Of a DNA stretch of 64,000 nt, positions 1 through 64,000 are shown one piece after another. The stretch lies in IMG/VR virus record IMGVR_UViG_3300036770_003657, positions 1 through 64,000 of that record. One strand, written 5' to 3'. The stretch's first letter is position 1. Every line of letters starts with the position of its first letter. This DNA is from a virus. Both the position numbers and the translations under genes were made by a program. The notes under the pieces were generated by a model, which was not told where the DNA came from, made no database searches, and was given only the letters and a program-made list of their open reading frames with translations.

Positions 1-21
1 GATGAGATGGAGATGGAATGA
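1..21 (+). CDS. 3' end of a truncated upstream gene
   Basis: The first frame reads through an acidic tail (DEMEME) and stops with TGA at 19-21. That stop overlaps the next start codon as ATGA, the coupling used throughout this cluster. The rest of the gene is outside the window, so nothing can be said about its function. Confidence 0.5.
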   Translation, partial: DEMEME

Positions 22-200
22 TGAACAAACGAATTCAAAAACTTTTTAACGAGGCTGGTTTTCATCAGCCGGAAATGGAACGACTTGGTATTGAAGACAA
101 GTTTGAAAAGTTCGCCGAGTTGATTGTCAGGGAATGTGCCAGCAAGGTCACCCGCAATGAAGCATTGAATATCTTTGAACATTTCGGAGTTGAAGAATGA
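18..200 (+). CDS. Small phage protein, MNxRI...KFAELIVRECA family (copy 1)
   Basis: A 60-residue protein that opens with MNKRIQKL, has a central KFAELIVREC segment and ends in HFGVEE. Five other genes in the window share this layout (351-539, 727-951, 948-1130, 2348-2539, 18936-19160), so it is one of six paralogues. I recognise the pattern as a recurrent small protein of T4-like marine phages, but its function is unknown. The start overlaps the upstream stop; ATG at 21 is an equally possible start. It is predicted soluble and helical. Confidence 0.8.
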   Translation: MMNKRIQKLFNEAGFHQPEMERLGIEDKFEKFAELIVRECASKVTRNEALNIFEHFGVEE

Positions 201-370
201 ACAAATATATATGGAAAATAACAGTGGGCAAAACTTATGTGGGAATGGCTGACACAGAGGACAGATTTAAGTTGTTGGCAGAAGCAGTAGACAATGGAAT
301 TATCCCTGCTGACTATAACATAACCGATGTGAAAATGGAGATCATAAAAAATGAACAAACGAATTCTTGA
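197..370 (+). CDS. Hypothetical protein, 57 aa
   Basis: This reading frame begins at an ATG overlapping the TGA of the preceding gene (ATGA) and runs 57 codons (MNKYIWKITVGKTYVGMADT at the start) to TGA at 368-370, overlapping the next family member by 20 bases. The coupling and the filling of the gap between two family genes support it as real. No recognisable domain is present. Confidence 0.7.
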   Translation: MNKYIWKITVGKTYVGMADTEDRFKLLAEAVDNGIIPADYNITDVKMEIIKNEQTNS

Positions 371-539
371 ATTGGCTAAACAATGTGGTTATTGGTCCGG
401 CCAGACTATCGAGATGAATGATGTTGGTATTGAAAAGTTCGCCGAGTTGATTGTCAGGGAATGTGCTGATATTGTTGATAGGGCAGAACCATATAAGGCC
501 AATGACTTGATATTAAAACATTTCGGAATTGAAGAATGA
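351..539 (+). CDS. Small phage protein, KFAELIVRECA family (copy 2)
   Basis: A 62-residue paralogue: MNKRILELAKQCG start, KFAELIVRECADIV core, HFGIEE end. Residues between core and tail vary between copies, while start, core and tail are conserved, suggesting a shared fold with a variable middle. The start lies inside the end of the previous gene. Confidence 0.8.
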   Translation: MNKRILELAKQCGYWSGQTIEMNDVGIEKFAELIVRECADIVDRAEPYKANDLILKHFGIEE

Positions 540-631
540 AAGTGTTTTGGTTGACCTGTGCGGAATGTGCCATGACAGAACCAATGCAACCATGTGAGGC
601 ATGTTCCAATCGCAGTGCCCAAGGAATGTAA
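536..631 (+). CDS. Tiny double-CxxC protein, 31 aa
   Basis: Starts at an ATG overlapping the previous TGA and encodes 31 residues with Cys pairs at residues 8/11 and 20/23 (CAEC and CEAC), a spacing that could bind one zinc ion as a minimal zinc ribbon. Its reality rests on the ATGA coupling and the paired cysteines; its function is unknown. Confidence 0.55.
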   Translation: MKVFWLTCAECAMTEPMQPCEACSNRSAQGM

Positions 632-632
632 A

Positions 633-716
633 ATGAACGAGATTGGTTTGGCACTGCTGGCCTGTTATGTGATAGGTTTTGTCACTGGTTTTGTTTGGGG
701 CTGGCCTAAGAATTAG
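633..716 (+). CDS. Tiny membrane protein, 27 aa
   Basis: This 27-codon frame begins two bases after the preceding stop and is almost entirely one hydrophobic segment (IGLALLACYVIGFVTGFVWG) ending in WPKN. It is probably a single-pass inner-membrane miniprotein. Evidence is limited to position in a tightly packed operon and the hydrophobic profile. Confidence 0.5.
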   Translation: MNEIGLALLACYVIGFVTGFVWGWPKN

Positions 717-726
717 GATTAGAAGA

Positions 727-951
727 ATGAACGAACGAATTCGAGAACTTGCTGAACAGGCTTGGGCCCAACGAGAGCTGATATCCAAAACTAAACCATT
801 AGACGATGCTTTTACAGAAAAATTGGCTGAACTTATTGTATGTGAATGTGCTGATCTATTCAAAAATGTATTGATCAGTATTGAAACAGAACATGGACAC
901 CAATCAGTTATGGCATCAAAGTTTATCAAAGACCATTTTGGTATAGAATGA
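727..951 (+). CDS. Small phage protein, KFAELIVRECA family (copy 3)
   Basis: A 74-residue paralogue beginning MNERIRELAEQA, with the core KLAELIVCECADLF and the end DHFGIE. The chosen ATG has the purine-rich sequence AGAAGA just upstream, and the next gene overlaps the stop (ATGA). It is most similar in its first 12 residues to the copy at 18936-19160, whose N-terminus is identical there. Confidence 0.8.
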   Translation: MNERIRELAEQAWAQRELISKTKPLDDAFTEKLAELIVCECADLFKNVLISIETEHGHQSVMASKFIKDHFGIE

Positions 952-1130
952 AAATTATCCACGACATTGCTCAAAAAGCACAGATATCTGAAGTAGATGA
1001 CTTTATAATATTCTTTGCTGAACTCATAGCTGAAGAATGTTGTGACATAGCAGAAGCAGCACAAGAAGTAGGATTACCCGCAGCACCAATCATACGCAGA
1101 CACTTTGGACTATTGGAGAAAAGACAATGA
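948..1130 (+). CDS. Divergent member of the KFAELIVRECA family (copy 4)
   Basis: Sixty residues: the MNxRI start has become MKIIHDIAQKA, but FFAELIAEECCDIAEAA and RRHFGL match the family core and tail. It is coupled to neighbours at both ends by ATGA overlaps. Function unknown. Confidence 0.75.
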   Translation: MKIIHDIAQKAQISEVDDFIIFFAELIAEECCDIAEAAQEVGLPAAPIIRRHFGLLEKRQ

Positions 1131-1327
1131 CTATTGAAACTTACAATCGCAAGGCCCGTTTTGCTGAACTTAAACCATATGATCACTTGGCAGATGTCAA
1201 TGACTTTATGGAAGTCTGCGAATGGCACAATGGTGAAGGATTTGATGTGACCATAAACAATCGTGTTACATCATACACTTGGGGACAATGGGAATGTCTA
1301 CAGGTATTGGTAAATTATAAGAGGTGA
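1127..1327 (+). CDS. Hypothetical protein, 66 aa
   Basis: A small soluble protein with several aromatic residues (CEWHNGEGFDV, YTWGQWECLQV). Start overlaps the previous TGA. No family recognised. It belongs to the same coupled transcription unit as its neighbours. Confidence 0.7.
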   Translation: MTIETYNRKARFAELKPYDHLADVNDFMEVCEWHNGEGFDVTINNRVTSYTWGQWECLQVLVNYKR

Positions 1328-1329
1328 AT

Positions 1330-1779
1330 ATGACCAATGAACAGATCAGAGAACAAGATTTAGCCAATCAAAAATCTTTGGCCTTTCCACAGATTGGAGA
1401 CTATTGGCACGAAATGTTCTGTCCCTACTTTGTCATAGTTAACAAGGAAGGTGATAAATTCCGTGTACTCAGTTGTTTGGGTGGCCCTAAAAGTTTCACT
1501 CGTAAGCATGAACTGAACGCACGACTTGAAGTTGATAGTGGTCATTGGGGCTTTGACTACTCTAAGAGTATGCTGGTTGATTATGAATGGATTAGAAAGA
1601 CTGTTACCTACGAGAGTATTGACGGCTTTGTAGCAGATGTAGTCAATACACCAAAGACTCAACATATAGCAGAAGAATGGCGTAAGCACTTCGCACAGGA
1701 CTTGCGTAAACAATTGGCGGATCTCCAAAACCAATATGAAGAATTTACTGGATGGAAATATCTAAAGGAACCGATATGA
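1330..1779 (+). CDS. Hypothetical protein, 150 aa
   Basis: The ATG at 1330 is preferred over an in-frame GTG at 1324 because AGAGGTG lies just upstream of the ATG. The middle part (YFVIVNKEGDKFRVLSCLGG) looks like a small beta-rich domain and the last third is helical (AEEWRKHFAQDLRKQLADL). No family recognised. Confidence 0.75.
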   Translation: MTNEQIREQDLANQKSLAFPQIGDYWHEMFCPYFVIVNKEGDKFRVLSCLGGPKSFTRKHELNARLEVDSGHWGFDYSKSMLVDYEWIRKTVTYESIDGFVADVVNTPKTQHIAEEWRKHFAQDLRKQLADLQNQYEEFTGWKYLKEPI

Positions 1780-2099
1780 CCAAAATCGTAATTAATCGTT
1801 GCTTTGGTGGATTTGGTCTAGGAGAATTGGCCATGGTGGAAATTGCTGATCGTAAGGGTTGGACCTTGGTTCAAAAAGGTAGATCCAATTACTTCAAAAG
1901 TCCAGAAGATGAGTTCGCAGACTACGATATCCCACGAGATGACCCAGATCTTGTAGCCACTGTGGAGATGATGGGCGAACATAGTTGGGGCCCATATGCT
2001 GAATTGCTCATAGTAGAAATACCCGATGATGTAGAATGGGTAATTGAAGAATACGATGGTAGAGAATGGATAGCAGAACGACATAGATGTTGGCCTTGA
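1776..2099 (+). CDS. Hypothetical protein, 107 aa
   Basis: Opens MTKIVINRCFGGFGLG and contains many acidic and aromatic residues (VEIPDDVEWVIEEYDGREWI). The N-terminal INRCFGGFGLS-type start recurs in phage and bacterial hypothetical proteins; the function is not known to me. AAGGAA precedes the chosen ATG, which overlaps the stop of the gene before. Confidence 0.75.
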   Translation: MTKIVINRCFGGFGLGELAMVEIADRKGWTLVQKGRSNYFKSPEDEFADYDIPRDDPDLVATVEMMGEHSWGPYAELLIVEIPDDVEWVIEEYDGREWIAERHRCWP

Positions 2100-2287
2100 A
2101 TAACATCATTAGAATTTGGGCAAGAGCCACTGGTCACTTGATGGGGGAGACTGATGAGGATCGTCCCCGTGTACCAGTATTATCATTACGGGAAGCAAGA
2201 ATAGCCCTATTCCTAAAAACATTTTGGGTAGCCATTCACGTCATAACCTGTTGTTTTATCATAGCCAACATAATTCATCATTGGTAA
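2087..2287 (+). CDS. Small C-terminally anchored membrane protein, 66 aa
   Basis: About 40 polar residues are followed by one hydrophobic helix (FWVAIHVITCCFIIANIIHH) at the C-terminus, suggesting a tail-anchored inner-membrane protein. Overlaps the end of the preceding gene. Last gene of the first transcription unit; a promoter follows. Confidence 0.6.
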   Translation: MLALNNIIRIWARATGHLMGETDEDRPRVPVLSLREARIALFLKTFWVAIHVITCCFIIANIIHHW

Positions 2288-2290
2288 TAG

Positions 2291-2319
2291 TTGACAGCAT
2301 ACAGGACCTGTTGTATACT
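2291..2319 (+). promoter_or_regulatory. Sigma70-type promoter
   Basis: TTGACA (2291-2296), 17-bp spacer, TATACT (2314-2319), followed by AAAGGAG before the ATG at 2348. It starts the second cluster of small genes. Confidence 0.8.
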
Positions 2320-2347
2320 GTACTTACAGTAAACAAAGGAGCCACAA

Positions 2348-2539
2348 ATGAACAATCGTATCCAAGAACTCATGAAGCAGGCCAATCTCCAACCTTACTA
2401 TGATTCACAAGAAAAAGATATAGAAAAATTCGCCCTATTGATTGTTCAAGAATGTGCCGATATTGTTAGGCATATTAATTGTCAAGGTACTGACTTAGGC
2501 ACTATTATAGAAAGGAGAGTGTTAGGTGAGCGGCTATAA
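2348..2539 (+). CDS. Small phage protein, KFAELIVRECA family (copy 5)
   Basis: Sixty-three residues: MNNRIQELMKQA, then KFALLIVQECADIVRH. The tail differs (RRVLGERL instead of HFGxE), apparently because the 3' end was altered near the join with the next gene. First gene behind its own consensus promoter, with AAAGGAG upstream. Confidence 0.8.
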   Translation: MNNRIQELMKQANLQPYYDSQEKDIEKFALLIVQECADIVRHINCQGTDLGTIIERRVLGERL

Positions 2540-2876
2540 TCTTATACGCAAAATACGATACCTCGAGGAAGAATGTCATAAAATAGGCTTCCAAATATGC
2601 CAAGCTCAACATTTTTATCAAGAGTTTGGTGATGTTGTAGCACTAAAACCTAGAGATGACTGCCTTCCTGTATATAGTAGAGATGCTGAACTATTTGTTG
2701 GTACTATACAGGATTTGGAGCGTTGGGTACAGGGTTTCCACTTTGCCCGTAAATACGATAGTCTACTCCTAGGCAATAAACACGATGCTCTACGTGATCG
2801 TAAGGAGCAGGACTATAGAAACAAGGTATTGATTAAGAAAATAAAAGGTGAGGACATTGGGCAAGAAAACTACTAA
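2526..2876 (+). CDS. Hypothetical protein, 116 aa
   Basis: GTG start within the end of the previous gene. The protein is helical and charged; GTIQDLERWVQGFHFARKYDSLL is the most distinctive stretch, and proteins of this type occur in T4-like phages of marine bacteria as conserved hypotheticals. Function unknown. Confidence 0.75.
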   Translation: MSGYNLIRKIRYLEEECHKIGFQICQAQHFYQEFGDVVALKPRDDCLPVYSRDAELFVGTIQDLERWVQGFHFARKYDSLLLGNKHDALRDRKEQDYRNKVLIKKIKGEDIGQENY

Positions 2877-3216
2877 ACAACCTAATAGGTTCCTTGTCGT
2901 ATGGGATATGTATGGTTTGGAGAGTGTGACCAATCTTACCAGTTTGGATAAACAATATATTTGGAATGCTCTAAAGGATGGTAAAGACGAAGCTTACAAT
3001 AAGGCTATGAACACTGTGAGATATTTTATTCTACGTGCTCGTACCAATACACAAAGATGCTATGAGATTTATACAATAGATGTAGATCCAGAAGTTAGTG
3101 TGGATGAAATTACTGGTATGTTTGAATCAGATCCACAGGGCAGTGCTGAACTTATTCGTAGTAGGGGCAACTTATTACACAGTGATCGTAGCAATCGTAA
3201 ACAGGTGATATCTTGA
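2857..3216 (+). CDS. Hypothetical protein, 119 aa
   Basis: The TTG at 2857 is preferred because AGGTGAGG lies just upstream; GTG at 2848 in the same frame would add three residues. The N-terminal part (RFLVVWDMYGLESVTNL) reads as a beta strand followed by a helix, as in other conserved phage hypotheticals. No catalytic motif is visible. Overlaps the previous gene. Confidence 0.7.
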   Translation: MGKKTTKQPNRFLVVWDMYGLESVTNLTSLDKQYIWNALKDGKDEAYNKAMNTVRYFILRARTNTQRCYEIYTIDVDPEVSVDEITGMFESDPQGSAELIRSRGNLLHSDRSNRKQVIS

Positions 3217-3446
3217 AAAAGTTTAGGCCACAGGAGTATTGTAAGTTTAAAAAGCACAAATACGGACCGCTTGGTCCTTATAATTGGCTTAAATGCTATG
3301 ATCTTACGCTCGAAAATTACTTGAATCGTGTAGAGGGTATACTACACTATAGGCACTACCACGCACCTAAACCCATTAGACTGAAATGGCATAGTGCTTG
3401 GCTGAGAATGGAACAACGCAGATATAGTAAAAAGGATAGAGTATGA
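3213..3446 (+). CDS. Basic hypothetical protein, 77 aa
   Basis: TTG start overlapping the previous stop, with AGGTGATA upstream. Very rich in Lys, Arg, His and Tyr (HYRHYHAPKPIRLKWHSAW), so it may contact nucleic acid, but no known domain is visible. Confidence 0.65.
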   Translation: MKKFRPQEYCKFKKHKYGPLGPYNWLKCYDLTLENYLNRVEGILHYRHYHAPKPIRLKWHSAWLRMEQRRYSKKDRV

Positions 3447-3637
3447 GAATAATGATTGATCCCTTAGATGGTTGGAAGTATGACTTCCCCAAAGAGTATG
3501 ACCCAGATCGAGATGGTAGTGACTTTATGGCTTGGCTCTTACGGGAGGGCTATCCACAAACTATGATTGATCGTAGTATTGAATTATATGGCGGAGAGTT
3601 TAAATATCGTAGTTGGATAGTGGAAAAGGATCTTTGA
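3443..3637 (+). CDS. Hypothetical protein, 64 aa
   Basis: ATGA-coupled at its start and sharing its last base with the next ATG. Acidic N-terminal half (DFPKEYDPDRDGSDFMAWLL). No recognised domain. Confidence 0.65.
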   Translation: MRIMIDPLDGWKYDFPKEYDPDRDGSDFMAWLLREGYPQTMIDRSIELYGGEFKYRSWIVEKDL

Positions 3638-3858
3638 TGAATGGCCAATTACGCATTATTGCTGAACGTGCCTGTAGACAAATTGACTTGACCTATCCTG
3701 GAGATGCCTTACCCACTGCCATTGCTCAACACTTACTCAAAGACTTGTACGAAGAATTGGGTAAACTTAAATGGGCGGGTGAGGATGAAGGGTGGGACAA
3801 GGCCATAAAGGCTGTTAGAGAAGAACTAAGCATACGTTATGGAGTGAGAGTAAAATGA
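3637..3858 (+). CDS. Hypothetical protein, 73 aa
   Basis: The start at 3637 overlaps the TGA of the gene before (TGATG). Helical protein with a WAGEDEGWDKAIKAVREEL segment. Function unknown. An upstream in-frame ATG at 3613 lies inside the preceding gene and is less likely. Confidence 0.65.
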   Translation: MNGQLRIIAERACRQIDLTYPGDALPTAIAQHLLKDLYEELGKLKWAGEDEGWDKAIKAVREELSIRYGVRVK

Positions 3859-4208
3859 TTGAACTATTAATATTATTCGTAGGATTTTGTCTAGGTTCAG
3901 TGTTTGGTTATATGAAAGGTACTGGCAGTATTATAGACCTGTTTATCAAACATCCAGAAGAATTGGACAAACTAAAAAGGCAGTTAGACAATTTGCCTAA
4001 ACCTAAAGAAACACCTAAAGAACAAGAGGTTATGACTATAGAACGTCATGGAGATGAACTATATGCTTTTACAGTCAATGGAGACTTTCTAGCACAGGCT
4101 CCTAGTATGACTCTATTACTGACACGTATTGAACAACGCTTCCCTGGCCGTGTGTTTAAAGGTGAACTCAGTGCTAAGGATGCCAAAGATTTTGGCATTA
4201 TACAATAA
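3855..4208 (+). CDS. Membrane-anchored hypothetical protein, 117 aa
   Basis: Residues 1-20 form a hydrophobic anchor (IELLILFVGFCLGSVFGYM), followed by a proline/lysine linker (KPKETPKEQE) and a compact C-terminal domain ending GRVFKGELSAKDAKDFGIIQ. Likely a single-pass inner-membrane protein with a cytoplasmic or periplasmic domain. Last gene of its unit. Confidence 0.7.
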   Translation: MIELLILFVGFCLGSVFGYMKGTGSIIDLFIKHPEELDKLKRQLDNLPKPKETPKEQEVMTIERHGDELYAFTVNGDFLAQAPSMTLLLTRIEQRFPGRVFKGELSAKDAKDFGIIQ

Positions 4209-4226
4209 TACATTTTACCGTTATAC

Positions 4227-4255
4227 TTGATCTACAGGTCTAGCTGTAGTATACT
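4227..4255 (+). promoter_or_regulatory. Sigma70-type promoter with the GGTCTAGCTGT box in its spacer
   Basis: TTGATC (4227-4232), 17-bp spacer, TATACT (4250-4255). The spacer contains GGTCTAGCTGT (4237-4247), an 11-mer found three more times at 9.0-9.2 kb. Drives the helix-turn-helix gene. Confidence 0.7.
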
Positions 4256-4279
4256 AGGTATACTAAACAAGGAGATGTT

Positions 4280-4543
4280 ATGAAACTTTTTAACCCAGAA
4301 ACCAAAACCTATAGCGTATTTAAATACCTCTATGAAGGCAATGCTCTTACTACTGTAGAAGCAGAACAACGCTTCAACGTAAAGAACCTTCGTGCTGAAG
4401 TCAGTCGTATCCGTCAAGGTGGATATGCTGTATACAGCCAGACTCGTAAGGGTACTGACACCACTGAATACGTTATTGGTAAGCCCAGCCGTGAAATCGT
4501 TGCTCTTGGCTATAAGGCAAAATCAATGGGTATCACACTTTAA
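4280..4543 (+). CDS. Helix-turn-helix DNA-binding protein, 87 aa
   Basis: Residues 13-50 (VFKYLYEGNALTTVEAEQRF, then a second helix NLRAEVSRIRQGG) fit a winged-helix/HTH domain: helix, turn, recognition helix, then a beta wing (YAVYSQTRKG...EYVIGKPS). Lone gene with its own promoter, an excellent ribosome site (AAGGAG) and a terminator, typical of a phage transcription regulator. Its target is unknown; the palindromes and 11-mer boxes described elsewhere are candidates. Confidence 0.75.
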   Translation: MKLFNPETKTYSVFKYLYEGNALTTVEAEQRFNVKNLRAEVSRIRQGGYAVYSQTRKGTDTTEYVIGKPSREIVALGYKAKSMGITL

Positions 4544-4567
4544 TCTAGATAACTAGAATAAAGCACA

Positions 4568-4591
4568 GGGGGCTTAGGCCCCTTTCATTTT
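4568..4591 (+). terminator. Rho-independent terminator
   Basis: Stem GGGGC (4569-4573)/GCCCC (4578-4582) with a TTAG loop, followed by a T-rich tract. Ends the HTH unit immediately before the glycosyltransferase cluster. Confidence 0.8.
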
Positions 4592-5329
4592 ATGTTAAAA
4601 CTATTCTATCATATACATAGCACAGGCGATCAATACGGAGACTTATTCTTCGTAGACGAACAAATTAAAAGACTTCAATACAGCGAACTCATAGACGCTG
4701 CCAGTGTACATGCCGTTATTACAGGTCCTAGCACAGACGCACTATGGCACCTTGTTGATCGTAGTCGAAAGATACGCATACTAGAACACGTAGAAACACA
4801 CAGTGATCCCATGTACGAAGGACGTACACTACAACATCTTTACAACGATGTCACAGAAGATGATATAGTCATCTACATACACACAAAAGGTATTAGCTAT
4901 CTTGTGGGTAATCGTACTGTGGCAGGATCATTTACTGCTAGACACGTTAAGGCTATCAATGGATGGCGTGAGGATATGGAATATAATATTATTGACTGTT
5001 GGCAGGATAGGCTTAAGGATATGAGTATTTATCAAACACAAGGATGCTTCCTTAAGAATGAACCATGGAGGCACTATATGGGTAATATGTGGTGGGCACA
5101 GGGTAGATATATTCGAAGCTTGCCCAATCCCGTTACATTTCCCGTCTTACCCTATCCTGGTATGGAATACGAAGAAACTAGACCAGAACGTATGAGATAT
5201 GAACAATGGATATTACTGAATAATGGTATGCACAATGATCTCAAACCATATCCCTATGATGCTGTGAAAAATCAACCAGGATATTCAACAGCATTTACTC
5301 CATATGAGGATGATATAAGCACACTATGA
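4592..5329 (+). CDS. Glycosyltransferase-like protein, paralogue 1 of 4
   Basis: 245 residues. Shares with the next three genes: FYHIHSTG start, an EGRTLxxLY segment, YIHTKGISYL near residue 100, AINGWREDMEY, a YMGNMWWAxGRYIR segment and an acidic YEDD end. HTKG followed by GNxWW is a pattern seen in phage and bacterial glycosyltransferases of the RgpF-like/nucleotide-sugar type. It probably adds sugars to phage DNA, a virion protein or host surface glycan; the acceptor cannot be told. No clear ribosome site: the ATG sits directly behind the terminator. Confidence 0.7.
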   Translation: MLKLFYHIHSTGDQYGDLFFVDEQIKRLQYSELIDAASVHAVITGPSTDALWHLVDRSRKIRILEHVETHSDPMYEGRTLQHLYNDVTEDDIVIYIHTKGISYLVGNRTVAGSFTARHVKAINGWREDMEYNIIDCWQDRLKDMSIYQTQGCFLKNEPWRHYMGNMWWAQGRYIRSLPNPVTFPVLPYPGMEYEETRPERMRYEQWILLNNGMHNDLKPYPYDAVKNQPGYSTAFTPYEDDISTL

Positions 5330-6159
5330 TAAAAATATTCTATCATATCTATACTAGTAAACATCGTAAGATAGGACTGCTTATGGTGGATAATCAAATA
5401 CGTCGTATGCAACGCAGTGGATTATGGCAAAGAGCAGATGAAATCAATTGTGTAATAGTTGGTCCCTATGCTGATGACATAGAAGAATTAGTTAACCTAC
5501 ATGGTAAGATACGTATATTGGAAAAGAGCTATGACGACAAGGAATTAGAGTTTGAAGGACGCACACTAAAACATCTTTGGCGCATGACCAATCCAGAAGA
5601 TAAGGTATTATATTTTCATACTAAAGGTATTAGCTATGTCACAGCAGAGAATAGAATAAATGGCATATATGTAAGCCCACGTAATGTACGTGCCATAAAT
5701 GGATGGCGTCATGCACTAGAATATTTCGCTATTGATGATTGGCAATGGCAGGTCAGTGGATTGGGCACTGCTTATCACACTGTGGGTATTATGTTATTAT
5801 TTTGGCCCTTTTATATGTATGCTGGCAACTTTTGGTGGGCCAGTGGACATCATATTAGGCAGCAGGCTGAACCTATAGTATGGCCTGGACATGACTATGA
5901 CGCACGTAAAGAAGAAGATAGCATAGATACTAATCCATTAACCATAAGTCGTATGCGACACGAACAATGGATCTTTAGCAACAGAGATCATAGCTACTAT
6001 CATTGCCTATTCAGTCAATTAGATAAACCCAAAGATGACGAGTATCACTTGTGTAATAGTTTTTGGTTATATGAGGATGATCTTACTCCCCATGTAATAA
6101 ATGATAGACGTTGGCTGAACCTACACTTTCGCCATAACCAACCACCTCCCCCTGTATAA
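5326..6159 (+). CDS. Glycosyltransferase-like protein, paralogue 2 of 4
   Basis: 277 residues, ATGA-coupled to paralogue 1. Conserved blocks: FYHIYTSKH, EGRTLKHLW, YFHTKGISYV, RAINGWRHALEYF, YAGNFWWASGHHIR. A longer, more acidic region follows the GNFWW block, and the tail WLYEDDL aligns with the other copies. Copies 2 and 4 resemble each other most (AINxWRHALEY), as do copies 1 and 3. Confidence 0.7.
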   Translation: MIKIFYHIYTSKHRKIGLLMVDNQIRRMQRSGLWQRADEINCVIVGPYADDIEELVNLHGKIRILEKSYDDKELEFEGRTLKHLWRMTNPEDKVLYFHTKGISYVTAENRINGIYVSPRNVRAINGWRHALEYFAIDDWQWQVSGLGTAYHTVGIMLLFWPFYMYAGNFWWASGHHIRQQAEPIVWPGHDYDARKEEDSIDTNPLTISRMRHEQWIFSNRDHSYYHCLFSQLDKPKDDEYHLCNSFWLYEDDLTPHVINDRRWLNLHFRHNQPPPPV

Positions 6160-6174
6160 TAGGATACATACTGT

Positions 6175-6933
6175 ATGGCAACTAAACTATATTATCACGT
6201 ATACACCAGCGCTGATGTTGTAATGAATCAGTGGCTTATAGACGATCAAATCAAACGACTACAATGGAAAAACCTAGCAGGCAACGTGGAATGCTACTGT
6301 ACTATCAGTGGCTATAACGTATTCCCTGCACTGGATCTAATCAATAAACATCGTAGTTGGCTTAAGGTATTAGAGTGGGAAGAAGACGATCCACACGGTG
6401 AGTTTGAAGGACGCACGCTCAAATACTTGTATAGAGATGCACAACCAGGTGATCGCATTTTTTATATGCACACAAAGGGTATTAGCTTTCTCAGTGGCTT
6501 TAGAAATTGGGGAGATGATAACTATCAATTTGGTGCCCGTAATGTAAAGGCTCTAACCAGTTGGCGTCTTGTTATGGAGACTACTCTGCTTGATGTATGG
6601 ACTCAACGTGTTAGGGAATTAGATACTTGTGACAGCATAGGCTGTTATTACTTAGAAGATCCATTTCCTCACTATATGGGCAACTTCTGGTGGACCACAG
6701 GCGATCATATACGCAGGTTGGAACATCCATTTGAATTTCCACCTTTGGCCTATCCCAATATGATGATACAGGAAACTACCCCAGAACGCATTAGATACGA
6801 ACAATGGCTATTTACCAAGCCAGGCTATCATATCAATGCTAGATCATGGCCTTGGCACATTAGCCCAGATAAAAGAGAGCCAGGATATAGCCCGGGTGTA
6901 AACCCTTACGAGGACGACTTCGCAGCCTACTAA
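6175..6933 (+). CDS. Glycosyltransferase-like protein, paralogue 3 of 4
   Basis: 252 residues with YYHVYTSAD, EGRTLKYLY, YMHTKGISFL, YMGNFWWTTGDHIRRL and NPYEDDF. Its order of blocks and its ending (PGYSPGVNPYEDD) match paralogue 1 (PGYSTAFTPYEDD), indicating duplication of a two-gene unit. No DxD motif is obvious, so the metal dependence is unclear. Confidence 0.7.
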   Translation: MATKLYYHVYTSADVVMNQWLIDDQIKRLQWKNLAGNVECYCTISGYNVFPALDLINKHRSWLKVLEWEEDDPHGEFEGRTLKYLYRDAQPGDRIFYMHTKGISFLSGFRNWGDDNYQFGARNVKALTSWRLVMETTLLDVWTQRVRELDTCDSIGCYYLEDPFPHYMGNFWWTTGDHIRRLEHPFEFPPLAYPNMMIQETTPERIRYEQWLFTKPGYHINARSWPWHISPDKREPGYSPGVNPYEDDFAAY

Positions 6934-6934
6934 T

Positions 6935-7747
6935 ATGATTAGAATATACTATCACATCTATACCAGCAGTCATAAAATATTGAGTCTTAGCTTTGTAGAT
7001 CAACAACTACGCAGGATCTATGTCAGTGGCTTACCTAAATATGCACAATTAAATTGTGTTATACATGGACCCTATCATAAAGACGTAGAAGAAATGGTCA
7101 CACGATACGGCGGATGGAATATTAAGGAAAGTATACCAGAAGATACAGAGGGCCTTAGAGAAACACGTACACTGAGATATCTTTGGACCGAAACACAGTG
7201 GGATGATGCTGTACTATTCCTCCATACTAAAGGTATTAACTATATGAGCGGGGAAAATCGTATACACGGCATAACAATGCCACGTAACCTACGTGCCATA
7301 AACAGTTGGCGTCATGCCTTAGAATACTACAACGTAGACGAATGGTGGCAACGATTCAATAGAATAAAGGACTTGGGTATTGATACAGAAAGCGCCTTTA
7401 TGAACTTAGAACCCTATTGGAACTATTGTGGTAACGTATGGTGGGCCAAGGGCAGTCATATTAGGCTACTACCTGATCCTACTACTATGCAGGGTATTGA
7501 TAAGAAAAACGCAGCCCGTGCTTGGCTGTTTTGGCATAAGGGTAATCATATGAGCGTGTTCCACGTACTGGATAAACCACGTGAAGATGGTAGAGGTGGA
7601 TATGGTACATTTCGTCTACACGAGGATGATCTAATGAAGTATCTCATTGAAGATCGTGATCGTGTCACTGCTAGTAAAGAATTTATTATGACTCCAATGG
7701 CCATGGAAATTGTGGAAAAAGAATTCCTAGCTCGCTCAAATAAATAA
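6935..7747 (+). CDS. Glycosyltransferase-like protein, paralogue 4 of 4
   Basis: 270 residues with YYHIYTSSH, RETRTLRYLW, FLHTKGINYM, RAINSWRHALEYY and YCGNVWWAKGSHIR. It ends with an extra charged helix after the YEDD-equivalent (LHEDDLMKYLIEDRD). Starts one base after the preceding stop, so the four genes form one operon. Confidence 0.7.
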   Translation: MIRIYYHIYTSSHKILSLSFVDQQLRRIYVSGLPKYAQLNCVIHGPYHKDVEEMVTRYGGWNIKESIPEDTEGLRETRTLRYLWTETQWDDAVLFLHTKGINYMSGENRIHGITMPRNLRAINSWRHALEYYNVDEWWQRFNRIKDLGIDTESAFMNLEPYWNYCGNVWWAKGSHIRLLPDPTTMQGIDKKNAARAWLFWHKGNHMSVFHVLDKPREDGRGGYGTFRLHEDDLMKYLIEDRDRVTASKEFIMTPMAMEIVEKEFLARSNK

Positions 7748-7750
7748 ACA

Positions 7751-7990
7751 ATGGGACGCAATAGTTTAGAACTACAAATGATGGCCATGGCTATAAATCA
7801 GGTTATTGGCCTATGCTATGATCAACGTGTTACTACCACTCTACGTGACGTATTCCTATTATTACGCACCCCAGAAGAATATTGGATTGGAGAATGGGGC
7901 CTAGACGACCCCATTGTAATCAACAATGACCAAGACCTAATTACTACTAGGGATGAGATACTAGCGAGGTTTGGTACTCCTAGGCATTGA
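7751..7990 (+). CDS. Hypothetical protein, 79 aa
   Basis: Helical N-terminal half (LELQMMAMAINQVIGLCYD), then EYWIGEWGLDDP. Last gene of the glycosyltransferase operon; its 3' end overlaps the convergent hemB by 11 bases. Function unknown. Confidence 0.6.
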   Translation: MGRNSLELQMMAMAINQVIGLCYDQRVTTTLRDVFLLLRTPEEYWIGEWGLDDPIVINNDQDLITTRDEILARFGTPRH

Positions 7991-8981
7991 GTATCCTAGC
8001 ACAATCTAAAGCACAATAGGTCAGGATTCCATCTGCTCCAGCTCTCCTGAACGCTGTCATAATCTCCATCATGGCCTTATCATAATCTAAATACCCAGCA
8101 AGACTAGCAGCCCTTAACATAGCATACTCACCTGACACATGATACACATAGGTGGGATAATTAAAACGATCCTTTACCCTACGCACAATGTCCAAATAGG
8201 GTAACCCTGGCTTAATCATTACCATATCCGCCCCTTCATTGATATCCATTTCCACTTCCCTTAGTGCTTCATCAGTGTTGGCATAATCCATTTGATACTG
8301 CTTTTTATCTGTAGTACCCAATGCACTAGCACTGCCCACAGCACCCCTAAATGGTGCATAGAACGACGACGCATACTTGGCACTATAACTCATGATCATG
8401 GCATGCACCTTAGATCCATGCCCTGTCTCTAACATACGACGTATGTGCCCAATACGCCCATCCATCATGTCACTGGGCGCTAGGATGTCACATCCCGCTT
8501 CTACTAACACCTGACTCATTATGACTAACTGACGCACTGTGAGATCATTTTGTAAATAACCATTGAGATCTGGTATTCCATCCTGCCCATGATCAGTATA
8601 TGGATCCAATGCTACATCACAGATAATACCCAAACTGGGAAATCTCGTCTTAATATCATGTACAACTGTGGGTATGAGCCCCAATGGATTGATTGCTTCC
8701 GACCCCTCATGATCCTTCTTACTACTATCTATATAAGGGAATAAGGCTATGGCAGGTATGCCCAAGTCTACACATTCTGCACACAATATGAATAACTGGT
8801 CTGGCGTATATCTATATACTCCAGGCATGTTTGATATCTCTTCCTTTATACCTATACCCTCACGTACAAATACAGGTAATACGAGATTACGCACACTTAG
8901 ATCAGTTTCCTGTACCATACTGCGAACCCACGCACTACGACGTACTCTACGGCTACGGTGTAATGGATATTCTAAACGCAT
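7980..8981 (-). CDS. hemB: Delta-aminolevulinic acid dehydratase (porphobilinogen synthase)
   Basis: 333 residues, full family length. HemB condenses two 5-aminolevulinate molecules to porphobilinogen in tetrapyrrole (heme) synthesis. The two Schiff-base lysines are present: K202 in SYSAKYASSFY and K257 in MVMIKPGLPYL. In the metal site (residues 121-135, CDVALDPYTDHGQDG) the zinc-ligand cysteine of the DxCLxxYTxHG motif is alanine, as in magnesium-type alphaproteobacterial enzymes. The quaternary-arm N-terminus with RxRRSxWVRxM is intact. The gene stands alone on the minus strand between plus-strand operons, so it looks like an acquired host gene, and no catalytic residue is lost. Confidence 0.95.
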   Translation of the reverse strand: MRLEYPLHRSRRVRRSAWVRSMVQETDLSVRNLVLPVFVREGIGIKEEISNMPGVYRYTPDQLFILCAECVDLGIPAIALFPYIDSSKKDHEGSEAINPLGLIPTVVHDIKTRFPSLGIICDVALDPYTDHGQDGIPDLNGYLQNDLTVRQLVIMSQVLVEAGCDILAPSDMMDGRIGHIRRMLETGHGSKVHAMIMSYSAKYASSFYAPFRGAVGSASALGTTDKKQYQMDYANTDEALREVEMDINEGADMVMIKPGLPYLDIVRRVKDRFNYPTYVYHVSGEYAMLRAASLAGYLDYDKAMMEIMTAFRRAGADGILTYCALDCARILNA

Positions 8982-9010
8982 ATTAACTCCAAATTAAACT
9001 ACTATTTAAT

Positions 9011-9234
9011 GGTCTAGCTGTAGGGCCTATAAATATATACATGCCCAAATACTTCTATACCTATCACACAGCTTGGTACACACTACTCATAATCCTATTA
9101 CTTAGAATAGACTGGCTGGCTCTATTGACTCTACATATACTACTAGTATACTCAGTGATGAAGTACTAATGGTCTAGCTGTGGGTATTAAGCCTAGCACA
9201 CTACACACACTATATACAATAAAGGTCTAGCTGT
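9011..9234 (+). repeat. Three copies of the 11-mer GGTCTAGCTGT
   Basis: Exact copies at 9011-9021, 9171-9181 and 9224-9234, with a fourth at 4237-4247 inside a promoter spacer. The second and third are followed by GGGTAT. Each precedes a small gene or an AT-rich TATA-like hexamer 13-17 bases from the start of the box. It may be a middle-promoter activator box; that is inference. Confidence 0.6.
9041..9169 (+). CDS. Small membrane protein, 42 aa
   Basis: Two hydrophobic stretches (YTLLIILLLRIDWLALLTL and HILLVYSV) in a 42-codon frame. No Shine-Dalgarno is visible; the frame begins shortly after a TATAAATA sequence. It lies between two copies of the 11-mer box. Moderate support. Confidence 0.45.
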   Translation: MPKYFYTYHTAWYTLLIILLLRIDWLALLTLHILLVYSVMKY

Positions 9235-9259
9235 GGGTATACGCACTAGGAGAATACTT

Positions 9260-9403
9260 ATGGAACTCTGGCTTATAATAATGATTATTACGGCTATAAT
9301 AGCACTACTGGGCATCATGGCTACTTGGACCAGCTATACTATAGATCGAATAGAACAAGAACAAGATGGCCAACCCTATAAACACTGGAGAGAACTACTA
9401 TGA
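9260..9403 (+). CDS. Small membrane protein, 47 aa
   Basis: AGGAG precedes the ATG at good distance. Residues 3-25 are a transmembrane helix (LWLIIMIITAIIALLGIMA) and the rest is polar (IEQEQDGQPYKHWRELL). ATGA-coupled to the next gene. Confidence 0.6.
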   Translation: MELWLIIMIITAIIALLGIMATWTSYTIDRIEQEQDGQPYKHWRELL

Positions 9404-9525
9404 TGAACAATGACGAAATATTTGGTGTGATCATTTTTGTTGGCTTGATTTGGCTGATTTTAACAACTGTGAAATTGAGTGGTACAAAGAACGACGATGA
9501 ATTTAAGAGCACTAAAAAGGATTGA
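9400..9525 (+). CDS. Small membrane protein, 41 aa
   Basis: One hydrophobic helix (IFGVIIFVGLIWLILTTV) then a charged tail. Coupled to the previous gene by ATGATG. Its TGA stop lies inside the -35 hexamer of the next promoter. Confidence 0.55.
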   Translation: MMNNDEIFGVIIFVGLIWLILTTVKLSGTKNDDEFKSTKKD

Positions 9526-9550
9526 CAACTGACCAGAAACCATGTATTAT
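9522..9550 (+). promoter_or_regulatory. Sigma70-type promoter
   Basis: TTGACA (9522-9527), 17-bp spacer, TATTAT (9545-9550); the gene at 9582 follows with AGGACG as ribosome site. Confidence 0.7.
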
Positions 9551-9581
9551 ATACACACTTAACACACACATAGGACGCAAA

Positions 9582-9728
9582 ATGAACCAATATTTTACTT
9601 GGATACTGATCAAGAGCACAAGCCAACATGTCAAAGTCTATTGTATGGCTGAAAACATAGATCAGGCCAATGCCATGTTTAGAGCGCAATACGGTAGGCA
9701 GATACTACACGGCGCGGCTCCAGTCTAA
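9582..9728 (+). CDS. Hypothetical protein, 48 aa
   Basis: Begins MNQYFTWILIKSTSQHVKVY and looks like a small beta-alpha-beta domain (ENIDQANAMFRAQYG helix). Its promoter and ribosome site support it. No known function. Confidence 0.6.
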   Translation: MNQYFTWILIKSTSQHVKVYCMAENIDQANAMFRAQYGRQILHGAAPV

Positions 9729-9872
9729 TGAGAAGATATATAGGCTGGGTAGGGTCTACACAATGAACACGATATACAGAATGAGTATTTTTGCATAGTG
9801 GCCCGAGACCTCCCTCCACTCTTTTCTAACCCTGTTACCACCGTAGAAACCACCCTGTCTTAGACGTCAAAA

Positions 9873-9924
9873 CCAAAAAAAGGTTGCACTTTTTCACACT
9901 TTTTCACACTTTTCTACACCTTTT
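9873..9924. other. Helically phased A/T-tracts (probable bent DNA)
   Basis: T-tracts start at 9890, 9900, 9910 and 9921, spaced 10, 10 and 11 bases apart, after an A-tract at about 9874-9881. The repeated unit is CACACTTTTT. Phased tracts of this kind bend DNA and often flank origins or promoters. Confidence 0.55.
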
Positions 9925-9943
9925 AGACCGATAAATACCCAGC

Positions 9944-10025
9944 GACAGGCCTTGTAACCTGTCCAGGAGGCATCCCAGCCCTGGAAATTCACGCGGCAGC
10001 ATAGCACCGTTTGGCATACTGGGAT
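9944..10025 (+). ncRNA. Candidate structured RNA element
   Basis: GACAGG (9944-9949) pairs with CCTGTC (9958-9963), and ATCCCAG (9972-9978) pairs with CTGGGAT (10019-10025), enclosing about 40 bases. A GATAAATA sequence (9930-9937), similar to T4-type late promoters, lies just upstream. Whether it is transcribed is unknown. Confidence 0.35.
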
Positions 10026-10107
10026 TCAAAAACCAAATCTACCCCCTGTTATAGAAAGATTAACGAATCCTCCTGTCAACCAAAACCATAATCCCGTCCA
10101 GGTTATT

Positions 10108-10164
10108 CGTTGTATAAGAACAACAGGTGTTGTGATTTCACTACAGTGTTGTATAAGAGCAACA
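10108..10164. promoter_or_regulatory. Two TGTTGT-N6-ACAACA operator-like boxes
   Basis: Boxes at 10108-10125 (CGTTGT-N6-ACAACA) and 10147-10164 (TGTTGT-N6-GCAACA), both with ATAAGA as the N6 and followed by GGTGTTGTGA, so a unit of about 28 bases is directly repeated 39 bases apart. Confidence 0.5.
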
Positions 10165-10279
10165 GGTGTTGTGAAAGAGCCACAGGCGAGTGCGGCGGCG
10201 GTGTGGCGGAAATACAACAGAATCTTGTGGATTTTTCGTTTTCAAATTCCAATATAGATAGTATAATGAACGCCTAGAC

Positions 10280-10297
10280 TGTTGTATTATTACAACA
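10280..10297. promoter_or_regulatory. Palindromic operator-like box
   Basis: TGTTGTATTATTACAACA is a perfect inverted repeat (7-bp arms, 4-base centre). It ends exactly 14 bases before the -35 hexamer of the promoter at 10312. Confidence 0.6.
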
Positions 10298-10311
10298 AAT
10301 ACCCCTACAGT

Positions 10312-10340
10312 TTGACAGGTCTTTAGAGCTGTACTATAAT
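10312..10340 (+). promoter_or_regulatory. Early promoter, TTGACAGGTCTTT family
   Basis: TTGACA (10312-10317), 17-bp spacer starting GGTCTTTAGAGC, TATAAT (10335-10340). No gene intervenes before the next promoter at 10444, so the two act in tandem or the short transcript contains the palindromes at 10386-10424. Confidence 0.8.
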
Positions 10341-10385
10341 AGAGACATGCTAGTAAAAAACGACACAAAAAAAACGACACAGTCG

Positions 10386-10424
10386 TGTTGTATACATACG
10401 ACACTGTGTTGTACACTAGCAACG
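10386..10424. promoter_or_regulatory. Two degenerate TGTTGT-N6-ACAACA boxes
   Basis: TGTTGT-ATACAT-ACGACA (10386-10403) and TGTTGT-ACACTA-GCAACG (10407-10424), offset by 21 bases, i.e. two helical turns, just upstream of the promoter at 10444. Confidence 0.5.
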
Positions 10425-10443
10425 ACGTTAAAGACCCTACAGA

Positions 10444-10472
10444 TTGACAGGTCTTTGGACCCAGTGTATAAT
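10444..10472 (+). promoter_or_regulatory. Early promoter, TTGACAGGTCTTT family
   Basis: TTGACA (10444-10449), 17-bp spacer, TATAAT (10467-10472), leader AAAGGAGCGAAG before the ATG at 10501. Confidence 0.85.
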
Positions 10473-10500
10473 GCTTTTATTGTAAACAAAAGGAGCGAAG

Positions 10501-10797
10501 ATGCAAAATTCATTAAGCGCAGACTATTCAGCAGAATTTGAGCTTATGTACAATGAGAGCATAGAAGTAGACGTAGACGATATTGCACATGAGCTCACTG
10601 TTCGCTTTGAGCAAGAGTTCGCAGACTACTTAAGGGGCTGTGACAGTGAAGACGTAGGTGCTGTTATTATATACAGACGTGGAGGAGAAGAAGTTGCGTT
10701 CTTTGACTATGAGAACATGCACGGTAGCGTCTATGAGCTAGGACACAAAAGAGCCAGCGAGACTAGCATAGAGTGGGCAGAACGTGTGGGACTATAA
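10501..10797 (+). CDS. Acidic hypothetical protein, 98 aa
   Basis: Rich in Asp and Glu (VDVDDIAHELTVRFEQEFADYL), probably a mixed alpha/beta domain. Single gene between two early promoters with a GGAGCGAAG ribosome site. Small acidic early phage proteins often inhibit host enzymes or mimic DNA, but nothing specific is visible. Confidence 0.75.
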   Translation: MQNSLSADYSAEFELMYNESIEVDVDDIAHELTVRFEQEFADYLRGCDSEDVGAVIIYRRGGEEVAFFDYENMHGSVYELGHKRASETSIEWAERVGL

Positions 10798-10809
10798 AGA
10801 CCTGACAAC

Positions 10810-10838
10810 TTGACAGGTCTTTAGAAGGCCTGTATAAT
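10810..10838 (+). promoter_or_regulatory. Early promoter, TTGACAGGTCTTT family
   Basis: TTGACA (10810-10815), 17-bp spacer GGTCTTTAGAAGGCCTG, TATAAT (10833-10838). The spacer is identical to that of the promoters at 11109 and 16805. Confidence 0.85.
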
Positions 10839-10868
10839 GCTTGTATTGTAAACAAAAGGAGCGAAGAA

Positions 10869-11099
10869 ATGCGTGGACCCAATATGTCATATTGTATGTG
10901 CGAGAACACTCTGCTGGCCTTGCACCAAGTCATAGCAGCAATGAAAGAAGAAGGCCCTATGTTCTTAAACGATCTTAGCCGTAGTGAGCGGGAGAGCTTT
11001 GAAGAGCTGTTTAATGCTTGTGAGACCTTTGTAAACCATGCGGATGAGTTGATTGCGGGTGAGGAGGAGTTGGAACTTAGCCCCTATGAGGACGAATAA
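10869..11099 (+). CDS. Acidic hypothetical protein, 76 aa
   Basis: Helical, acidic C-terminus (ELIAGEEELELSPYEDE). ATG preceded by GGAGCGAAGAA; an internal ATG at residue 6 is possible. Monocistronic early gene of unknown function. Confidence 0.7.
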   Translation: MRGPNMSYCMCENTLLALHQVIAAMKEEGPMFLNDLSRSERESFEELFNACETFVNHADELIAGEEELELSPYEDE

Positions 11100-11108
11100 C
11101 CTTATAGG

Positions 11109-11137
11109 TTGACAGGTCTTTAGAAGGCCTGTATAAT
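11109..11137 (+). promoter_or_regulatory. Early promoter, TTGACAGGTCTTT family
   Basis: TTGACA (11109-11114), 17-bp spacer, TATAAT (11132-11137). Its leader carries GGAGCGAAT (11158-11166), the exact complement of the hairpin loops at 13796 and 13823. Heads a six-gene operon. Confidence 0.85.
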
Positions 11138-11166
11138 ATGGGTATAGTAGATAACAAGGAGCGAAT

Positions 11167-11319
11167 ATGAAGTATGCTTGTTGGAGTGTAGTAGGTGGAT
11201 GGGTCACAGCCCTTGTCAATGGTGAGGGTGAGGTCAATGAGTTCATTGGCCCTGTGTTTAATAGTATAACAGATCTTTGGAAGTGGCAGCGTGCTAACCT
11301 TTACGGGGAGATGGCATAA
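11167..11319 (+). CDS. Hypothetical protein, 50 aa
   Basis: Begins MKYACWSVVGGWVTALVNGE and ends NLYGEMA. The ATG directly follows GGAGCGAAT; the stop shares a base with the next ATG (TAATG). First gene of the operon. Confidence 0.65.
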   Translation: MKYACWSVVGGWVTALVNGEGEVNEFIGPVFNSITDLWKWQRANLYGEMA

Positions 11320-11504
11320 TGGTTAGGGTAATCACTAACAGTTTGGGCAGTGGAGATTGGGTCATTGTGCAGGCGGGCTCAGAGACCTTGCACGAAGGAC
11401 ATAGAGTTGCTGCTATTGATCTTGTAATGATCCTACAGAATTTGGGCATACACTCAGAGCTTGTTGAGTGTAAAGACAGCGAAATGGAAGATGGAGCATA
11501 CTAA
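11319..11504 (+). CDS. Hypothetical protein, 61 aa
   Basis: Small alpha/beta protein (GDWVIVQAGSETLHEGHRVA, then AIDLVMILQNLGIHSELVEC). Start overlaps the preceding stop. No recognised family. Confidence 0.65.
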   Translation: MVRVITNSLGSGDWVIVQAGSETLHEGHRVAAIDLVMILQNLGIHSELVECKDSEMEDGAY

Positions 11505-11505
11505 A

Positions 11506-11745
11506 ATGGTATTGGCAGAAGACATTGAAATCCTTAGCACATTCACCGCAGCAGACTTGACTGAGGGTATTAGGCTCAGTGGCTATAAGGGTGATAGGTT
11601 TATAACGGCCAAGTTCTTAGGCATCACTAACAGTGGCCAGTTCTGCTATAGTGTAACTTATAAGGCTCTGGACCAGTGCATAGAGCGCACTAAGGTCTTT
11701 GTAGACGTAGACCCAGAGACGGGTGCAACTAGAGTGGATTATTAA
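11506..11745 (+). CDS. Hypothetical protein, 79 aa
   Basis: Beta-rich small protein (GDRFITAKFLGITNSGQFCY, VFVDVDPETGATRVDY). The ATG at 11506 is chosen because it follows the previous stop by one base; an upstream in-frame TTG lies inside that gene. Confidence 0.65.
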   Translation: MVLAEDIEILSTFTAADLTEGIRLSGYKGDRFITAKFLGITNSGQFCYSVTYKALDQCIERTKVFVDVDPETGATRVDY

Positions 11746-11746
11746 G

Positions 11747-11893
11747 ATGGATACAGAACTTGTAGAGTTGATTGAAAAGGTCATAGAGCAGATCAAATGG
11801 GACTTTGAGTTGGGACAGACAGAGGACTTGGAGATCCTACTAGCCCAATGCCCTAAAGAATACTTGAGAGATTACTTGCCCGAAGGAGAGTGA
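11747..11893 (+). CDS. Acidic helical protein, 48 aa
   Basis: Starts one base after the preceding stop and encodes an acidic helical protein (MDTELVELIEKVIEQIKWDF). Supported by operon position and GGAGAG before the next gene. Confidence 0.6.
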   Translation: MDTELVELIEKVIEQIKWDFELGQTEDLEILLAQCPKEYLRDYLPEGE

Positions 11894-11894
11894 T

Positions 11895-12065
11895 ATGGAG
11901 TTCCTACAAAGAGCAGAACGGTATGCTGAGGCCCGTGGAGATGACATGTTTTTTAAATGGGTATACTCAAACCACAGGGAATATAACGATGTCGCCGATT
12001 CGGTGTGGAAGACACTGAGTTATCTTTATGGCAATCAGGTGGCAGACCTGTTGGAATTTCAATAA
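11895..12065 (+). CDS. Hypothetical protein, 56 aa
   Basis: Fifty-six codons (MEFLQRAERYAEARGDDMFF start), with AAGGAGAG upstream, in the same operon. Helical; no known family. Confidence 0.6.
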   Translation: MEFLQRAERYAEARGDDMFFKWVYSNHREYNDVADSVWKTLSYLYGNQVADLLEFQ

Positions 12066-12078
12066 TTAGGAGAGCGAG

Positions 12079-12231
12079 ATGAGTGGAGTCCTACATAGAG
12101 TAGACGTAGTGGTCAGTCTGTGGATTGATGAGGACGCAGACCCTACGTGGGTAGTGCAGGAGATGGACTATGAGTTCCGTCACCCTGACATCAAAGAAAC
12201 AGAAATTAGGGATGTCATCACAGAGTTCTAA
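12079..12231 (+). CDS. Hypothetical protein, 50 aa
   Basis: Preceded by AGGAGAGCGAG. Contains VDVVVSLWIDEDADPTWVVQ, a pattern typical of small beta proteins, and ends DVITEF. Last gene before the next promoter. Confidence 0.6.
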   Translation: MSGVLHRVDVVVSLWIDEDADPTWVVQEMDYEFRHPDIKETEIRDVITEF

Positions 12232-12243
12232 AGACCACATAGG

Positions 12244-12272
12244 TTGACAGGTCTTTGGAGCGGTGCTATAAT
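12244..12272 (+). promoter_or_regulatory. Early promoter, TTGACAGGTCTTT family
   Basis: TTGACA (12244-12249), 17-bp spacer, TATAAT (12267-12272); leader AAGGAGCAAAG. Confidence 0.85.
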
Positions 12273-12301
12273 ATGAACATACTGTTAAACAAGGAGCAAA
12301 G

Positions 12302-12703
12302 ATGGGAACTAGAGCGCTAACTTTTGTATACGATGAGCGGGGCAATGCCGTAGTCAACCTCTATCGCCAGTTTGATGGCTACATAGCGGGACACGGAGCA
12401 GAACTTGCTGAGTTCCTCAATGGGCTCACACTGGTCAATGGCTTTGGTCGTGAGGAAAAGGGCATTGCTAATGGTATGGGCTGTTTGGCTGCTCAAATGA
12501 TTGCTCACTTCAAAGATAGTGTAGGTGGCTTTTATATCCACGCAGTCACAGAAAAGGACTGTGGTCAGGACTATGAATACCATGTATACCGGGACAGAGT
12601 TGAGGTGTTAGGTCCAGGCAGCATATTCAATCCAGGACCCAATGACCTAGTGTTCAAAGGCACTTGGGCTGAGTTCGCAGAGCATTGCAAGGTCTCAGCA
12701 TAA
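12302..12703 (+). CDS. Conserved phage protein (MGTRALTFVYDE type), 133 aa
   Basis: MGTRALTFVYDERG followed by NLYRQFDGYIAGHGAELAEFL is a signature I recognise from a widespread phage and bacterial hypothetical family. It reads as a small alpha/beta domain with GHG in the middle. No catalytic activity is established to my knowledge. First gene of a two-gene unit. Confidence 0.75.
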   Translation: MGTRALTFVYDERGNAVVNLYRQFDGYIAGHGAELAEFLNGLTLVNGFGREEKGIANGMGCLAAQMIAHFKDSVGGFYIHAVTEKDCGQDYEYHVYRDRVEVLGPGSIFNPGPNDLVFKGTWAEFAEHCKVSA

Positions 12704-12867
12704 TGGAGATCTACAGAGATGAAACTGGTAGGTACTATGCTTTTGACCCGCAGACGTGTCAACTATGCGCTCTGGAGTCAACAGGCTACACAGATGCGCA
12801 GGAGGAGGCAGATACTGTTTATGGAACGAAGGACTTTGTCGAACTTGTTGACAACTCGCAAGAGTGA
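12703..12867 (+). CDS. Hypothetical protein, 54 aa
   Basis: Starts in TAATG overlap with the preceding stop. MEIYRDETGRYYAFDPQTCQ suggests a small beta hairpin domain; the C-terminal codons contain the -35 of the next promoter. Confidence 0.6.
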   Translation: MEIYRDETGRYYAFDPQTCQLCALESTGYTDAQEEADTVYGTKDFVELVDNSQE

Positions 12868-12876
12868 CTATATAAT
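12848..12876 (+). promoter_or_regulatory. Sigma70-type promoter of the AAA ATPase gene
   Basis: TTGACA (12848-12853), 17-bp spacer, TATAAT (12871-12876), but the spacer differs from the GGTCTTT family. The leader ends in GGAGCGAAC. Confidence 0.75.
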
Positions 12877-12906
12877 TAGTGCTTAATTAATACATAGGAG
12901 CGAACT

Positions 12907-13779
12907 ATGCCAAAGATGATCAACGCACAAGAACTTATGACCAAACCCACAACCTCCAGCTTTGAACTAGAGCCCACCCGCAAAGTACTAAACGAGACAG
13001 ATGACGAGATCATTGATCGCTTACGTGAACGCTTTAGTATCTTAGACGACATGACCCGTGCTGTAAAGAAGGGTGATGTACGTGCAATGATTGTTAGTGG
13101 TCCTCCAGGAGTAGGCAAGAGCTATGGAGTAGAGCGAGTGCTGAGTAGACACGATGTGTTCGCCGATGTAGCACAGGATGAAAAGCTTAAGAAGTATGAG
13201 GTAGTCAAAGGTGCTATGAGTGCCATTGGTCTGTACAAGAAATTGTACGAGTTCAGTGCTAAGAAGAACATCCTTGTGTTCGATGACTGCGACAGTGTAT
13301 TGTTGGATGATCTCAGTTTAAATATCCTTAAGGCTGCACTAGATTCTAGCGCCAAACGTACTATTCATTGGAACACGGATAGCCGCAGCCTACAGAATGA
13401 AGGAGTGCCCAACAAGTTTGAGTTCAAAGGTGGTGCCATCTTCATCACCAACATCAAATTTGAAAACGTTAGGTCAAAGAAGTTGCGTGACCACTTAGAA
13501 GCATTGGAGAGTCGTTGCCATTACTTGGATCTCACTATTGACACTGACAGAGAGAAATTATTACGTATTAGGCAAGTCACGCAAGATCACAACCTTTTTG
13601 AAGTAAATGGCTTTGAGTTTAAGGACTATGAGAAAGATGAGGTCATTGACTTCATTGATGAGAACAAGCATAAGATGCGTGAGATGAGCTTGCGTATGGT
13701 AATCAAAGTGGCAAGCTTGAAGGCCTCTATGCCCAACTGGAAGAGAGTAGCAGCCCTAACCTGCATGAAAAGAGTATAA
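12907..13779 (+). CDS. AAA-type ATPase, 290 aa
   Basis: Walker A GPPGVGKS at residues 65-72 and Walker B ILVFDDCD at 122-129; a likely sensor-1 region follows (GAIFITNI near residue 180) and an arginine-rich stretch RSKKLRDHLEALESRC near 190-205. This is the core of an AAA+ P-loop ATPase of about 290 residues, a type common in T4-like marine phages without assigned role. It could load or remodel a replication or packaging component. It is the largest protein of the early array, has its own promoter, and its 3' UTR holds two identical-loop hairpins that match its own leader (GGAGCGAA). Confidence 0.85.
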   Translation: MPKMINAQELMTKPTTSSFELEPTRKVLNETDDEIIDRLRERFSILDDMTRAVKKGDVRAMIVSGPPGVGKSYGVERVLSRHDVFADVAQDEKLKKYEVVKGAMSAIGLYKKLYEFSAKKNILVFDDCDSVLLDDLSLNILKAALDSSAKRTIHWNTDSRSLQNEGVPNKFEFKGGAIFITNIKFENVRSKKLRDHLEALESRCHYLDLTIDTDREKLLRIRQVTQDHNLFEVNGFEFKDYEKDEVIDFIDENKHKMREMSLRMVIKVASLKASMPNWKRVAALTCMKRV

Positions 13780-13786
13780 TCCCCGT

Positions 13787-13846
13787 AAAAACCTGATTCG
13801 CTCCCAGGTTTTTAGCCCCCCGATTCGCTCCCGGGGGGATTTTTTT
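13787..13846 (+). ncRNA. Tandem hairpins with identical anti-Shine-Dalgarno loops; terminator
   Basis: Hairpin 1: stem AAAAACCTG (13787-13795)/CAGGTTTTT (13805-13813), loop ATTCGCTCC (13796-13804). Hairpin 2: stem CCCCCCG (13816-13822)/CGGGGGG (13832-13838), loop ATTCGCTCC (13823-13831), followed by seven T. The stems are unrelated but the 9-nt loops are identical and are the reverse complement of GGAGCGAAT, the early-gene leader (exact at 11158-11166; eight of nine at 10492, 10858, 12897 and 16853). Hairpin 2 is an excellent intrinsic terminator. I infer a 3'-UTR-derived regulatory RNA as well as a terminator. Confidence 0.75.
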
Positions 13847-13849
13847 GAC

Positions 13850-13867
13850 TGTTGTACGTGTACAACG
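13850..13867. promoter_or_regulatory. Palindromic operator-like box
   Basis: TGTTGT-ACGTGT-ACAACG (7-bp perfect arms GTTGTAC/GTACAAC). It ends exactly 14 bases before the -35 at 13882. Confidence 0.6.
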
Positions 13868-13881
13868 AAAGACCCTACAGG

Positions 13882-13910
13882 TTGACAGGTCTTTGCTTTG
13901 GAGCTATAAT
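13882..13910 (+). promoter_or_regulatory. Early promoter, TTGACAGGTCTTT family
   Basis: TTGACA (13882-13887), 17-bp spacer, TATAAT (13905-13910), leader AAGGAGCAAAAA. Confidence 0.85.
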
Positions 13911-13940
13911 GTGAACATACTGTTAAACAAGGAGCAAAAA

Positions 13941-14195
13941 ATGGGAATGTGGACTACGGAGAATCAGGACACTATGAAAGATGTGCTTAAGGCCTTCAAC
14001 GATGCTGCTTATGCTAACTATGGCAATCACTCTTATGCTGCTGGCTACTTGGAGAGCCTTGTTGTAGAGATGCTGGCTCACTGTCCCAAGCGGTATCAGA
14101 AGAGCTTGATACAGAGCATGATTGGTGTAACGCAACGGCAAGAGAAGGAGGCCATTGCCAAGATGAACAAGGTAGTCAATACCCACATAGGTTGA
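13941..14195 (+). CDS. Hypothetical protein, 84 aa
   Basis: MGMWTTENQDTMKDVLKAFN start, then a helical domain. The ATG follows GGAGCAAAAA. The TGA stop (14193-14195) lies inside the TTGACA of the next promoter. Function unknown. Confidence 0.7.
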   Translation: MGMWTTENQDTMKDVLKAFNDAAYANYGNHSYAAGYLESLVVEMLAHCPKRYQKSLIQSMIGVTQRQEKEAIAKMNKVVNTHIG

Positions 14196-14220
14196 CAGGT
14201 CTTTGGATCGGTTGTATAAT
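14192..14220 (+). promoter_or_regulatory. Early promoter, TTGACAGGTCTTT family
   Basis: TTGACA (14192-14197), 17-bp spacer, TATAAT (14215-14220), within the conserved context ACCCACATAGG upstream and AACAACAAGGAGCAGCAA downstream. Confidence 0.85.
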
Positions 14221-14250
14221 ATGGTTATAGTAAACAACAAGGAGCAGCAA

Positions 14251-14445
14251 ATGGGTTGGATAAAGAATGGAGAGCATGTAAAGGCAGTATACATGGGCCA
14301 ACCCATTGAGGGCCGTGTTGAGGACAGCCGTGTCAAGTATGGTGGACGAGTGCAATATACAGTGGAGTTAACGCAGCCAATCCAATTGCGTTGGAGAACT
14401 GAGCAGACAACCCGTGTGCTCATTGAAGATCGAGATTTAGTATAA
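14251..14445 (+). CDS. Hypothetical protein, 64 aa
   Basis: Reads as a small beta-barrel (HVKAVYMGQPIEGRVEDSRV, GRVQYTVELTQPIQLRW), reminiscent of SH3-like or KOW-like folds. ATG at 14251 is placed by GGAGCAGCAA. First of a unit of about six small genes. Confidence 0.65.
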   Translation: MGWIKNGEHVKAVYMGQPIEGRVEDSRVKYGGRVQYTVELTQPIQLRWRTEQTTRVLIEDRDLV

Positions 14446-14455
14446 GGAGCCTATT

Positions 14456-14653
14456 ATGTGGACCAAACAAGATAGCTATCGTAGCCGTCGTTATACTTGC
14501 GAACTCTTAAGCCTTGTGGAAGACGACATGATCGACAAGGACACGTTGATTAGGGACTTATTAGGCTATTTGAGTGAGAGTGAAGTAGCGGACTTTGTTC
14601 GTAAGAATGACTTAATGCCCTGGCTCTACAATGAGGACAATGAAGATGAGTAG
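14456..14653 (+). CDS. Hypothetical protein, 65 aa
   Basis: TAAGGAGC precedes the ATG. Helical protein (TLIRDLLGYLSESEVADFVR) with an acidic tail (NEDNEDE). Function unknown. Confidence 0.65.
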   Translation: MWTKQDSYRSRRYTCELLSLVEDDMIDKDTLIRDLLGYLSESEVADFVRKNDLMPWLYNEDNEDE

Positions 14654-14819
14654 AATGAGTGACTTAGATATAGAAATGCAGGAGATGTTAGAGCGTGGAG
14701 TAGGTATAGATGATGTTGCTGCCTACTTCAATGTACCCGTTGAGTGGGTATGGCAAGCTCATGCCAATCTTCTACAGAGCTTGGCTGACCTGTGGTTTGA
14801 CAACGTAGAAACTAACTAA
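14646..14819 (+). CDS. Small helix-turn-helix-like protein, 57 aa
   Basis: Overlaps the preceding gene by 8 bases. GVGIDDVAAYFNVPVEWVWQ resembles a helix-turn-helix (helix, turn, recognition helix with aliphatic spacing). Possible DNA-binding protein or antirepressor; too short for confidence. Confidence 0.55.
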   Translation: MSRMSDLDIEMQEMLERGVGIDDVAAYFNVPVEWVWQAHANLLQSLADLWFDNVETN

Positions 14820-14828
14820 GGAATAGAT

Positions 14829-15356
14829 ATGCCTAATTGGTGCTCAAACAAATTAACTCTCAGACACAAGCAGCCAGACCGATTGGAAGCGGCCATAGAT
14901 GCCTTCAAGGAGGGTAAGTTCTTAGAACACTTTGTTGCCTTACCCAATGGTCAATGGAACTATGACTTCTGTGTCTCCAACTGGGGAACTAAGTGGGATG
15001 TCAGTGGAGATGACAGAGATGTGGTGGTAGAACCAGATTCAGTGATCTTCTACTTTGACAGTGCGTGGAGTCCACCCTCTGAAGCATACAGAGCAATGGC
15101 AGCACAAGGCTTTGAAGTAGAGGCCCTGTACAATGAGCCAGGCATGTGCTTTGTAGGCAAGATCATAGCCGATGAGGATGGCTTTGACGATCTCTACTAC
15201 GAATATGGTAGTGAGGATTCAAACACGGTGAGACTCCTCATTGGAGAAGAACTTGATGACTACTATGGCATCAGCGAGTTTATGGAACAGATGGAAGTGG
15301 AAAGACTAGAGAACGAATTAGACGAGATCATCAACGAGGAGAATAAAGATGAGTAA
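14829..15356 (+). CDS. YubB/Api92-like ferredoxin-fold protein, 175 aa
   Basis: MPNWCSNKLTL at the N-terminus followed by a FDSAWSPPSEAYRAMA segment is characteristic of the phage/plasmid family with a ferredoxin-like domain in Api92-like proteins (DUF1281-type). The first 120 residues form the domain; the last 60 are acidic and helical. Function is not established for the family. AAGGAATAG lies upstream. Confidence 0.7.
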   Translation: MPNWCSNKLTLRHKQPDRLEAAIDAFKEGKFLEHFVALPNGQWNYDFCVSNWGTKWDVSGDDRDVVVEPDSVIFYFDSAWSPPSEAYRAMAAQGFEVEALYNEPGMCFVGKIIADEDGFDDLYYEYGSEDSNTVRLLIGEELDDYYGISEFMEQMEVERLENELDEIINEENKDE

Positions 15357-15516
15357 GGTCTTTGATTTTGTAGTGGAAGCAGCTCTACGTAGGGCTCCTG
15401 TGTGCAAGGTCTGTGAGCTGCCCACGAGTGCGGCTGTTGTAAATGGACAACGGTTGACGGCCAAACAATTGGCAAAATTCAACAAGGCAAGGCTTGACAA
15501 GGCAACGAAACGGTAG
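15349..15516 (+). CDS. Small basic protein with a CxxC pair, 55 aa
   Basis: Overlaps the end of the preceding gene (ATGAGTAA). MSKVFDFVVEAALRRAPVCK and VCEL give a single CxxC, and the C-terminus is basic and helical (KFNKARLDKATKR). The last codons contain the next promoter's -35. Confidence 0.55.
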   Translation: MSKVFDFVVEAALRRAPVCKVCELPTSAAVVNGQRLTAKQLAKFNKARLDKATKR

Positions 15517-15522
15517 TATTAT
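15494..15522 (+). promoter_or_regulatory. Sigma70-type promoter
   Basis: TTGACA (15494-15499), 17-bp spacer, TATTAT (15517-15522). The spacer is not of the GGTCTTT type. Drives the gene at 15575. Confidence 0.75.
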
Positions 15523-15574
15523 ACGATTATGCACTAATGCATATCAACTCTGTTAAATACGAAAGGCAAATATT

Positions 15575-15958
15575 ATGGCAACTGAAAAATTATTCACTGT
15601 AGCAGGCATCAGCAAGCTTCCTTCAACCCACGGCAGCGAGTACAAGGTACGCTTTGCCAATGACGTCATGCGTGTCAAAGTCCTACTCAAAGGTGGACAC
15701 GAAGATGTGCGTCTTGTAGAACTTGATGCTCCTAGTACTAAGATGGAGGCTGTACAAATCCTCAAAGGTATGGATGAGTTTAGCGATGTCATCGCACAGG
15801 CTACCCTCAATGACTTCATTGAGGAGAATACTCCAAAGGCACCTCGTGAGAAGGCAGTTAAGGCACCTAAGATCAAGCCTGAGTCAACTCCTACTGCCAC
15901 TAAGGCACCTAAGGCCAAGATTGAGATGCCCACTGACATGGAGGATGCTCCCTTCTAA
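15575..15958 (+). CDS. Phage protein with an SSB-like acidic C-terminal tip, 127 aa
   Basis: Residues 1-85 form a compact domain (KLFTVAGISKLPSTHGSEYK, VRVKVLLKGGHEDVRLVELD); residues 86-115 are a Lys/Pro/Ala linker; the end is PTDMEDAPF. Domain, flexible linker, and acidic tip ending in proline-phenylalanine is the layout of bacterial SSB (DDDIPF) and its partner-binding tail. I infer a nucleic-acid-associated protein that recruits partners; the N-terminal domain is not a recognisable OB-fold. AAGGCAAATATT lies before the ATG. Confidence 0.7.
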   Translation: MATEKLFTVAGISKLPSTHGSEYKVRFANDVMRVKVLLKGGHEDVRLVELDAPSTKMEAVQILKGMDEFSDVIAQATLNDFIEENTPKAPREKAVKAPKIKPESTPTATKAPKAKIEMPTDMEDAPF

Positions 15959-16148
15959 TGAGCTGGGAATTGTACGAAGTAATGGCCACAGATGATCGTG
16001 GCCATGAGTCACTCTACTATGCTACAAAGAGCTTGAAAGAGGCTAAGGCTATGGCCCAACAGGCTCTACGTGAAGGTATGGTGAGTTGCGTAGTGAATAG
16101 AGAGACTGAAGACGGAGACAGTGAGTGCGTCTTCGAGTGTAAATCATA

Positions 16149-16149
<1 letters not shown>
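15958..16149 (+). CDS. Hypothetical protein, 63 aa
   Basis: TAATG-coupled to the previous gene. MSWELYEVMATDDRGHESLY, then a helix with SLKEAKAMAQQALREG: a small beta-alpha domain common among phage early proteins. Its last stop base is the first base of the tRNA that follows. Confidence 0.65.
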
Positions 16150-16227
<78 letters not shown>

Positions 16228-16243
16228 ACTACAAAGGTAACAT

Positions 16244-16522
16244 ATGGCAAGTAAACTGGACAAGTATCTTAGACCCACAGTGATCTTTGATGTACAGAAT
16301 CCTGAACATAGACAACACTATTTCAACTTCCTAGACACTAGAACTTGGAGTGCCTGTCCCTATCAGTTCATCACAGGCAATAGAGATGACAGCCCAATCT
16401 TGACTGTGGCCATAGAGCATCAATTGCTCAAATATTACAGGGACGCTGACAGAGCCTTGGCCAAGAAGGGTCACAATCTCATAGAAGTGGCCATGCGTGT
16501 GGTGGATGAGGAGCATGTCTAG
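16244..16522 (+). CDS. Hypothetical protein, 92 aa
   Basis: AAAGGTAAC precedes the ATG. Reads YLRPTVIFDVQNPEHRQHYF and SACPYQFITGNRDDSPILTV: a small alpha/beta protein. Unknown function; co-transcribed with the upstream tRNA. Confidence 0.7.
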   Translation: MASKLDKYLRPTVIFDVQNPEHRQHYFNFLDTRTWSACPYQFITGNRDDSPILTVAIEHQLLKYYRDADRALAKKGHNLIEVAMRVVDEEHV

Positions 16523-16524
16523 AC

Positions 16525-16542
16525 TGTTGTTTACGTACAACA
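16525..16542. promoter_or_regulatory. Palindromic operator-like box
   Basis: TGTTGT-TTACGT-ACAACA with 6-bp perfect arms. It ends exactly 14 bases before the -35 at 16557. Confidence 0.6.
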
Positions 16543-16556
16543 AATACCCACACAAG

Positions 16557-16585
16557 TTGACAGGACTTTAGAGCTCGCGTATAAT
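16557..16585 (+). promoter_or_regulatory. Early promoter, TTGACAGG family
   Basis: TTGACA (16557-16562), 17-bp spacer GGACTTTAGAGCTCGCG, TATAAT (16580-16585). Confidence 0.85.
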
Positions 16586-16618
16586 TGCTTTATTAGTTAA
16601 ACAACACAGGGCAATTAA

Positions 16619-16792
16619 ATGCAAAAAGTATATAATTTGTTTTTTTATAACGACAGCAACGAGCGTGAGCACTGGGGTACATACGGCACAAAAGTGGCTG
16701 CTGAGCGGGCCATTGTAGAGACGCAAGAGGAGTTTGGCAGTGACATTTTTGCAACAGAACAGTTTAGCATAGAGACTAGCACAGTAGCATAA
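16619..16792 (+). CDS. Hypothetical protein, 57 aa
   Basis: MQKVYNLFFYNDSNEREHWG followed by a helix (TKVAAERAIVETQEEFG). Preceded by ACAGGGCAATTAA and an early promoter. A small phage early protein of unknown role. Confidence 0.65.
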   Translation: MQKVYNLFFYNDSNEREHWGTYGTKVAAERAIVETQEEFGSDIFATEQFSIETSTVA

Positions 16793-16804
16793 TACCCACA
16801 GAGG

Positions 16805-16833
16805 TTGACAGGTCTTTAGAAGGCCTGTATAAT
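16805..16833 (+). promoter_or_regulatory. Early promoter, TTGACAGGTCTTT family
   Basis: TTGACA (16805-16810), 17-bp spacer, TATAAT (16828-16833); leader GGAGCGAAAA. Confidence 0.85.
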
Positions 16834-16862
16834 GCTTGTATAGTAAACAAAAGGAGCGAAAA

Positions 16863-17066
16863 ATGGGATTTGAAAAGCGTGTTATAGAAGTGGTCAGAAC
16901 TGTTACAGACGCAGAAGCACATTTCTATGAGGGTTCACTGTTCCTGCATACAGCAGACAGAGACATAGCAGTGCTGGTCTACAATGCCCTGCGTAAAAGG
17001 GTAACAGGCAGGCTGGCATTTGGTCCTGCAGGCGAATTTGAAACTGTATACGATTTTTTAGCATAA
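16863..17066 (+). CDS. Hypothetical protein, 67 aa
   Basis: A small ferredoxin-like pattern: EKRVIEVVRTVTDAEAHFYE, then ADRDIAVLVYNALRKRV and GEFETVYDFLA. The start is placed by GGAGCGAA. Heads a unit of three genes plus two tRNAs. Confidence 0.65.
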   Translation: MGFEKRVIEVVRTVTDAEAHFYEGSLFLHTADRDIAVLVYNALRKRVTGRLAFGPAGEFETVYDFLA

Positions 17067-17075
17067 GGACTAGAC

Positions 17076-17396
17076 ATGTTAAAATTACATAAGGTAGAAC
17101 AGTTAGAGGATATGATTACTATACGCTTTGACTGTGACTTTTTTGTAACAATGGCTGGAGACGGCTTGTGGGGCTGTGAGGCTGGACGCAAGGTGCGAGT
17201 GTTCACCATAGATGTTAACATAAGAGACAATATGCGAGTTGAGGTCAATGTGGGACACGACAGCAATTGGGATATCTATACTGATACGGCTTTTGAGCGA
17301 GCAATCAGTGATAGGTTAGGCATCCCAGTAGGCTTTACAGAACAGGGTATGCAGGACGACGAGATGGCTAGTATGGAGGCTAAGGTATGCGTATAG
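17076..17396 (+). CDS. Hypothetical protein, 106 aa
   Basis: Beta-rich (MITIRFDCDFFVTMAGDGLW; RVFTIDVNIRDNMRVEVNVG) with a helical C-terminal part containing ERAISDRLGIP. Short AAGGAC before the ATG. Function unknown. Confidence 0.7.
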   Translation: MLKLHKVEQLEDMITIRFDCDFFVTMAGDGLWGCEAGRKVRVFTIDVNIRDNMRVEVNVGHDSNWDIYTDTAFERAISDRLGIPVGFTEQGMQDDEMASMEAKVCV

Positions 17397-17623
17397 TACA
17401 TGACTATGGACTGGTTAGGGTTGTGAGCTTGGGAGACCCATTTGCTAACACCTACGATATCCGTTGTGAAGTTTATGACGAGGCAGCAGACATTTGGAGG
17501 CTATGGCATGGCTTTAACAGCCTAAGCGATGACTATGCCTACACCAATGCTCGTGAGGCTGCTGGTCGTGCTATAAAGGAGTTGGCCCGACTAAAGGCAG
17601 AGGCACTCGTAGGCGCTAAATAA
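17387..17623 (+). CDS. Hypothetical protein, 78 aa
   Basis: Overlaps the preceding gene by 10 bases. LVRVVSLGDPFANTYDIRCE then a helix (NAREAAGRAIKELARLKAEA). Followed by two tRNA genes on the same strand. Confidence 0.65.
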   Translation: MRIVHDYGLVRVVSLGDPFANTYDIRCEVYDEAADIWRLWHGFNSLSDDYAYTNAREAAGRAIKELARLKAEALVGAK

Positions 17624-17630
17624 CATCCAA

Positions 17631-17715
17631 GCTCCAATGGCGTAATAGGTAGCCGCACGGGACTTAAAATCCCGGGTCGAGAGGCGTCCCGGTTCGAGTC
17701 CGGGTTGGAGCACCA
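17631..17715 (+). tRNA. tRNA-Leu (anticodon TAA)
   Basis: Acceptor GCTCCAA/TTGGAGC, anticodon stem CGGGA/TCCCG with loop CTTAAAA, long variable arm typical of tRNA-Leu, T loop TTCGAGT, encoded CCA. Reads UUA, a codon favoured in AT-rich phage genes. Confidence 0.95.
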
Positions 17716-17718
17716 AAT

Positions 17719-17793
17719 ACCACCGTCGTTCAACGGATAGGACAGGAGTCTTCTAAACTCTAAATGGGGGTTCGATTCCCTCCGGTGGTGCCA
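17719..17793 (+). tRNA. tRNA-Arg (anticodon TCT)
   Basis: Acceptor ACCACCG/CGGTGGT, D stem GTTC/GGAC, anticodon stem GGAGT/ACTCT with loop CTTCTAA, T loop TTCGATT, encoded CCA. Reads AGA, frequent in the AT-rich structural genes of this phage. Confidence 0.94.
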
Positions 17794-17811
17794 TACAACA
17801 AAGGACAAGAC

Positions 17812-18051
17812 ATGGGTTGGGTTGTATACACAGAACAACATGGACAGATCATCAGGTACTATAAGACATCTGGACCAGCCAAGAGGTTGGTGAACCAGCA
17901 CAATAGACTGGTGGACCAGCGTGGTTTCAGCTGGTCCAAGGGTAAGGTGGCCTGCTGCCCTTTCCCACAGTTCGAAGGTGTGCTCTTGGGCCTACGAGGA
18001 GAAGAACTAAAGATGTGGCAATTTTTCAACAGTAAGGGAATACCCACATAG
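17812..18051 (+). CDS. Hypothetical protein, 79 aa
   Basis: MGWVVYTEQHGQIIRYYKTS start; the ATG at 17812 follows AAAGGACAAGAC. Basic middle (SWSKGKVACCPF). Its TAG stop is the TAG of the conserved CACATAGG context just before the next promoter. Confidence 0.65.
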   Translation: MGWVVYTEQHGQIIRYYKTSGPAKRLVNQHNRLVDQRGFSWSKGKVACCPFPQFEGVLLGLRGEELKMWQFFNSKGIPT

Positions 18052-18052
18052 G

Positions 18053-18081
18053 TTGACAGGTCTTTGCTTTGATACTATAAT
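18053..18081 (+). promoter_or_regulatory. Early promoter, TTGACAGGTCTTT family
   Basis: TTGACA (18053-18058), 17-bp spacer, TATAAT (18076-18081). Confidence 0.85.
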
Positions 18082-18111
18082 ATCTCTATAGTAAACAACA
18101 AGGAGCAGCAA

Positions 18112-18303
18112 ATGGGCTACAAGGTACTAGGCAAGTTTGAAGATGTTATGCAAGGCTTTGGCCCACGCAAAGGTCTAGAAGGTCCCTTCAACTTTAACGG
18201 CCGTGTGTTGTATTACGACAACAAGGAAGGCAAGTACTACGACCCACGTACTGACTTCTATGTCAGTTACGATGAGTGGTTCCAATTAGCAGGTCTTAAG
18301 TAA
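18112..18303 (+). CDS. Hypothetical protein, 63 aa
   Basis: Aromatic-rich small protein (GRVLYYDNKEGKYYDPRTDF, then YDEWFQLAG). Preceded by GGAGCAGCAA. Unknown function. Confidence 0.65.
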   Translation: MGYKVLGKFEDVMQGFGPRKGLEGPFNFNGRVLYYDNKEGKYYDPRTDFYVSYDEWFQLAGLK

Positions 18304-18313
18304 GGAGATTGAC

Positions 18314-18487
18314 ATGATTGAGCGTAATCTAAATGCAGCGGGTCGGAGAGCCAATGTGCTGTTCGGCTTTGTTGAGGTGGTAGACGGCTTGGTCAGAGTA
18401 TTGAGCTTGGGCTTCCTCCACACCCGCCTGTGCCTAATCGTTACCCGTTGGCAAGTCCGTCGGGCTTTCCAAAACCGTAGAGGTTGA
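18314..18487 (+). CDS. Small basic amphipathic protein, 57 aa
   Basis: Preceded by AAGGAGATTGAC. Contains a hydrophobic stretch (NVLFGFVEVVDGLVRVLSLG) and a basic C-terminus (RWQVRRAFQNRRG); it may be membrane-associated. The TGA stop lies inside the next TTGACA. Confidence 0.6.
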   Translation: MIERNLNAAGRRANVLFGFVEVVDGLVRVLSLGFLHTRLCLIVTRWQVRRAFQNRRG

Positions 18488-18512
18488 CACTAGCACCGAA
18501 AGGTGCTATACT
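18484..18512 (+). promoter_or_regulatory. Early promoter, variant spacer
   Basis: TTGACA (18484-18489), 17-bp spacer CTAGCACCGAAAGGTGC, TATACT (18507-18512). The spacer itself is an inverted repeat (AGCACC/GGTGCT), unlike the other members. Confidence 0.8.
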
Positions 18513-18542
18513 ATGGTTACAGTGAACAACAAGGAGCGGCAA

Positions 18543-18713
18543 ATGGATCAAGCAATCTACGTTATAGAAGGTGTTGGTGAGTACGGCTTGGACCTGGATC
18601 ACAGCCCAGGAGTTGGCGGCTACTATGTCAAACTCTACGATGGATCCTACGATGCCAGTGGCTTTGACACTGAACGAGAAGCACGAGAAGAACTGGAGTA
18701 CCTAACCCAATGA
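18543..18713 (+). CDS. Hypothetical protein, 56 aa
   Basis: MDQAIYVIEGVGEYGLDLDH, then a helix (DTEREAREELEYLTQ): a small beta-alpha fold. Start placed by GGAGCGGCAA. Confidence 0.65.
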   Translation: MDQAIYVIEGVGEYGLDLDHSPGVGGYYVKLYDGSYDASGFDTEREAREELEYLTQ

Positions 18714-18880
18714 ACACCGAGGAGCAGGAGATCTCTTACTATGTGGTCATAGAGCACGAGGGCGAAACTGCTCGCTTAGAGTGTGCTAGCCTTGAAGAAG
18801 CACAGCGGGTAAGGCAAAGTTTTGTCAACTGGGGTGGCTACCAATCTGTTGAGATTCTCAGCAAAGACCCTACAGGTTGA
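18710..18880 (+). CDS. Hypothetical protein, 56 aa
   Basis: ATGA-coupled to the previous gene. EISYYVVIEHEGETARLECA, then LEEAQRVRQSFVNW, a layout similar to its neighbour. The TGA stop is inside the next TTGACA. Confidence 0.6.
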   Translation: MNTEEQEISYYVVIEHEGETARLECASLEEAQRVRQSFVNWGGYQSVEILSKDPTG

Positions 18881-18905
18881 CAGGGTATTCAAACGGTGCT
18901 ATACT
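18877..18905 (+). promoter_or_regulatory. Early promoter, TTGACAGGGTATT variant
   Basis: TTGACA (18877-18882), 17-bp spacer GGGTATTCAAACGGTGC, TATACT (18900-18905); a similar variant recurs at 20928. Confidence 0.85.
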
Positions 18906-18935
18906 ATGGTTACAGTGAACAACAAGGAGCAAGAA

Positions 18936-19160
18936 ATGAACGAAAGAATCCGAGAACTTGCTGAACAGGCTGAATGGCGATTTGCCGACCGAGCAACAGG
19001 TAATTTTTCCGAATATGATCAACGATTAGAAAAGTTCGCCGAGTTGATTGTACGGAATTGTATTGTAGACTTTTACAGAAATTACCTAGATACCACTAGT
19101 GATGAAGATATCACCAAGCAGGTTGATAGATATGTAAAACAACAATTTGGAGTTGAATAA
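18936..19160 (+). CDS. Small phage protein, KFAELIVRECA family (copy 6)
   Basis: Seventy-four residues: MNERIRELAEQA identical to copy 3, core KFAELIVRNCIVDFY, end QFGVE. It is 16 kb from the other members and sits behind an early promoter with leader GGAGCAAGAA, so the family spread with or between promoter cassettes. Confidence 0.8.
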   Translation: MNERIRELAEQAEWRFADRATGNFSEYDQRLEKFAELIVRNCIVDFYRNYLDTTSDEDITKQVDRYVKQQFGVE

Positions 19161-19169
19161 CCCTACAGG

Positions 19170-19198
19170 TTGACAGGTCTTTGGAACGGCACTATAAT
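19170..19198 (+). promoter_or_regulatory. Early promoter, TTGACAGGTCTTT family
   Basis: TTGACA (19170-19175), 17-bp spacer, TATAAT (19193-19198); leader AAAGGAGCGATAG. Confidence 0.85.
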
Positions 19199-19227
19199 AG
19201 ACACATAGTAAACAAAAGGAGCGATAG

Positions 19228-19344
19228 ATGAGCAAGTTGGATAGAGTGTTAGATGAACTGTTTTGGTTGGCTCTTTTTGCCATCCCCCCAGTGTTCGTTG
19301 TAACCTGTGTGAGTGGTATTGTTTACGGCCTGTTGTTTAGGTAA
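19228..19344 (+). CDS. Small membrane protein, 38 aa
   Basis: MSKLDRVLDELFWLALFAIP and VFVVTCVSGIVYGLLF: one long or two short transmembrane helices. Supported by its private promoter and GGAGCGATAG ribosome site. Confidence 0.65.
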   Translation: MSKLDRVLDELFWLALFAIPPVFVVTCVSGIVYGLLFR

Positions 19345-19356
19345 TACCCACATAGG

Positions 19357-19385
19357 TTGACAGGTCTTTGGAACGGTTGTATAAT
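19357..19385 (+). promoter_or_regulatory. Early promoter, TTGACAGGTCTTT family
   Basis: TTGACA (19357-19362), 17-bp spacer, TATAAT (19380-19385). The leader to the next ATG is unusually long (about 80 bases) and holds a degraded GGGGCGAAC ribosome-site remnant at about 19408, suggesting an insertion or loss of a small gene. Confidence 0.85.
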
Positions 19386-19472
19386 ATGGTTATAGTAAGC
19401 AAGCAGGGGCGAACAGACAAATTGCTTAGGCAGATGACCCCTGTGGACTTACCCAACATTTAGGAGCAACAA

Positions 19473-19772
19473 ATGGCCAAACTTATGATCCAGACCCAAG
19501 TACTTGAAAACTACGGCACTGAGTTCCGTCCACGCTGGAAAGCCAAAGGAGGCGACGACTATGTGGTACCCAACTTCACCCAATTCAATGACATCCACGC
19601 CGCTATCGATAGCATCAGGCAGCAGATTGAGACCGATAACAGTTTCTACCAGGAGTACATCGTTGACTGGTACGTGGCTGAGGACAACGAACTCACTAAG
19701 TGGGAACAACAGCAACTCGATCTCGACGGCAGGATCATCTACCCGGCAAAAGAGCTGGTGGCTGTAGCCTAA
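19473..19772 (+). CDS. Hypothetical protein, 99 aa
   Basis: Contains YGTEFRPRWKAKGGDDYVVP, then a helix and WYVAEDNELTKWEQQQ. I have seen this MAKLMIQTQVLENYG-type opening in phage proteins of unknown function. TAGGAGCAACAA lies before the ATG. Confidence 0.7.
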   Translation: MAKLMIQTQVLENYGTEFRPRWKAKGGDDYVVPNFTQFNDIHAAIDSIRQQIETDNSFYQEYIVDWYVAEDNELTKWEQQQLDLDGRIIYPAKELVAVA

Positions 19773-19782
19773 GGAGCAGACA

Positions 19783-19992
19783 ATGATAGAACTACACGGA
19801 TTGACCCGCAAGCAACGAATCCTAGCGGACACTCTTTGGAACAAATGCCAAAGCCAACAGGAAGTTGACTACATTCTCCAAACCTTTGGAGTGGATGCTC
19901 GTATTGTATACGAGATGATGTTGGCCCACAGCATGGACCAATATACACAAACGGATGAGGCTATGATGGTACTAGAGAGGTTTATGCTATGA
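19783..19992 (+). CDS. Hypothetical protein, 69 aa
   Basis: Helical (GLTRKQRILADTLWNKCQSQ; EVDYILQTFGVDARIVYEMM), resembling small helical adaptor proteins. TAAGGAGCAGAC lies before the ATG; ATGA overlap with the next gene. Confidence 0.7.
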   Translation: MIELHGLTRKQRILADTLWNKCQSQQEVDYILQTFGVDARIVYEMMLAHSMDQYTQTDEAMMVLERFML

Positions 19993-20270
19993 GGGTAGAA
20001 GCCATACACGGTGCAGGCTCCAGTGCTAGGGAGGTCATGATGGAGATGTGGAAGATGTCAATGACCCAGAGACTTATGCAGGACATGAAGAACAGGGTAA
20101 ACGGACAAAGCCGCCATCATAGCCAAGACATTATGGTGAACAGTGTGGGATCAGAGAACATCCATAGCCGTCCAGATAAGGACCGTCCACAGCCAGTTGA
20201 GCCTGCTGTGAAGATACATCTTAGTCCACAGGCCCAACTTATGGCCAAGATCAATACCCACACAGATTGA
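19989..20270 (+). CDS. Hypothetical protein, 93 aa
   Basis: Met-rich helical first half (REVMMEMWKMSMTQRLMQDM), then a polar, probably disordered region (SRPDKDRPQPVEPAVKIHLS). The stop TGA falls inside the next TTGACA. Confidence 0.65.
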   Translation: MRVEAIHGAGSSAREVMMEMWKMSMTQRLMQDMKNRVNGQSRHHSQDIMVNSVGSENIHSRPDKDRPQPVEPAVKIHLSPQAQLMAKINTHTD

Positions 20271-20295
20271 CAGGTCTTTGGAATGAGTGCATAAT
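20267..20295 (+). promoter_or_regulatory. Early promoter, TTGACAGGTCTTT family
   Basis: TTGACA (20267-20272), 17-bp spacer, CATAAT (20290-20295); the weaker -10 is shared with the promoter at 20554. Confidence 0.8.
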
Positions 20296-20325
20296 ACGAA
20301 CATACTAACACAACGGAGCAACAAG

Positions 20326-20541
20326 ATGCAAACCCTACTAGTTCATACCCTTGTACAATTCATCCTCAAGCGTCGTGCAGACTATCCCAGACATTTTAGC
20401 ATCAAACGAAGTGAACTTAACATTGTGGCATATCATAGTTTGGGTGTGGAGAGCCTCCGTTATATGACTGTGAAGAACTTAGAGACTGTGGCTTCAATGG
20501 TCAATGGTACTTACGAAAAGGCTCGTATAGAGTTCAACTAA
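20326..20541 (+). CDS. Hypothetical protein, 71 aa
   Basis: Basic N-terminal half (FILKRRADYPRHFSIKRSEL), then a helix (TVKNLETVASMVNGTYEKAR). ACGGAGCAACAAG lies before the ATG. Possibly nucleic-acid binding; not assignable. Confidence 0.65.
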   Translation: MQTLLVHTLVQFILKRRADYPRHFSIKRSELNIVAYHSLGVESLRYMTVKNLETVASMVNGTYEKARIEFN

Positions 20542-20553
20542 TACCCACACAGA

Positions 20554-20582
20554 TTGACAGGTCTTTGGAACGAGTGCATAAT
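20554..20582 (+). promoter_or_regulatory. Early promoter, TTGACAGGTCTTT family, leaderless arrangement
   Basis: TTGACA (20554-20559), 17-bp spacer, CATAAT (20577-20582). The next start codon, ATG 20589, is only six bases past the -10, so transcription would begin at or next to the start codon. Confidence 0.75.
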
Positions 20583-20588
20583 ACGAAC

Positions 20589-20915
20589 ATGAAGACAAAA
20601 CGAACAGCCCGTAAAGACAGCACGTTCATCATCTACGAAGTCGTTGCTAGCGACGGCAACAATTACATTGGACTTACTCGTAAGGGTACTACCACTGTAG
20701 CAAAGGCCGTTGCTGAACGATGGAGAAAGCATAAGAGTCGTGCTCGTAACGAACAGAGAGACTGGGCCCTATACACTCACTTACGCAACGGTGGACTGGA
20801 CATGGAGTGGGAACACAAGATCATAGCCATTGTTAGAGGTCGTGCTGAAGCATATGCACAAGAGCGCTGTGTTGTACGAGAACAACAACCCACACTGAAT
20901 ACACAATACAACTAA
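20589..20915 (+). CDS. GIY-YIG nuclease-like protein, 108 aa
   Basis: Residues 12-108 fit the GIY-YIG fold: FIIYEVV (GIY position degenerate), YIGLT (26-30), an R45/H48 pair in ERWRKHK, a central helix, and E92 in AYAQERCVV in the position of the catalytic glutamate, with PTLNTQ at the end. The family cleaves DNA; phage members include mobile endonucleases and repair-type nucleases. No extra DNA-binding domain is present. It has no Shine-Dalgarno and its ATG lies at the expected transcription start, so the mRNA is probably leaderless. Confidence 0.75.
   Translation: MKTKRTARKDSTFIIYEVVASDGNNYIGLTRKGTTTVAKAVAERWRKHKSRARNEQRDWALYTHLRNGGLDMEWEHKIIAIVRGRAEAYAQERCVVREQQPTLNTQYN
20870..20887. promoter_or_regulatory. 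Palindromic box inside the 3' end of the GIY-YIG gene
   Basis: TGTTGT-ACGAGA-ACAACA, perfect 6-bp arms; it ends 40 bases before the -35 at 20928, 26 bases further than the other promoter-linked copies. It may be coding coincidence. Confidence 0.4.
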
Positions 20916-20927
20916 TAACCCTACAGG

Positions 20928-20956
20928 TTGACAGGGTATTGGAACACTGCTATACT
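20928..20956 (+). promoter_or_regulatory. Early promoter, TTGACAGGGTATT variant
   Basis: TTGACA (20928-20933), 17-bp spacer, TATACT (20951-20956). Last promoter of the array. Confidence 0.85.
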
Positions 20957-20985
20957 GTTAACACTTAAACACAACGGAGCAACAA

Positions 20986-21321
20986 ATGAGCAAAGACACA
21001 TTAGACATTGTTAAACTTACTGTAGAAGTAGGCCTCAACGTAGCACACAAAGCGGCACAGGACTTCCTCGCTACACACGGGGACAGGGACGCTTGCGGCT
21101 TTGCTTGGGTTACTGTATACGAGAAGGGTAGTACTAAGCTTGGGCGTGCGCTACTCAAGTGTGGCTTCCGTAAGGAGTACGGGGGTGGACTTACTATGTG
21201 GAACCCCAGCGGCTTAGGCGTACAGAGCATCAACGTTAAAGAAGAAGGCGCTGAGGCTTTTGCTAAGTTTATTAGAGAACACTTGGGCGTTAAGGCCTAC
21301 GCACAGAGTAGAATGGATTGA
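20986..21321 (+). CDS. Hypothetical protein, 111 aa
   Basis: MSKDTLDIVKLTVEVGLNVA, then GDRDACGFAWVTVYEKGSTK and YGGGLTMWNPSGLGVQSINV: a compact alpha/beta domain conserved-looking across its length, of unknown function. ACGGAGCAACAA lies before the ATG; an intrinsic terminator follows. Confidence 0.7.
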   Translation: MSKDTLDIVKLTVEVGLNVAHKAAQDFLATHGDRDACGFAWVTVYEKGSTKLGRALLKCGFRKEYGGGLTMWNPSGLGVQSINVKEEGAEAFAKFIREHLGVKAYAQSRMD

Positions 21322-21340
21322 AAAGTTGAAACTCCTTTTG

Positions 21341-21375
21341 GTCCAGGTGGCTATACGGTCCCTGGACTTTTTTTT
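21341..21375 (+). terminator. Rho-independent terminator ending the early array
   Basis: Stem GTCCAGG (21341-21347)/CCTGGAC (21361-21367) followed by eight T. Placed just after the last gene of the promoter array. Confidence 0.85.
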
Positions 21376-21501
21376 GGCTCTGGTGGCATGGTGGTGGAGG
21401 CTTATAAAAATAAATTATATATTATATAGCGCTGCTGCTACAGAACCCATGGTGGCAGAAAAACCCCCTGAAAACTCTAAGTACTTCATATAAATTTTTC
21501 G

Positions 21502-21549
21502 TAGCGCAGAATTTTTTATGCTGTAGACCCGGTTCGGCTTCTGTGCTAT
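21502..21549 (+). other. Long imperfect hairpin in a 275-bp non-coding gap
   Basis: TAGCGCAGAA pairs with TTCTGTGCTA (ten pairs, one G-U), with a GC-rich loop region that can fold further. It lies in the gap 21322-21596, which has no gene, about 50 bases upstream of the next start codon. Possible RNA element or DNA site. Confidence 0.4.
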
Positions 21550-21596
21550 AAGTTTCTGTAATATTCTTGTAAATAAGGGTGAATAGGGGAGCGGCC

Positions 21597-21761
21597 ATGG
21601 ATTTAAACTATTACACTGCGCTAACACCAGAAGAAGTCAACCGTAAGTTAAATGAAGTCTTTGCCAAGGAAATAGTATGGCAGCGTGAGGAATTATTAAG
21701 ACAGCGGGCGTTAATAGATCAACAAACTGAACAAATAGTTAAACTATTATTAAGTAAGTAG
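21597..21761 (+). CDS. Coiled-coil-like small protein, 54 aa
   Basis: ATG after AGGGGAGCGGCC. Helical and charged (KEIVWQREELLRQRALIDQQ, then TEQIVKLLLSK), probably a short coiled coil. Convergent with hemF. Confidence 0.6.
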   Translation: MDLNYYTALTPEEVNRKLNEVFAKEIVWQREELLRQRALIDQQTEQIVKLLLSK

Positions 21762-21811
21762 TTAACCCAATAAATTCTTTTTACCGTAGTCGCTTCGCGA
21801 GGCCTTCGGCA

Positions 21812-22684
21812 TCATACGTAATTTTTAGGGATCAAGTTTCTAAGTAGTTCATCTTCAGGAGTACCGAAATCTGGTTCATAGTTGTATTGCCAACGTACTA
21901 AAGGTGGCATACTCATCAGTATACTTTCAGTACGACCATTGCTCTGTAGACCAAACAGTGTGCCTCTGTCATAGACCAAGTTAAATTCAACATATCTACC
22001 TCTGCGATAAAGTTGCCATTCTCTTTCCCGTTCACCGTAACTCATGTCTAATCTTTGACCAACAATAGGGGCATAGCCTTTCAAAAAAGCATGTCCAGTG
22101 GACTGTACTAACTTACTGCCTAGTTCACTATCAATGTCGTCAAAAAATATGCCACCTATGCCTCTAGCTTCGTTACGATGTTTAAGATGAAAATAATGAT
22201 CACACCATTGTTTATATTTAGGATAGAGGGTAGGATCTATAGGATCTAGTGCCTCTTTACAGGTCTTGTGCCAGTGTACAGCATCTTGTTCATAGTAGTA
22301 ATATGGTGTTAGATCCATGCCACCACCGTACCAACTAGTGCCATCTTCTGTTGTAAACATACGTACATTAGCATGTACAGTGGGAATGTATGGATTACGT
22401 GGGTGTATGACCAAACTCACTCCCATAGCCTCCCAGTGTTGATTGGGGTCAATGGTCCTATGTGCTGTAGCACTTTCTGGTAGTCTAGTTCCCTTAACAT
22501 GGCTAAAGTTAACGCCACCACGTTCGAAAACATTACCGTTTTCTATCAATATACTAGTGCCACCACCACCTTCTGGTCTACGCCAACTATCTGACTTAAA
22601 GGGTCTTCCATCAATGTTTTCCAACCCTTCTACTATTGTTGTTTGTAAGTTTTTAAAAAATTCTAGTGCTTGATCTTTTAACAT
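21812..22684 (-). CDS. hemF: Oxygen-dependent coproporphyrinogen III oxidase
   Basis: 290 residues, full family length. HemF converts coproporphyrinogen III to protoporphyrinogen IX using O2, two steps before heme. Signature blocks are present: [56 protein letters not shown] and [16 protein letters not shown]. Nothing appears truncated. It lies on the minus strand, convergent to the early genes, 13 kb from hemB. Together the two supply an early and a late step of the same pathway, implying that heme supply matters in an aerobic host. Probably host-derived. Confidence 0.95.
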
Positions 22685-22690
22685 AGTCAG

Positions 22691-22942
22691 CTATTTAGTA
22701 TAGCCTCTACGTGTCCATTGTGACTTTTTATTTTTTTCCCAGTATTCTTTGTACAGGTTCATGTCTCCCTTGAAGTGTTCTTCAACGAATAAATCGCTAA
22801 TATCCAAGCATCGCATAACATCTTTAGGTTCAAGTTGTCCTTTCATATAGGCTGTGTCACAGTCCCAATAAAGTTGTTCAAGGTCGTATTTTGGCACAGG
22901 TGAAACCTGTAGTTGTGTGGCTATTAAAAATTCTAATATCAT
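22691..22942 (-). CDS. Small protein with hydrophobic N-terminus, 83 aa
   Basis: ATG preceded by TAGGAGCGTTG. The first 15 residues are hydrophobic (MILEFLIATQLQVSP), then an acidic helical region with two cysteines (DCDTAYMKGQ, RCLDISD). Could be exported or membrane-anchored. Directly upstream of hemF and perhaps co-transcribed. Confidence 0.6.
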   Translation of the reverse strand: MILEFLIATQLQVSPVPKYDLEQLYWDCDTAYMKGQLEPKDVMRCLDISDLFVEEHFKGDMNLYKEYWEKNKKSQWTRRGYTK

Positions 22943-22964
22943 CAACGCTCCTAGTAAATAAAGT

Positions 22965-23234
22965 ATGAGTACATTTGATGATTTTGATATTGGTAGTAAT
23001 ATTAACAGTGCTGTAATTAAGAGTTACAGTACTGACCTACGTAATCCAGGGAATTTCCTACACACTACCTGTGCTCTGCCTGCCATATATTATGATTTTG
23101 AGGCACAGCGTCGTCACAGTGATAAGTTAAAGATCAATCGTCCCACATTTCGCGAAAGCGGCCCTGGCTATGTATCACCGTCCACGCCACCTCAGCAAGA
23201 AAGTCAAAGTGACGAATCATCAACTCTAGATTAG
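22965..23234 (+). CDS. Hypothetical protein, 89 aa
   Basis: MSTFDDFDIGSNINSAVIKS start and a Ser/Pro/Gln-rich end (SPSTPPQQESQSDESSTLD). Its last 101 bases overlap a minus-strand gene in antiparallel orientation, so one of the two may be spurious or shorter. No strong ribosome site. Confidence 0.5.
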   Translation: MSTFDDFDIGSNINSAVIKSYSTDLRNPGNFLHTTCALPAIYYDFEAQRRHSDKLKINRPTFRESGPGYVSPSTPPQQESQSDESSTLD

Positions 23235-23562
23235 TGTCTGGGCCTGTATGTTGTAATAATCTTGTATAGCAGCCTTGTCCTAAGTCTGTATAATAGCTGG
23301 CACTAATGCCTCTGCGTTCTCCAAGTTGTGGGAATACGGCACGAGTAAACCAGCAAGTGTCACCAAGCCATTTTAGAGTAGATGGTGTTCGTGCTGTGAG
23401 ATATTGTTCAGCATAGCTGGGTTCAGGTTGCCAAGGATTTTTATCTACTTTGTTCACCAAAATAGAAACCATTGAGTCTTGTAAACTCTTTGGGATCCGC
23501 CAACCCTGCCTATCTAGGGTTTCAGTAAACAGATCAGAGAAGGCTAGTTCTAGACCTTTCAA
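23134..23562 (-). CDS. Hypothetical protein, 142 aa
   Basis: TTG start at the end of the region, MKGLELAFSDLFTETLDRQG, with a Trp-rich body (STLKWLGDTCWFTRAVFPQL, EVAWTVIHSQGRF). Composition looks like a real globular protein; no family recognised. Its C-terminal 34 codons are antisense to the gene at 22965-23234. Confidence 0.6.
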   Translation of the reverse strand: MKGLELAFSDLFTETLDRQGWRIPKSLQDSMVSILVNKVDKNPWQPEPSYAEQYLTARTPSTLKWLGDTCWFTRAVFPQLGERRGISASYYTDLGQGCYTRLLQHTGPDTNLELMIRHFDFLAEVAWTVIHSQGRFREMWDD

Positions 23563-23598
23563 TATATTGCTCTATTCATTTGTATTTATTGATAAGTA

Positions 23599-23607
23599 TG
23601 CTATAAT
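23599..23607 (+). promoter_or_regulatory. Extended -10 promoter
   Basis: TGCTATAAT (TG-N-TATAAT) at 23599-23607 with no good -35; AAGGGAG follows before the ATG at 23628. Confidence 0.55.
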
Positions 23608-23627
23608 AGCAGATAAGGGAGAATTCT

Positions 23628-23855
23628 ATGAATAAAAATCTAATTACTGAACAATATAATACAGAATCTACTCCTAATAGTAATAACAGCCCTTTGAGCA
23701 CAGGCAGTGATCTTGTGGCCAAGAACCCACAGGACTATGACCTAGTGCGTGTCCTACAGCGCCAAATACAGCAACTTACCCAGGAAATACGTAAACTACA
23801 CAATCGTCATCGTGAACTACACAGTGAGATCGAAAGACTCAAAAGTAGGCAATAA
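23628..23855 (+). CDS. Coiled-coil protein, 75 aa
   Basis: Polar Asn/Ser/Thr-rich first 30 residues, then a heptad-rich coiled coil (VRVLQRQIQQLTQEIRKLHN, RHRELHSEIERLK). Preceded by AAGGGAGAA. Heads the operon that contains the cyclase. Confidence 0.65.
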   Translation: MNKNLITEQYNTESTPNSNNSPLSTGSDLVAKNPQDYDLVRVLQRQIQQLTQEIRKLHNRHRELHSEIERLKSRQ

Positions 23856-23862
23856 ATACTAT

Positions 23863-24294
23863 ATGATATTCAATTTATATGCTGTATTAAAATGGTTTGA
23901 GCGCACTTGGCGATTTTGGGTAGCTTTAGTATTTGTGTTCAATGTGGCCTATATCATACATAATTATAGATTAGCCACAGTTCCAGTACCAGTTCAGCCA
24001 CAGATCATTGAACCAGTGGAGGATAAACAAGACCAATTAGACATGTTGATTAAACGCATTGATGCATTGGAAAAGCGTATTGAAGACCAGCAAAAAGTTA
24101 TCTCATGGTATGACACCTATAAGCAAGCCAATGAAACTAATTTCAAACGATTGGACAAGAATCAGCAAAATCAAATTGATGTTCTCAAACGCATGTGTGA
24201 ATACATATGGGTAATCACCATAGATAAGAAAATTGTTCCTAGACAGTGTTATCCAGAGTATAACTGGCGTAGGGAAGAAATACGTGGAAACTAA
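23863..24294 (+). CDS. Membrane-anchored coiled-coil protein (i-spanin-like architecture), 143 aa
   Basis: One transmembrane helix near residues 16-36 (FWVALVFVFNVAYIIHNY), a proline-rich linker, then a coiled coil (KQDQLDMLIKRIDALEKRIE) and a short C-terminal domain with two cysteines. Short cytoplasmic N-terminus, one TM helix and a periplasmic coiled coil is the layout of inner-membrane spanins, but no partner o-spanin is evident. Alternatively it is a scaffold for the following cyclase, whose GTG start it overlaps. Confidence 0.6.
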   Translation: MIFNLYAVLKWFERTWRFWVALVFVFNVAYIIHNYRLATVPVPVQPQIIEPVEDKQDQLDMLIKRIDALEKRIEDQQKVISWYDTYKQANETNFKRLDKNQQNQIDVLKRMCEYIWVITIDKKIVPRQCYPEYNWRREEIRGN

Positions 24295-25513
24295 ATTAGC
24301 CACTATAGTATGCAGTGATGTAATTGGTTATAGCACATTGATGCAGAGAGATGAAGCAGGAACATTGGCCAAGTTAGATGCTTGCCGTGCTGTAATTGAT
24401 CCCTTAATAGACTCAAGTAAAGGGCGTCTATTTAATACAGGAGGAGACAGTGTACTCATTGAGTTTGCCAGCGCAGTTGATGCTGTTCGCTTTGGTATAG
24501 AAATGCAGGCACGTATTCGTAAACTTAATAATGGTATGCGTTGGCGTATAGGCATGCACATGGGTGAAGTATGGATATATGGTACCAACCTAATGGGTGA
24601 TGCCGTTAACTTAGCCGCCCGTACAGAAAGCCTTGCTGATCTGGGTGGTGTCACTATGACTGATGCTGTGTATAGGCTAGTCAGTCCAAAAATTAAGGAT
24701 CATAAGTTTATAAGCCGTGGAGTACAAGAGTTTAAAAATGTAGATCCCATGGAAATATTCAGTGTGGAAATTGAGGGCAGTGAGCCCAATCCTAATCTCA
24801 GTAAGAGTAAGAAAAAGGTTGAATTATCTAACACTAAATCACATGCCGAGTTGATCAGTGCTGTAGTAAATGATCAAGCAGCCCGTAATCGTACACTCAA
24901 CGATGCTATCTCATTTAAACATGACGGTAAGTATGGTCCAGCCACACGTATCATGATGTGGCGTGTTGGCAAACAGGACAAGCAGGCATTAGATGAATTA
25001 ATTAACATGGTGCAAAAGGATCTAGTACCAAAAGAACTAGAACCCTATGTATTTGCAGTGTTTAGAGAGTTTTGCACCAAGATTGACAGTGAAACAGCCA
25101 TACGCATAGTAGACCTAGTACAAGATCAAAGTCGTAGTTTAGCCATGCAGTTTCTAAGGCAAGCAGCCAAGGTAAATGAACAGGCCAGTTATCGTTTGGC
25201 CATGATGGTGTTCAACGATCCTAACAGCAGTGACAGCGAAATAGACAGTATCTTAGGTGATCTTAGAGAAAGTGCCATGAAACGAAAGGTTCCAGCAATG
25301 ATAAGTCTTGGACAATATTATACACAGATAGGTGATAAGAAAAATGCGTTTCGTTGGCTCTATACTGCCCGTGCTGAACATAATACTGAAGCACAGAAAT
25401 TATTAGAAGATTTAATTAAGACAATAAGTAAGAGTGAATTTAATAATTTCAAGACTGACGCAGATGCTCTAGTTGATGAAATTAAATTCATTGATAACAA
25501 CAGAATGAAATGA
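24284..25513 (+). CDS. Class III adenylate/guanylate cyclase with TPR/Sel1-like C-terminal region, 409 aa
   Basis: The GTG at 24284 is chosen because AGGGAAGAA precedes it and the cyclase fold begins at once. Catalytic domain residues 1-165: metal aspartates D12 (CSDVIGYS) and D55 (NTGGDSVLIEF), and the transition-state Asn/Arg pair in GDAVNLAARTE. The substrate is ATP or GTP; the GRLFNTGGDS type resembles alphaproteobacterial cyclases usually annotated as adenylate cyclases. After a linker, about 200 helical residues look like TPR or Sel1-like repeats (SLGQYYTQIGDKKNAFRWLY). No transmembrane segment, so cytoplasmic. It would produce a cyclic nucleotide during infection. Coupled to the genes before and after. 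Confidence 0.88.
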   Translation: METKLATIVCSDVIGYSTLMQRDEAGTLAKLDACRAVIDPLIDSSKGRLFNTGGDSVLIEFASAVDAVRFGIEMQARIRKLNNGMRWRIGMHMGEVWIYGTNLMGDAVNLAARTESLADLGGVTMTDAVYRLVSPKIKDHKFISRGVQEFKNVDPMEIFSVEIEGSEPNPNLSKSKKKVELSNTKSHAELISAVVNDQAARNRTLNDAISFKHDGKYGPATRIMMWRVGKQDKQALDELINMVQKDLVPKELEPYVFAVFREFCTKIDSETAIRIVDLVQDQSRSLAMQFLRQAAKVNEQASYRLAMMVFNDPNSSDSEIDSILGDLRESAMKRKVPAMISLGQYYTQIGDKKNAFRWLYTARAEHNTEAQKLLEDLIKTISKSEFNNFKTDADALVDEIKFIDNNRMK

Positions 25514-25725
25514 TAGTTATATATAGCATATATTTTGTTTTTCTAGTTTACGGACTAGTTCTTTTTATTACAGGATTTGCCACACTACCCAAAGAGGTAA
25601 GACAAAGCCTTAACCCTGCTGAGATTGAACAATTTGATAATGAAATGACTCAAAGACAAATAGTAGGAATTCTATTACTATTTGTTCCCGTTTTCAGTTT
25701 TATTTGGTGGTTGATTATTAATTAA
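25510..25725 (+). CDS. Two-TM small membrane protein, 71 aa
   Basis: ATGA-coupled to the cyclase. Helices at residues 2-22 (VIYSIYFVFLVYGLVLFITG) and 50-69 (IVGILLLFVPVFSFIWWLII) with a polar loop: holin-like in size and topology, but not assignable. Overlaps the convergent minus-strand gene by 48 bases. Confidence 0.6.
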   Translation: MIVIYSIYFVFLVYGLVLFITGFATLPKEVRQSLNPAEIEQFDNEMTQRQIVGILLLFVPVFSFIWWLIIN

Positions 25726-25995
25726 GTCATCAAACTGTTCAGTTTCTTTTTCAATACGTTCACCTCTAAGTTCCATAACAGTTTCAACTTTTTGATTTAA
25801 TCTAATTAAGTCGTTGTCTAACATGCGTACACGATCAATTAGTTCAAGTAGAGTGTCATTGGCTTGACCTATAACTGGTTTAATTTCTTTAGTAACCCAA
25901 TTCCAAATATACCATATCAATGCGCCCAAGCAGCCACTAAACACTATGGGAAATCCATATTTATTGATAAAAGTGACTATGTCGTTTGGGTTCAC
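25678..25995 (-). CDS. N-terminally anchored membrane protein, 105 aa
   Basis: TM helix at residues 14-34 (FPIVFSGCLGALIWYIWNW), then a coiled coil (LIDRVRMLDNDLIRLNQKVE) and a polar tail (DDLINNQPPNKTENGNK). Same architecture as the next gene; perhaps a holin or membrane tether of a replication or lysis complex. Confidence 0.65.
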   Translation of the reverse strand: MNPNDIVTFINKYGFPIVFSGCLGALIWYIWNWVTKEIKPVIGQANDTLLELIDRVRMLDNDLIRLNQKVETVMELRGERIEKETEQFDDLINNQPPNKTENGNK

Positions 25996-26279
25996 TAGTC
26001 TTTTCTCTTATCTTTTATTTCTGATCTACTTAAACGATCATAGTCAGGTTTTAGACCAAGAGCAGTACTTACTTTAACATCAATCTGTATAAGTTGACTG
26101 GTCATAGTGTATACCCTATGATCTAGCCTTTTGATAGTGTTACCCATGCCAGTAATGCTACTAGTCACACCTGCTAGGATAAACTTAATTGTAAGATAGA
26201 CAAAATAAAAGGCCACAATACTGGCAGCAATAGGGCTACCTATTTCCAATAATTGTGTAATTAAACCGATCTCGTCCAT
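25995..26279 (-). CDS. Membrane protein, 94 aa
   Basis: Hydrophobic region residues 15-36 (PIAASIVAFYFVYLTIKFIL), followed by a helical tail (NTIKRLDHRVYTMTSQLIQI). Paired with the previous gene with a shared base at the junction. Membrane role of unknown type. Confidence 0.65.
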   Translation of the reverse strand: MDEIGLITQLLEIGSPIAASIVAFYFVYLTIKFILAGVTSSITGMGNTIKRLDHRVYTMTSQLIQIDVKVSTALGLKPDYDRLSRSEIKDKRKD

Positions 26280-26317
26280 ATTGTATTTACGGACAAAATC
26301 GGTAGTATTAAGTGCTA

Positions 26318-27727
26318 TTAGATATCTTCAGTGTTTAAATTATTCAGCAAGTCACGTAGTTTAGTATTTGATACTTGAACTTGTGAATTTTTAACACTAA
26401 TACCTTGAGTTGGGTCATCTCTTTGTGCCATACTGCGCTGTCTAATATTATCTAGTACAGCCTGTCCACCTTTATATTCAGGAACTTCTCCATCTTCAAG
26501 ATCTCTAATTCTCAAGGTATCAATATCAAATTCTAAGTCAATGTTTTGTCCTACGCCGCTTGAGCTACGTGTCTTAAGTAGCTGTATTTGATAGCGTCCT
26601 TTCTCTCTCCAACTACGACTAGTAAAGATACCAAATACATTATCAGCAGTTTGAATTTTACTAAGTCCACCACTAATATGACTATGATCAAAGCTGATTT
26701 CTTCTACTGCGCTTCTATTCAATTGTGCCGCAGTGACCAGTATAACGTTCTTTTCTACTGCTAAATTTCTAAGTTCTTCGGATACGAACTTATCTTTAAT
26801 AAACAAGTTTTCAGCACTAATCTTACGACTAATTGGCATCAACAAGTCCAAATAATCTACTAATAATATATCAATACGTTTGCCAGTCTTAACTTCATAT
26901 TCTTTCATAAAACTTCGTATGTCATTTGTTGTTTTACCACTGGGCATATATTTTATTTGGAACTGCCCACTCTTTTTACCCATGACACGAACTTTCATTT
27001 CAATGTCATCAATTTGTTTAAAAATTTCTCTAGTAGGTATATCAGTAATCATACTATCAATACGCATACTAACAAGTTCTTCAGCAAGCTCTAATGTTAA
27101 GTATACTACATTAAGTCCAGCAAGGCTCCAATTTAATCCTAGATTAGCTAGGAATAAACTTTTACCAGCACCACTACCACCAGCAAAAATATTAAGCTCA
27201 CCTCTGTTAAATCCGCCAAACAATTTTTGATCTAGAGCACGCCAACCTGTACTAATTTGTCCGTTTTTATCTTTAATACGCATTAACCTACTACGTGGAT
27301 CTTCATAGTAGTTTGTACCCATATCCTTTTGTAGACCAATCTGTACTGCCTTCTTAATTAAATCTTCTACTGGTCCATATTCACCTTGTTCAAGCAAATC
27401 AGCACTGGCTAGGATGGCACGTTCAAGACCTTTGTGTTTAATAAAAGTTTCAAAGTCTTGTAATAGCCAATCATAATGTTCCTCACGTAAGTCGGTTGGT
27501 TTGATAAAGTCACTCTTGGTGGCAGCATTTACAATTTCATATGTAGGTAGTATGTTGTGTTCTATAACATAGTCATTAATAAATTTTGCTGTAGTTTGTA
27601 GTCGTCTATCAAATAGTTCATGATCAAAGATACTTTGACATCTTACAAATGTTTCAGCATCACTGAGCATGAGCTCAAGATAAAGTTTTTGTATATCATA
27701 TCCATAGTCTGCGTTTTGTTTTGTCAT
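26318..27727 (-). CDS. DnaB-family replicative helicase (T4 gp41-like)
   Basis: 469 residues. N-terminal helical domain (1-140), then a RecA-like ATPase core: Walker A GGSGAGKS at 183-190, Walker B LLVDYLD at 288-294, and the DnaB-type TAAQLNRSA and later GRYQIQLLKTRSSSGVG segments. It unwinds DNA at the replication fork 5' to 3' and partners with the primase encoded two genes upstream. A TTGAAA-17-TATAAT promoter lies just before it. Length and order match T4-like phages. Confidence 0.93.
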   Translation of the reverse strand: MTKQNADYGYDIQKLYLELMLSDAETFVRCQSIFDHELFDRRLQTTAKFINDYVIEHNILPTYEIVNAATKSDFIKPTDLREEHYDWLLQDFETFIKHKGLERAILASADLLEQGEYGPVEDLIKKAVQIGLQKDMGTNYYEDPRSRLMRIKDKNGQISTGWRALDQKLFGGFNRGELNIFAGGSGAGKSLFLANLGLNWSLAGLNVVYLTLELAEELVSMRIDSMITDIPTREIFKQIDDIEMKVRVMGKKSGQFQIKYMPSGKTTNDIRSFMKEYEVKTGKRIDILLVDYLDLLMPISRKISAENLFIKDKFVSEELRNLAVEKNVILVTAAQLNRSAVEEISFDHSHISGGLSKIQTADNVFGIFTSRSWREKGRYQIQLLKTRSSSGVGQNIDLEFDIDTLRIRDLEDGEVPEYKGGQAVLDNIRQRSMAQRDDPTQGISVKNSQVQVSNTKLRDLLNNLNTEDI

Positions 27728-27732
27728 AATAT

Positions 27733-27761
27733 ATTATACACTCTTTAGGTTTTAATTTCAA
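27733..27761 (-). promoter_or_regulatory. Sigma70-type promoter of the helicase gene
   Basis: On the minus strand, TTGAAA (27761-27756), 17-bp spacer, TATAAT (27738-27733), inside the 3' end of the carbamoyltransferase-like gene. Confidence 0.65.
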
Positions 27762-28665
27762 GATGTTTGACAGGATTCCATTGGTAATCCCATAGTCTAT
27801 TTTTAGTATGATATAGCACTGCGCCTATAGCACTGCTAGGATCACCAGGCATAGGCAAGCTCCATACATACTGCCAATGATTTTTTAATAGTTGATTATA
27901 CTTACTGTTCATAGCACATCCGCCCATATAGACCAAACTGTCACTTCCAGTAAGTTCTTTGGCCTTACGCATAATTGTGTCTACTTCTAATTCAAATACA
28001 AATTGTACAGCAGCAGCAATATCTTTATGGTCTTCAGGATTTATAGTATAGGGCCAGTCTCTTACACCTTTATGTAGATTGGTGTTATATCTTCTTAGTA
28101 CATCATTTAAATATCGATTTCTATCACCCTGTACGCTTAATTGTTGTAGTAAGTATTCTTCTTTTATAGGTCGAAGTTGTATTAGATCAGTGAATGCACT
28201 ATAGAAAAGTCCTAGACTAGTGGGGTATCTATTACTCCATAATTTTGTAATTTCTCCATGTTTACCTTCCCATATGCTCATAGTATCCCATTCACCTATA
28301 GCATCAAGTACCACAATAGCACAATGATTAAATGGACTTGTATAGTATCCAGCAGCAGCATGACTAGCGTGATGTGGAGTATAGGTAATAGGAGCTGTGA
28401 TTTTATTGGCTTTTAGGTATAATTTAGGAATCGCCTTAAAATCAAAAACTCTACGCCATTGTCCAGCATAGACTTGACGAGTTTTCTTAATCCAAGGTCT
28501 TTCATACCAATAAATTTTATCTGGCTTATATTTGAATTCAAAATATTCTAAATCAAGTTTAGGTATTTCATCATCTGTAAAAAATTGCCAATGAACTAGA
28601 TTGTCATGTTGAAAGATAGCTATGCTGCTTCCATGATTTAAACAGTTTAACCCCCAAGTAATCAT
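27745..28665 (-). CDS. Carbamoyltransferase N-terminal-domain protein (NodU/CmcH family), 306 aa
   Basis: The actin/Kae1-like fold of O-carbamoyltransferases is recognisable: MITWGLNCLNHGSSIAIFQ, the metal-binding HHASHAAAGYYTS, VVLDAIGEWDTMSIWEG, QFVFELEVDTI and YMGGCAMNSKYN. Full enzymes have about 550-600 residues with a C-terminal YrdC-like part, which is missing here. It may work with a separate YrdC-like partner or have another role in modifying sugars or nucleotides. It sits between primase and helicase, coupled by ATGA to a tiny upstream gene. Confidence 0.8.
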   Translation of the reverse strand: MITWGLNCLNHGSSIAIFQHDNLVHWQFFTDDEIPKLDLEYFEFKYKPDKIYWYERPWIKKTRQVYAGQWRRVFDFKAIPKLYLKANKITAPITYTPHHASHAAAGYYTSPFNHCAIVVLDAIGEWDTMSIWEGKHGEITKLWSNRYPTSLGLFYSAFTDLIQLRPIKEEYLLQQLSVQGDRNRYLNDVLRRYNTNLHKGVRDWPYTINPEDHKDIAAAVQFVFELEVDTIMRKAKELTGSDSLVYMGGCAMNSKYNQLLKNHWQYVWSLPMPGDPSSAIGAVLYHTKNRLWDYQWNPVKHLEIKT

Positions 28666-28784
28666 TTGTATATAAATGGATCTCTTTTTCGTAATTCTTC
28701 AAGTCTTAATTTGATACGTTGACGTTCTTTGTACCAATAGTAAGGATATAAAACATAGTATCTAATTTTCCTGAACATATTCAT
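28662..28784 (-). CDS. Tiny basic protein (RxxLEELRKRDPFIYK type), 40 aa
   Basis: Overlaps the primase stop upstream and the carbamoyltransferase ATG downstream (ATGA). Sequence MNMFRKIRYYVLYPYYWYKE, then a basic helix ending ELRKRDPFIYK. I recognise this ending from small proteins in T4-like marine phages. Function unknown. Confidence 0.65.
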   Translation of the reverse strand: MNMFRKIRYYVLYPYYWYKERQRIKLRLEELRKRDPFIYK

Positions 28785-29736
28785 TTTTCAACCATTCCTT
28801 TAATAACAATTTAATTTTTATTTCAGATGTATGTGAGTTCTGTCTTATCTTCATCAAAGTATTTAATTTTCCATATTTTATTACAGCGTCATTAATATCT
28901 TTTACCTCCCAATTGGGTAAGCTTACACTCCAACTATTAAGTATAGCCTGTTCTATAAGTTTAGTTCCTGCTTGGTCTCTATCTGGTACTACTATGACTT
29001 CACGCTGTAATTGTTTAATTAATAAAGTTTGTTGTTGACTGATTTCTGAACCTAGTACTGCAACTCCATCGATACTGATTGCATCAAATGGGCCTTCACA
29101 AACTATGACAAATTGTCTATTATGGTTTTGTCTATCTAAATTAAACACATACCCTGGTTGTTGTTCAGACAAATATTTTGATTTACTTTGACTAATAGAT
29201 CTCGCTGTATAACCAACAGTGATTCCCTTGTAGTAAAAAGGAATAATTAGTCTATCATCAAACCCTTCTTCTGGTGTCCAGTAAAAATTATAATCATCTA
29301 CTGTTAATGATCTTGAATATATGTATTCTAATATTGGTAATAATTTTTCTGGCAAATCGTTAAGATAACTTAATATAGGTTCAGCGCCTCTAGGTAAACT
29401 TCTCGGTATAAAAGTTGGTGTAGTTACGCCACGAGTCGGTACCCCTTCACTTAGGTGCCTAATAGCTTCTAATTGTAGTTTACTTATAGTTGCGTCATCA
29501 ACATTTAATAATTGTAATATCTTTCTTATCTTTACGCTAATACTGCGTCCTGGTTGCCAACTAGCCTTAAATCCGCAATTAAAACAATGATAACTAACAG
29601 CTTCACCATCCTGTATGACTCCGCCGCGATTTCTTTGATCGTTACAACATACAGCATTGAAACTGATCCAACCGCTAGGAGTTTGACGTCTACGAAAAGG
29701 TAGGTGACTGATTAGTGTATCCGCAATAAGGCTCAT
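28762..29736 (-). CDS. DNA primase (T4 gp61/DnaG-type, TOPRIM)
   Basis: 324 residues. Zinc-binding region near residues 30-55 (CC pair and YHCFNCGF), and a TOPRIM domain with E214 in VIVCEGPFDAIS and the acidic DRD at 252-254 (VVPDRDQAG). It makes RNA primers for lagging-strand synthesis together with the gp41-type helicase. Shorter than bacterial DnaG, lacking the C-terminal helicase-binding domain, as is usual for T4-like phages. Confidence 0.9.
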   Translation of the reverse strand: MSLIADTLISHLPFRRRQTPSGWISFNAVCCNDQRNRGGVIQDGEAVSYHCFNCGFKASWQPGRSISVKIRKILQLLNVDDATISKLQLEAIRHLSEGVPTRGVTTPTFIPRSLPRGAEPILSYLNDLPEKLLPILEYIYSRSLTVDDYNFYWTPEEGFDDRLIIPFYYKGITVGYTARSISQSKSKYLSEQQPGYVFNLDRQNHNRQFVIVCEGPFDAISIDGVAVLGSEISQQQTLLIKQLQREVIVVPDRDQAGTKLIEQAILNSWSVSLPNWEVKDINDAVIKYGKLNTLMKIRQNSHTSEIKIKLLLKEWLKNEYVQEN

Positions 29737-29744
29737 ACCTTATT

Positions 29745-30563
29745 TTACACTACTAGTTCTACATAGTCAATTGAACCGGCAGTTTTAGTATACCTCACTC
29801 TAAGGTATGTTAAGTCTGTAATATTAAGTGGACTAGTTTCCCAAACTCCATTATATCCATCCCAAACAAATTCTAATAATAGTTTAGGGTCTCTAAATGA
29901 CTCATTACCAATCACTTCGGTGTTTGTTCCCTGTAAATAAATTTTTCCAAAAAAATCATTCATTTTGATTCTTAATTTAACTTGTTCAGGTAATGTAGCT
30001 CTATAACTAGCTAATTGAATAGCCTCGCTATTATAGTAGACCCGTCTTTCTTCCCAACGACTATCTTGGTAATTAGTTTCAGTGGTCCATCTATCATATT
30101 TCTTAGTTTGAGTAGTTGAGTAGTTTATACCATTTAATAATTGTATAGTACCCACAGCACCAAACTGACTATCATTATAGGTTAGTATATTTTCAAATAT
30201 AGCATTGACTTGATATACAGCAAATCGTAGATATTGTGGATCTAAATTAGCTATATCAGCACTGGGTATAGTAATACGTGCTAGTCCTACTTGGGTACTG
30301 TCTTCTAAACTTTGTGCGGTATAAGTATTAATTAAGTTTTGACTTTGATCCATAAGAACAAGTTTAAGTTCGCTAACACCAAGCTCAATTCGTTTCTGAT
30401 CATTATTTTTTAATTCTAATTCTATGATATTATCAATACCTTTATATATTTTTACAGTACGTTGGTACACTATTCTCCACTCCACGTTATTGGCGGATCC
30501 TTCATCCAAATTGGATACTAAAGTAATACGATTTGGATATAAATAAACTTGAATTCTTTGCAT
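29745..30563 (-). CDS. Probable virion/baseplate protein, 272 aa
   Basis: Beta-rich protein (VYLYPNRITLVSNLDEGSAN, WRIVYQRTVKIYKGIDNIIE, LRVRYTKTAGSIDYVEL) typical of conserved tail-structure proteins in T4-like marine phages. No catalytic motif. A T4-type late box lies upstream, consistent with a structural gene, though it sits among replication genes. Confidence 0.6.
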   Translation of the reverse strand: MQRIQVYLYPNRITLVSNLDEGSANNVEWRIVYQRTVKIYKGIDNIIELELKNNDQKRIELGVSELKLVLMDQSQNLINTYTAQSLEDSTQVGLARITIPSADIANLDPQYLRFAVYQVNAIFENILTYNDSQFGAVGTIQLLNGINYSTTQTKKYDRWTTETNYQDSRWEERRVYYNSEAIQLASYRATLPEQVKLRIKMNDFFGKIYLQGTNTEVIGNESFRDPKLLLEFVWDGYNGVWETSPLNITDLTYLRVRYTKTAGSIDYVELVV

Positions 30564-30578
30564 TGGATACCTCAGTAT

Positions 30579-30586
30579 TATTTATA
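30579..30586 (-). promoter_or_regulatory. T4-type late promoter box TATAAATA
   Basis: TATAAATA on the minus strand, 16 bases upstream of the ATG at 30563 with GAGG between. T4 late promoters are this single -10-like box recognised by the phage sigma factor. Confidence 0.5.
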
Positions 30587-30960
30587 TGGCTAAAAAGCTA
30601 AAAGATACAACTAAAGAACAATTACCCTTTATCAGCGTCATAAACTACGGTGAGCAGGAATATGTAGGTATCATCATCAATCAAGATCAATTTGTAACTA
30701 CTTTTTACGACATAGATGCTATAAGAACAGCAGAGGAAAAAAATCAGTTTTTACTTTTAGGTGAAACTTGGTGGTGGGAAAGCAATCGTCAAATACCAAT
30801 AAGTATATTTCTGAAAACTGAAATAGATGCCTTTAAATATTGTATCAAAACCTTTAATAGTAAAGGTGTTAGAATAGTATTAGGTCCGACGGTGAATGTT
30901 CTAAATATGACTCTAAAACGTGCCAAGAGGCGCAGTGTAGAGTTGGTTAGAAAGATTTAA
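30586..30960 (+). CDS. Conserved phage hypothetical protein, 124 aa
   Basis: MAKKLKDTTKEQLPFISVIN, then YVGIIINQDQFVTTFYDI and LLGETWWWESNRQIPISIFL. The WWW-ES-N-R-x-P stretch is distinctive and recurs in T4-like marine phages. Divergent to the preceding gene and convergent with the next; its 3' end overlaps the mini-DnaE gene by four bases. Confidence 0.7.
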   Translation: MAKKLKDTTKEQLPFISVINYGEQEYVGIIINQDQFVTTFYDIDAIRTAEEKNQFLLLGETWWWESNRQIPISIFLKTEIDAFKYCIKTFNSKGVRIVLGPTVNVLNMTLKRAKRRSVELVRKI

Positions 30961-31535
30961 CCGTATTCATAACTCAAACTTTCACAAATCAAATTCATCT
31001 GTACTACCACAGCCATAGCATAGGCTATAGCATGTGGCTTCTTAAAATAATACTCATCATTCTCTGGAATCGTCCATACCTCCGTCATGATCTCGGGCCA
31101 TGATTTTCCAATTAAGTGCCTCTTCGATGGTCGGATCATAGCTAGGACGGCAGCTAATTGTTCCACGGAAACTGGCTGGGTCTTCCTCAATATAGTCCCA
31201 TGCCCTTTCAAATGAAATAATAGATCCGTAAACTCGTCTTGTAGTAATAGTTCCCATAGTGGTTCAGTCTCCATTAATTGTGTTAAATGAGCTTCATTTT
31301 TTACATCTTTGTAGATGCTTACATTAAGAAAATCTATTTTAAAATAGCCACGTTGTTCGGCTTGTTTATATTCGATACCAGCTAGATTAGTCACTGGATC
31401 ATATGGTATACTTTGAGCATATATACCCGTATTGTGTGCGTGTTTTTGATCTCGATCTTGACGCATGGCCTTAATATGACTAATAATAGTTAAGGCTTGA
31501 TCTCTATCAGCAAAGTCAATATCAATATCAGGCAT
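30957..31535 (-). CDS. Miniature DnaE-like (family C polymerase palm) protein, 192 aa
   Basis: The N-terminus MPDIDIDFADRDQALTII matches the Pol III alpha PDFDIDF palm motif; KHAHNTGIYAQS matches the HAAGVVI region; FKIDFLNVSIYKDV (D68) matches KFDFLGLRTLTII, which carries the third catalytic aspartate; and YFKKPHAIAYAMAVV matches the FNKSHAxAYA motif. So all three palm aspartates are kept in a protein one-sixth the length of DnaE, lacking the PHP, thumb, OB and tau-binding parts. Whether it polymerises DNA is unknown; it lies among replication genes. Confidence 0.75.
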   Translation of the reverse strand: MPDIDIDFADRDQALTIISHIKAMRQDRDQKHAHNTGIYAQSIPYDPVTNLAGIEYKQAEQRGYFKIDFLNVSIYKDVKNEAHLTQLMETEPLWELLLQDEFTDLLFHLKGHGTILRKTQPVSVEQLAAVLAMIRPSKRHLIGKSWPEIMTEVWTIPENDEYYFKKPHAIAYAMAVVVQMNLICESLSYEYG

Positions 31536-31711
31536 CAGTGTTTAACTTCACTATTAAACAACATTAGAGGTAAATTTTCTGCCAAATATTCACCATAAGC
31601 ATCAGCATCTTCTAAGTTGTCAAATCCTGTAATTTTAACAAAGACAGCATTATCTTCTTCACTTAAGATTACTTCTAAGCCTAATTCTATTTCTTTTGGA
31701 GTCATACTCAT
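31535..31711 (-). CDS. Hypothetical protein, 58 aa
   Basis: Fits exactly between two genes: ATGA overlap with the zinc-finger gene upstream and TGATG overlap with the mini-DnaE gene downstream. MSMTPKEIELGLEVILSEED then a small beta-alpha segment (FVKITGFDNLEDADAYGEYL). Function unknown; the coupling suggests a partner of one of its neighbours. Confidence 0.7.
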   Translation of the reverse strand: MSMTPKEIELGLEVILSEEDNAVFVKITGFDNLEDADAYGEYLAENLPLMLFNSEVKH

Positions 31712-32388
31712 AAATTACTTTCCTTTATAACTTGTCGAACTAGGTCAATATCTTCTGAACTTGAACGAAACTTCTTAATCCAAAACTCTGGATCAATAAT
31801 AGTACTGATTCCATTTAATTGTTCATCATTCATCTGTGATAATAATTTTTTACCACTAGTACTATTTAATAATATCCAAGGGCTTATTTTTCCGTCTTTT
31901 ATATCAAAAGTAGCACGACTAGGGCTCACATAAGCAAAATAATGGTTCCAGATGCTTTGATGATTGTCAGCCCAATCCATCATAGTTGCTATGCTTCTTT
32001 GTAGGGCAGTTTCAACATTTTCACTTTTAATTAATTGTAAAACATATTTTTCATACAAGGCTTCACTACACCAATGATCTAGCTTGACTCCACTGGTGAC
32101 TACATAATCTATAAAATGTTCAGGGTATAATGGGTTTACATTATGTAAAAAACTTCCAAATTTTACAAACGCATTATAGTATTGACTTCGAGCAAAATCA
32201 TCATAGCTTTTTTGTCCTTCGAACTTTTGTGCTAATTGATAAAATTTATTATAGGCCAGATAACCCATTTGTACATGTCGATCATTTTTAGCTAAATGAC
32301 GTCGTTTTTGTTCACACATATGTACTACTAGAGTTTTTTCTCTAGTAAACTTACTTTGACAATGTGTACAAATAAAAGGACTTTGCAT
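31708..32388 (-). CDS. N-terminal zinc-finger protein, 226 aa
   Basis: Residues 7-29 form a C2H2-like finger (FICTHCQSKFTREKTLVVHM, then a cysteine). The rest is helical with SRATFDIKDGKISPWILLNS. Conserved-looking phage protein lying between clamp-loader-like and DnaE-like genes, so a role in replication or transcription is plausible but unproven. Confidence 0.7.
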   Translation of the reverse strand: MQSPFICTHCQSKFTREKTLVVHMCEQKRRHLAKNDRHVQMGYLAYNKFYQLAQKFEGQKSYDDFARSQYYNAFVKFGSFLHNVNPLYPEHFIDYVVTSGVKLDHWCSEALYEKYVLQLIKSENVETALQRSIATMMDWADNHQSIWNHYFAYVSPSRATFDIKDGKISPWILLNSTSGKKLLSQMNDEQLNGISTIIDPEFWIKKFRSSSEDIDLVRQVIKESNL

Positions 32389-32852
32389 TAGAAAAATTTA
32401 GCAATAGTTTTGTCATCCCATCCAGCATTAATAGCTAATTGTTTTAAATCTTTAACACTAGTCATTTGAGCCAATAGTTCTAAGTCTGCCATTTTTCTAG
32501 CAGGATACATTTCTTCTAAAAATTTTAATTTTTTGGGTTCTGCTTTTTTCTTTTTAAAACCAATCCATTCATGAAAGAATTCTTGTTTACTTTCATAACC
32601 ACACATACATAATAGTTGCCAAAGCAATTTAGGATGTTTACTTAAATTGAAAAAATGTTTATTGAAATATTCATTAGTAGCTAGAACAAAATGTTCCTGT
32701 ACTTCACGTTTACTGGTTTTTACACTACTAACATATCTATTCATTAAAAAGAAACTTACACTCTTTTTTTGTTCATCATCAAGTAGGTCCCAAATATCTC
32801 TACCACCTTGGTCTACTGCGCTGAGTATATCTTTTAATTCAAGTTTGGCCAT
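32388..32852 (-). CDS. Possible clamp-loader small subunit (gp62-like), 154 aa
   Basis: All-helical protein with SFFLMNRYVSS near residue 34 and HFFNLSKHPKLLWQLL near 70-85, a pattern recalling gp62-type subunits of marine T4-like phages (VNR motif, then a leucine-rich helix). The match is weak; its position two genes from UvsW supports it. The large subunit gp44 is not in the window. Confidence 0.4.
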   Translation of the reverse strand: MAKLELKDILSAVDQGGRDIWDLLDDEQKKSVSFFLMNRYVSSVKTSKREVQEHFVLATNEYFNKHFFNLSKHPKLLWQLLCMCGYESKQEFFHEWIGFKKKKAEPKKLKFLEEMYPARKMADLELLAQMTSVKDLKQLAINAGWDDKTIAKFF

Positions 32853-33078
32853 GATCTTTAGTTAGTTTATGTATAAGTATAACACGGTCTATTGCTGCTT
32901 GTAAAGTAGGGTTGGAGTCTTTTCTATTAAAGATCTCCATCCATTCTATTCTTGCTCGTCGGTCAAGGGCATATTTATCTTCACTTATCATTTCTTTATC
33001 CTTATCACCAATAAGACGCCTATATACAGTATGTCCACCATCTGGACTTTCATAAATGTATTCAGGATCAAAACTCAT
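32839..33078 (-). CDS. Conserved phage hypothetical protein, 79 aa
   Basis: MSFDPEYIYESPDGGHTVYR start, then KYALDRRARIEWMEIFNRKD. Small acidic/basic helical protein, overlapping genes on both sides (14 and 4 bases). Found, as I recall, next to uvsW in related phages. Function unknown. Confidence 0.65.
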   Translation of the reverse strand: MSFDPEYIYESPDGGHTVYRRLIGDKDKEMISEDKYALDRRARIEWMEIFNRKDSNPTLQAAIDRVILIHKLTKDHGQT

Positions 33079-33581
33079 AATATTCTAGTTATGTCTAACA
33101 ATTCACTCTGTCTACTAACTTCCTTAACAAAAAAAGCACATTCTGGTTTTTCTTCATATTGTAAAGGAGTGACTAATAAATGATTATTACGCATTTTTGG
33201 AAAATACCATTTGACGTCATTATAGAAATTCACAATCTCAATCGGTCTATATTCAATTTTAAAACTACTCAAAGGATTGAATATTACAGCATCAAATCCG
33301 CGATCATTCAAGCTGGTTAAGGGTAATATTTCAGCATCTACATTACTACTACCATCACCAACAACTATGCTCCAATCAATGGGCATACTGATTTCATTAT
33401 CGCCTATTCTTAATACAATAGCGGGACTATTAAAACTTTCTAAAAATATAAGTGGAACAAAAAAGAAATCTGGATTTTTTGGATCACTGTTATCTAATAC
33501 AGCAAATCTTGTGTTTTCATCTACTTCTTCAGGTAAATTGTTTAATGAGAATAATTTGTTTTCTAATGTTAGTATTTGCAT
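33075..33581 (-). CDS. Hypothetical protein, 168 aa
   Basis: MQILTLENKLFSLNNLPEEV, then beta strands (NSPAIVLRIGDNEISMPIDW, then SIVVGDG). ATG at 33581 is preferred to an in-frame TTG 12 bases earlier. It follows uvsW by two bases. No recognised function. Confidence 0.65.
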   Translation of the reverse strand: MQILTLENKLFSLNNLPEEVDENTRFAVLDNSDPKNPDFFFVPLIFLESFNSPAIVLRIGDNEISMPIDWSIVVGDGSSNVDAEILPLTSLNDRGFDAVIFNPLSSFKIEYRPIEIVNFYNDVKWYFPKMRNNHLLVTPLQYEEKPECAFFVKEVSRQSELLDITRIL

Positions 33582-33583
33582 AG

Positions 33584-35050
33584 TTATTGCCAATCCACCT
33601 TTTCTATACTGAATGGATATTGAGCTTCCTTATAATATTTTTTACGTTCTGTAAGATGGCGCTTGCTAAACTTACAGGTGCTGGTTACATCCCAGATTTC
33701 AACGAAGTCCTTGTCTTCCGCCTTGCGTATGCCCCTACCAATCGATTGTATAACACGAACAAAGGACTTGCCAGGCTCAATAAGAACCAAATTAAAAATG
33801 CGAGGAATATTGATACCAACTGCCGCCACACCGTAGGTTGCGACGATGACTTTATTTTGTCTCGTTGCCACTTCGTCATACTCTTCTTTCCTATCTTTTG
33901 TCTTTACATTGCCTGATATGAATACGCTGCCTTCTAATTCATTTACTATAAATTTGCCTGTATCTATTCTATTTACTAGTACTAGAGTATTGCCTTTTAA
34001 TGCTACATTTTTAATAAAATTACTTACATAAATCATCCTGTTTTCATCAGTAACAAGATACTTTAATTCTTCGGCATAGTTCTTAAATTCGGGTAGGTCA
34101 ATAAGTTGTACAATGTTTACGTGGCAGTTACTGAGTACACCTTTTTCCTGTAGTTCACTGGCTTTAATACCACCAACTAATGGACCAATACTAGCAAAGA
34201 TTTGCTCGTGTTCATAAGGTTCTTTGGGCACAGTTCCAGTCAATCCCCATCGTATACCTGCATTGTTTAGGTTGCGTGTAAGTAGATTTTTCAATACTTC
34301 TGCCTTGGCCATATGTACTTCATCAACTATTACAGCGGCGACCCCATCTAAAAATTCAGCCAAGGTAAGTTGATCTGCTTCGCCGTTCTTGCTCTTTTTA
34401 TCCAGTATGTTTAGGCTTTGCCAAGTACATATTGTATGGGTACATTCTAACTCTTTACGATCACCATAATATACACCAACATCTAATCCTACATTTCGAA
34501 AATCTTCCTCAGTTTGTTCAACTAAACTCTTGTTTGGTACTATGGTTATGGTCCTACCATATGGTTCACACAGTTGACTTAAGGTGGCTGTAGTAATAGT
34601 TTTACCAGCACCAGTAGCAATCTCTTGTAGGCTTTGATGGTGTTCTAGGAAGGTATTGATGGCATCTATTTGATAGTCACGTAATAATATAGGTTGACCT
34701 TCTTGTTGATGTCCTTTGGGCCATACCTTGCCCTGATCAGCCCAATATGTTTCTGTAACTGGTGTAAACGTGATTTGTTTGTTGCTTCTATGATCTTCAA
34801 TATCAGTGACTTCAATATCCATAGAATCTAATACACTTAGTATCTTTTCTATGTGTGTTAGGTAGCCTGATCCTCCTATGCCAAAGAGGCTAGTAGTACC
34901 ATCCCAACGTCCTAATTTGTAAGCAGGTTGAAAACGTGCGTAGGGCAATACATATTTGAAGGTATTGGCCAACTTGCGACGTGCTTCTAATGGCAAGCCC
35001 TCAAATTTTATGTTTACCTCATCTTTTATAATTAATTTACAGGATTTCAT
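33584..35050 (-). CDS. uvsW: UvsW-type superfamily 2 helicase
   Basis: 488 residues. An N-terminal substrate-binding domain (residues 1-115) precedes a helicase core: RDYQ (Q-type motif) near 124, Walker A ATGAGKT 145-151, DEVH 243-246, TGT 271-273, and a C-terminal helicase domain with QSIGRGIRKAEDK. In T4, UvsW unwinds R-loops and remodels recombination forks, switching replication initiation from origins to recombination. Length and domain order fit the family. Confidence 0.93.
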   Translation of the reverse strand: MKSCKLIIKDEVNIKFEGLPLEARRKLANTFKYVLPYARFQPAYKLGRWDGTTSLFGIGGSGYLTHIEKILSVLDSMDIEVTDIEDHRSNKQITFTPVTETYWADQGKVWPKGHQQEGQPILLRDYQIDAINTFLEHHQSLQEIATGAGKTITTATLSQLCEPYGRTITIVPNKSLVEQTEEDFRNVGLDVGVYYGDRKELECTHTICTWQSLNILDKKSKNGEADQLTLAEFLDGVAAVIVDEVHMAKAEVLKNLLTRNLNNAGIRWGLTGTVPKEPYEHEQIFASIGPLVGGIKASELQEKGVLSNCHVNIVQLIDLPEFKNYAEELKYLVTDENRMIYVSNFIKNVALKGNTLVLVNRIDTGKFIVNELEGSVFISGNVKTKDRKEEYDEVATRQNKVIVATYGVAAVGINIPRIFNLVLIEPGKSFVRVIQSIGRGIRKAEDKDFVEIWDVTSTCKFSKRHLTERKKYYKEAQYPFSIEKVDWQ

Positions 35051-36209
35051 CTACGCTCGACAATAATGGTTTTACATCTGTATAGTATACAATTAAATCG
35101 CAATCATTACAATATACATCTGTTTTATTATTTCTTAAACTACTTGTAAAACTTATTACAGCATCTGGATACCAATCAGTTTTTAGGATAAATTTAGGCA
35201 TTTTACCATTACTAATACCAACTATTTCAGTGGTAGCATCTAATTTTTTATTAAATTTGTTTTCAGATATGATTCTATTAAAAGTTTCACCTTCACCTTT
35301 ATTATCAAACCTAAAATAAATTCCAACACTATCTATTCTTAAATCCTCTAGTGAATTTTTGACGGTATGCATATGCGTTAAACATTCACTGATTCTAAAA
35401 TCATCGAAAATTAGTAAAATTTTTGACCTTTTTAAAGATCTCAAACTTTCAATTAAACTGGTAAAATCTGTAGTTAAACTGCTCAAATAAATTTTATTAT
35501 TGTTTCTACTAGCAATTTTATATACTAATGTATTTTGTACATTTTTGTCAAATTCTTGGGTAAAAATATACTGATACTGAATTTTTTGGTCTAAAATTAC
35601 TAGGGCACTTTCTTGCTCTAAATTACTAAAAGGCTTATTTTTTATAAAATTATCAAATTCATATTTTTGTAGAGTTGACTCTAATTCAATATTTTTAGTC
35701 TTTTCGTGTAGGTCTAAAAATTCCGTAGAAAAGTGAAATTTTAGTGGATTCAGCAAATCATATACAGTAATCAAGTTTTTTTCATTTAGGGTATAATGTT
35801 GAGTTTTATTATCTCCACCAAATCCACTAATTCCAATTTTTTTGTTTAAGATGCCTAATACTTTTTTAATTTCCTTATCAAAGGTATATCGTATGACAAT
35901 GCGAAAATTCGTGTTTTTGTCATTTTCTATGAAAACTTCCCTGATTTTTTCCTGTACCCTAAATGGCTTTTTCCACATAGGATTTTGTACATAGAAATGT
36001 ATGTTATCATAGACCAAATCTAAATGTACTAGATTTTCGTTAAAAATTTTGAGAAGTAATCGACCTTGATTTTCGGTAATGTATGATGGACTAACCATTA
36101 GGTTGGCAATATTTTTCAATATTTTTATATCTCTAGCGGGTATGCTAGGATGTAGGTTATTGAAGCCGATATTGTTGAGTTCATCAATGACGCTATCAAT
36201 TGTTTTCAT
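35037..36209 (-). CDS. Hypothetical protein, 390 aa
   Basis: Long, Lys/Asn/Ile-rich protein with a segment KRSKILLIFDDFRISECLTH resembling a Walker B strand, but no Walker A. The C-terminal VYCNDCDLIVYYTDVK holds a CxxC. It has its own TTGACA-17-TACAAT promoter and overlaps the uvsW start by 14 bases, so the two are probably co-expressed. Confidence 0.65.
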   Translation of the reverse strand: MKTIDSVIDELNNIGFNNLHPSIPARDIKILKNIANLMVSPSYITENQGRLLLKIFNENLVHLDLVYDNIHFYVQNPMWKKPFRVQEKIREVFIENDKNTNFRIVIRYTFDKEIKKVLGILNKKIGISGFGGDNKTQHYTLNEKNLITVYDLLNPLKFHFSTEFLDLHEKTKNIELESTLQKYEFDNFIKNKPFSNLEQESALVILDQKIQYQYIFTQEFDKNVQNTLVYKIASRNNNKIYLSSLTTDFTSLIESLRSLKRSKILLIFDDFRISECLTHMHTVKNSLEDLRIDSVGIYFRFDNKGEGETFNRIISENKFNKKLDATTEIVGISNGKMPKFILKTDWYPDAVISFTSSLRNNKTDVYCNDCDLIVYYTDVKPLLSSVDEIL

Positions 36210-36214
36210 ACCTT

Positions 36215-36243
36215 ATTGTATACTATCAGGTATTGTGTGTCAA
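36215..36243 (-). promoter_or_regulatory. Sigma70-type promoter
   Basis: Minus strand: TTGACA (36243-36238), 17-bp spacer, TACAAT (36220-36215), with AAGG before the ATG at 36209. Confidence 0.65.
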
Positions 36244-37083
36244 GTCCACTTTACTCAATAAACGTTTCAAAGGTATACCTTCACCTATTTCTTCTAAGGT
36301 CCACTCAGTATGTGTAATTCTTTCAAACCATTGCTGTCTGTCTATGATGGTAGGACGATCAAGGTTGGATAAATTTATACTGACCTCACTGGCTAGGCTG
36401 GATTCGTCACAAATGATGGGTACACCATGTTGAGCAGCCTGTACACTTACTCCACTGTTATAGTTAAAAATAGCATGGTAGTTAAAGTTTAGATCATATT
36501 GGTCATATGTATTGGCTATTTTTGTGGGAGTTTCAATAATTATGTTTTTTCCAAAATTTTCTCTAAAAAAATTCCTAGGATGCGGTCTTACATGTATGGG
36601 CTTACTGGTAAATTTTCTAATTTCTGTAATTTTATCCTTAATCCATTTAGCATTATTATACTTGTAGGTCCATTGTAGGCTTTGGTCATGTTGTCCTGCT
36701 ATGAGTATTGGCATATTTGGCATTAATTTATAATCATACAAATTAACGCCTAATTTTTTTGCTCTGTTAGGTATAAAATTATCATTGTTAGCATATATGC
36801 CTTGGTTTGTTATGTTATTAATGGAAACTTTCCAAGTTTTCCCACGTATCAAGCTACCAACTTCAATAATGAATACAGGCTTGTTTAATTTTCTGTAATG
36901 ATGATAAACTTGTTCATTATTTTTCATTCTACCTTGCCATAGCACACTCCAAATTAAAGCACAATCAGCATCTAATGAATTTTCCAATGGACCTATACCT
37001 AAATTCTGACAACTTTCGAGGAATCTAGTCCAAATAGGCTCACTTTGCAGAGCTGTCTGTTTTGTAAAATATGCAATTTTCAT
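36226..37083 (-). CDS. Kps-like capsule/Kdo glycosyltransferase-related protein, 285 aa
   Basis: Contains IHVRPHPRNFF (near 160), FNYNSGVSVQAAQHGVPIIC (near 205-225) and an ending HTEWTLEEIGEGIPLKRLL. The RPHP box plus a later NSG...G.P segment resembles KpsS/KpsC-type beta-Kdo transferases and other retaining GT-B enzymes. The protein at 37891-38805 has the same three blocks, so they are paralogues. With kdsA two genes away, use of CMP-Kdo is plausible but not shown. Confidence 0.65.
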   Translation of the reverse strand: MKIAYFTKQTALQSEPIWTRFLESCQNLGIGPLENSLDADCALIWSVLWQGRMKNNEQVYHHYRKLNKPVFIIEVGSLIRGKTWKVSINNITNQGIYANNDNFIPNRAKKLGVNLYDYKLMPNMPILIAGQHDQSLQWTYKYNNAKWIKDKITEIRKFTSKPIHVRPHPRNFFRENFGKNIIIETPTKIANTYDQYDLNFNYHAIFNYNSGVSVQAAQHGVPIICDESSLASEVSINLSNLDRPTIIDRQQWFERITHTEWTLEEIGEGIPLKRLLSKVDLTHNT

Positions 37084-37099
37084 ATATTAAATATATATT

Positions 37100-37903
37100 A
37101 TGATTTTACCTAACATTGAAGGAAATTTTCCTAATTACGATACTATTTTTTTCATATCTGCTGATGATAATTATTTTAACTTATATGGAAAAATCTTAAT
37201 TAATAGTATTAGACAGCATTTTAGCTATCCTATTCATTTTCATCTATATAATCCTTCAGAAAATACTAAAAAATTTTGTAATACAAATAATATCTCATTT
37301 ACCTACGAATTTTTTAATCAAAACTTGGTAGACGAAGCTTTTAACATTTATAAAAATCCAATTCAAGATTTAGAATTTTCACGTAGACGCAGTAAAATGA
37401 TAAAAATTGGTGAAAATATTGAAAAAATACACCATGAACTAGTTAGAACATATTATGCTTGTACAAGATTTATAAGATTGGATCAATTACTTAAAAACCC
37501 TACTTATGTTATAATGTTAGACACAGATAGCTTGGTTAGAAAATTTTTTAGCTTACCCAAAAGTAATTACGATATACATATTTTCGAAAAAACTCATAAA
37601 AAACATGTTCCTTACAAGCAACATTTAGCCAGCACAATTTTTTATACTGGAACTCATGCTAGCCGACAATTAATTCGTGATCATGCCAAATTAATTTTGA
37701 AAGAATATGAGAAAAATACTTTTTATTGGTTTTTAGATCAAGAAACTTTGGACTTATCAATACAAAAATATAGAAAAAATCCATTATCTCAAGAATTTGT
37801 GGATTTTGACATGAATGTTGACAGTTATATATGGTGTGCTAAAGGAAAACGCAAATTTGAGGAAGAATGGATCAAGGAAAGTGTAAAATATCAAACATTG
37901 TAA
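37100..37903 (+). CDS. GT-A-type glycosyltransferase (GT8-like), 267 aa
   Basis: IFFISADDNYFNLYGKILIN at the start, a DTD motif (VIMLDTDSLV, D141/D143) for metal and nucleotide-sugar binding, and FYWFLDQETLDL late in the chain, as in GT8-like transferases. Substrate unknown. It is transcribed against its neighbours, overlapping the paralogue of the Kps-like gene by 13 bases; very AT-rich. Confidence 0.7.
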   Translation: MILPNIEGNFPNYDTIFFISADDNYFNLYGKILINSIRQHFSYPIHFHLYNPSENTKKFCNTNNISFTYEFFNQNLVDEAFNIYKNPIQDLEFSRRRSKMIKIGENIEKIHHELVRTYYACTRFIRLDQLLKNPTYVIMLDTDSLVRKFFSLPKSNYDIHIFEKTHKKHVPYKQHLASTIFYTGTHASRQLIRDHAKLILKEYEKNTFYWFLDQETLDLSIQKYRKNPLSQEFVDFDMNVDSYIWCAKGKRKFEEEWIKESVKYQTL

Positions 37904-38805
37904 AAGTTTTTAAATCTTTTCCAGTAAAATCCGTTTTCAATTTCACTAGTACTCCAATGTATATTTGCTATTTTTTCTAACCATTCATTTCTTTCTGGCA
38001 TTGGTGGTGTCTCTAGCAGTTTTAAGTTATCAAACCCGACATCTCTAGCCCAACTGTTAAGAGGATTGTCTAAATATACTGGAATTCCTTCAATTACACT
38101 AACGCAGGCTGGTGTACTATTATATCCTACACTACACCAAGCATTTTCAAGGTCAGATCTGATATTTTCATGATTTGATATAGTAATGTTATGTTTTCCA
38201 AATATATCTTGTATTCTTTTTCTATTTTCTAAGTTATAAGTGGTGTCACCTGGATGCAACCTAATAACAATTTTTCTATCTGTGTATTGTTTTATCTTAA
38301 CAATCATACCTATGATCCAATCAGCACCATTTTTGTTAAGCATATTCCAAGATAGCGTTCTTTGACCCAATAATAGTATATGATCACCAGTTTTTCTCCA
38401 AGGTTTAATAGTTATATTATGAAAATTTAAAATCTGTTGTAATTTACCACTACTTCTATCTTTTCCTAAAAAATATTCTCCATCAGTTGGGTAAACACTG
38501 TCAACACTGTATCTATGATAGTTATAAAACTTATTTGAGTAACTAAAAATATTACTGTCTACAAAAATAATCTTTGCTTTCATCAATTTCAGTGTATCGA
38601 TTATTTTTCTTCTATGATTATTTTCTAAAGTATAACCTAAAATAAATCCTGCGTCTAATTGATCAATTTTTTGATATTTGTTCTTATAATCTTTAACATT
38701 ATCACCACAACTTAGCACTCCTTGACGAAATGCGTCCATTAAAAATTGTTTATGTGGGGCCTTATGTATATTTGATATGGAACTATAAAAAATTCCAACA
38801 TTCAT
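37891..38805 (-). CDS. Kps-like capsule/Kdo glycosyltransferase-related protein, 304 aa
   Basis: Paralogue of the protein at 36226-37083: IVIRLHPGDTTYN, VGYNSTPACVSVIEGIPVYL and an ending NIHWSTSEIENGFYWKRFKNF align with its three blocks. The N-terminal half (RRKIIDTLKLMKAKIIFVDS) is a Rossmann-like domain. Overlaps the start of kdsA by four bases (ATGA), so it is translated with it. Confidence 0.65.
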   Translation of the reverse strand: MNVGIFYSSISNIHKAPHKQFLMDAFRQGVLSCGDNVKDYKNKYQKIDQLDAGFILGYTLENNHRRKIIDTLKLMKAKIIFVDSNIFSYSNKFYNYHRYSVDSVYPTDGEYFLGKDRSSGKLQQILNFHNITIKPWRKTGDHILLLGQRTLSWNMLNKNGADWIIGMIVKIKQYTDRKIVIRLHPGDTTYNLENRKRIQDIFGKHNITISNHENIRSDLENAWCSVGYNSTPACVSVIEGIPVYLDNPLNSWARDVGFDNLKLLETPPMPERNEWLEKIANIHWSTSEIENGFYWKRFKNFYNV

Positions 38806-39629
38806 TGACTTTTTACCAGTTCATCTATAGCTTTTAGGTCTTTTAACAATTTAGGCATGTCTTTCATACGTATCATGTTGGGCCCGTCGCTTGGAGCGTT
38901 GTCTGGATCATCATGACACTCAATGAACACTGCTGCTAGGCATCCGGTGGCAACTGCTGCTCGGGCAAGGTAGGGTACCATCCCGCGATCCCCGCCAGAA
39001 CTCGTACCCAATCCTCCTGGTTGTTGGACACTATGAGTACAATCGAACACGACAGGGTAACCAGTACTGGCCATAATAGGCAAACTACGCATATCAACCA
39101 CCAAGTTGTTATATCCATGGGTATATCCTCTTTCACATAGCATAATTTTATCGTTTCCAGTACTGGCTATCTTTTCTGCCACGTTTTTCATGTCGTGTGG
39201 AGCAAGAAATTGACCTTTTTTCACATTAATGGCTAGTCCTGTCTCACCTGCCGCTATGAGTAGGTCAGTTTGACGACAAAGGAACGCAGGAATTTGTATA
39301 ACGTCGATTTCATAAGCCTCTGCCAGTTTAGCATGTTCTTTTTCGTGTATATCTGTTAGCACTGGTACACTTAATTTAGTTTTTATTTCATTAAGTATGC
39401 TTAAGCCACTGTGTAAGCCCACTCCACGGCGTCCGTGAACACTTGATCTGTTAGCTTTATCAAAACTACTCTTAAAAATTAAATTTATACCTACTTCTCT
39501 ACAAATATCCAATAATTCGGCAGCTATTTGGTAGGCATGATCCCTACTTTCTATTTGACAGGGTCCTGATATTAAACTAATTTTATTATTATTAATTAAA
39601 GAAATATTACCTATTTTAACTTCTTTCAT
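38802..39629 (-). CDS. kdsA: 3-deoxy-D-manno-octulosonate 8-phosphate synthase
   Basis: 275 residues, full length. KdsA joins phosphoenolpyruvate and arabinose 5-phosphate to give Kdo 8-phosphate, the first committed step to Kdo in lipopolysaccharide and some capsules. Conserved blocks: SGPCQIESRD (with the metal-ligand C24 of the metal-dependent class), FKSSFDKANRSS, GVGLHSGLSIL, VLTDIHE, IQIPAFLCRQTDLL, KKGQFLAP, FDCTHSVQQPGG and FIECHDDPDNAPSDGPNM. No loss of active-site residues. It is embedded in a sugar-transfer cluster. Confidence 0.95.
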   Translation of the reverse strand: MKEVKIGNISLINNNKISLISGPCQIESRDHAYQIAAELLDICREVGINLIFKSSFDKANRSSVHGRRGVGLHSGLSILNEIKTKLSVPVLTDIHEKEHAKLAEAYEIDVIQIPAFLCRQTDLLIAAGETGLAINVKKGQFLAPHDMKNVAEKIASTGNDKIMLCERGYTHGYNNLVVDMRSLPIMASTGYPVVFDCTHSVQQPGGLGTSSGGDRGMVPYLARAAVATGCLAAVFIECHDDPDNAPSDGPNMIRMKDMPKLLKDLKAIDELVKSQ

Positions 39630-40383
39630 TTAGCCTGCTCTCTAGTTCAAGTATACTTACCTTACTATCTACTACTGTATTTTTTTCATTAATTATTTCG
39701 TTCACCATAGTTTCAGTAGGATCACCATATAGTGCTCTCAATAATTTAGGAATTTTGCTTCCATAATGAACAGTACCTAAATTATAGGTATGTAGACCAC
39801 CACCATGGTCAATATTTTTTATTTTATAACTAGGATATTGATCAAACAAACTTTCTACAGCATGGCCGTCATAATACCTATCTAGTTCAAAAATTTTGCC
39901 ACTTTCCCATACATTTTCATAATCGTAAATGAATTGATCTAATTGTTTATTACGCATATTAACTACAATATGTCCAGCATCTAACTTCTTTTTTTGACTT
40001 TCTCCTGTAGCCCAAATAACTCTCGAGTCTAAAGTATTTTTTAGTATTGTATCAAATTCTTCTTTATTAAAATTTATAACTTCGACATCAGTGTCTAATA
40101 AAACTACCCAATCATATCTTTTTAAATTTTTTAGCGCCCATATTTGACTTTGCATTTTACGCCAAAAGTTTACAGGTTTTGTTCTTTTGCACTCTTTAAT
40201 AAAGTTTGCATCTTTATTATATGCATATTTCCAATCGATAGTGGTAATAAATGAATATTGAATATCGTTTGAATCATGTACAATATATTTGTCTCCTGGT
40301 AAATTTTGCCAAGAGGGCAAACAATATTTTGCTATTTGATTATAATATTTAGAGTCTGCTAGTCCAGACCAAGCTATACCCAT
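39616..40383 (-). CDS. Glycosyltransferase with DTD motif, 255 aa
   Basis: KRYDWVVLLDTDVEVINFNK places D97/D99 as the metal-binding DxD. Later blocks (DAGHIVVNMRNKQLDQFIYD, NIDHGGGLHTYNLGTVHYGS) fit GT-A enzymes related to GT8/GT34. Substrate unknown. It overlaps the kdsA start by 14 bases. Confidence 0.7.
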   Translation of the reverse strand: MGIAWSGLADSKYYNQIAKYCLPSWQNLPGDKYIVHDSNDIQYSFITTIDWKYAYNKDANFIKECKRTKPVNFWRKMQSQIWALKNLKRYDWVVLLDTDVEVINFNKEEFDTILKNTLDSRVIWATGESQKKKLDAGHIVVNMRNKQLDQFIYDYENVWESGKIFELDRYYDGHAVESLFDQYPSYKIKNIDHGGGLHTYNLGTVHYGSKIPKLLRALYGDPTETMVNEIINEKNTVVDSKVSILELESRLNERS

Positions 40384-40385
40384 AT

Positions 40386-40943
40386 CTATATAGATTTAGT
40401 AAAAAATAACCCACAATTCTGTACAAAAGGTTTTTTCATACTACTATGTTTTCTTAATTGATCTGTCAAATCTTCGTCATGAATAAAATTATATTTTTTA
40501 AAAACATCTATCCAATATTCGGCTGGTTTACAGTTAACATGATGATGTCCAGGTTTTCCTGGTGGAGCATACGTCATTATAACTCGCTTGGCTGAGGCTA
40601 TTGTTTTCATATAGTTATCAACATAAATTTCTTTAACATGTTCTACAAATTCACAGCTCCAGCATAGGTCAAATTCTTGGTCTAGTACTAAGGAACCTTT
40701 AGTGAAATCATGTATAATAAATTTAGATGAATCAAATCTTTTTAAAGTATAATCACCATCAATACCAAGTGAGTATAAATTCTTAGTATTTGCTAACTCT
40801 ACCATACCACCTGGACCACATCCAACATCTAAAAAACTTTTAATATTAAAAAGATTTATAGACCAATCCAAACTGCCCTCATCTACATGAGTTTTATTAG
40901 CATGGCCGCCTAGGTGTTTAGGTAGATTCATTTTTCTGCTCAC
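40386..40943 (-). CDS. SAM-dependent methyltransferase, 185 aa
   Basis: Motif I FLDVGCGPGG (37-46) binds S-adenosylmethionine; GIDGDY follows at the motif II position, and DLCWSCEFVEHV fits the class I fold. LGGHANKTHVDEGSLDW before motif I is typical of methyltransferases found in marine phage sugar clusters. It may methylate a sugar. The start codon may be residue 1 or 5. Confidence 0.8.
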   Translation of the reverse strand: MSRKMNLPKHLGGHANKTHVDEGSLDWSINLFNIKSFLDVGCGPGGMVELANTKNLYSLGIDGDYTLKRFDSSKFIIHDFTKGSLVLDQEFDLCWSCEFVEHVKEIYVDNYMKTIASAKRVIMTYAPPGKPGHHHVNCKPAEYWIDVFKKYNFIHDEDLTDQLRKHSSMKKPFVQNCGLFFTKSI

Positions 40944-41610
40944 AATATATAGTTAAGTTTTTTTCATACTGCCAATCATCTGCCATTTCTGTATTAGAAA
41001 ATTCATTAAAACATGGAGCACCCAGTGTGTAATGTAATAATTTTGCATTAGCATTTGGTCCAAGTTCATCAGGCAACCAGTTCCACTCTATGGGTAATTC
41101 TCCTATACGTTCATCTTTTAACCATAGAAACCTATGTAAATGACTTCCAGATGATTTCATAATATATTCAGGAGTTAAACAACGATTGGGAAAATTTTGA
41201 CAGTTCCATAGTATCACACTACTCCAATTTTTTCTTGGATAGTCTTCATTTTTATTACCTAAGTATTTTATAGGCATCTGTGTTTTATAGTTATGTTTAA
41301 CTACCTGTACATCTGCTTGATAATCACGTAGATTCCATAATTCTGTTATATCACCTTTTACAATCATGTCACCATCTATGTAGATTGCGTGTCCTCGCCA
41401 ATGCATCAAATATGGCACGAGAAATCTACTATAGATAAATGCGTTGCTTCCATCTTCGTGATTTTCTGTATAATCGTCAAATAAGTTTAATGCTAAGGGA
41501 ATTATACTTACAGGATTAGTCGCTTGTCTTATTATACTATTTGCACAAACATGAAAAACAATACTTTCCCTTGGGTCATACCCAATGAAAATAGGTATAA
41601 TATCTTTCAT
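40918..41610 (-). CDS. Glycosyltransferase (GT8-like) with DGD motif, 230 aa
   Basis: IPIFIGYDPRESIVFHVCAN at the start and AIYIDGDMIVKGDITELWNL (D79/D81) mark a GT-A nucleotide-sugar transferase; IELLHYT-like NAKLLHYTLGAPCF is the late His-containing block. The ATG at 41610 is chosen because it overlaps the previous stop (ATGA). First gene of the sugar cluster, following a tail gene. Confidence 0.75.
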   Translation of the reverse strand: MKDIIPIFIGYDPRESIVFHVCANSIIRQATNPVSIIPLALNLFDDYTENHEDGSNAFIYSRFLVPYLMHWRGHAIYIDGDMIVKGDITELWNLRDYQADVQVVKHNYKTQMPIKYLGNKNEDYPRKNWSSVILWNCQNFPNRCLTPEYIMKSSGSHLHRFLWLKDERIGELPIEWNWLPDELGPNANAKLLHYTLGAPCFNEFSNTEMADDWQYEKNLTIYCEQKNEST

Positions 41611-42545
41611 GTTGGAACGTTTGATGTATTCCAAACAACAGATGTCTGATAAGTTGGAGTTTCTACATTAACATAACTACCGCTAGGTCTATCTTGGCTA
41701 ACTACAATTCCTGTAGTGCCACTAACGTTTTCGTCCACAGCAGGTCCTTCACCAGTTTTATCTCCAGTATCAGCATCAACCAAATTCAATGCAAATCTAA
41801 AAATACCGGCACCATCTCGTTGAGCTTTCAATAACAGATAATTTTCAGTATAAACGCTTTCTCCGCTAGCAAATCTCTTAAAAATTTCTACTTGGGTATT
41901 GTTAGTTGGTATTCCATAGAATCCGGCTGGTGGGCTAATTACATTTCCTGCACCACTAATTGAATTATGATTGATTGTAATAGTGCCAATATTATTAAAT
42001 AATGCTACCCAATTGTTAAATTTTCTACCAGATCCACCAGTTAGAGTGAATCTGATTTTAAAAACTCCTCCTGCATTGAAAAAATATCGTAGACCTCGTT
42101 CTGCACCATCACTATGTTGATTAGCACCTTGCATGTAAAAAGCATAATTTAAACGATTTTGATTTCCACCACCCCAAGTAAATGTTGTAGTATTAGTAAA
42201 TTTTTCTTCAGTTGAATATTGTAAGCTGTGTATTGCTCTTTTATCTGTTACACAAGCATTGGCCATTGTGTTAATTTGGCCTAAATGATTAGCATAATGA
42301 ATAACGTCACCTTGACTTATACTGTTCAATGTGGCACTAGTTCCTATTTGATGAATCCTTGAATTTAATACATAGCTACGTAAATTTTGCCATTCTGTAG
42401 CATATATAATTATATTGTTGCCTACAGGGTTAGCTGCCATGATCTGACCATATCCGTCATCGTTTCTTCCATATACATTAAATATTTTATTATATACGGT
42501 AGTATAATCAGTGTCTTCAATTATTTCACCAGTTCCGAATGCCAT
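41607..42545 (-). CDS. Virion/tail structural protein, 312 aa
   Basis: Beta-rich, Asn/Gly/Thr-rich protein (GVFKIRFTLTGGSGRKFNNW; TITINHNSISGAGNVISPPA) typical of tail fibre or baseplate-wedge decoration proteins in marine T4-like phages. An AATAAATA late box lies 16 bases before the ATG. No enzyme motif. Confidence 0.65.
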   Translation of the reverse strand: MAFGTGEIIEDTDYTTVYNKIFNVYGRNDDGYGQIMAANPVGNNIIIYATEWQNLRSYVLNSRIHQIGTSATLNSISQGDVIHYANHLGQINTMANACVTDKRAIHSLQYSTEEKFTNTTTFTWGGGNQNRLNYAFYMQGANQHSDGAERGLRYFFNAGGVFKIRFTLTGGSGRKFNNWVALFNNIGTITINHNSISGAGNVISPPAGFYGIPTNNTQVEIFKRFASGESVYTENYLLLKAQRDGAGIFRFALNLVDADTGDKTGEGPAVDENVSGTTGIVVSQDRPSGSYVNVETPTYQTSVVWNTSNVPT

Positions 42546-42560
42546 ATTAAATCCTTTTTT

Positions 42561-42568
42561 TATTTATT
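42561..42568 (-). promoter_or_regulatory. Candidate T4-type late promoter box
   Basis: AATAAATA on the minus strand, with AAAGGA between it and the ATG at 42545. Confidence 0.45.
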
Positions 42569-42572
42569 TGAA

Positions 42573-44393
42573 CTATAGTATCAACGCTTCTATTAGTTTT
42601 ACATCCATAACATCCGATGATTCTAAAGCAATGGCAAATACATTTGAACTATTTGAGTAATCATGAACTGCTACTCCATTTTGTCCAGCAACTAGTTTAG
42701 CACCCTTTATAATTGGTCCTTGAACCTTCACTGGTACCCTACCTTTTAGAGCAACTGCTGTTCCATTCTCTAAATCTTTGTTCATTAAATAAGCAGGCTT
42801 AGCACTTACTACACCTATTGCTCTACAAGATAAATTACAAGCAGTCACTTCTTTTTCACCACCAATCATTAGAACAGTACCTACTTCATAGTCTTGATCA
42901 GCTAAATATTTCTCCGCCAAGTCAGCATATTTGGCACTTGCAGCCGCACCATCAAAGAAATCAGTAGTCAATGTGTTAGTACCAGGATTATATGTTAGTG
43001 TGTTAGTATGAACTTTAAAATCTTGGAAACCCGTACTACCACTAACAAATGTTAAATAATAATTTCCTGCATCTGTTTCCTCTTCTACGTTTAATTGACT
43101 TGCTTCAATAGATGGTAATAGGTCACCTAGATTAGTCCAGGTTAAATTTCCTGATTGAACTGATAATACTTGATCTTCGGCACCTATGTCTAAAAAATCT
43201 GTTACGTTTGTACTACTTTGATATACTAATTCTTGAGCGCCGCCACCTTCTAAATTGTTTGCTTGACCAGCAGTACCTATAAACGCATTTGCAGTAATAG
43301 CCCCATTACCGTCTCTTACAACTATTGTATCGGCTTCAGCATCTACAGTAGCGTCAACATAGCTTCCATCAGCCAACATCTGTTTAGCTTTATCTGCTTC
43401 ACCTATAAATGTTCCATAAAAACTTGCAGCATATATTTCTAAAAATCTATTATTTGTTCCAGTTCCTATTTTACTAACTTCATGAGTGCCTGGAAGGATA
43501 TTATCACCCAATAACTTCAAACTAGTTTTTGGTAGTGTACTTGAACTAATTTTAGTTTTAAATATTATACCTGCATCGTCAGTTTTATTATAAAGTATAG
43601 GGATATTGCTATCAATAAAGAAACTTATATCTTCGTCATCACCTAGTACAAATCCTTCATCACTAAATTTTGCTACGCTATTAAATTCTACATTATCTTT
43701 TCTAACAAAATCAGCAGAAGTTAATAAAGTTGTACCGTCAACTAATCCTTTGGCACTGCTAGCTGTTCCCCAATGTTGCCAATCTAGATTACTAATTCCA
43801 CTAGAGGGATTAGTATTAGATAAGGTTATTCCTTTTTTAATTTCTATAAATTCGTCTCTTAAAGGACTATCATTGCGTAGGGTAAATTCTGTATTACTGA
43901 TTATGAAAACAGGTACATTATTAACTAATGCTTTAACTATGGGTCTACTAATACCATTTGTATCAATAACACTTTCACTTTTTAGTTCTGTGGCTCCAAA
44001 GTTTTCAACAGCCTGTGGACCAACTAGGACAAATTCATCACCGTCCCAGGCAAAAAGTTGATTAGTGCTAGTATTAAACCAAAAGTCTCCTTGACTTAGG
44101 CCACTTGGCTGTGTGACCCCAACTTCTGCTCCTCCAGTAGTTCTAAACTGTGTGCCATCATAGAATTTAAGTTTTTTACTTAAACTATCATACCAAAGTT
44201 GACCAGTTATTTTACGGGGCGGTGGGGCAGTATTGGCAAAATTTTCTAGTAGATGAACAAAATTCTCATTTTGGATCTCTCCATATCCAGCATAATTTTT
44301 GCCCACTAGTTTTAGATCTAGTGTGTTATCAACCGTACCATCTTCAACGGTAGTAACCTTTACGCCGTTAAATTTATTAATATTATATGGCAT
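42573..44393 (-). CDS. Tail fibre-type protein with shared N-terminal module, 606 aa
   Basis: Residues 1-125 carry the module shared with the next two genes (LKLVGKNYAGYGEIQNENFV, GQLWYDSLSKKLKFYDG, QGDFWFNTSTNQLFAWDG), probably for attachment to the virion. The C-terminus (KYADLAEKYLADQDYEVGTV, LKGRVPVKVQGPIIKGAKLV) is a terminal domain I recognise from long tail fibres of T4-like marine phages. Late protein exposed on the particle. Confidence 0.8.
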   Translation of the reverse strand: MPYNINKFNGVKVTTVEDGTVDNTLDLKLVGKNYAGYGEIQNENFVHLLENFANTAPPPRKITGQLWYDSLSKKLKFYDGTQFRTTGGAEVGVTQPSGLSQGDFWFNTSTNQLFAWDGDEFVLVGPQAVENFGATELKSESVIDTNGISRPIVKALVNNVPVFIISNTEFTLRNDSPLRDEFIEIKKGITLSNTNPSSGISNLDWQHWGTASSAKGLVDGTTLLTSADFVRKDNVEFNSVAKFSDEGFVLGDDEDISFFIDSNIPILYNKTDDAGIIFKTKISSSTLPKTSLKLLGDNILPGTHEVSKIGTGTNNRFLEIYAASFYGTFIGEADKAKQMLADGSYVDATVDAEADTIVVRDGNGAITANAFIGTAGQANNLEGGGAQELVYQSSTNVTDFLDIGAEDQVLSVQSGNLTWTNLGDLLPSIEASQLNVEEETDAGNYYLTFVSGSTGFQDFKVHTNTLTYNPGTNTLTTDFFDGAAASAKYADLAEKYLADQDYEVGTVLMIGGEKEVTACNLSCRAIGVVSAKPAYLMNKDLENGTAVALKGRVPVKVQGPIIKGAKLVAGQNGVAVHDYSNSSNVFAIALESSDVMDVKLIEALIL

Positions 44394-44411
44394 TATCCAA
44401 CCCCTTTTTCA

Positions 44412-44419
44412 TATTTAGT
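44412..44419 (-). promoter_or_regulatory. Candidate T4-type late promoter box
   Basis: ACTAAATA on the minus strand with AAAGGGG before the ATG at 44393. Confidence 0.4.
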
Positions 44420-47400
44420 TTATCGTTTATCATCATAACACCAGCCCCTATCAACCCCTGTATAAACTAATGTAAATGCTATTCCTGCTGTACTTAAAGT
44501 TAAGTCACTATTAATTCCATTAATTTTATTACCATTTCTAATTACTTCTACAACAAAAATTGAAAAGTCCTTCTTATCTACAATCCTTATCTCATCACCT
44601 ACTGATGGAGCCACCGGGTTAGTTAAGTTAGGTGGTAATCGTATTTCTAAATTACCATTAGTTGTATCTACTAGCAGTCTATCACCTGCATAAGCATCGT
44701 AACTGGTAATTACTGTTTTCCAAGCTGGTCTAAATCTACCTGGTAATGTCACTGAACTATTTGTTGAGCCTAGAGTTAATATACTGTTATTAGCACCACC
44801 AATAGTCATAGTGCCTGTTACCCCTGTAAATACACTTTTATTAACACTAGTACTGGTTAAATTTCCTACTATTTCTAAAACTTGATCTACTCTAGCTGAA
44901 GTTAACACAGCAGGATTTGTACCACTAGCACCGGTGATTGACCCGTTGACCCAAATAGAACCACCAACACTTACTGTACCTGCGTCTGTTACAGTAAAAT
45001 TGCTAGTTCCTCGTACTTCATTATACTGATTTCTAAATAATATACCACCTGTAGCATAGTAACTGTTATTTGGCAGTAATAGTTGACTTCTTACAAGAAA
45101 ATTATTTCTAGAGATAACTACAGGAAATTGTGTTCTATATTCCTGTATACCACCTACAATAACTGTAGGGATATCAGATTTTGGACTAGCATTAGGACCT
45201 TGTATAGCAGTATCTCGCCACCAATCCTCAGTTTTTAAAGGTAAGTCAACAGGTTCACCCATTAGGATATCTTGAGTATTATTGGCAAAAAACACTCTTT
45301 CTAAATTTTGTGGAGCGAACTCAAATTCTTGGACATTATCACTAGTTTGTACAAATGCTCTAACTCTACCAGATACATTACCAGTTCTCAGAGTAATATT
45401 ACCAGTAGATCCAGCCTGTAGTAGACCTGCTTCAACTATGGTATTACTTCCACCTAAAATGATAGCTGCCGAATTACCACCTATAGTTATAGCAGTGACA
45501 TCAGTAAAAATACTACCACTATTACTCGAAGCTAAAATATTAGCTCCTTCAACTGTTAAATTACCTTCAATAATTGTTGAGGTAGCATTTAAATTTAATG
45601 TTCTAGTTCCTTGTCTTGACCCAAAACTACCAGCACTTCCGTCACCAAATATATTAACTGTGCTAGCATCTTGTGCCATATTGATTGTTTTCGTGGCAGT
45701 AGTATTGAAAAGATTTACAACCTGACCTGAACTTCTGACTACTCCAGGATTACCAATATTATCACCTATAACTAAATCATCATAAGTTTGTAATTTACTT
45801 AGAGCATTTACGTATGCAACATTACTGGCTAAATTACCTAAATTAATATTACGACTTTCAGCTCCAACATTTATAGTTTCCACTGTAGTATTTAAAATAT
45901 CAAATGACCCTGTAAATGCAGGATCTACTCTAATTTCACCAACATTATCAAAAGTTAGCCCATCTTGTAATATAAAGTTTTCTTGTGCAGTAGTTATATC
46001 AATTAATCTTACACCTTGGTTTGGTTCAAGTGCTCCAATTTCTAAATCAAAAGCACCAATACTAGTAACTAGGTTATTTCTTATACTGACATTATCTATT
46101 TGATAGATACCTTGAATATTAATATCACCTATGATATTAACATCGTTTTTAAAGGTTACTTGCCCATTATTAGCACCAATATAGATAGCAGTAGCCTCAT
46201 CTCCTATATTAATGGTTTGAGTAGTTTCATTTAAAAGATTAAAAACTGTATTACCACTGTTTAAATTTTGACCATTAAGAGTTAGTACTTCTTCTACAAT
46301 TAGGTTGTTATTAATAGTAGTATTACCAGTAGTTGCTGCTATATTAATTTCAGTAGCTTCCCCTCCAAAATTAATAGTTTCTGTGTTAGCATTAAAAATG
46401 TTAATTGTATCGTTATTAGTTTGTAAGTTCCCTCTAAAATTAACATCACCATTTACATCTAATGTAGCAATGGGAGCATTAGTCATAACACCTAATCTTG
46501 AATCACTAGCTTTAACAAATACTGCATCAACAAATGTAGCATCATCTTTTACTGTAATAACAAAATCTTGATCAGCTCGATTATTACGCAGTCTTACAGG
46601 AGGTGTTAATGGATTACCATCTTGTAGTTGTTGTGTTTCAAATGTAAGATTAGGCCCCCAGCCTAAACTTAAAGGTTTATTTAAAATGTCACTTAGGTTA
46701 CTAGTGTTTGCTCCAGTAATAGTTAATCTACCATCAATAGTATTGTTTCCTGAAACTTTTACAAATTCATCTACACTAATTGGTGAGCCAAAAGCATCAA
46801 CTAAGCTTTCTGATCGTGCAGCAGTAACATTAAACTTAAATAGATTACTTACTGGAGTAAATCCTTTAACAATATTTCCGCTAATAAGTTCAGAGTTTAA
46901 TTTTAGACCTTCCCCTTCTGAATAATTTGGAGTAAAATCGTCATTACTAAAAATACCTACTAAAATATTTCCTAATTTAAGTTTAGCTATTATATGATTA
47001 TTACCGTTAATATCTTTTACTGTAGCTATTTCAAATCCTGAAATTCCTTGTTGATTAGTATATATAGGACCAGCTAGTCTTAGGCCAGCTCCATCATTAA
47101 AGTATAACTGTCTAGTTTCATTATTAAACCAAAAGTCCCCTACACTGGTTGCTGGTTCTGTAGTGGAAATAATAGGTCTAGCGAACTCTTTAAAGTCGTT
47201 GCCATCATAAATTTTTAAGCTATTATCACTGGTATCAAACCATAATTGACCTTGAATAGGACTTCTAGGTGCTTCATCGCTGGCAAAATTCTCTAATAAT
47301 TTAATAAAATTTTCATTAAAATACTCACCATAATTTGGTGTATTTTTACCAATTAATGCCAAATCAGTAGTGGTTCTGTCTATACTATTATCTAATATAT

Positions 47401-47443
47401 CAGTTAGTATAGTACCATTAGTTTTGTTTAGGGTATATGGCAT
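44420..47443 (-). CDS. Long tail fibre-type protein with shared N-terminal module, 1007 aa
   Basis: Residues 1-125 carry the shared module (LALIGKNTPNYGEYFNENFI, GQLWFDTSDNSLKIYDG). The central 700 residues consist of short Thr/Asn-rich repeats of the form NIGxxATxINIGAxxGxxT, a pattern typical of beta-helical fibre shafts. The C-terminal 100 residues form a globular domain ending GVDRGWCYDDKR. Probably trimeric. Confidence 0.8.
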   Translation of the reverse strand: MPYTLNKTNGTILTDILDNSIDRTTTDLALIGKNTPNYGEYFNENFIKLLENFASDEAPRSPIQGQLWFDTSDNSLKIYDGNDFKEFARPIISTTEPATSVGDFWFNNETRQLYFNDGAGLRLAGPIYTNQQGISGFEIATVKDINGNNHIIAKLKLGNILVGIFSNDDFTPNYSEGEGLKLNSELISGNIVKGFTPVSNLFKFNVTAARSESLVDAFGSPISVDEFVKVSGNNTIDGRLTITGANTSNLSDILNKPLSLGWGPNLTFETQQLQDGNPLTPPVRLRNNRADQDFVITVKDDATFVDAVFVKASDSRLGVMTNAPIATLDVNGDVNFRGNLQTNNDTINIFNANTETINFGGEATEINIAATTGNTTINNNLIVEEVLTLNGQNLNSGNTVFNLLNETTQTINIGDEATAIYIGANNGQVTFKNDVNIIGDINIQGIYQIDNVSIRNNLVTSIGAFDLEIGALEPNQGVRLIDITTAQENFILQDGLTFDNVGEIRVDPAFTGSFDILNTTVETINVGAESRNINLGNLASNVAYVNALSKLQTYDDLVIGDNIGNPGVVRSSGQVVNLFNTTATKTINMAQDASTVNIFGDGSAGSFGSRQGTRTLNLNATSTIIEGNLTVEGANILASSNSGSIFTDVTAITIGGNSAAIILGGSNTIVEAGLLQAGSTGNITLRTGNVSGRVRAFVQTSDNVQEFEFAPQNLERVFFANNTQDILMGEPVDLPLKTEDWWRDTAIQGPNASPKSDIPTVIVGGIQEYRTQFPVVISRNNFLVRSQLLLPNNSYYATGGILFRNQYNEVRGTSNFTVTDAGTVSVGGSIWVNGSITGASGTNPAVLTSARVDQVLEIVGNLTSTSVNKSVFTGVTGTMTIGGANNSILTLGSTNSSVTLPGRFRPAWKTVITSYDAYAGDRLLVDTTNGNLEIRLPPNLTNPVAPSVGDEIRIVDKKDFSIFVVEVIRNGNKINGINSDLTLSTAGIAFTLVYTGVDRGWCYDDKR

Positions 47444-49521
47444 TATATTTTCCCAGTATAAATTATGTAATGTAAACCGTCAGTTAATCTAACTGATCCA
47501 GATCCTGTACCTGGATGCGTGGCCCCAACCCAAGTAGCAGTAAATACGCTATTAACTTGTGCAGTACCAGTTAGTCCTAATGCTGCCCAATTTGTATCAC
47601 CTACATTTGTAATAACATAGCTAAGATTTTTTAGTATTTCATTTGGTTTAAAATTGGGAACCATATTTCTTAAATCAGGTAGACAAAATGTGTTGACTCC
47701 ACTACCAAAGCTAGGTAATTGTTCTAAAGGTTTGTATCGTAGACCTATTTTATTAAACAATTCTTGATAAAAAGTTTGTGGTAATTCACGACCATCACAA
47801 GGCAAGTAACCAACAGGCAGTGCCGATAAACTTCCGCTATAAAGTATAATTGTTGCTGTTGGAGTGACTGGTAAACTATCTGCTATACCTTTTTTAGTTG
47901 TTTTATAATAATCAGTTCCTCTTTGAACTAGAAAAGTATCTGTGTTTTGAATATAGAATAATTCTGTTTTTGAATTAATTAAATTAGTACTAAGTTCGGT
48001 TTTAATTGTAATAGTGTCTGGTGAGTTTTTTATTGAAATTGGCTGTGCTGGATTAGTTGCGTTAACAAAATTTATTTCGCTATCACTACTAGTAACTATA
48101 GTTACAGGGTCACCAAATCCTATTGAATATCCATCAATAGTGCCTGTTCCACCGCTAATGCTTAAATTATTTGCTATAATATTTCCATAAATTATAGGAT
48201 AATTGTTTGATTCACCAATCTGATCTACCCATAATCTTGCCCATTTTTTATCAGGTTGTCCTAACTCATGAATTGGTTGAAGATCTCCATTTTGTAAAAT
48301 GTTTTGTCTAGGAATTATATTGCCAACATTAATAATATTTCCATCATCAGGATCAAAATTTGTATAATTAATATCAAACGTAATATCACCAACTAATGAT
48401 AACGGGCCATCTGTTTCTAGTCCCTGTATACCAGCTACTACCTTTCCATCTGCTAATAAATTTCCAGATGCTATAATATTTCCAGTAACATCTAATGCTT
48501 CCTGCGGAGCAGTTTTATTAATGCCTACACGACCGCCACCTTCACCAGATACTCTAACTACTGAATTAAAATCACTACTCGTAGGTTTTTTAATTCTTAA
48601 TTCTATAGCTTGATTTGGATTTTTATTGTATAAAAAACTTACTTGTGAAGTTTTACCAATTTGAAAACTTGAATCAGATCCTATGTTTATACCATTATCT
48701 GCTCTAATGTTTATTTCATGATTAGTTGTACTAATAATATCCGAACGTAAAAAATTACCAGCACCAATAACATCAGTTCCAACCAATAATGCTTGAGCCT
48801 TTTCACTAGTTCCCCAAAATTTTGTATTAGAATCAAAACTACTATTACTTAAATTTAATCCTTGTTTAAAACTCTTAAATCCTTCATAAATTAATTTTGG
48901 AGTAAAATCTTTGTCACTTAATACTGCTACTCGTCTAGCTTTTATAAAAAAGCTAACAACAGCTACAGGTTGATTATCTAAACTATTAATGACTTCCTCA
49001 ACTTCGATACCAGTTTTTTCAAAAGCATTAAACAATGGCCCTACTAGGTTATAGCCAGTTCCATTAAAAATATAAAGTTGATTTTTACTAGTATCAACAT
49101 ACAAATCACCCTTCTTTAAATTTGTGCTTTCTAAATTTAAAGTACTAGGTGATACTGCTGCTTTTTTAATTAATCCTATAGGAAGCCAAGTAGTACCATC
49201 ATAAACCTTTAATCCGTATGTGTTTAAACTAGAACTTGCACTGGGACTAGGGTCTATTATTTGTAGACTATTAGTATTGAACCAAAGTTGCCCACGTTCT
49301 GGGTTGGTAGGTGCGTTATTGCTGGCAAAATTTTCTAACAAATGTAAAAAATTTTCTGCAATATCCTTAGTATAACTTCCTGAATACTTTCTTCCTAGTA
49401 ATGTTAACGATGTAGATGAGTCTAGGCTACCATCATTAATAACAATATTACTTGTAGATCTTCCGTTACTAATTGGTCTGCTTGGGTCTGAAAATTCTAT
49501 TTCTGTACTCATATTATTCAC
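47443..49521 (-). CDS. Tail fibre-type protein with tail-collar domain, 692 aa
   Basis: N-terminal shared module (LTLLGRKYSGSYTKDIAENF, GQLWFNTNSLQ), a beta-rich middle, and near residues 560-640 a phage tail collar domain (LPVGYLPCDGRELPQTFYQE, FCLPDLRNMVP). Collar domains cap fibre tips or connect fibre segments. The start overlaps the end of the next gene upstream by 8 bases; the stop shares a base with the next start. Confidence 0.82.
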   Translation of the reverse strand: MNNMSTEIEFSDPSRPISNGRSTSNIVINDGSLDSSTSLTLLGRKYSGSYTKDIAENFLHLLENFASNNAPTNPERGQLWFNTNSLQIIDPSPSASSSLNTYGLKVYDGTTWLPIGLIKKAAVSPSTLNLESTNLKKGDLYVDTSKNQLYIFNGTGYNLVGPLFNAFEKTGIEVEEVINSLDNQPVAVVSFFIKARRVAVLSDKDFTPKLIYEGFKSFKQGLNLSNSSFDSNTKFWGTSEKAQALLVGTDVIGAGNFLRSDIISTTNHEINIRADNGINIGSDSSFQIGKTSQVSFLYNKNPNQAIELRIKKPTSSDFNSVVRVSGEGGGRVGINKTAPQEALDVTGNIIASGNLLADGKVVAGIQGLETDGPLSLVGDITFDINYTNFDPDDGNIINVGNIIPRQNILQNGDLQPIHELGQPDKKWARLWVDQIGESNNYPIIYGNIIANNLSISGGTGTIDGYSIGFGDPVTIVTSSDSEINFVNATNPAQPISIKNSPDTITIKTELSTNLINSKTELFYIQNTDTFLVQRGTDYYKTTKKGIADSLPVTPTATIILYSGSLSALPVGYLPCDGRELPQTFYQELFNKIGLRYKPLEQLPSFGSGVNTFCLPDLRNMVPNFKPNEILKNLSYVITNVGDTNWAALGLTGTAQVNSVFTATWVGATHPGTGSGSVRLTDGLHYIIYTGKI

Positions 49522-50122
49522 CCATCAAACCAGTTAAACTTTGTATTCTTACAGTATAATCAATTTGAATTAATCTATTCAAACTTTTTTGTACAGGGTG
49601 AAAAATAACATGCGTAAGTAATCTATCACCACCTGATTCGTTATCAGTTACAAGTCCTAATTCATCAAAAGTATATAAACTATTGTTATCAGTTGTATTG
49701 TCAAATGCCTCCTGACCATCTGGCTCACCATAATCTAGTAAACAAGTTACAAAAACGTCTGTATAGGTTGTTCCAGTTACATGCCTTGTTTCTACATAGT
49801 TTCTCACAGGATCAGTATTTGCTGTACTAGTATCATCAACAATTTTGCTGTATGTTTGATTATATAAGTTAGCATTTACACCTGTAGTATTTGGTGTAAG
49901 ATATGTGATAATTCCTGTAGGATCTACAGCAGTACCACCATTCCCAAAGACCATTTTTGTAACAAATCCGCTACCTGAATTAGCTAGACTATTAGCCAAT
50001 GCTATACTCATGTTTTCGTAGTGAATAGCATTACGTTTATTGATGTAGACTTCTTGAGAACTAGGATCCCAAATTTTTATGTGCCCTTCAATATGAACTC
50101 CGCCGAAATCTCTTGTTTGCAT
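49514..50122 (-). CDS. Virion structural protein, 202 aa
   Basis: VHIEGHIKIWDPSSQEVYIN at the start and a beta-rich body (HVTGTTYTDVFVTCLLDYGE) suggest a fibre or baseplate component. Late box AATAAATA lies 18 bases upstream. No enzymatic motif. Confidence 0.65.
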   Translation of the reverse strand: MQTRDFGGVHIEGHIKIWDPSSQEVYINKRNAIHYENMSIALANSLANSGSGFVTKMVFGNGGTAVDPTGIITYLTPNTTGVNANLYNQTYSKIVDDTSTANTDPVRNYVETRHVTGTTYTDVFVTCLLDYGEPDGQEAFDNTTDNNSLYTFDELGLVTDNESGGDRLLTHVIFHPVQKSLNRLIQIDYTVRIQSLTGLMGE

Positions 50123-50140
50123 ATGTTCTCTCTATCAAAA

Positions 50141-50148
50141 TATTTATT
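50141..50148 (-). promoter_or_regulatory. Candidate T4-type late promoter box
   Basis: AATAAATA on the minus strand, with GAGAGAA before the ATG at 50122. Confidence 0.45.
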
Positions 50149-50168
50149 ATATTTAAAAAGTGCTAGTA

Positions 50169-51755
50169 TTACCTTCTAATGCGTTGCCTAGGGTATAATC
50201 TACCACTATTTGGTCTAGGCTTATAATTAAGCTTGGGCCAAGTTGATCCTGTGTCTGGTCGTTCCTTATAATAAAATAAGTATCTATTAGCACTGCCTTG
50301 TAGGCTAAAATAATCATTATAACCACCATTAGTATCTGTCATTTGTCCATACTTGCTATATTTCACTAAGTAATCTCTAACTTGACTTTGATTAAAATTG
50401 GGATAAATTTCTAAAACACAGGCTAATAAACCACATACTTGGGGACTGGCCATACTGGTTCCATTATACTTACTGATCCAATATGTAGTACCTGCGCTGC
50501 GTGGATCACCTACTCCACCACTAAGAACGCTGCTCATTATACTGCGGCCTGGTGCGTAGATATCGATTCTCGGGCCACAATTACTGAAATCTGCTTTGGC
50601 TTCGTTGATGCTACGTCCTATAGCACCTACACAAATACTATCATTTCCCACATTTGGTGCCATACCTTGATGATAAAAGATATTATATCCATTCCAAATA
50701 TAATAATTGTTGTAATCCAGCCCACCTTCTACGTCAATTTTATAGCTTTCATTACCAGCAGCACCAACCATAATTATACCATCATCAATGGCATCTTGTA
50801 CATCTGCTTCTAAAGCAAAGTATCTTGCTGGTGTACTAGCAGTTACTCCATCATTTATTACACCTAAGCTTTCTAAAAATGCGCTAGTCAATCCTGTAGT
50901 ATAATCCACACCCCTCACATTTACTCTTGTAATACTGGAAATATCAAGTCCATAACCATAGCCCCAGCTATTATTACATATTGTAGGATTTCTTCTACCT
51001 GTAGCTGGGTTAATAGGTTTACTATTATGCCAAGCTCTTATATAATCAAATAGGAATAGCGTATCTAAACCATTTGGGTCTGTAGAATAAGGATGTAAAT
51101 TATAAATGTTAGCACCTCTTGCCCAACCTTGCGTGTTTCCCGCAGCAGTTCCAGCAACGTGCATGCCATGATTATTATCCCCATTAGCAGTTAAAGGCGT
51201 ATATTGATAAACACCTGGTGGGCTAGCATGTTGTAGCCAGTTATATTGTACTACCTTAGTACCACCAGTACCATCACTGTTGACTGCCATTTCAGGGTGG
51301 TCTGGGTTTATAAACCCATCAACAATAACTATATCCACGTTACGACCTTCAGCGTTAACTTGAATAGTCCCAGATTGACTTTTTGTTGCTAAAAAATCAT
51401 CGCCCCAATTTTCCCTTTGTACTCCTTCAACACATCTTAATAAAGCCCAATTTTTAAAAAGACTGTTATTATTAGCAGACTTATCCCAATAATCACTAGT
51501 TTGAACCCAACTACGCACCACCTTCATACCAAGCTCTTCTGGTCTCAGCATACAGGATAAGACTCTTGGATCGTTTCTAATCTGTTCAGCTTCCTCATCA
51601 GTAAGCATATAATGAGTATTACGGCTTATTTCTCTACGATTAACACACTCTATCATTCTATCTGGTATGTACAGATTACCGCCAGGTGTTTCCATATCCT
51701 CGTAAAAGGCTGCTAAATCATCAAAATTCTTTAAGGTAACTATATATTCTCTCAT
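50169..51755 (-). CDS. Subtilisin-like serine protease (S8 family), 528 aa
   Basis: Complete catalytic triad: D146 ([16 protein letters not shown]), H196 ([12 protein letters not shown]), S434 ([13 protein letters not shown]), with the oxyanion asparagine N335 (GAAGNES). Residues 1-130 form a non-catalytic N-terminal region without a clear signal peptide. The length is normal for a subtilase plus pro-region. Lying between tail fibre and collagen-like genes, it may mature tail proteins or be a virion-borne protease that digests host surface protein. Confidence 0.92.
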
Positions 51756-52840
51756 GCTTCAGCCTGTAATAAAGTTAATGTTACAGTTACAGTGGTACTA
51801 GAACCACTTAAGTTTGTTACTGCTACTGGTATTGTAGTGGTTACTGGTGATTCATCATTAAATCCATGTACTGCTGGAACCATTACAACTGTTTCAGCAC
51901 CAGTGGTAATAATCTCAGTAATTACACCGGCATCATAAGCTGGATCAGAACCTTGCGTCCTACTTGCATCCGCTGTCCTTGTTGCGTCAGATACATATAA
52001 CCTGACCCATGCCGCTTGATCAGTTTGTATTTTATATAACACATAACCTTTAAATCCAATAATATCTAAATTTGCTGTGCTATTATCACTCAATGAAGAC
52101 GTAGTTCCTTGTCTTGTAGTTCTACTACCTATAAATCCAGTACCCTGTGGTCCTGGTTCACCTTGAATACCTTGCTCACCTTGTGGTCCTGGTTCACCTT
52201 GAATACCTTGCTCACCTTGTGGTCCTTGTTCACCTTGAATACCTTGCTCACCTTGTGGTCCTGGTTCACCTTGTGGTCCTGGTTCACCTTGAATACCTTG
52301 CTCACCTTGTGGTCCTGGTTCACCTTGAATACCTTGCTCACCTTGTGGTCCTGGTTCACCTTGTGGTCCTGGTTCACCTTGAATACCTTGCTCACCCTGT
52401 GGTCCTTGTTCACCTTGTATACCTTGTTCACCTTGTGGTCCTTGTTCACCTTGAATACCTTGTTCACCTTGTGGTCCTGGTTCACCTTGAATACCTTGCT
52501 CACCTTGTGGTCCTTGTTCACCTTGAATACCTTGCTCACCTTGTGGTCCTGGTTCACCTTGTGGTCCTGGTTCACCTTGTGGTCCTGGTTCACCTTGTGG
52601 TCCTGCCGGTCCCTGAAGCCCTTGTGAACCCGTTGCTCCAGCCAATCCTTGTGGTCCTTGTGGACCTTGTGGTCCTTGTGGACCTTCAGTAAATTGAATA
52701 GCCTCTATAGCAGTTTGTAAAGTTTGAATACTGGTATAGTTTTCAGTAAAATTTTCATTAATTTTAATAGCAGCTCGTCGAATACTGTCACCAGTACCAT
52801 CGTTAGCTCTAGTTCCTACATTAATTGTCTGCTTGGCCAT
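51752..52840 (-). CDS. Collagen-like tail fibre protein, 362 aa
   Basis: Residues 1-50 ([30 protein letters not shown]) are an N-terminal motif often found in phage fibre proteins. Residues 55-235 are Gly-X-Y repeats, mostly [18 protein letters not shown] units, which form a collagen triple helix. The C-terminal 125 residues are a beta-rich head ([39 protein letters not shown]). Trimeric fibre; the repeats make copy number unstable. Confidence 0.85.
52140..52700 (-). repeat. Tandem DNA repeat encoding Gly-X-Y collagen
   Basis: Mixture of 18- and 36-base units built from GGTCCTGGTTCACCT and GAATACCTTGCTCACCT on the plus strand. Nearly perfect repetition suggests recent expansion or recombination between units. 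Confidence 0.85.
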
Positions 52841-52842
52841 TT

Positions 52843-55800
52843 TTATTCCTCATCCGTCTTAAGTTTGTCTAAATCTACAGAATATGATGTACTATCTAGT
52901 GTTGTCTGTGTACCTCTAATTTCAGCTACTTGAATCTTTAAGAATTCAGATACTTTATTATTCGATTCTGCAAGACTCTTTCCAATATCACTCCAAACTG
53001 TACCTTGTTTCCTAACCACAGTAATTCTTGTGTTTACCGGTATACTTTTATCTAGTTTAATAAATGCTACAGGTCTACCATTTGTAGTACCGTGATCTAC
53101 CCCATCTGTAATAAAATCTGCCGCATAATTTACATCTCCTTCTGGACTATGTGGATGTATTTCTGCATTATGAATAGTATATTCATATTTTTTAAGTCTT
53201 GTAGTACCGATAAAAATTTCAGTATCTAAAACATTCTTGTCAAAATTATTAGTTATAGAATTACTTCTTACCACAGGTAACCAAGGAACTACAATTATTT
53301 CAATATTTCCTGAATCGTTTACTGAGCCAAAATCAGTTTGTTCCCAATTAGGATTGTTAGCACTTGGATGATCAGTAACATTACTTAATGTTTCCTGCCA
53401 CCAATCTGTTTCTAAATCGGGTTGTTGATTAATATTTTTAATAACACCATCTACAGTTTTTATTGAAGTATATAACTTATTGTTATATACAACTTGTTGG
53501 TTAAGTTTATAAATTATTTGACTATCCCATAAGTCATAATTAACGCCATTAACAGATAACCAATTAGTGTTGTTGTAACTTACTACGTCATTTTTAAAAT
53601 ACCTTATAGCAGGTTGCCATTCACCACTCCAATTATAGGTAATTATTACGTCCTCATATGGAATATTTTCGTCAAATCCTATATCATTTACTTCTGTTCC
53701 TACGCTGTGTACTAGTGGAACACCAGTGCCTAGAGTACCCCTACGTAGATCCATTAGTCTATTACCAATTCGTGTATAATATTCTATTCTTTCACCATTT
53801 ATATAAACTATACCTGGTAAATTACTTTCCTTAATTGGAAATGCTACTCTATTACTTTGTTCAATAATTACTTCTTTATCAGTACTTGTAAGATTTTGTA
53901 TTAATCGTGTTGTTCTATTTCTACTTAAACGTTTATAAGTATAGTCATTTAACATGTCTTTGAATAACATAAAACTTACAGGAGTTCTTTCTATATTACT
54001 AACAAAGGTAATAATACCTATCTTATCATCACCATTAGGTTCATCTACTAATTTGATGCTCTTTTTATCTTCTTGTAGTATATAATCTGTTAAAGGAACT
54101 AGTAATTTTTTGTTTTTAGTGACCCATACATAATTACTATTTTTAATTTCTTGATCTAGATAAAATACCCCGCCACTGGCCTGTATCAAAATTGGATAGT
54201 AGGCATTTTCTAATAGTAAAGTATTGTTATTTTCTATATCTAGATATGTTCTATTAATACCTAATAGATCGTGGTTAGTCATTGCAATCACTTCTATTCT
54301 AGTACCTGCTGGAAAGGGCACTCTAAATCTTATTCTACTGTATCCTAGTGTATTGTCTATAAAATATTCTGCAAATTTAACAATAGTAACTAATACTAGT
54401 GCATTTTCTCTATAGTAATTAGGTTTGATAGTTATTACGCCATCTAATAAATTTAAAGTATATGCAATAGCATCAGGAACTTTTATACCATCTATAAACA
54501 CTTCATAATCAGTACTTGAGTAAACATCTAAATCATTTTTATTCAAGGGTATAGGATATTGTGTTCTTCTATTAGTTAGAGTAAATTTGAATTGATCCAC
54601 ACTATTCAATATATCATCACCTACTCTAACTATTGTACTAACTCCTAATGGAATCTTATATCCTACAAAATTTTGTAAATTGAATATAGTACTAGTACCA
54701 TTGCTTATAATAATTTCTCTAGTCAAAATACTTTGACTTACATCACTGCTTAAGAACACACTGAATACCAGTATATCGCCTTGTTTAACTACTTCTGGAA
54801 ATTTAATTCCAATTTTACCAACTTTAATATAAGCATCTACATTATCTTGCACTTTTTCCCAATATTTTTCATTTGGTATTTGTGTATTATCAGCTATGTC
54901 TAAAACAAAAGGCAAATTATTTCTATTACTATTAACTAAACTTTTAAACAATGTATTTTGATATACTATTTCATCACCTATTTTATAAAATACGGTATTT
55001 TGCCAAGATCCATAGGTTTTAAATGGTATATTAGTTAGTACTCTGCCTGCTACAACTGTAAACACTCTGACATTTGGTTGGTGATCAATATCTAATATGA
55101 TAATTTCACTATCTTCTTCTACAACAAAACTATTAGTTTCTATCATATCTAAACCATTGAATCCTAGACCAATTACGGATAAGTCTTGATTTTCTTCAGG
55201 TGTCTCAAAAAGAGTTATAGTTAAATTATTGTAATCAAAATAATAATCATCAATGCTTAATAATCTTTCATTTAGTTTTACAATAATAGCTTTGTCATTG
55301 TTTGGATAATTTGTTATGGTGTAATCTTTACTACTACCATCTGTAATAAATCTTTCACAAAATACTTCACTAGTAACTGTGGTATTTCTTTCAAACACTT
55401 TTATAGCCAATGTATCATAAACGTGTCCTGGCAACATTTCCTCAGGTGCAGGACTCGTTGTAGGTGTAATAAAGTTATCACCATCTATTATGATATCATC
55501 TGCTCGTAATCCACTAGCTGTTCTATAAATTGGGTTAAGTTTGGGTAAATTACCACCATCTATAATAGTATCATATAGTTCGTCATCTGTTGGTTCTCCT
55601 GCATCCCAATTTCTGCTGCCCCAACTATAAGCTCCGTCCCATAAATTAGGCTTGTCAAAACCAATTCCAGTAACACTTACACCACCATAATCAATACCAA
55701 TCATTAATTGATCAAAATCAATACCTAACATGCCACTGGTTGGTTTATAAAAATACTTTATTCTTTCTAAAGCATTTAAATTATTAAAGTCTTTATCATA

Positions 55801-58800
55801 ACTTACAATGATTGAAACTTGATCTGCTGGGGGATTTTTGAAAGTTATTGTAGCATAATAACTTGTATATTTTCTACTTTGACTAGTTTTCTTTTCTACT
55901 GTATATTCTGTTAAAAATAATTCTGCGTTATTGATGAATACTGTAAAGGTGTCACGATCAAGTATTGGACTATATCTTAAGTCGAAACTAGTAGTAGTAC
56001 CATCTCCTATGAACTGATCATTTACTGATAGGTTTAATAAATTATCAATACTTTCCTTAGTATATCTATCAAATTTTATACTTAATTGATTGCTTCGAAT
56101 AGGGCTATTCCCTAATATTGCAATAAGTTTTGCTTCACGACCAGTTTCTATATATTGGCCTTTAATTCTTATAGATGGTGCATTAAAATACCCTTCGCCT
56201 TGATCTATGATATCAACTTTTGCTACTCTACCTCTGCTGATATAAATTTTAATTCTTGCTGGTCTTGTACATTCACCGACTATTTCTATAGTGGGTTGAA
56301 GTAAATACCCGTCTCCACTATCTACAATTACAATATCTTTTACATTAAATCCAAGATTATCTTTCCAAGCACGCCAAGGATATTGATTAGCTAAATCTGG
56401 ATTGTTGATATAAACATCTTTATTAGAAAATTGAGTTATAAATGAAACACTTGTTCCATCATTTTTAATATAAGGTTGAAGATCAAAATCAGTTATCAAA
56501 CTATTACTATTTTCTAAATTATTATAGACACTGACATATTCTCTTATTTTGGTTCTATATGGTTTAACTTCTTTTATGTAACTTTCATAGTCTTCTAAAT
56601 TGTCATTATTAAAATTAGCTTTTTGACGCAATGGTCCAACATTATGTAAAACTTTAACAAAACTTGTTTTGAATACCCAATCAACAAATGGCTGCTCGTA
56701 TAATATGTGTCTTATGTTAGAGAAAAATAAGTTAAGATAAATGCTTCTTCTATCATCTATTAGAATTTTATTCTTCAATGCATTTAAAATTATTCGGAAT
56801 TCAATACTACCAATTCTATCATAAAGATCACTATCATATAACAATCCATCATAGCCTTGTTCATTAATTCTAAAATTATAAAAGTTTGAACTTAATTGTA
56901 TAGCACCATTTTTTCTTGCTACAATTTTGTAGATTTTAGTATAGTCTAGAGCAATATCGTCACTAATTTTTTCGGCTAATACCCAATCATCTGTGCCTAA
57001 AACATTTTCTACTTTTACAATACTACCTATATCTGCTTTTAATAAAATTAATTCATTAAATCCTTTGACAAGATAGTCTACTTTAGTAAATTGACTGTAA
57101 CCTTCACTATACCAATCTATAAAATACCAATAATCTGTAACATCGTATTCTTTAGTTTTAACCTTTGTCCATTCAAAATTTACAAAATGATATATGGACC
57201 AGTTTCCTAATGTAAGCCTATCACTTCTAACTAATACGCTTAAAGGTCTTACAATTAATTCTGTATTATCAATATATCCGTACCCACTTGATACAACAAA
57301 AACATTGCTAATAGATCCTTGTGAATTTATAGTGGTTTTAATTACTGCATCAACCCCATTACCTTTTACCATAACTGTAGGTGCTGATTTATAACCAAAT
57401 CCTGAATTAACAATATTAATACCTGTAATTTTACCGTTGCTAATAATCGGTGTTAATGTTGCTTGTTTAAAGGTATCAACTATGACAAACCTAAGTTCAT
57501 CATAACTATCTTTAATTATATCATATAATCCATCACTAAATTTAGGTATTTCATCTTTTAAGTATAGCTCACTTAGATCAATATTATCAACTTGAATAGA
57601 CTTAAATTCATAATTAAATCTTTCTATAAAGATTTTAACTGCTTCTAGTCTATTAAAGAACATGGTTTGATTAGGGTTATTTTCTATACCATATCTCAAT
57701 TTAGGTGGAAGTCCTATGTTAGGTAAAGATATACCATTCTTATCATTTCCTATTAGGCTATCAAACCATTTTTCTTCAATATTTTTTGGTATTACTGTTT
57801 TTTCATTATCTGATACAATTTTCCATTCATTATGAATAGCTAAATTTGTCGGATCTTCAGTCCAATATTGAACACTTAGTATAACATTTTTATTATCAGT
57901 CAATGGTTTTACATTGGATAAGCTCACGGCATTTTTGTCTAAAAAGCTAATATATTTTATATTAAAGTTTTTAGGATTTTCTATTAAACTAGCCACATCA
58001 ATAGCACTAAATTTTCTATTTTGACTTGTTGGTGCTAATTTTTTATTTTTTACCCAGAAATAATATGTAGAAATAGATTTATTACTTAAGGTATCGTATG
58101 TAATTTTAACACTGTATACATTATCCCCATATAAGCTTTGACCACTAATGCCTTCAGCTAATCCTTCTACAGTATCAGCTAATTCATCCCATATACTAGG
58201 TAGTACGCTTGATTCTACCCATTCGTAGATATCTATGCTGGCTGTTGGGAATAATGTGTTCCAAACACTGTTATTATATACTATATCACCTATGCTGCTA
58301 TCTAAGAACTTAGCACGTCTTAAGTCCCACCATAATACGCCCACATAGTTGTCAGTCCAAGATAATCCTTGATCAACATTTACACTGGTTGTAAATGTAG
58401 AATCTTTATAACTGTAGGTAGCAGGATCATAATATAATTTAAATTTAATGTCTTGTTCTGCTGATCCACATATCTTACCCTGTGTTGGATCTACTATATC
58501 TAAATAAGTTAATAGACTATTGTTAGCTCTTGTATATAAAAATATCTTTTTAAATAAAGTTAAATCAATTTTATCTTTTTCTTCAATAAACAACTGCCAA
58601 CTATAGGTATTACGCTTTTTTTCCTGTAGATATACTATACCTTCTTTTTTACCATCACTATTAGTATAGCTTGGATCACCTATAATTATTAGGTTATCTG
58701 CTACAGCCATTGAATTTGGTGCAGTTAATACTGTATTACTAGCAGGCAAAGACTCACTGAATATGAATTTAGTTTCATATCTATCATAAACATCAATACG

Positions 58801-61800
58801 ACCAACATCCGCTGTAGTATTAGCGTCAGTTATAATACCAGTACTATCATCAAGAGTAAGTGCATCACCTTTTTTACTATAAATTATTAAAGTTTTTGGA
58901 TCTCTGTTTAAGTCATCGTTAGCAAAAAATACATTGTGACCAAATTCTTCATTAGTTTCAGCATTACGATTTTCTATAGTTTGCTGTAACGCATATTGAC
59001 TAGTTACATACTTATATATTCTAACACGGCCTTGGTTTGTAAATGGTTCATCTTCTAGTGTACTTCCAATAGCAAGATAATTTCCATTAATGCTGATACA
59101 AGTACTATGTCCAAATCTTTGAGAGTTTACTGCTGTAATAGTTTGTTGTATAGTCGTATAATTGTTTGATGCGCTATATACATATACTTCACCATTAACT
59201 TTAGCAGGATCACTAATAACTATTTTTGATCCATCATCATTAACATCGTAATCATAGGCGAATTCACTAGAATCTTCCTTTTCAATTAATGTCCAACTAC
59301 TAATATTAGGAAAGTTAAAAACAAATAACCCAGTACCAATTTTATTAGCATAAAATTTATATGTAACTAAGTTAGGATTAGGATTATCTATTCTACTAAA
59401 TTTAAATTTTGTACCAAAATCTTGATCAAATCCTTGTGGATTATCAATTATAACTTCTAATGAATAGTCTTGACTAAGTTTTAAGTTTGTTATATAGTGT
59501 GTTCCAGATACAGTTTGTCCTAATTGTACAACATCTTCTAACTCAACGTCTCTACATAATCTAAAACTATCTGAATCAATAACTTTTACATAATATTCCT
59601 CATTATTTTCTAACCCTTTAATCGTAGTATCTGTTGTACTATATTTTATTAAAGCACCATCCAATAATAAATGTGATTCTATAATAATTTTATTCTGTAG
59701 ATGACTTAATCTATTACCGGTTACTAGAGTGAAATTACTACTAAAAGTTAAAGTTTTTTGCGGTACTGAATAAATTAATACACTCTTTTGCCAATTTGAG
59801 TTATCGCTAGTTCTAGTTATCCCACTAATTGCCAAATATCTAGCATCATCACTTATGGCTAGAATATCTCCAAAATTAAATGTATTTTGTCGAGCAGGGA
59901 TTACTTGTTTCTTACTCCATTGATTACTTAGATATGGTTTATCATAAACAACGATTTCATTATTAGAAATATTAGTTTGTATCCAATCACCTAATAATAT
60001 AAATGAAAGACCGTCAGTATCACCATCTTCAGTATCTATTTCAGTATCATCTAAATTTACTAATTTAAATAAATTAGTTCCGTATAATTCACTTACTTTG
60101 TAAATTTTTCCATCTTCATAATCTAAAATTCTACCAGTTACTTCTGAATTAACAGCACCTATTACTTGTATAAGACTTCCTTCATATACATAATCATCGT
60201 TGGCACAACTGAATATACCATTATCTGGACTAGCTTCAATGTTAACATTACTCAAAGTTTTAGTTGGATTAAATAGTACCTGTGTTGAACTAGATTTAAA
60301 ACAACGCCAAAATAACTGATCTTGAAATACTACATCATTTAAATTATAAGTTATGTTACTGGTCCAAGTACCTTTCCATTGTTCACCGTTACTGGATTTA
60401 GCCAAAAGAATTGTACTATCTTTATTAACACTTACTCTACTACCTAATTCTGGTATAGAATTCAAACTTAAATTTTTTAATGTTTTTTGTTGGTAAACTT
60501 TATAGTTTTTCCAAATAGACTTTTTATCCCCGTTAAACCATACTAGTTCACCATAAGGCCAATTGTTTGATGCTAGGTTTAAATATTTTGGAATAACAAA
60601 ATCATCAATACTATTAAATCTTTGTAGAGTAAACACAAAGGTTTCGATTGTTGACTGATCTAAATTATTATAATTAAATCCAGAAGGTAAATCAATAGTA
60701 ATAGTTTTAGCAACACTGTCAGTGTCAATAATTTCAAAAAATTGATTAAACTTATTGTAATCACTGGTAAAACCAACTAAGTCACCTATATTAAAATTAT
60801 ACAATAAATCAAATTCAATTACTAGTGTAGTGCCAGTTGGCTCAATTACCGTAGCAGTTGAATATAATTTATTATACCTATAGATACACCAGTCATCTTC
60901 AAATTGATTTATTTTCTTTTCAAATCCACACCAAATATAATCACCAGGTATTAAATCACTGATTGATAATGTTTCATTAACTTGTTCAAGTAATATATCA
61001 CTTAAGTCATCTATAATTAGTTTAGCAAATTCTATTTTACTGAACCCAGGTGTTTTTAGTAATGGTTCATAATTATTGTTTACTGGCCAAATATTATTAC
61101 TATATTGATTAGGTTTTAAGAATATGTCATTTGGAGTTTGTCTTATTACAAAGTCTACTTTATTTGGGTCTACAATGTCAACTAGTTCAATAGCCTGTGG
61201 CTCTAGCTTAAAAAGACTTTCATCTAAAATAAATTCCACTTCTTCAAATGCATCTATAGCACCATATCTTCCTACTCTAAGAGCCCATTCTTCTAAGAAT
61301 GTCAAACTATTGCCATCTTCGGGACCTAATACATCAAATAACTTACTAAGGCTATTTCTAGTACCTTTTTCAGTGATCATACCTTGATAAAACTTAAACT
61401 CACTGACATCATTTTTTATAATGTTACTTAAATACTGACGTTTTTGATACCCTATAAGATGTTGTGCTATACGTTGTTGGTCATAGTCAAAATTATCACT
61501 GTCTAGATCATAAAAATCTAAAAATTGTAAACTTTTATAGTCCCAATTTGGTATTAATTTAGATTCAGGAGTTTCATTTATTCTAACCCAGTCATTTATA
61601 TCAAAGGATTCATTACCTGGGATCTTTTTACTGGCAGTATAGTAAAATTCTTTATATTTTACAATGTCACCTATAGCATAATCAACCCATGGTGTCCATT
61701 CCTGTAAATTAGCAGTGTCATATACGAATCCTGGACTATATAAACTTCCGTCCCAATCTATAGTTTTATATCCGTAAACTTTAATTCTTTCCTGTCTATA

Positions 61801-64000
61801 ACCAGTTGGAGTATTGTATATAACGTCATTAAATTGAGTTAAGTTGTCTATGACAACAACATGTTCTTTTTGTATTAAGTAACAGCCAAAACCATATATA
61901 CCTACATCTAAATTTTTAGGTTTAATTATAAAATTATTACCATCTCTGTAATAATTAAGATCTCCTGCTCTATATTTTAAGCCGTCAGCTCTAAAAATTT
62001 CATATTCAAAAAAGTCAGTGATCTCATCAACTACGTTATATTTGTTTTTAAGCTCTATGGCTAATGCTGCTGGACTTAAGCTTATAGCACTAGCTCCTTC
62101 AGTATTGATATTATCGATAGGTGTATAATAACTTGGGTCAAATACTGATGATGTAACATGCTCTATTTTAGTTTGATAAAAATTTCTATTATAAAAAACT
62201 AAATCACCTACTTTATAATTAGTAAGTTCTTCCCATTCATCATATACATCACGGCCAGAACTCCAGTTTTGTGTTATCCAAAATAAAAATTCTTTAGTAC
62301 TTGTTAACCAGTTAGCTACATTTTTAAGTTCAGGAATATAAGTATCAAAAATAAAGCCTTGACTTTTTAGGTATTCACCGTAACCTAATAGAAAATCTAC
62401 TACTTCTTGTACATTGTAAATTATAGTTCCATAATTTAACACTAGTGGAATAGGATCAAAAATACTTCTAATATTGGCATCAACACCTCCTACAATAGGC
62501 AATTTTGGCAATTTTTGCAGATAATCATAATCTGGATTTGTTGAGCTAGTATGACTAATTTTTACTCTATAATAAAATTCATTTATTTTAACAATATTTC
62601 CTGCAATATATCGTTGATTGCTATCCCAAATAATGTAACTTTCACTAATACCACCTACATTTATATCATAACCAGGTTTAGACCAAGGATAATAGTAAAA
62701 ATATGGTTGACTAACACTATAACCTTTTATTTCATAGCCTACCCCATATCTAGTTCTAATTTTAGTAATAATAACACCACTATAGAATAATTTTTTAGTA
62801 GGTGAACTAGTATTTAGAAAAATTTTATAATTTTCATTAGGTACAAAAACACTGGTTGTAGATTTAATATTTCTACTGTCTAAAATTAAATTATATTTTT
62901 CTTTACTACTATATCCACTTAACCTATGACTAATTTTATTAGTTAAATTTTTTAAATTATTTGCGTATTCTGTTAAAAATTGATTTTTATTGTTTACCAA
63001 ATAGTCTACAATATAATTAACTAGGCCGCTGGTTTGAGTTCTTTGTTGAGTTGATCCAGTATTTGGTAGCAATATATCCTTTAGCCTAATGCGTAATCCT
63101 GTATCTTTATATACATTTTGTGCTGCTGAATTTTTTACTATTCTTGATCTGTCATAGTACAGGCTAAAAACCTTGTTAGGAGTCATTAGTATTATTGTTT
63201 TTAACAAACTAAATGGATAATAACTACTACGTCGCCAAGCACTTTCCACTGGACTAATATCACCGAATACATAATTCTTTTCTAATCTAGTATTAAACAA
63301 TCCAGTAGCCAAATTAGCCTGTATAGGATCTAACAAATTGCCATTACTATCTACAGGAATATTATTTAAAACAGGTTTAACAAATCGTTCGTTAACTCTT
63401 ATCCCTTTGTTTGGTTCACGAATAATACCATCTCTTAGGTCATTCCATAATACGTAATTGTCACTGGTATATGGAGCAGGGCCATACACTTCTTTCCACC
63501 ATATAGGCTCCATACTAAAACCTAAACTTTCCCAAGGACAGATATGTATACGATCTGTATCATAATACCATTTATAAACACCTCTCCAAAATCCTGGTAA
63601 AGTGACTAAATCAAAACTTTGTACCTCACTGTAGTTATAGGTAAATGGATTACTTTGTAGATATAATTCCTGTTTAGTATAATCCTGATCAATTAGAGTT
63701 GTCCATTTAAAGAAACTTGTTGATAATATTCTATTAAATTCCTCTTTATTGTATAAACTGGGTCTATTAGATCCTTCTATATAATCGTATATGTCTATTA
63801 GCGTAGGATCGTAATTAATTTTAATATTATTAAAGATTCTTTTTTCAAACTCTAATATTATATCATCTCTAAAGTCGTCAAAAGCTAGTACAATACTACC
63901 ATCATGTCCTTGAATTACTGTACGTGGTTCTAAAAAAGTATCATCTACATACTTTTTTGGTTCGTATTTTGGATAAAGTCCTAAACTGGTAGGTGTAGGT
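52843..64000 (-). CDS. Giant tail/virion protein, partial (at least 3,718 codons), 5' end beyond the window
   Basis: The frame is open from the stop at 52843 to the right edge: 162 further codons upstream of the ATG at 63513 contain no stop, so that ATG is internal. Content, numbered from 63513: repeated carbohydrate-binding-module-like units W-x(5-8)-Y-x(2)-GD-x-V-x-Y-x(3)-Y at about residues 295, 421, 601, 1043, 2831, 3294 and 3327; FG-GAP/propeller-like stretch at about 1210-1640; paired GYGY-type beta units ([32 protein letters not shown]) in the middle; and fibre modules of the type [11 protein letters not shown]...FINN. A giant structural protein of the baseplate or tail fibre network that probably binds host glycans. 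Confidence 0.85.

Follow-up and report, generated by a model that had tools for sequence, protein, structure and literature searches.

How do large T4-like phages in which RegA is not detected time the expression of their genes? T4 RegA is a protein that acts at the ribosome sites of early phage genes to repress their translation (review PMC3014915). RegA (PF01818) was not detected in the phage considered here (G000) or in two related phages, G005 and G011 (records that may be incomplete); the T4 control gave an E-value of 2.3e-75. The question is raised by a locus in the window, by which we mean the whole stretch of 64,000 nucleotides that was analyzed (bases 1-64000 of a virus record 399,796 bases in length). 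The phage belongs to a family of large, freshwater phages that carry hairpins at the 3' end of an early gene. We consider it likely that a multi-hairpin RNA derived from this 3'UTR pairs with, and probably blocks, the ribosome sites of a regulon marked by the leader sequence GGAGCGAA, made up of promoter-proximal early genes plus a small number of late ones.

Other genes were seen in passing. The phage carries three genes for haem synthesis, each with a Pfam E-value of 1e-116 or better: those for ALAD (hemB), coproporphyrinogen III oxidase (hemF), and ferrochelatase. They are located at 7980-8981 (-) and 21812-22684 (-) of the window and at 13247-14329 (-) of L015, or ~293-294 kb of the record. 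Four successive genes of similar size at 4592-7747 (+) of the window encode related proteins starting LFYHIHS, IFYHIYTS, LYYHVYTS, and IYYHIYTS, the first of which had no Pfam match.

Two Hairpins with One Loop in the 3'UTR of an Early Gene

An early sigma70-type promoter (TTGACA-17-TATAAT; 12848..12876, +) drives transcription of a gene (12907..13779, +) for an nrdC.10-like AAA ATPase, which matches phrog_1250 (E 1.1e-77) and, weakly, AAA families. The 3'UTR of this gene contains two hairpins (13786-13838). Hairpin 1 (13786..13814, +) has the stem (T)AAAAACCTG/CAGGTTTTT(A), with arms at 13787-13795 and 13805-13813 and the loop ATTCGCTCC at 13796-13804, and hairpin 2 (13816..13838, +) has the stem CCCCCCG/CGGGGGG, with arms at 13816-13822 and 13832-13838 and the same loop at 13823-13831. 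Both 9-nt loops are unpaired in the predicted fold (-21.0 kcal/mol for the two hairpins jointly). The seven-pair stem of hairpin 2 is followed by an A and a T7 run (13840..13846, +), which makes it an intrinsic terminator of the U-rich-tail kind found in Hfq-type 3'UTR-derived sRNAs and places the predicted 3' end of the RNA at the T7 run. The original prediction had described tandem hairpins with unrelated stems and an identical loop, in a 3'UTR and ending in a terminator, and this description was confirmed.

When Rfam 15 covariance models were run on the window, tRNAs alone reached threshold and the element had no match; a search of the relatives in E-value mode likewise gave no credible match at the elements. 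A reading at the level of DNA, as a site for a DNA-binding protein, was set aside because the motif coincides exactly with the loop of an RNA structure, paired and conserved, on a single strand.

The Loops Are Complementary to Early Leaders

An array of small early genes occupies 10444-20956 (+) of the window, with a near-identical promoter (TTGACAGGTCTTT..TATAAT) before each. Early leaders are short, the ATG lying ~22-24 nt beyond the inferred start. The leader of the gene at 11167, GGAGCGAAT (11158..11166, +), is the exact 9-nt complement of the loops (predicted duplex -15.5 kcal/mol), and GGAGCGAA, which matches eight of the nine positions, is found at 10492..10499, 10858..10865, and 16853..16860 (all +) and in the leader of the ATPase gene itself (12897..12904, +), a possible feedback site. 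These are the leader matches that had been predicted. The accompanying statement that GGAGC matches almost every leader was slightly too strong: in a scan of 9.5-22 kb, 14 of 20 early-promoter leaders contained GGAGC and five contained GGAGCGAA.

At 10492 the predicted 8-bp loop duplex has an energy of -14.1 kcal/mol, as compared to -8.4 for pairing with the 16S anti-SD. More generally, by a simple calculation that leaves out the cost of opening the loop, loop-leader duplexes reach -14 to -15.5 kcal/mol and leader-16S duplexes -6.5 to -8.4. GGAGCAA leaders reach just -9.6 kcal/mol with the loop, an example being GGAGCAAA at 12294..12301 (+), where pairing is limited to the GGAGC core. Because the loop-leader duplex is the stronger of the two and covers the ribosome site, repression is the likely outcome.

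By count alone, near-matches in the window do not stand out (10, versus 5.9 +/- 2.6 in shuffles); what is unusual is their position in leaders. Across the whole phage, GGAGCGAA is the commonest 8-mer starting GGAG among the leaders and occurs 14 times (three for the reversed-string control), two of these being the hairpins and 11 being leaders. Of the leaders, five are early and lie in the window, three follow TAAATA late-type promoters, and the remaining three are clustered at 331-333 kb. These 11 are only a small part of the ~200 GGAG leaders of the phage.

Some Late Leaders Match the Hairpin Apex at Greater Length

Leaders with a match of 11-15 nt to the hairpin apex were found ahead of late genes, repeatedly csgF. 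The sequence GGGAGCGAATC precedes genes with TAAATA promoters, again repeatedly csgF, and occurs once outside the hairpins in each of G000, G005, and G011, where the downstream genes encode a secreted repeat protein, a DUF4337 protein, and CsgF. The site in G000 (299826-299836) has a predicted duplex energy of -20.8 kcal/mol, and the DUF4337-protein gene has a second site, GGAGCGAATC, which is its own SD. The csgF genes of L235, L254, and L255 have a 15-nt complement of the apex, the apex itself having been the search pattern. GGAGCGAA also stands before a curlin-repeat gene in G011 and a holin-like gene in G005.

Could restraint of late genes be the main job of the RNA? An RNA made early would then bind tightly to the late leaders of csgF, holin-like, and secreted-protein genes, with the weaker early GGAGCGAA leaders being secondary. 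The single long-match late leader in each of the three phages is in keeping with this idea, as is the presence of a TAAATA promoter ahead of 10 of the long-complementarity sites found, versus 101/1144 GGAG leaders in general. The apex, however, was in part the search pattern that led to the 15-mer sites, many of the records (which are fragments) have no such site, and early leaders are far greater in number. We therefore regard this explanation as improbable. Late genes whose leaders have the longer complementarity (csgF, holin-like genes, and others) are candidate targets besides the early genes.

Tandem sites of the GGAGCGAA type were observed before late genes in L193 (G005:278913 and 278953), L255 (4012), L301 (9735), and G011 (31053 and 31071). 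In each pair, one site does not serve as SD for the annotated frame; the second site in L301 is AAGAGCGAA, and the non-SD site in G011 may serve a six-codon upstream frame. Phage-borne curli genes (CsgF and curlin repeat) were seen behind late-type promoters in L508 (G011; 8920-14490), L254, L255, and L235. Curli genes are reportedly also known in pelagimyophages.

The Loop Is Conserved on Unrelated Stems

Relatives of the ATPase were gathered by protein sequence alone. Nearly all class A relatives have one or two hairpins with this loop immediately 3' of the ATPase gene, on stems that vary between phages. In class B the loop comes later in the operon, in the 3'UTR of another gene ~800 nt downstream, beside a terminator hairpin, and is followed by an early promoter and, in most, by a GGAGCG-type gene as well. 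Class C contigs have two or three loops in tandem, and the elements of relatives overall contain one to five hairpins. The window has the same order, with the next early promoter (13882..13910, +) immediately 3' of the terminator, as do class A, class B, and the related phage G021 (see below).

The pattern TTCGCTCC was found 109 times downstream of the protein-selected ATPase genes on the gene strand, and the 10-mer ATTCGCTCCC 26 times in 20 full records of related phages; the reversed strings were found in neither case. Exact copies of the apex are mostly noncoding and in GGAGCGA phages (85/109), as opposed to 10/120, 12/53, and 4/52 for one-base or shortened variants. In 42 non-redundant hairpins from protein-selected loci, the arms of the same hairpin paired with a mean energy of -14.9 kcal/mol and swapped arms with -8.0 (p 2e-17). 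Stem sequences are thus unrelated between hairpins, yet each is internally paired, and there is almost no information in the flanks outside the closing pairs (the search seed there being TTCGCTCC). Retention of the loop on such stems upholds the proposal that selection acts on the loop.

Hairpins and leaders also occur together. Among 72 protein-selected ATPase loci, TTCGCTCC hairpins are downstream in 54 of the 56 with GGAGCGA leaders, versus 4 of the 16 others (Fisher 9e-9), an association that could reflect shared ancestry of leader and loop within the phage family; the hairpin label requires only 3 changes on the ATPase tree. In several early gene families of GGAGCGA phages, 74-100% of members carry GGAGCGA, while for others the count is 0/33 or 0/36; the orthologues of GGAGCGA-leader early genes in GGAGCA phages have different leader extensions.

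The element had no match in related DNA of sequenced isolate phages, among which the nearest ATPase, from PA5oct-like phages, is 47% identical. In bacterial genomes the matches listed for the apex pattern were scattered across unrelated phyla, as chance predicts, and were discarded.

Loop and Leader Changed Together in One Lineage

Comparison of sequences indicates that loop and leader are changed together in G021, a single case, reached through a one-base variant of the apex after several variants had been scanned. Its leaders include GGAGCAAA (10 times), GGAGCATA, GGAGCACA, and others, and its five candidate hairpins, in two 3'UTRs, all contain TTGCTCC. Two of these are in tandem immediately 3' of the ATPase gene, as in the window, the second being a terminator whose entire loop is TTGCTCC. 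For two of the five, those at 4382 and 6523, part of TTGCTCC is paired in the minimum-energy fold, and the motif is therefore not fully in the loop. Relatives with hairpins but unrelated loops would have spoken against the original prediction; the loop was instead kept or, in G021, changed along with the leader.

Elsewhere the correspondence is looser. L153 and L148 also have TTGCTCC loops, and their leaders are mostly GGAGCA; G007 has TCGCTCC loops despite mostly GGAGCA leaders; and GGAGCA phages such as L158 and L164 retain the GCTCC core alone. In G010 the leaders are uniformly GGAGAAAC, yet a GTTTCTCC hairpin is lacking, and a de novo search of its loops for leader complements found none. 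Among ~75 additional ATPase genes related to that of G021, no more clear CTCC-loop hairpins with a uniform leader were seen. One lineage thus shows the paired change clearly, two more suggest it, and others lack it.

Two candidates were rejected: matches to CCCGTCGCTCCCGGG, which were nearly all coding or otherwise due to chance (G007 excepted), and a second complementarity in GGAGCA phages, between a GUAGUGU loop and ACACUAU(G), seen in 11/249 leaders versus 11/1121 and in three phages only. GGAGCA phages share a further 3'UTR element, in which GCTCC adjoins a terminator and a hairpin, GGG-GGUAGUGU-CCC, that is conserved (L152 ~4184, L157 ~4341, L164 ~4939, L151 ~5246, L163 ~2339, and others); a search for its targets found none that was convincing.

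The relatives bear on whether the loops act only in cis, pairing with the leader at the 5' end of the transcript that carries them to control ATPase translation or mRNA stability and affecting no other genes. The ATPase leader is itself GGAGCGA in the window and in many relatives, and the feedback on the ATPase gene that had been suggested keeps a possible site at 12897. Feedback alone, however, does not explain class B, whose elements sit in the 3'UTR of another gene, or L028, L030, and L031, whose ATPase leaders are GGAACAC, yet whose ATTCGCTCC loops are intact, or G021, where the ATPase leader is GGAGCATA, whereas the loops fit the GGAGCAAA of other genes; we judge an exclusively cis action to be quite unlikely. 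Just as doubtful is the idea that a phage or host RNA-binding protein reads the loop AUUCGCUCC and that leader complementarity is incidental or secondary, for although a G-C-closed 9-nt loop with recurrent flanks such as UAA(A/G)NCCG resembles a protein recognition element, such a site predicts neither the match to the phage's own leaders, nor the co-occurrence, nor the paired change in G021.

A Model for Action at Ribosome Sites

We return to the preferred reading, an RNA that acts on the leaders of the GGAGCGAA regulon. The 3' end of the ATPase transcript would carry, or be processed into, a short terminator-ended RNA displaying two AUUCGCUCC loops (one to five in relatives). These would pair with the extended Shine-Dalgarno sequence GGAGCGAA on a set of phage mRNAs, those of promoter-proximal early genes, often of the ATPase gene itself, and of a few late genes, covering the ribosome site and so repressing translation. 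The predicted pairing of loop and leader is strongly supported by the sequence comparisons; what we infer is the existence of the RNA as a molecule in its own right, its repressive effect, and its timing. An RNA of the early phase that blocks early genes requires an argument about timing. The early-made RNA would probably accumulate and then turn early genes off or hold selected late ones back, and it may do both.

The loops of the CcsR/cuckoo RNAs have an anti-SD-like sequence. The phage element resembles these RNAs in being a set of tandem 3'UTR hairpins with a terminator; CcsR1-4/cuckoo RNAs lie in the 3'UTRs of protein genes in Rhodobacter and other alphaproteobacteria and end in a Rho-independent terminator (PMC8307010, PMC10253847). 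Unlike them it is phage-borne rather than cellular; its loop is AUUCGCUCC rather than CUYCUCCC, with CUCC(C) alone in common; the upstream gene encodes an AAA ATPase (phrog_1250) rather than a DUF1127 protein (CcaF1); and the complement of the loop is an extended leader specific to the phage. The c4 antisense RNA of phages P1 and P7 acts on the phage's own mRNA near a ribosome-binding site through complementary sequences that are probably in loops (PMC12197685), and the loops described here are likewise complementary to a phage ribosome-binding site. But c4 controls one gene (ant), whereas here the site is common to a set of leaders, one loop recurs on several hairpins, and the RNA would derive from a 3'UTR. 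The element would work like the CcsR/cuckoo or c4 RNAs and is apparently a member of neither group; the comparison with CcsR-type RNAs made originally therefore holds for the mode of working and not for membership, the loop motif and the DUF1127 gene both being absent.

RegA is a protein and the phage element is RNA; repression of early genes at ribosome sites would be the same outcome. A broader proposal, which we offer tentatively as possible but somewhat short of probable, is that an RNA-based translation code takes the place of RegA: an address in the SD region would mark the regulon, a multi-loop RNA from an early 3'UTR would read the address, with the effect that early genes are turned off and chosen late ones (curli secretion, holin) postponed, and address and reader would have diverged jointly between lineages. 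If the reading of the element is correct, it is an RNA regulator whose targets are legible straight from the phage genome, and the matched change of loop and leader in G021 would make the regulation testable through compensatory mutation. The hairpins would then represent a phage-wide RNA family new to Rfam and linked to phage-borne curli genes.
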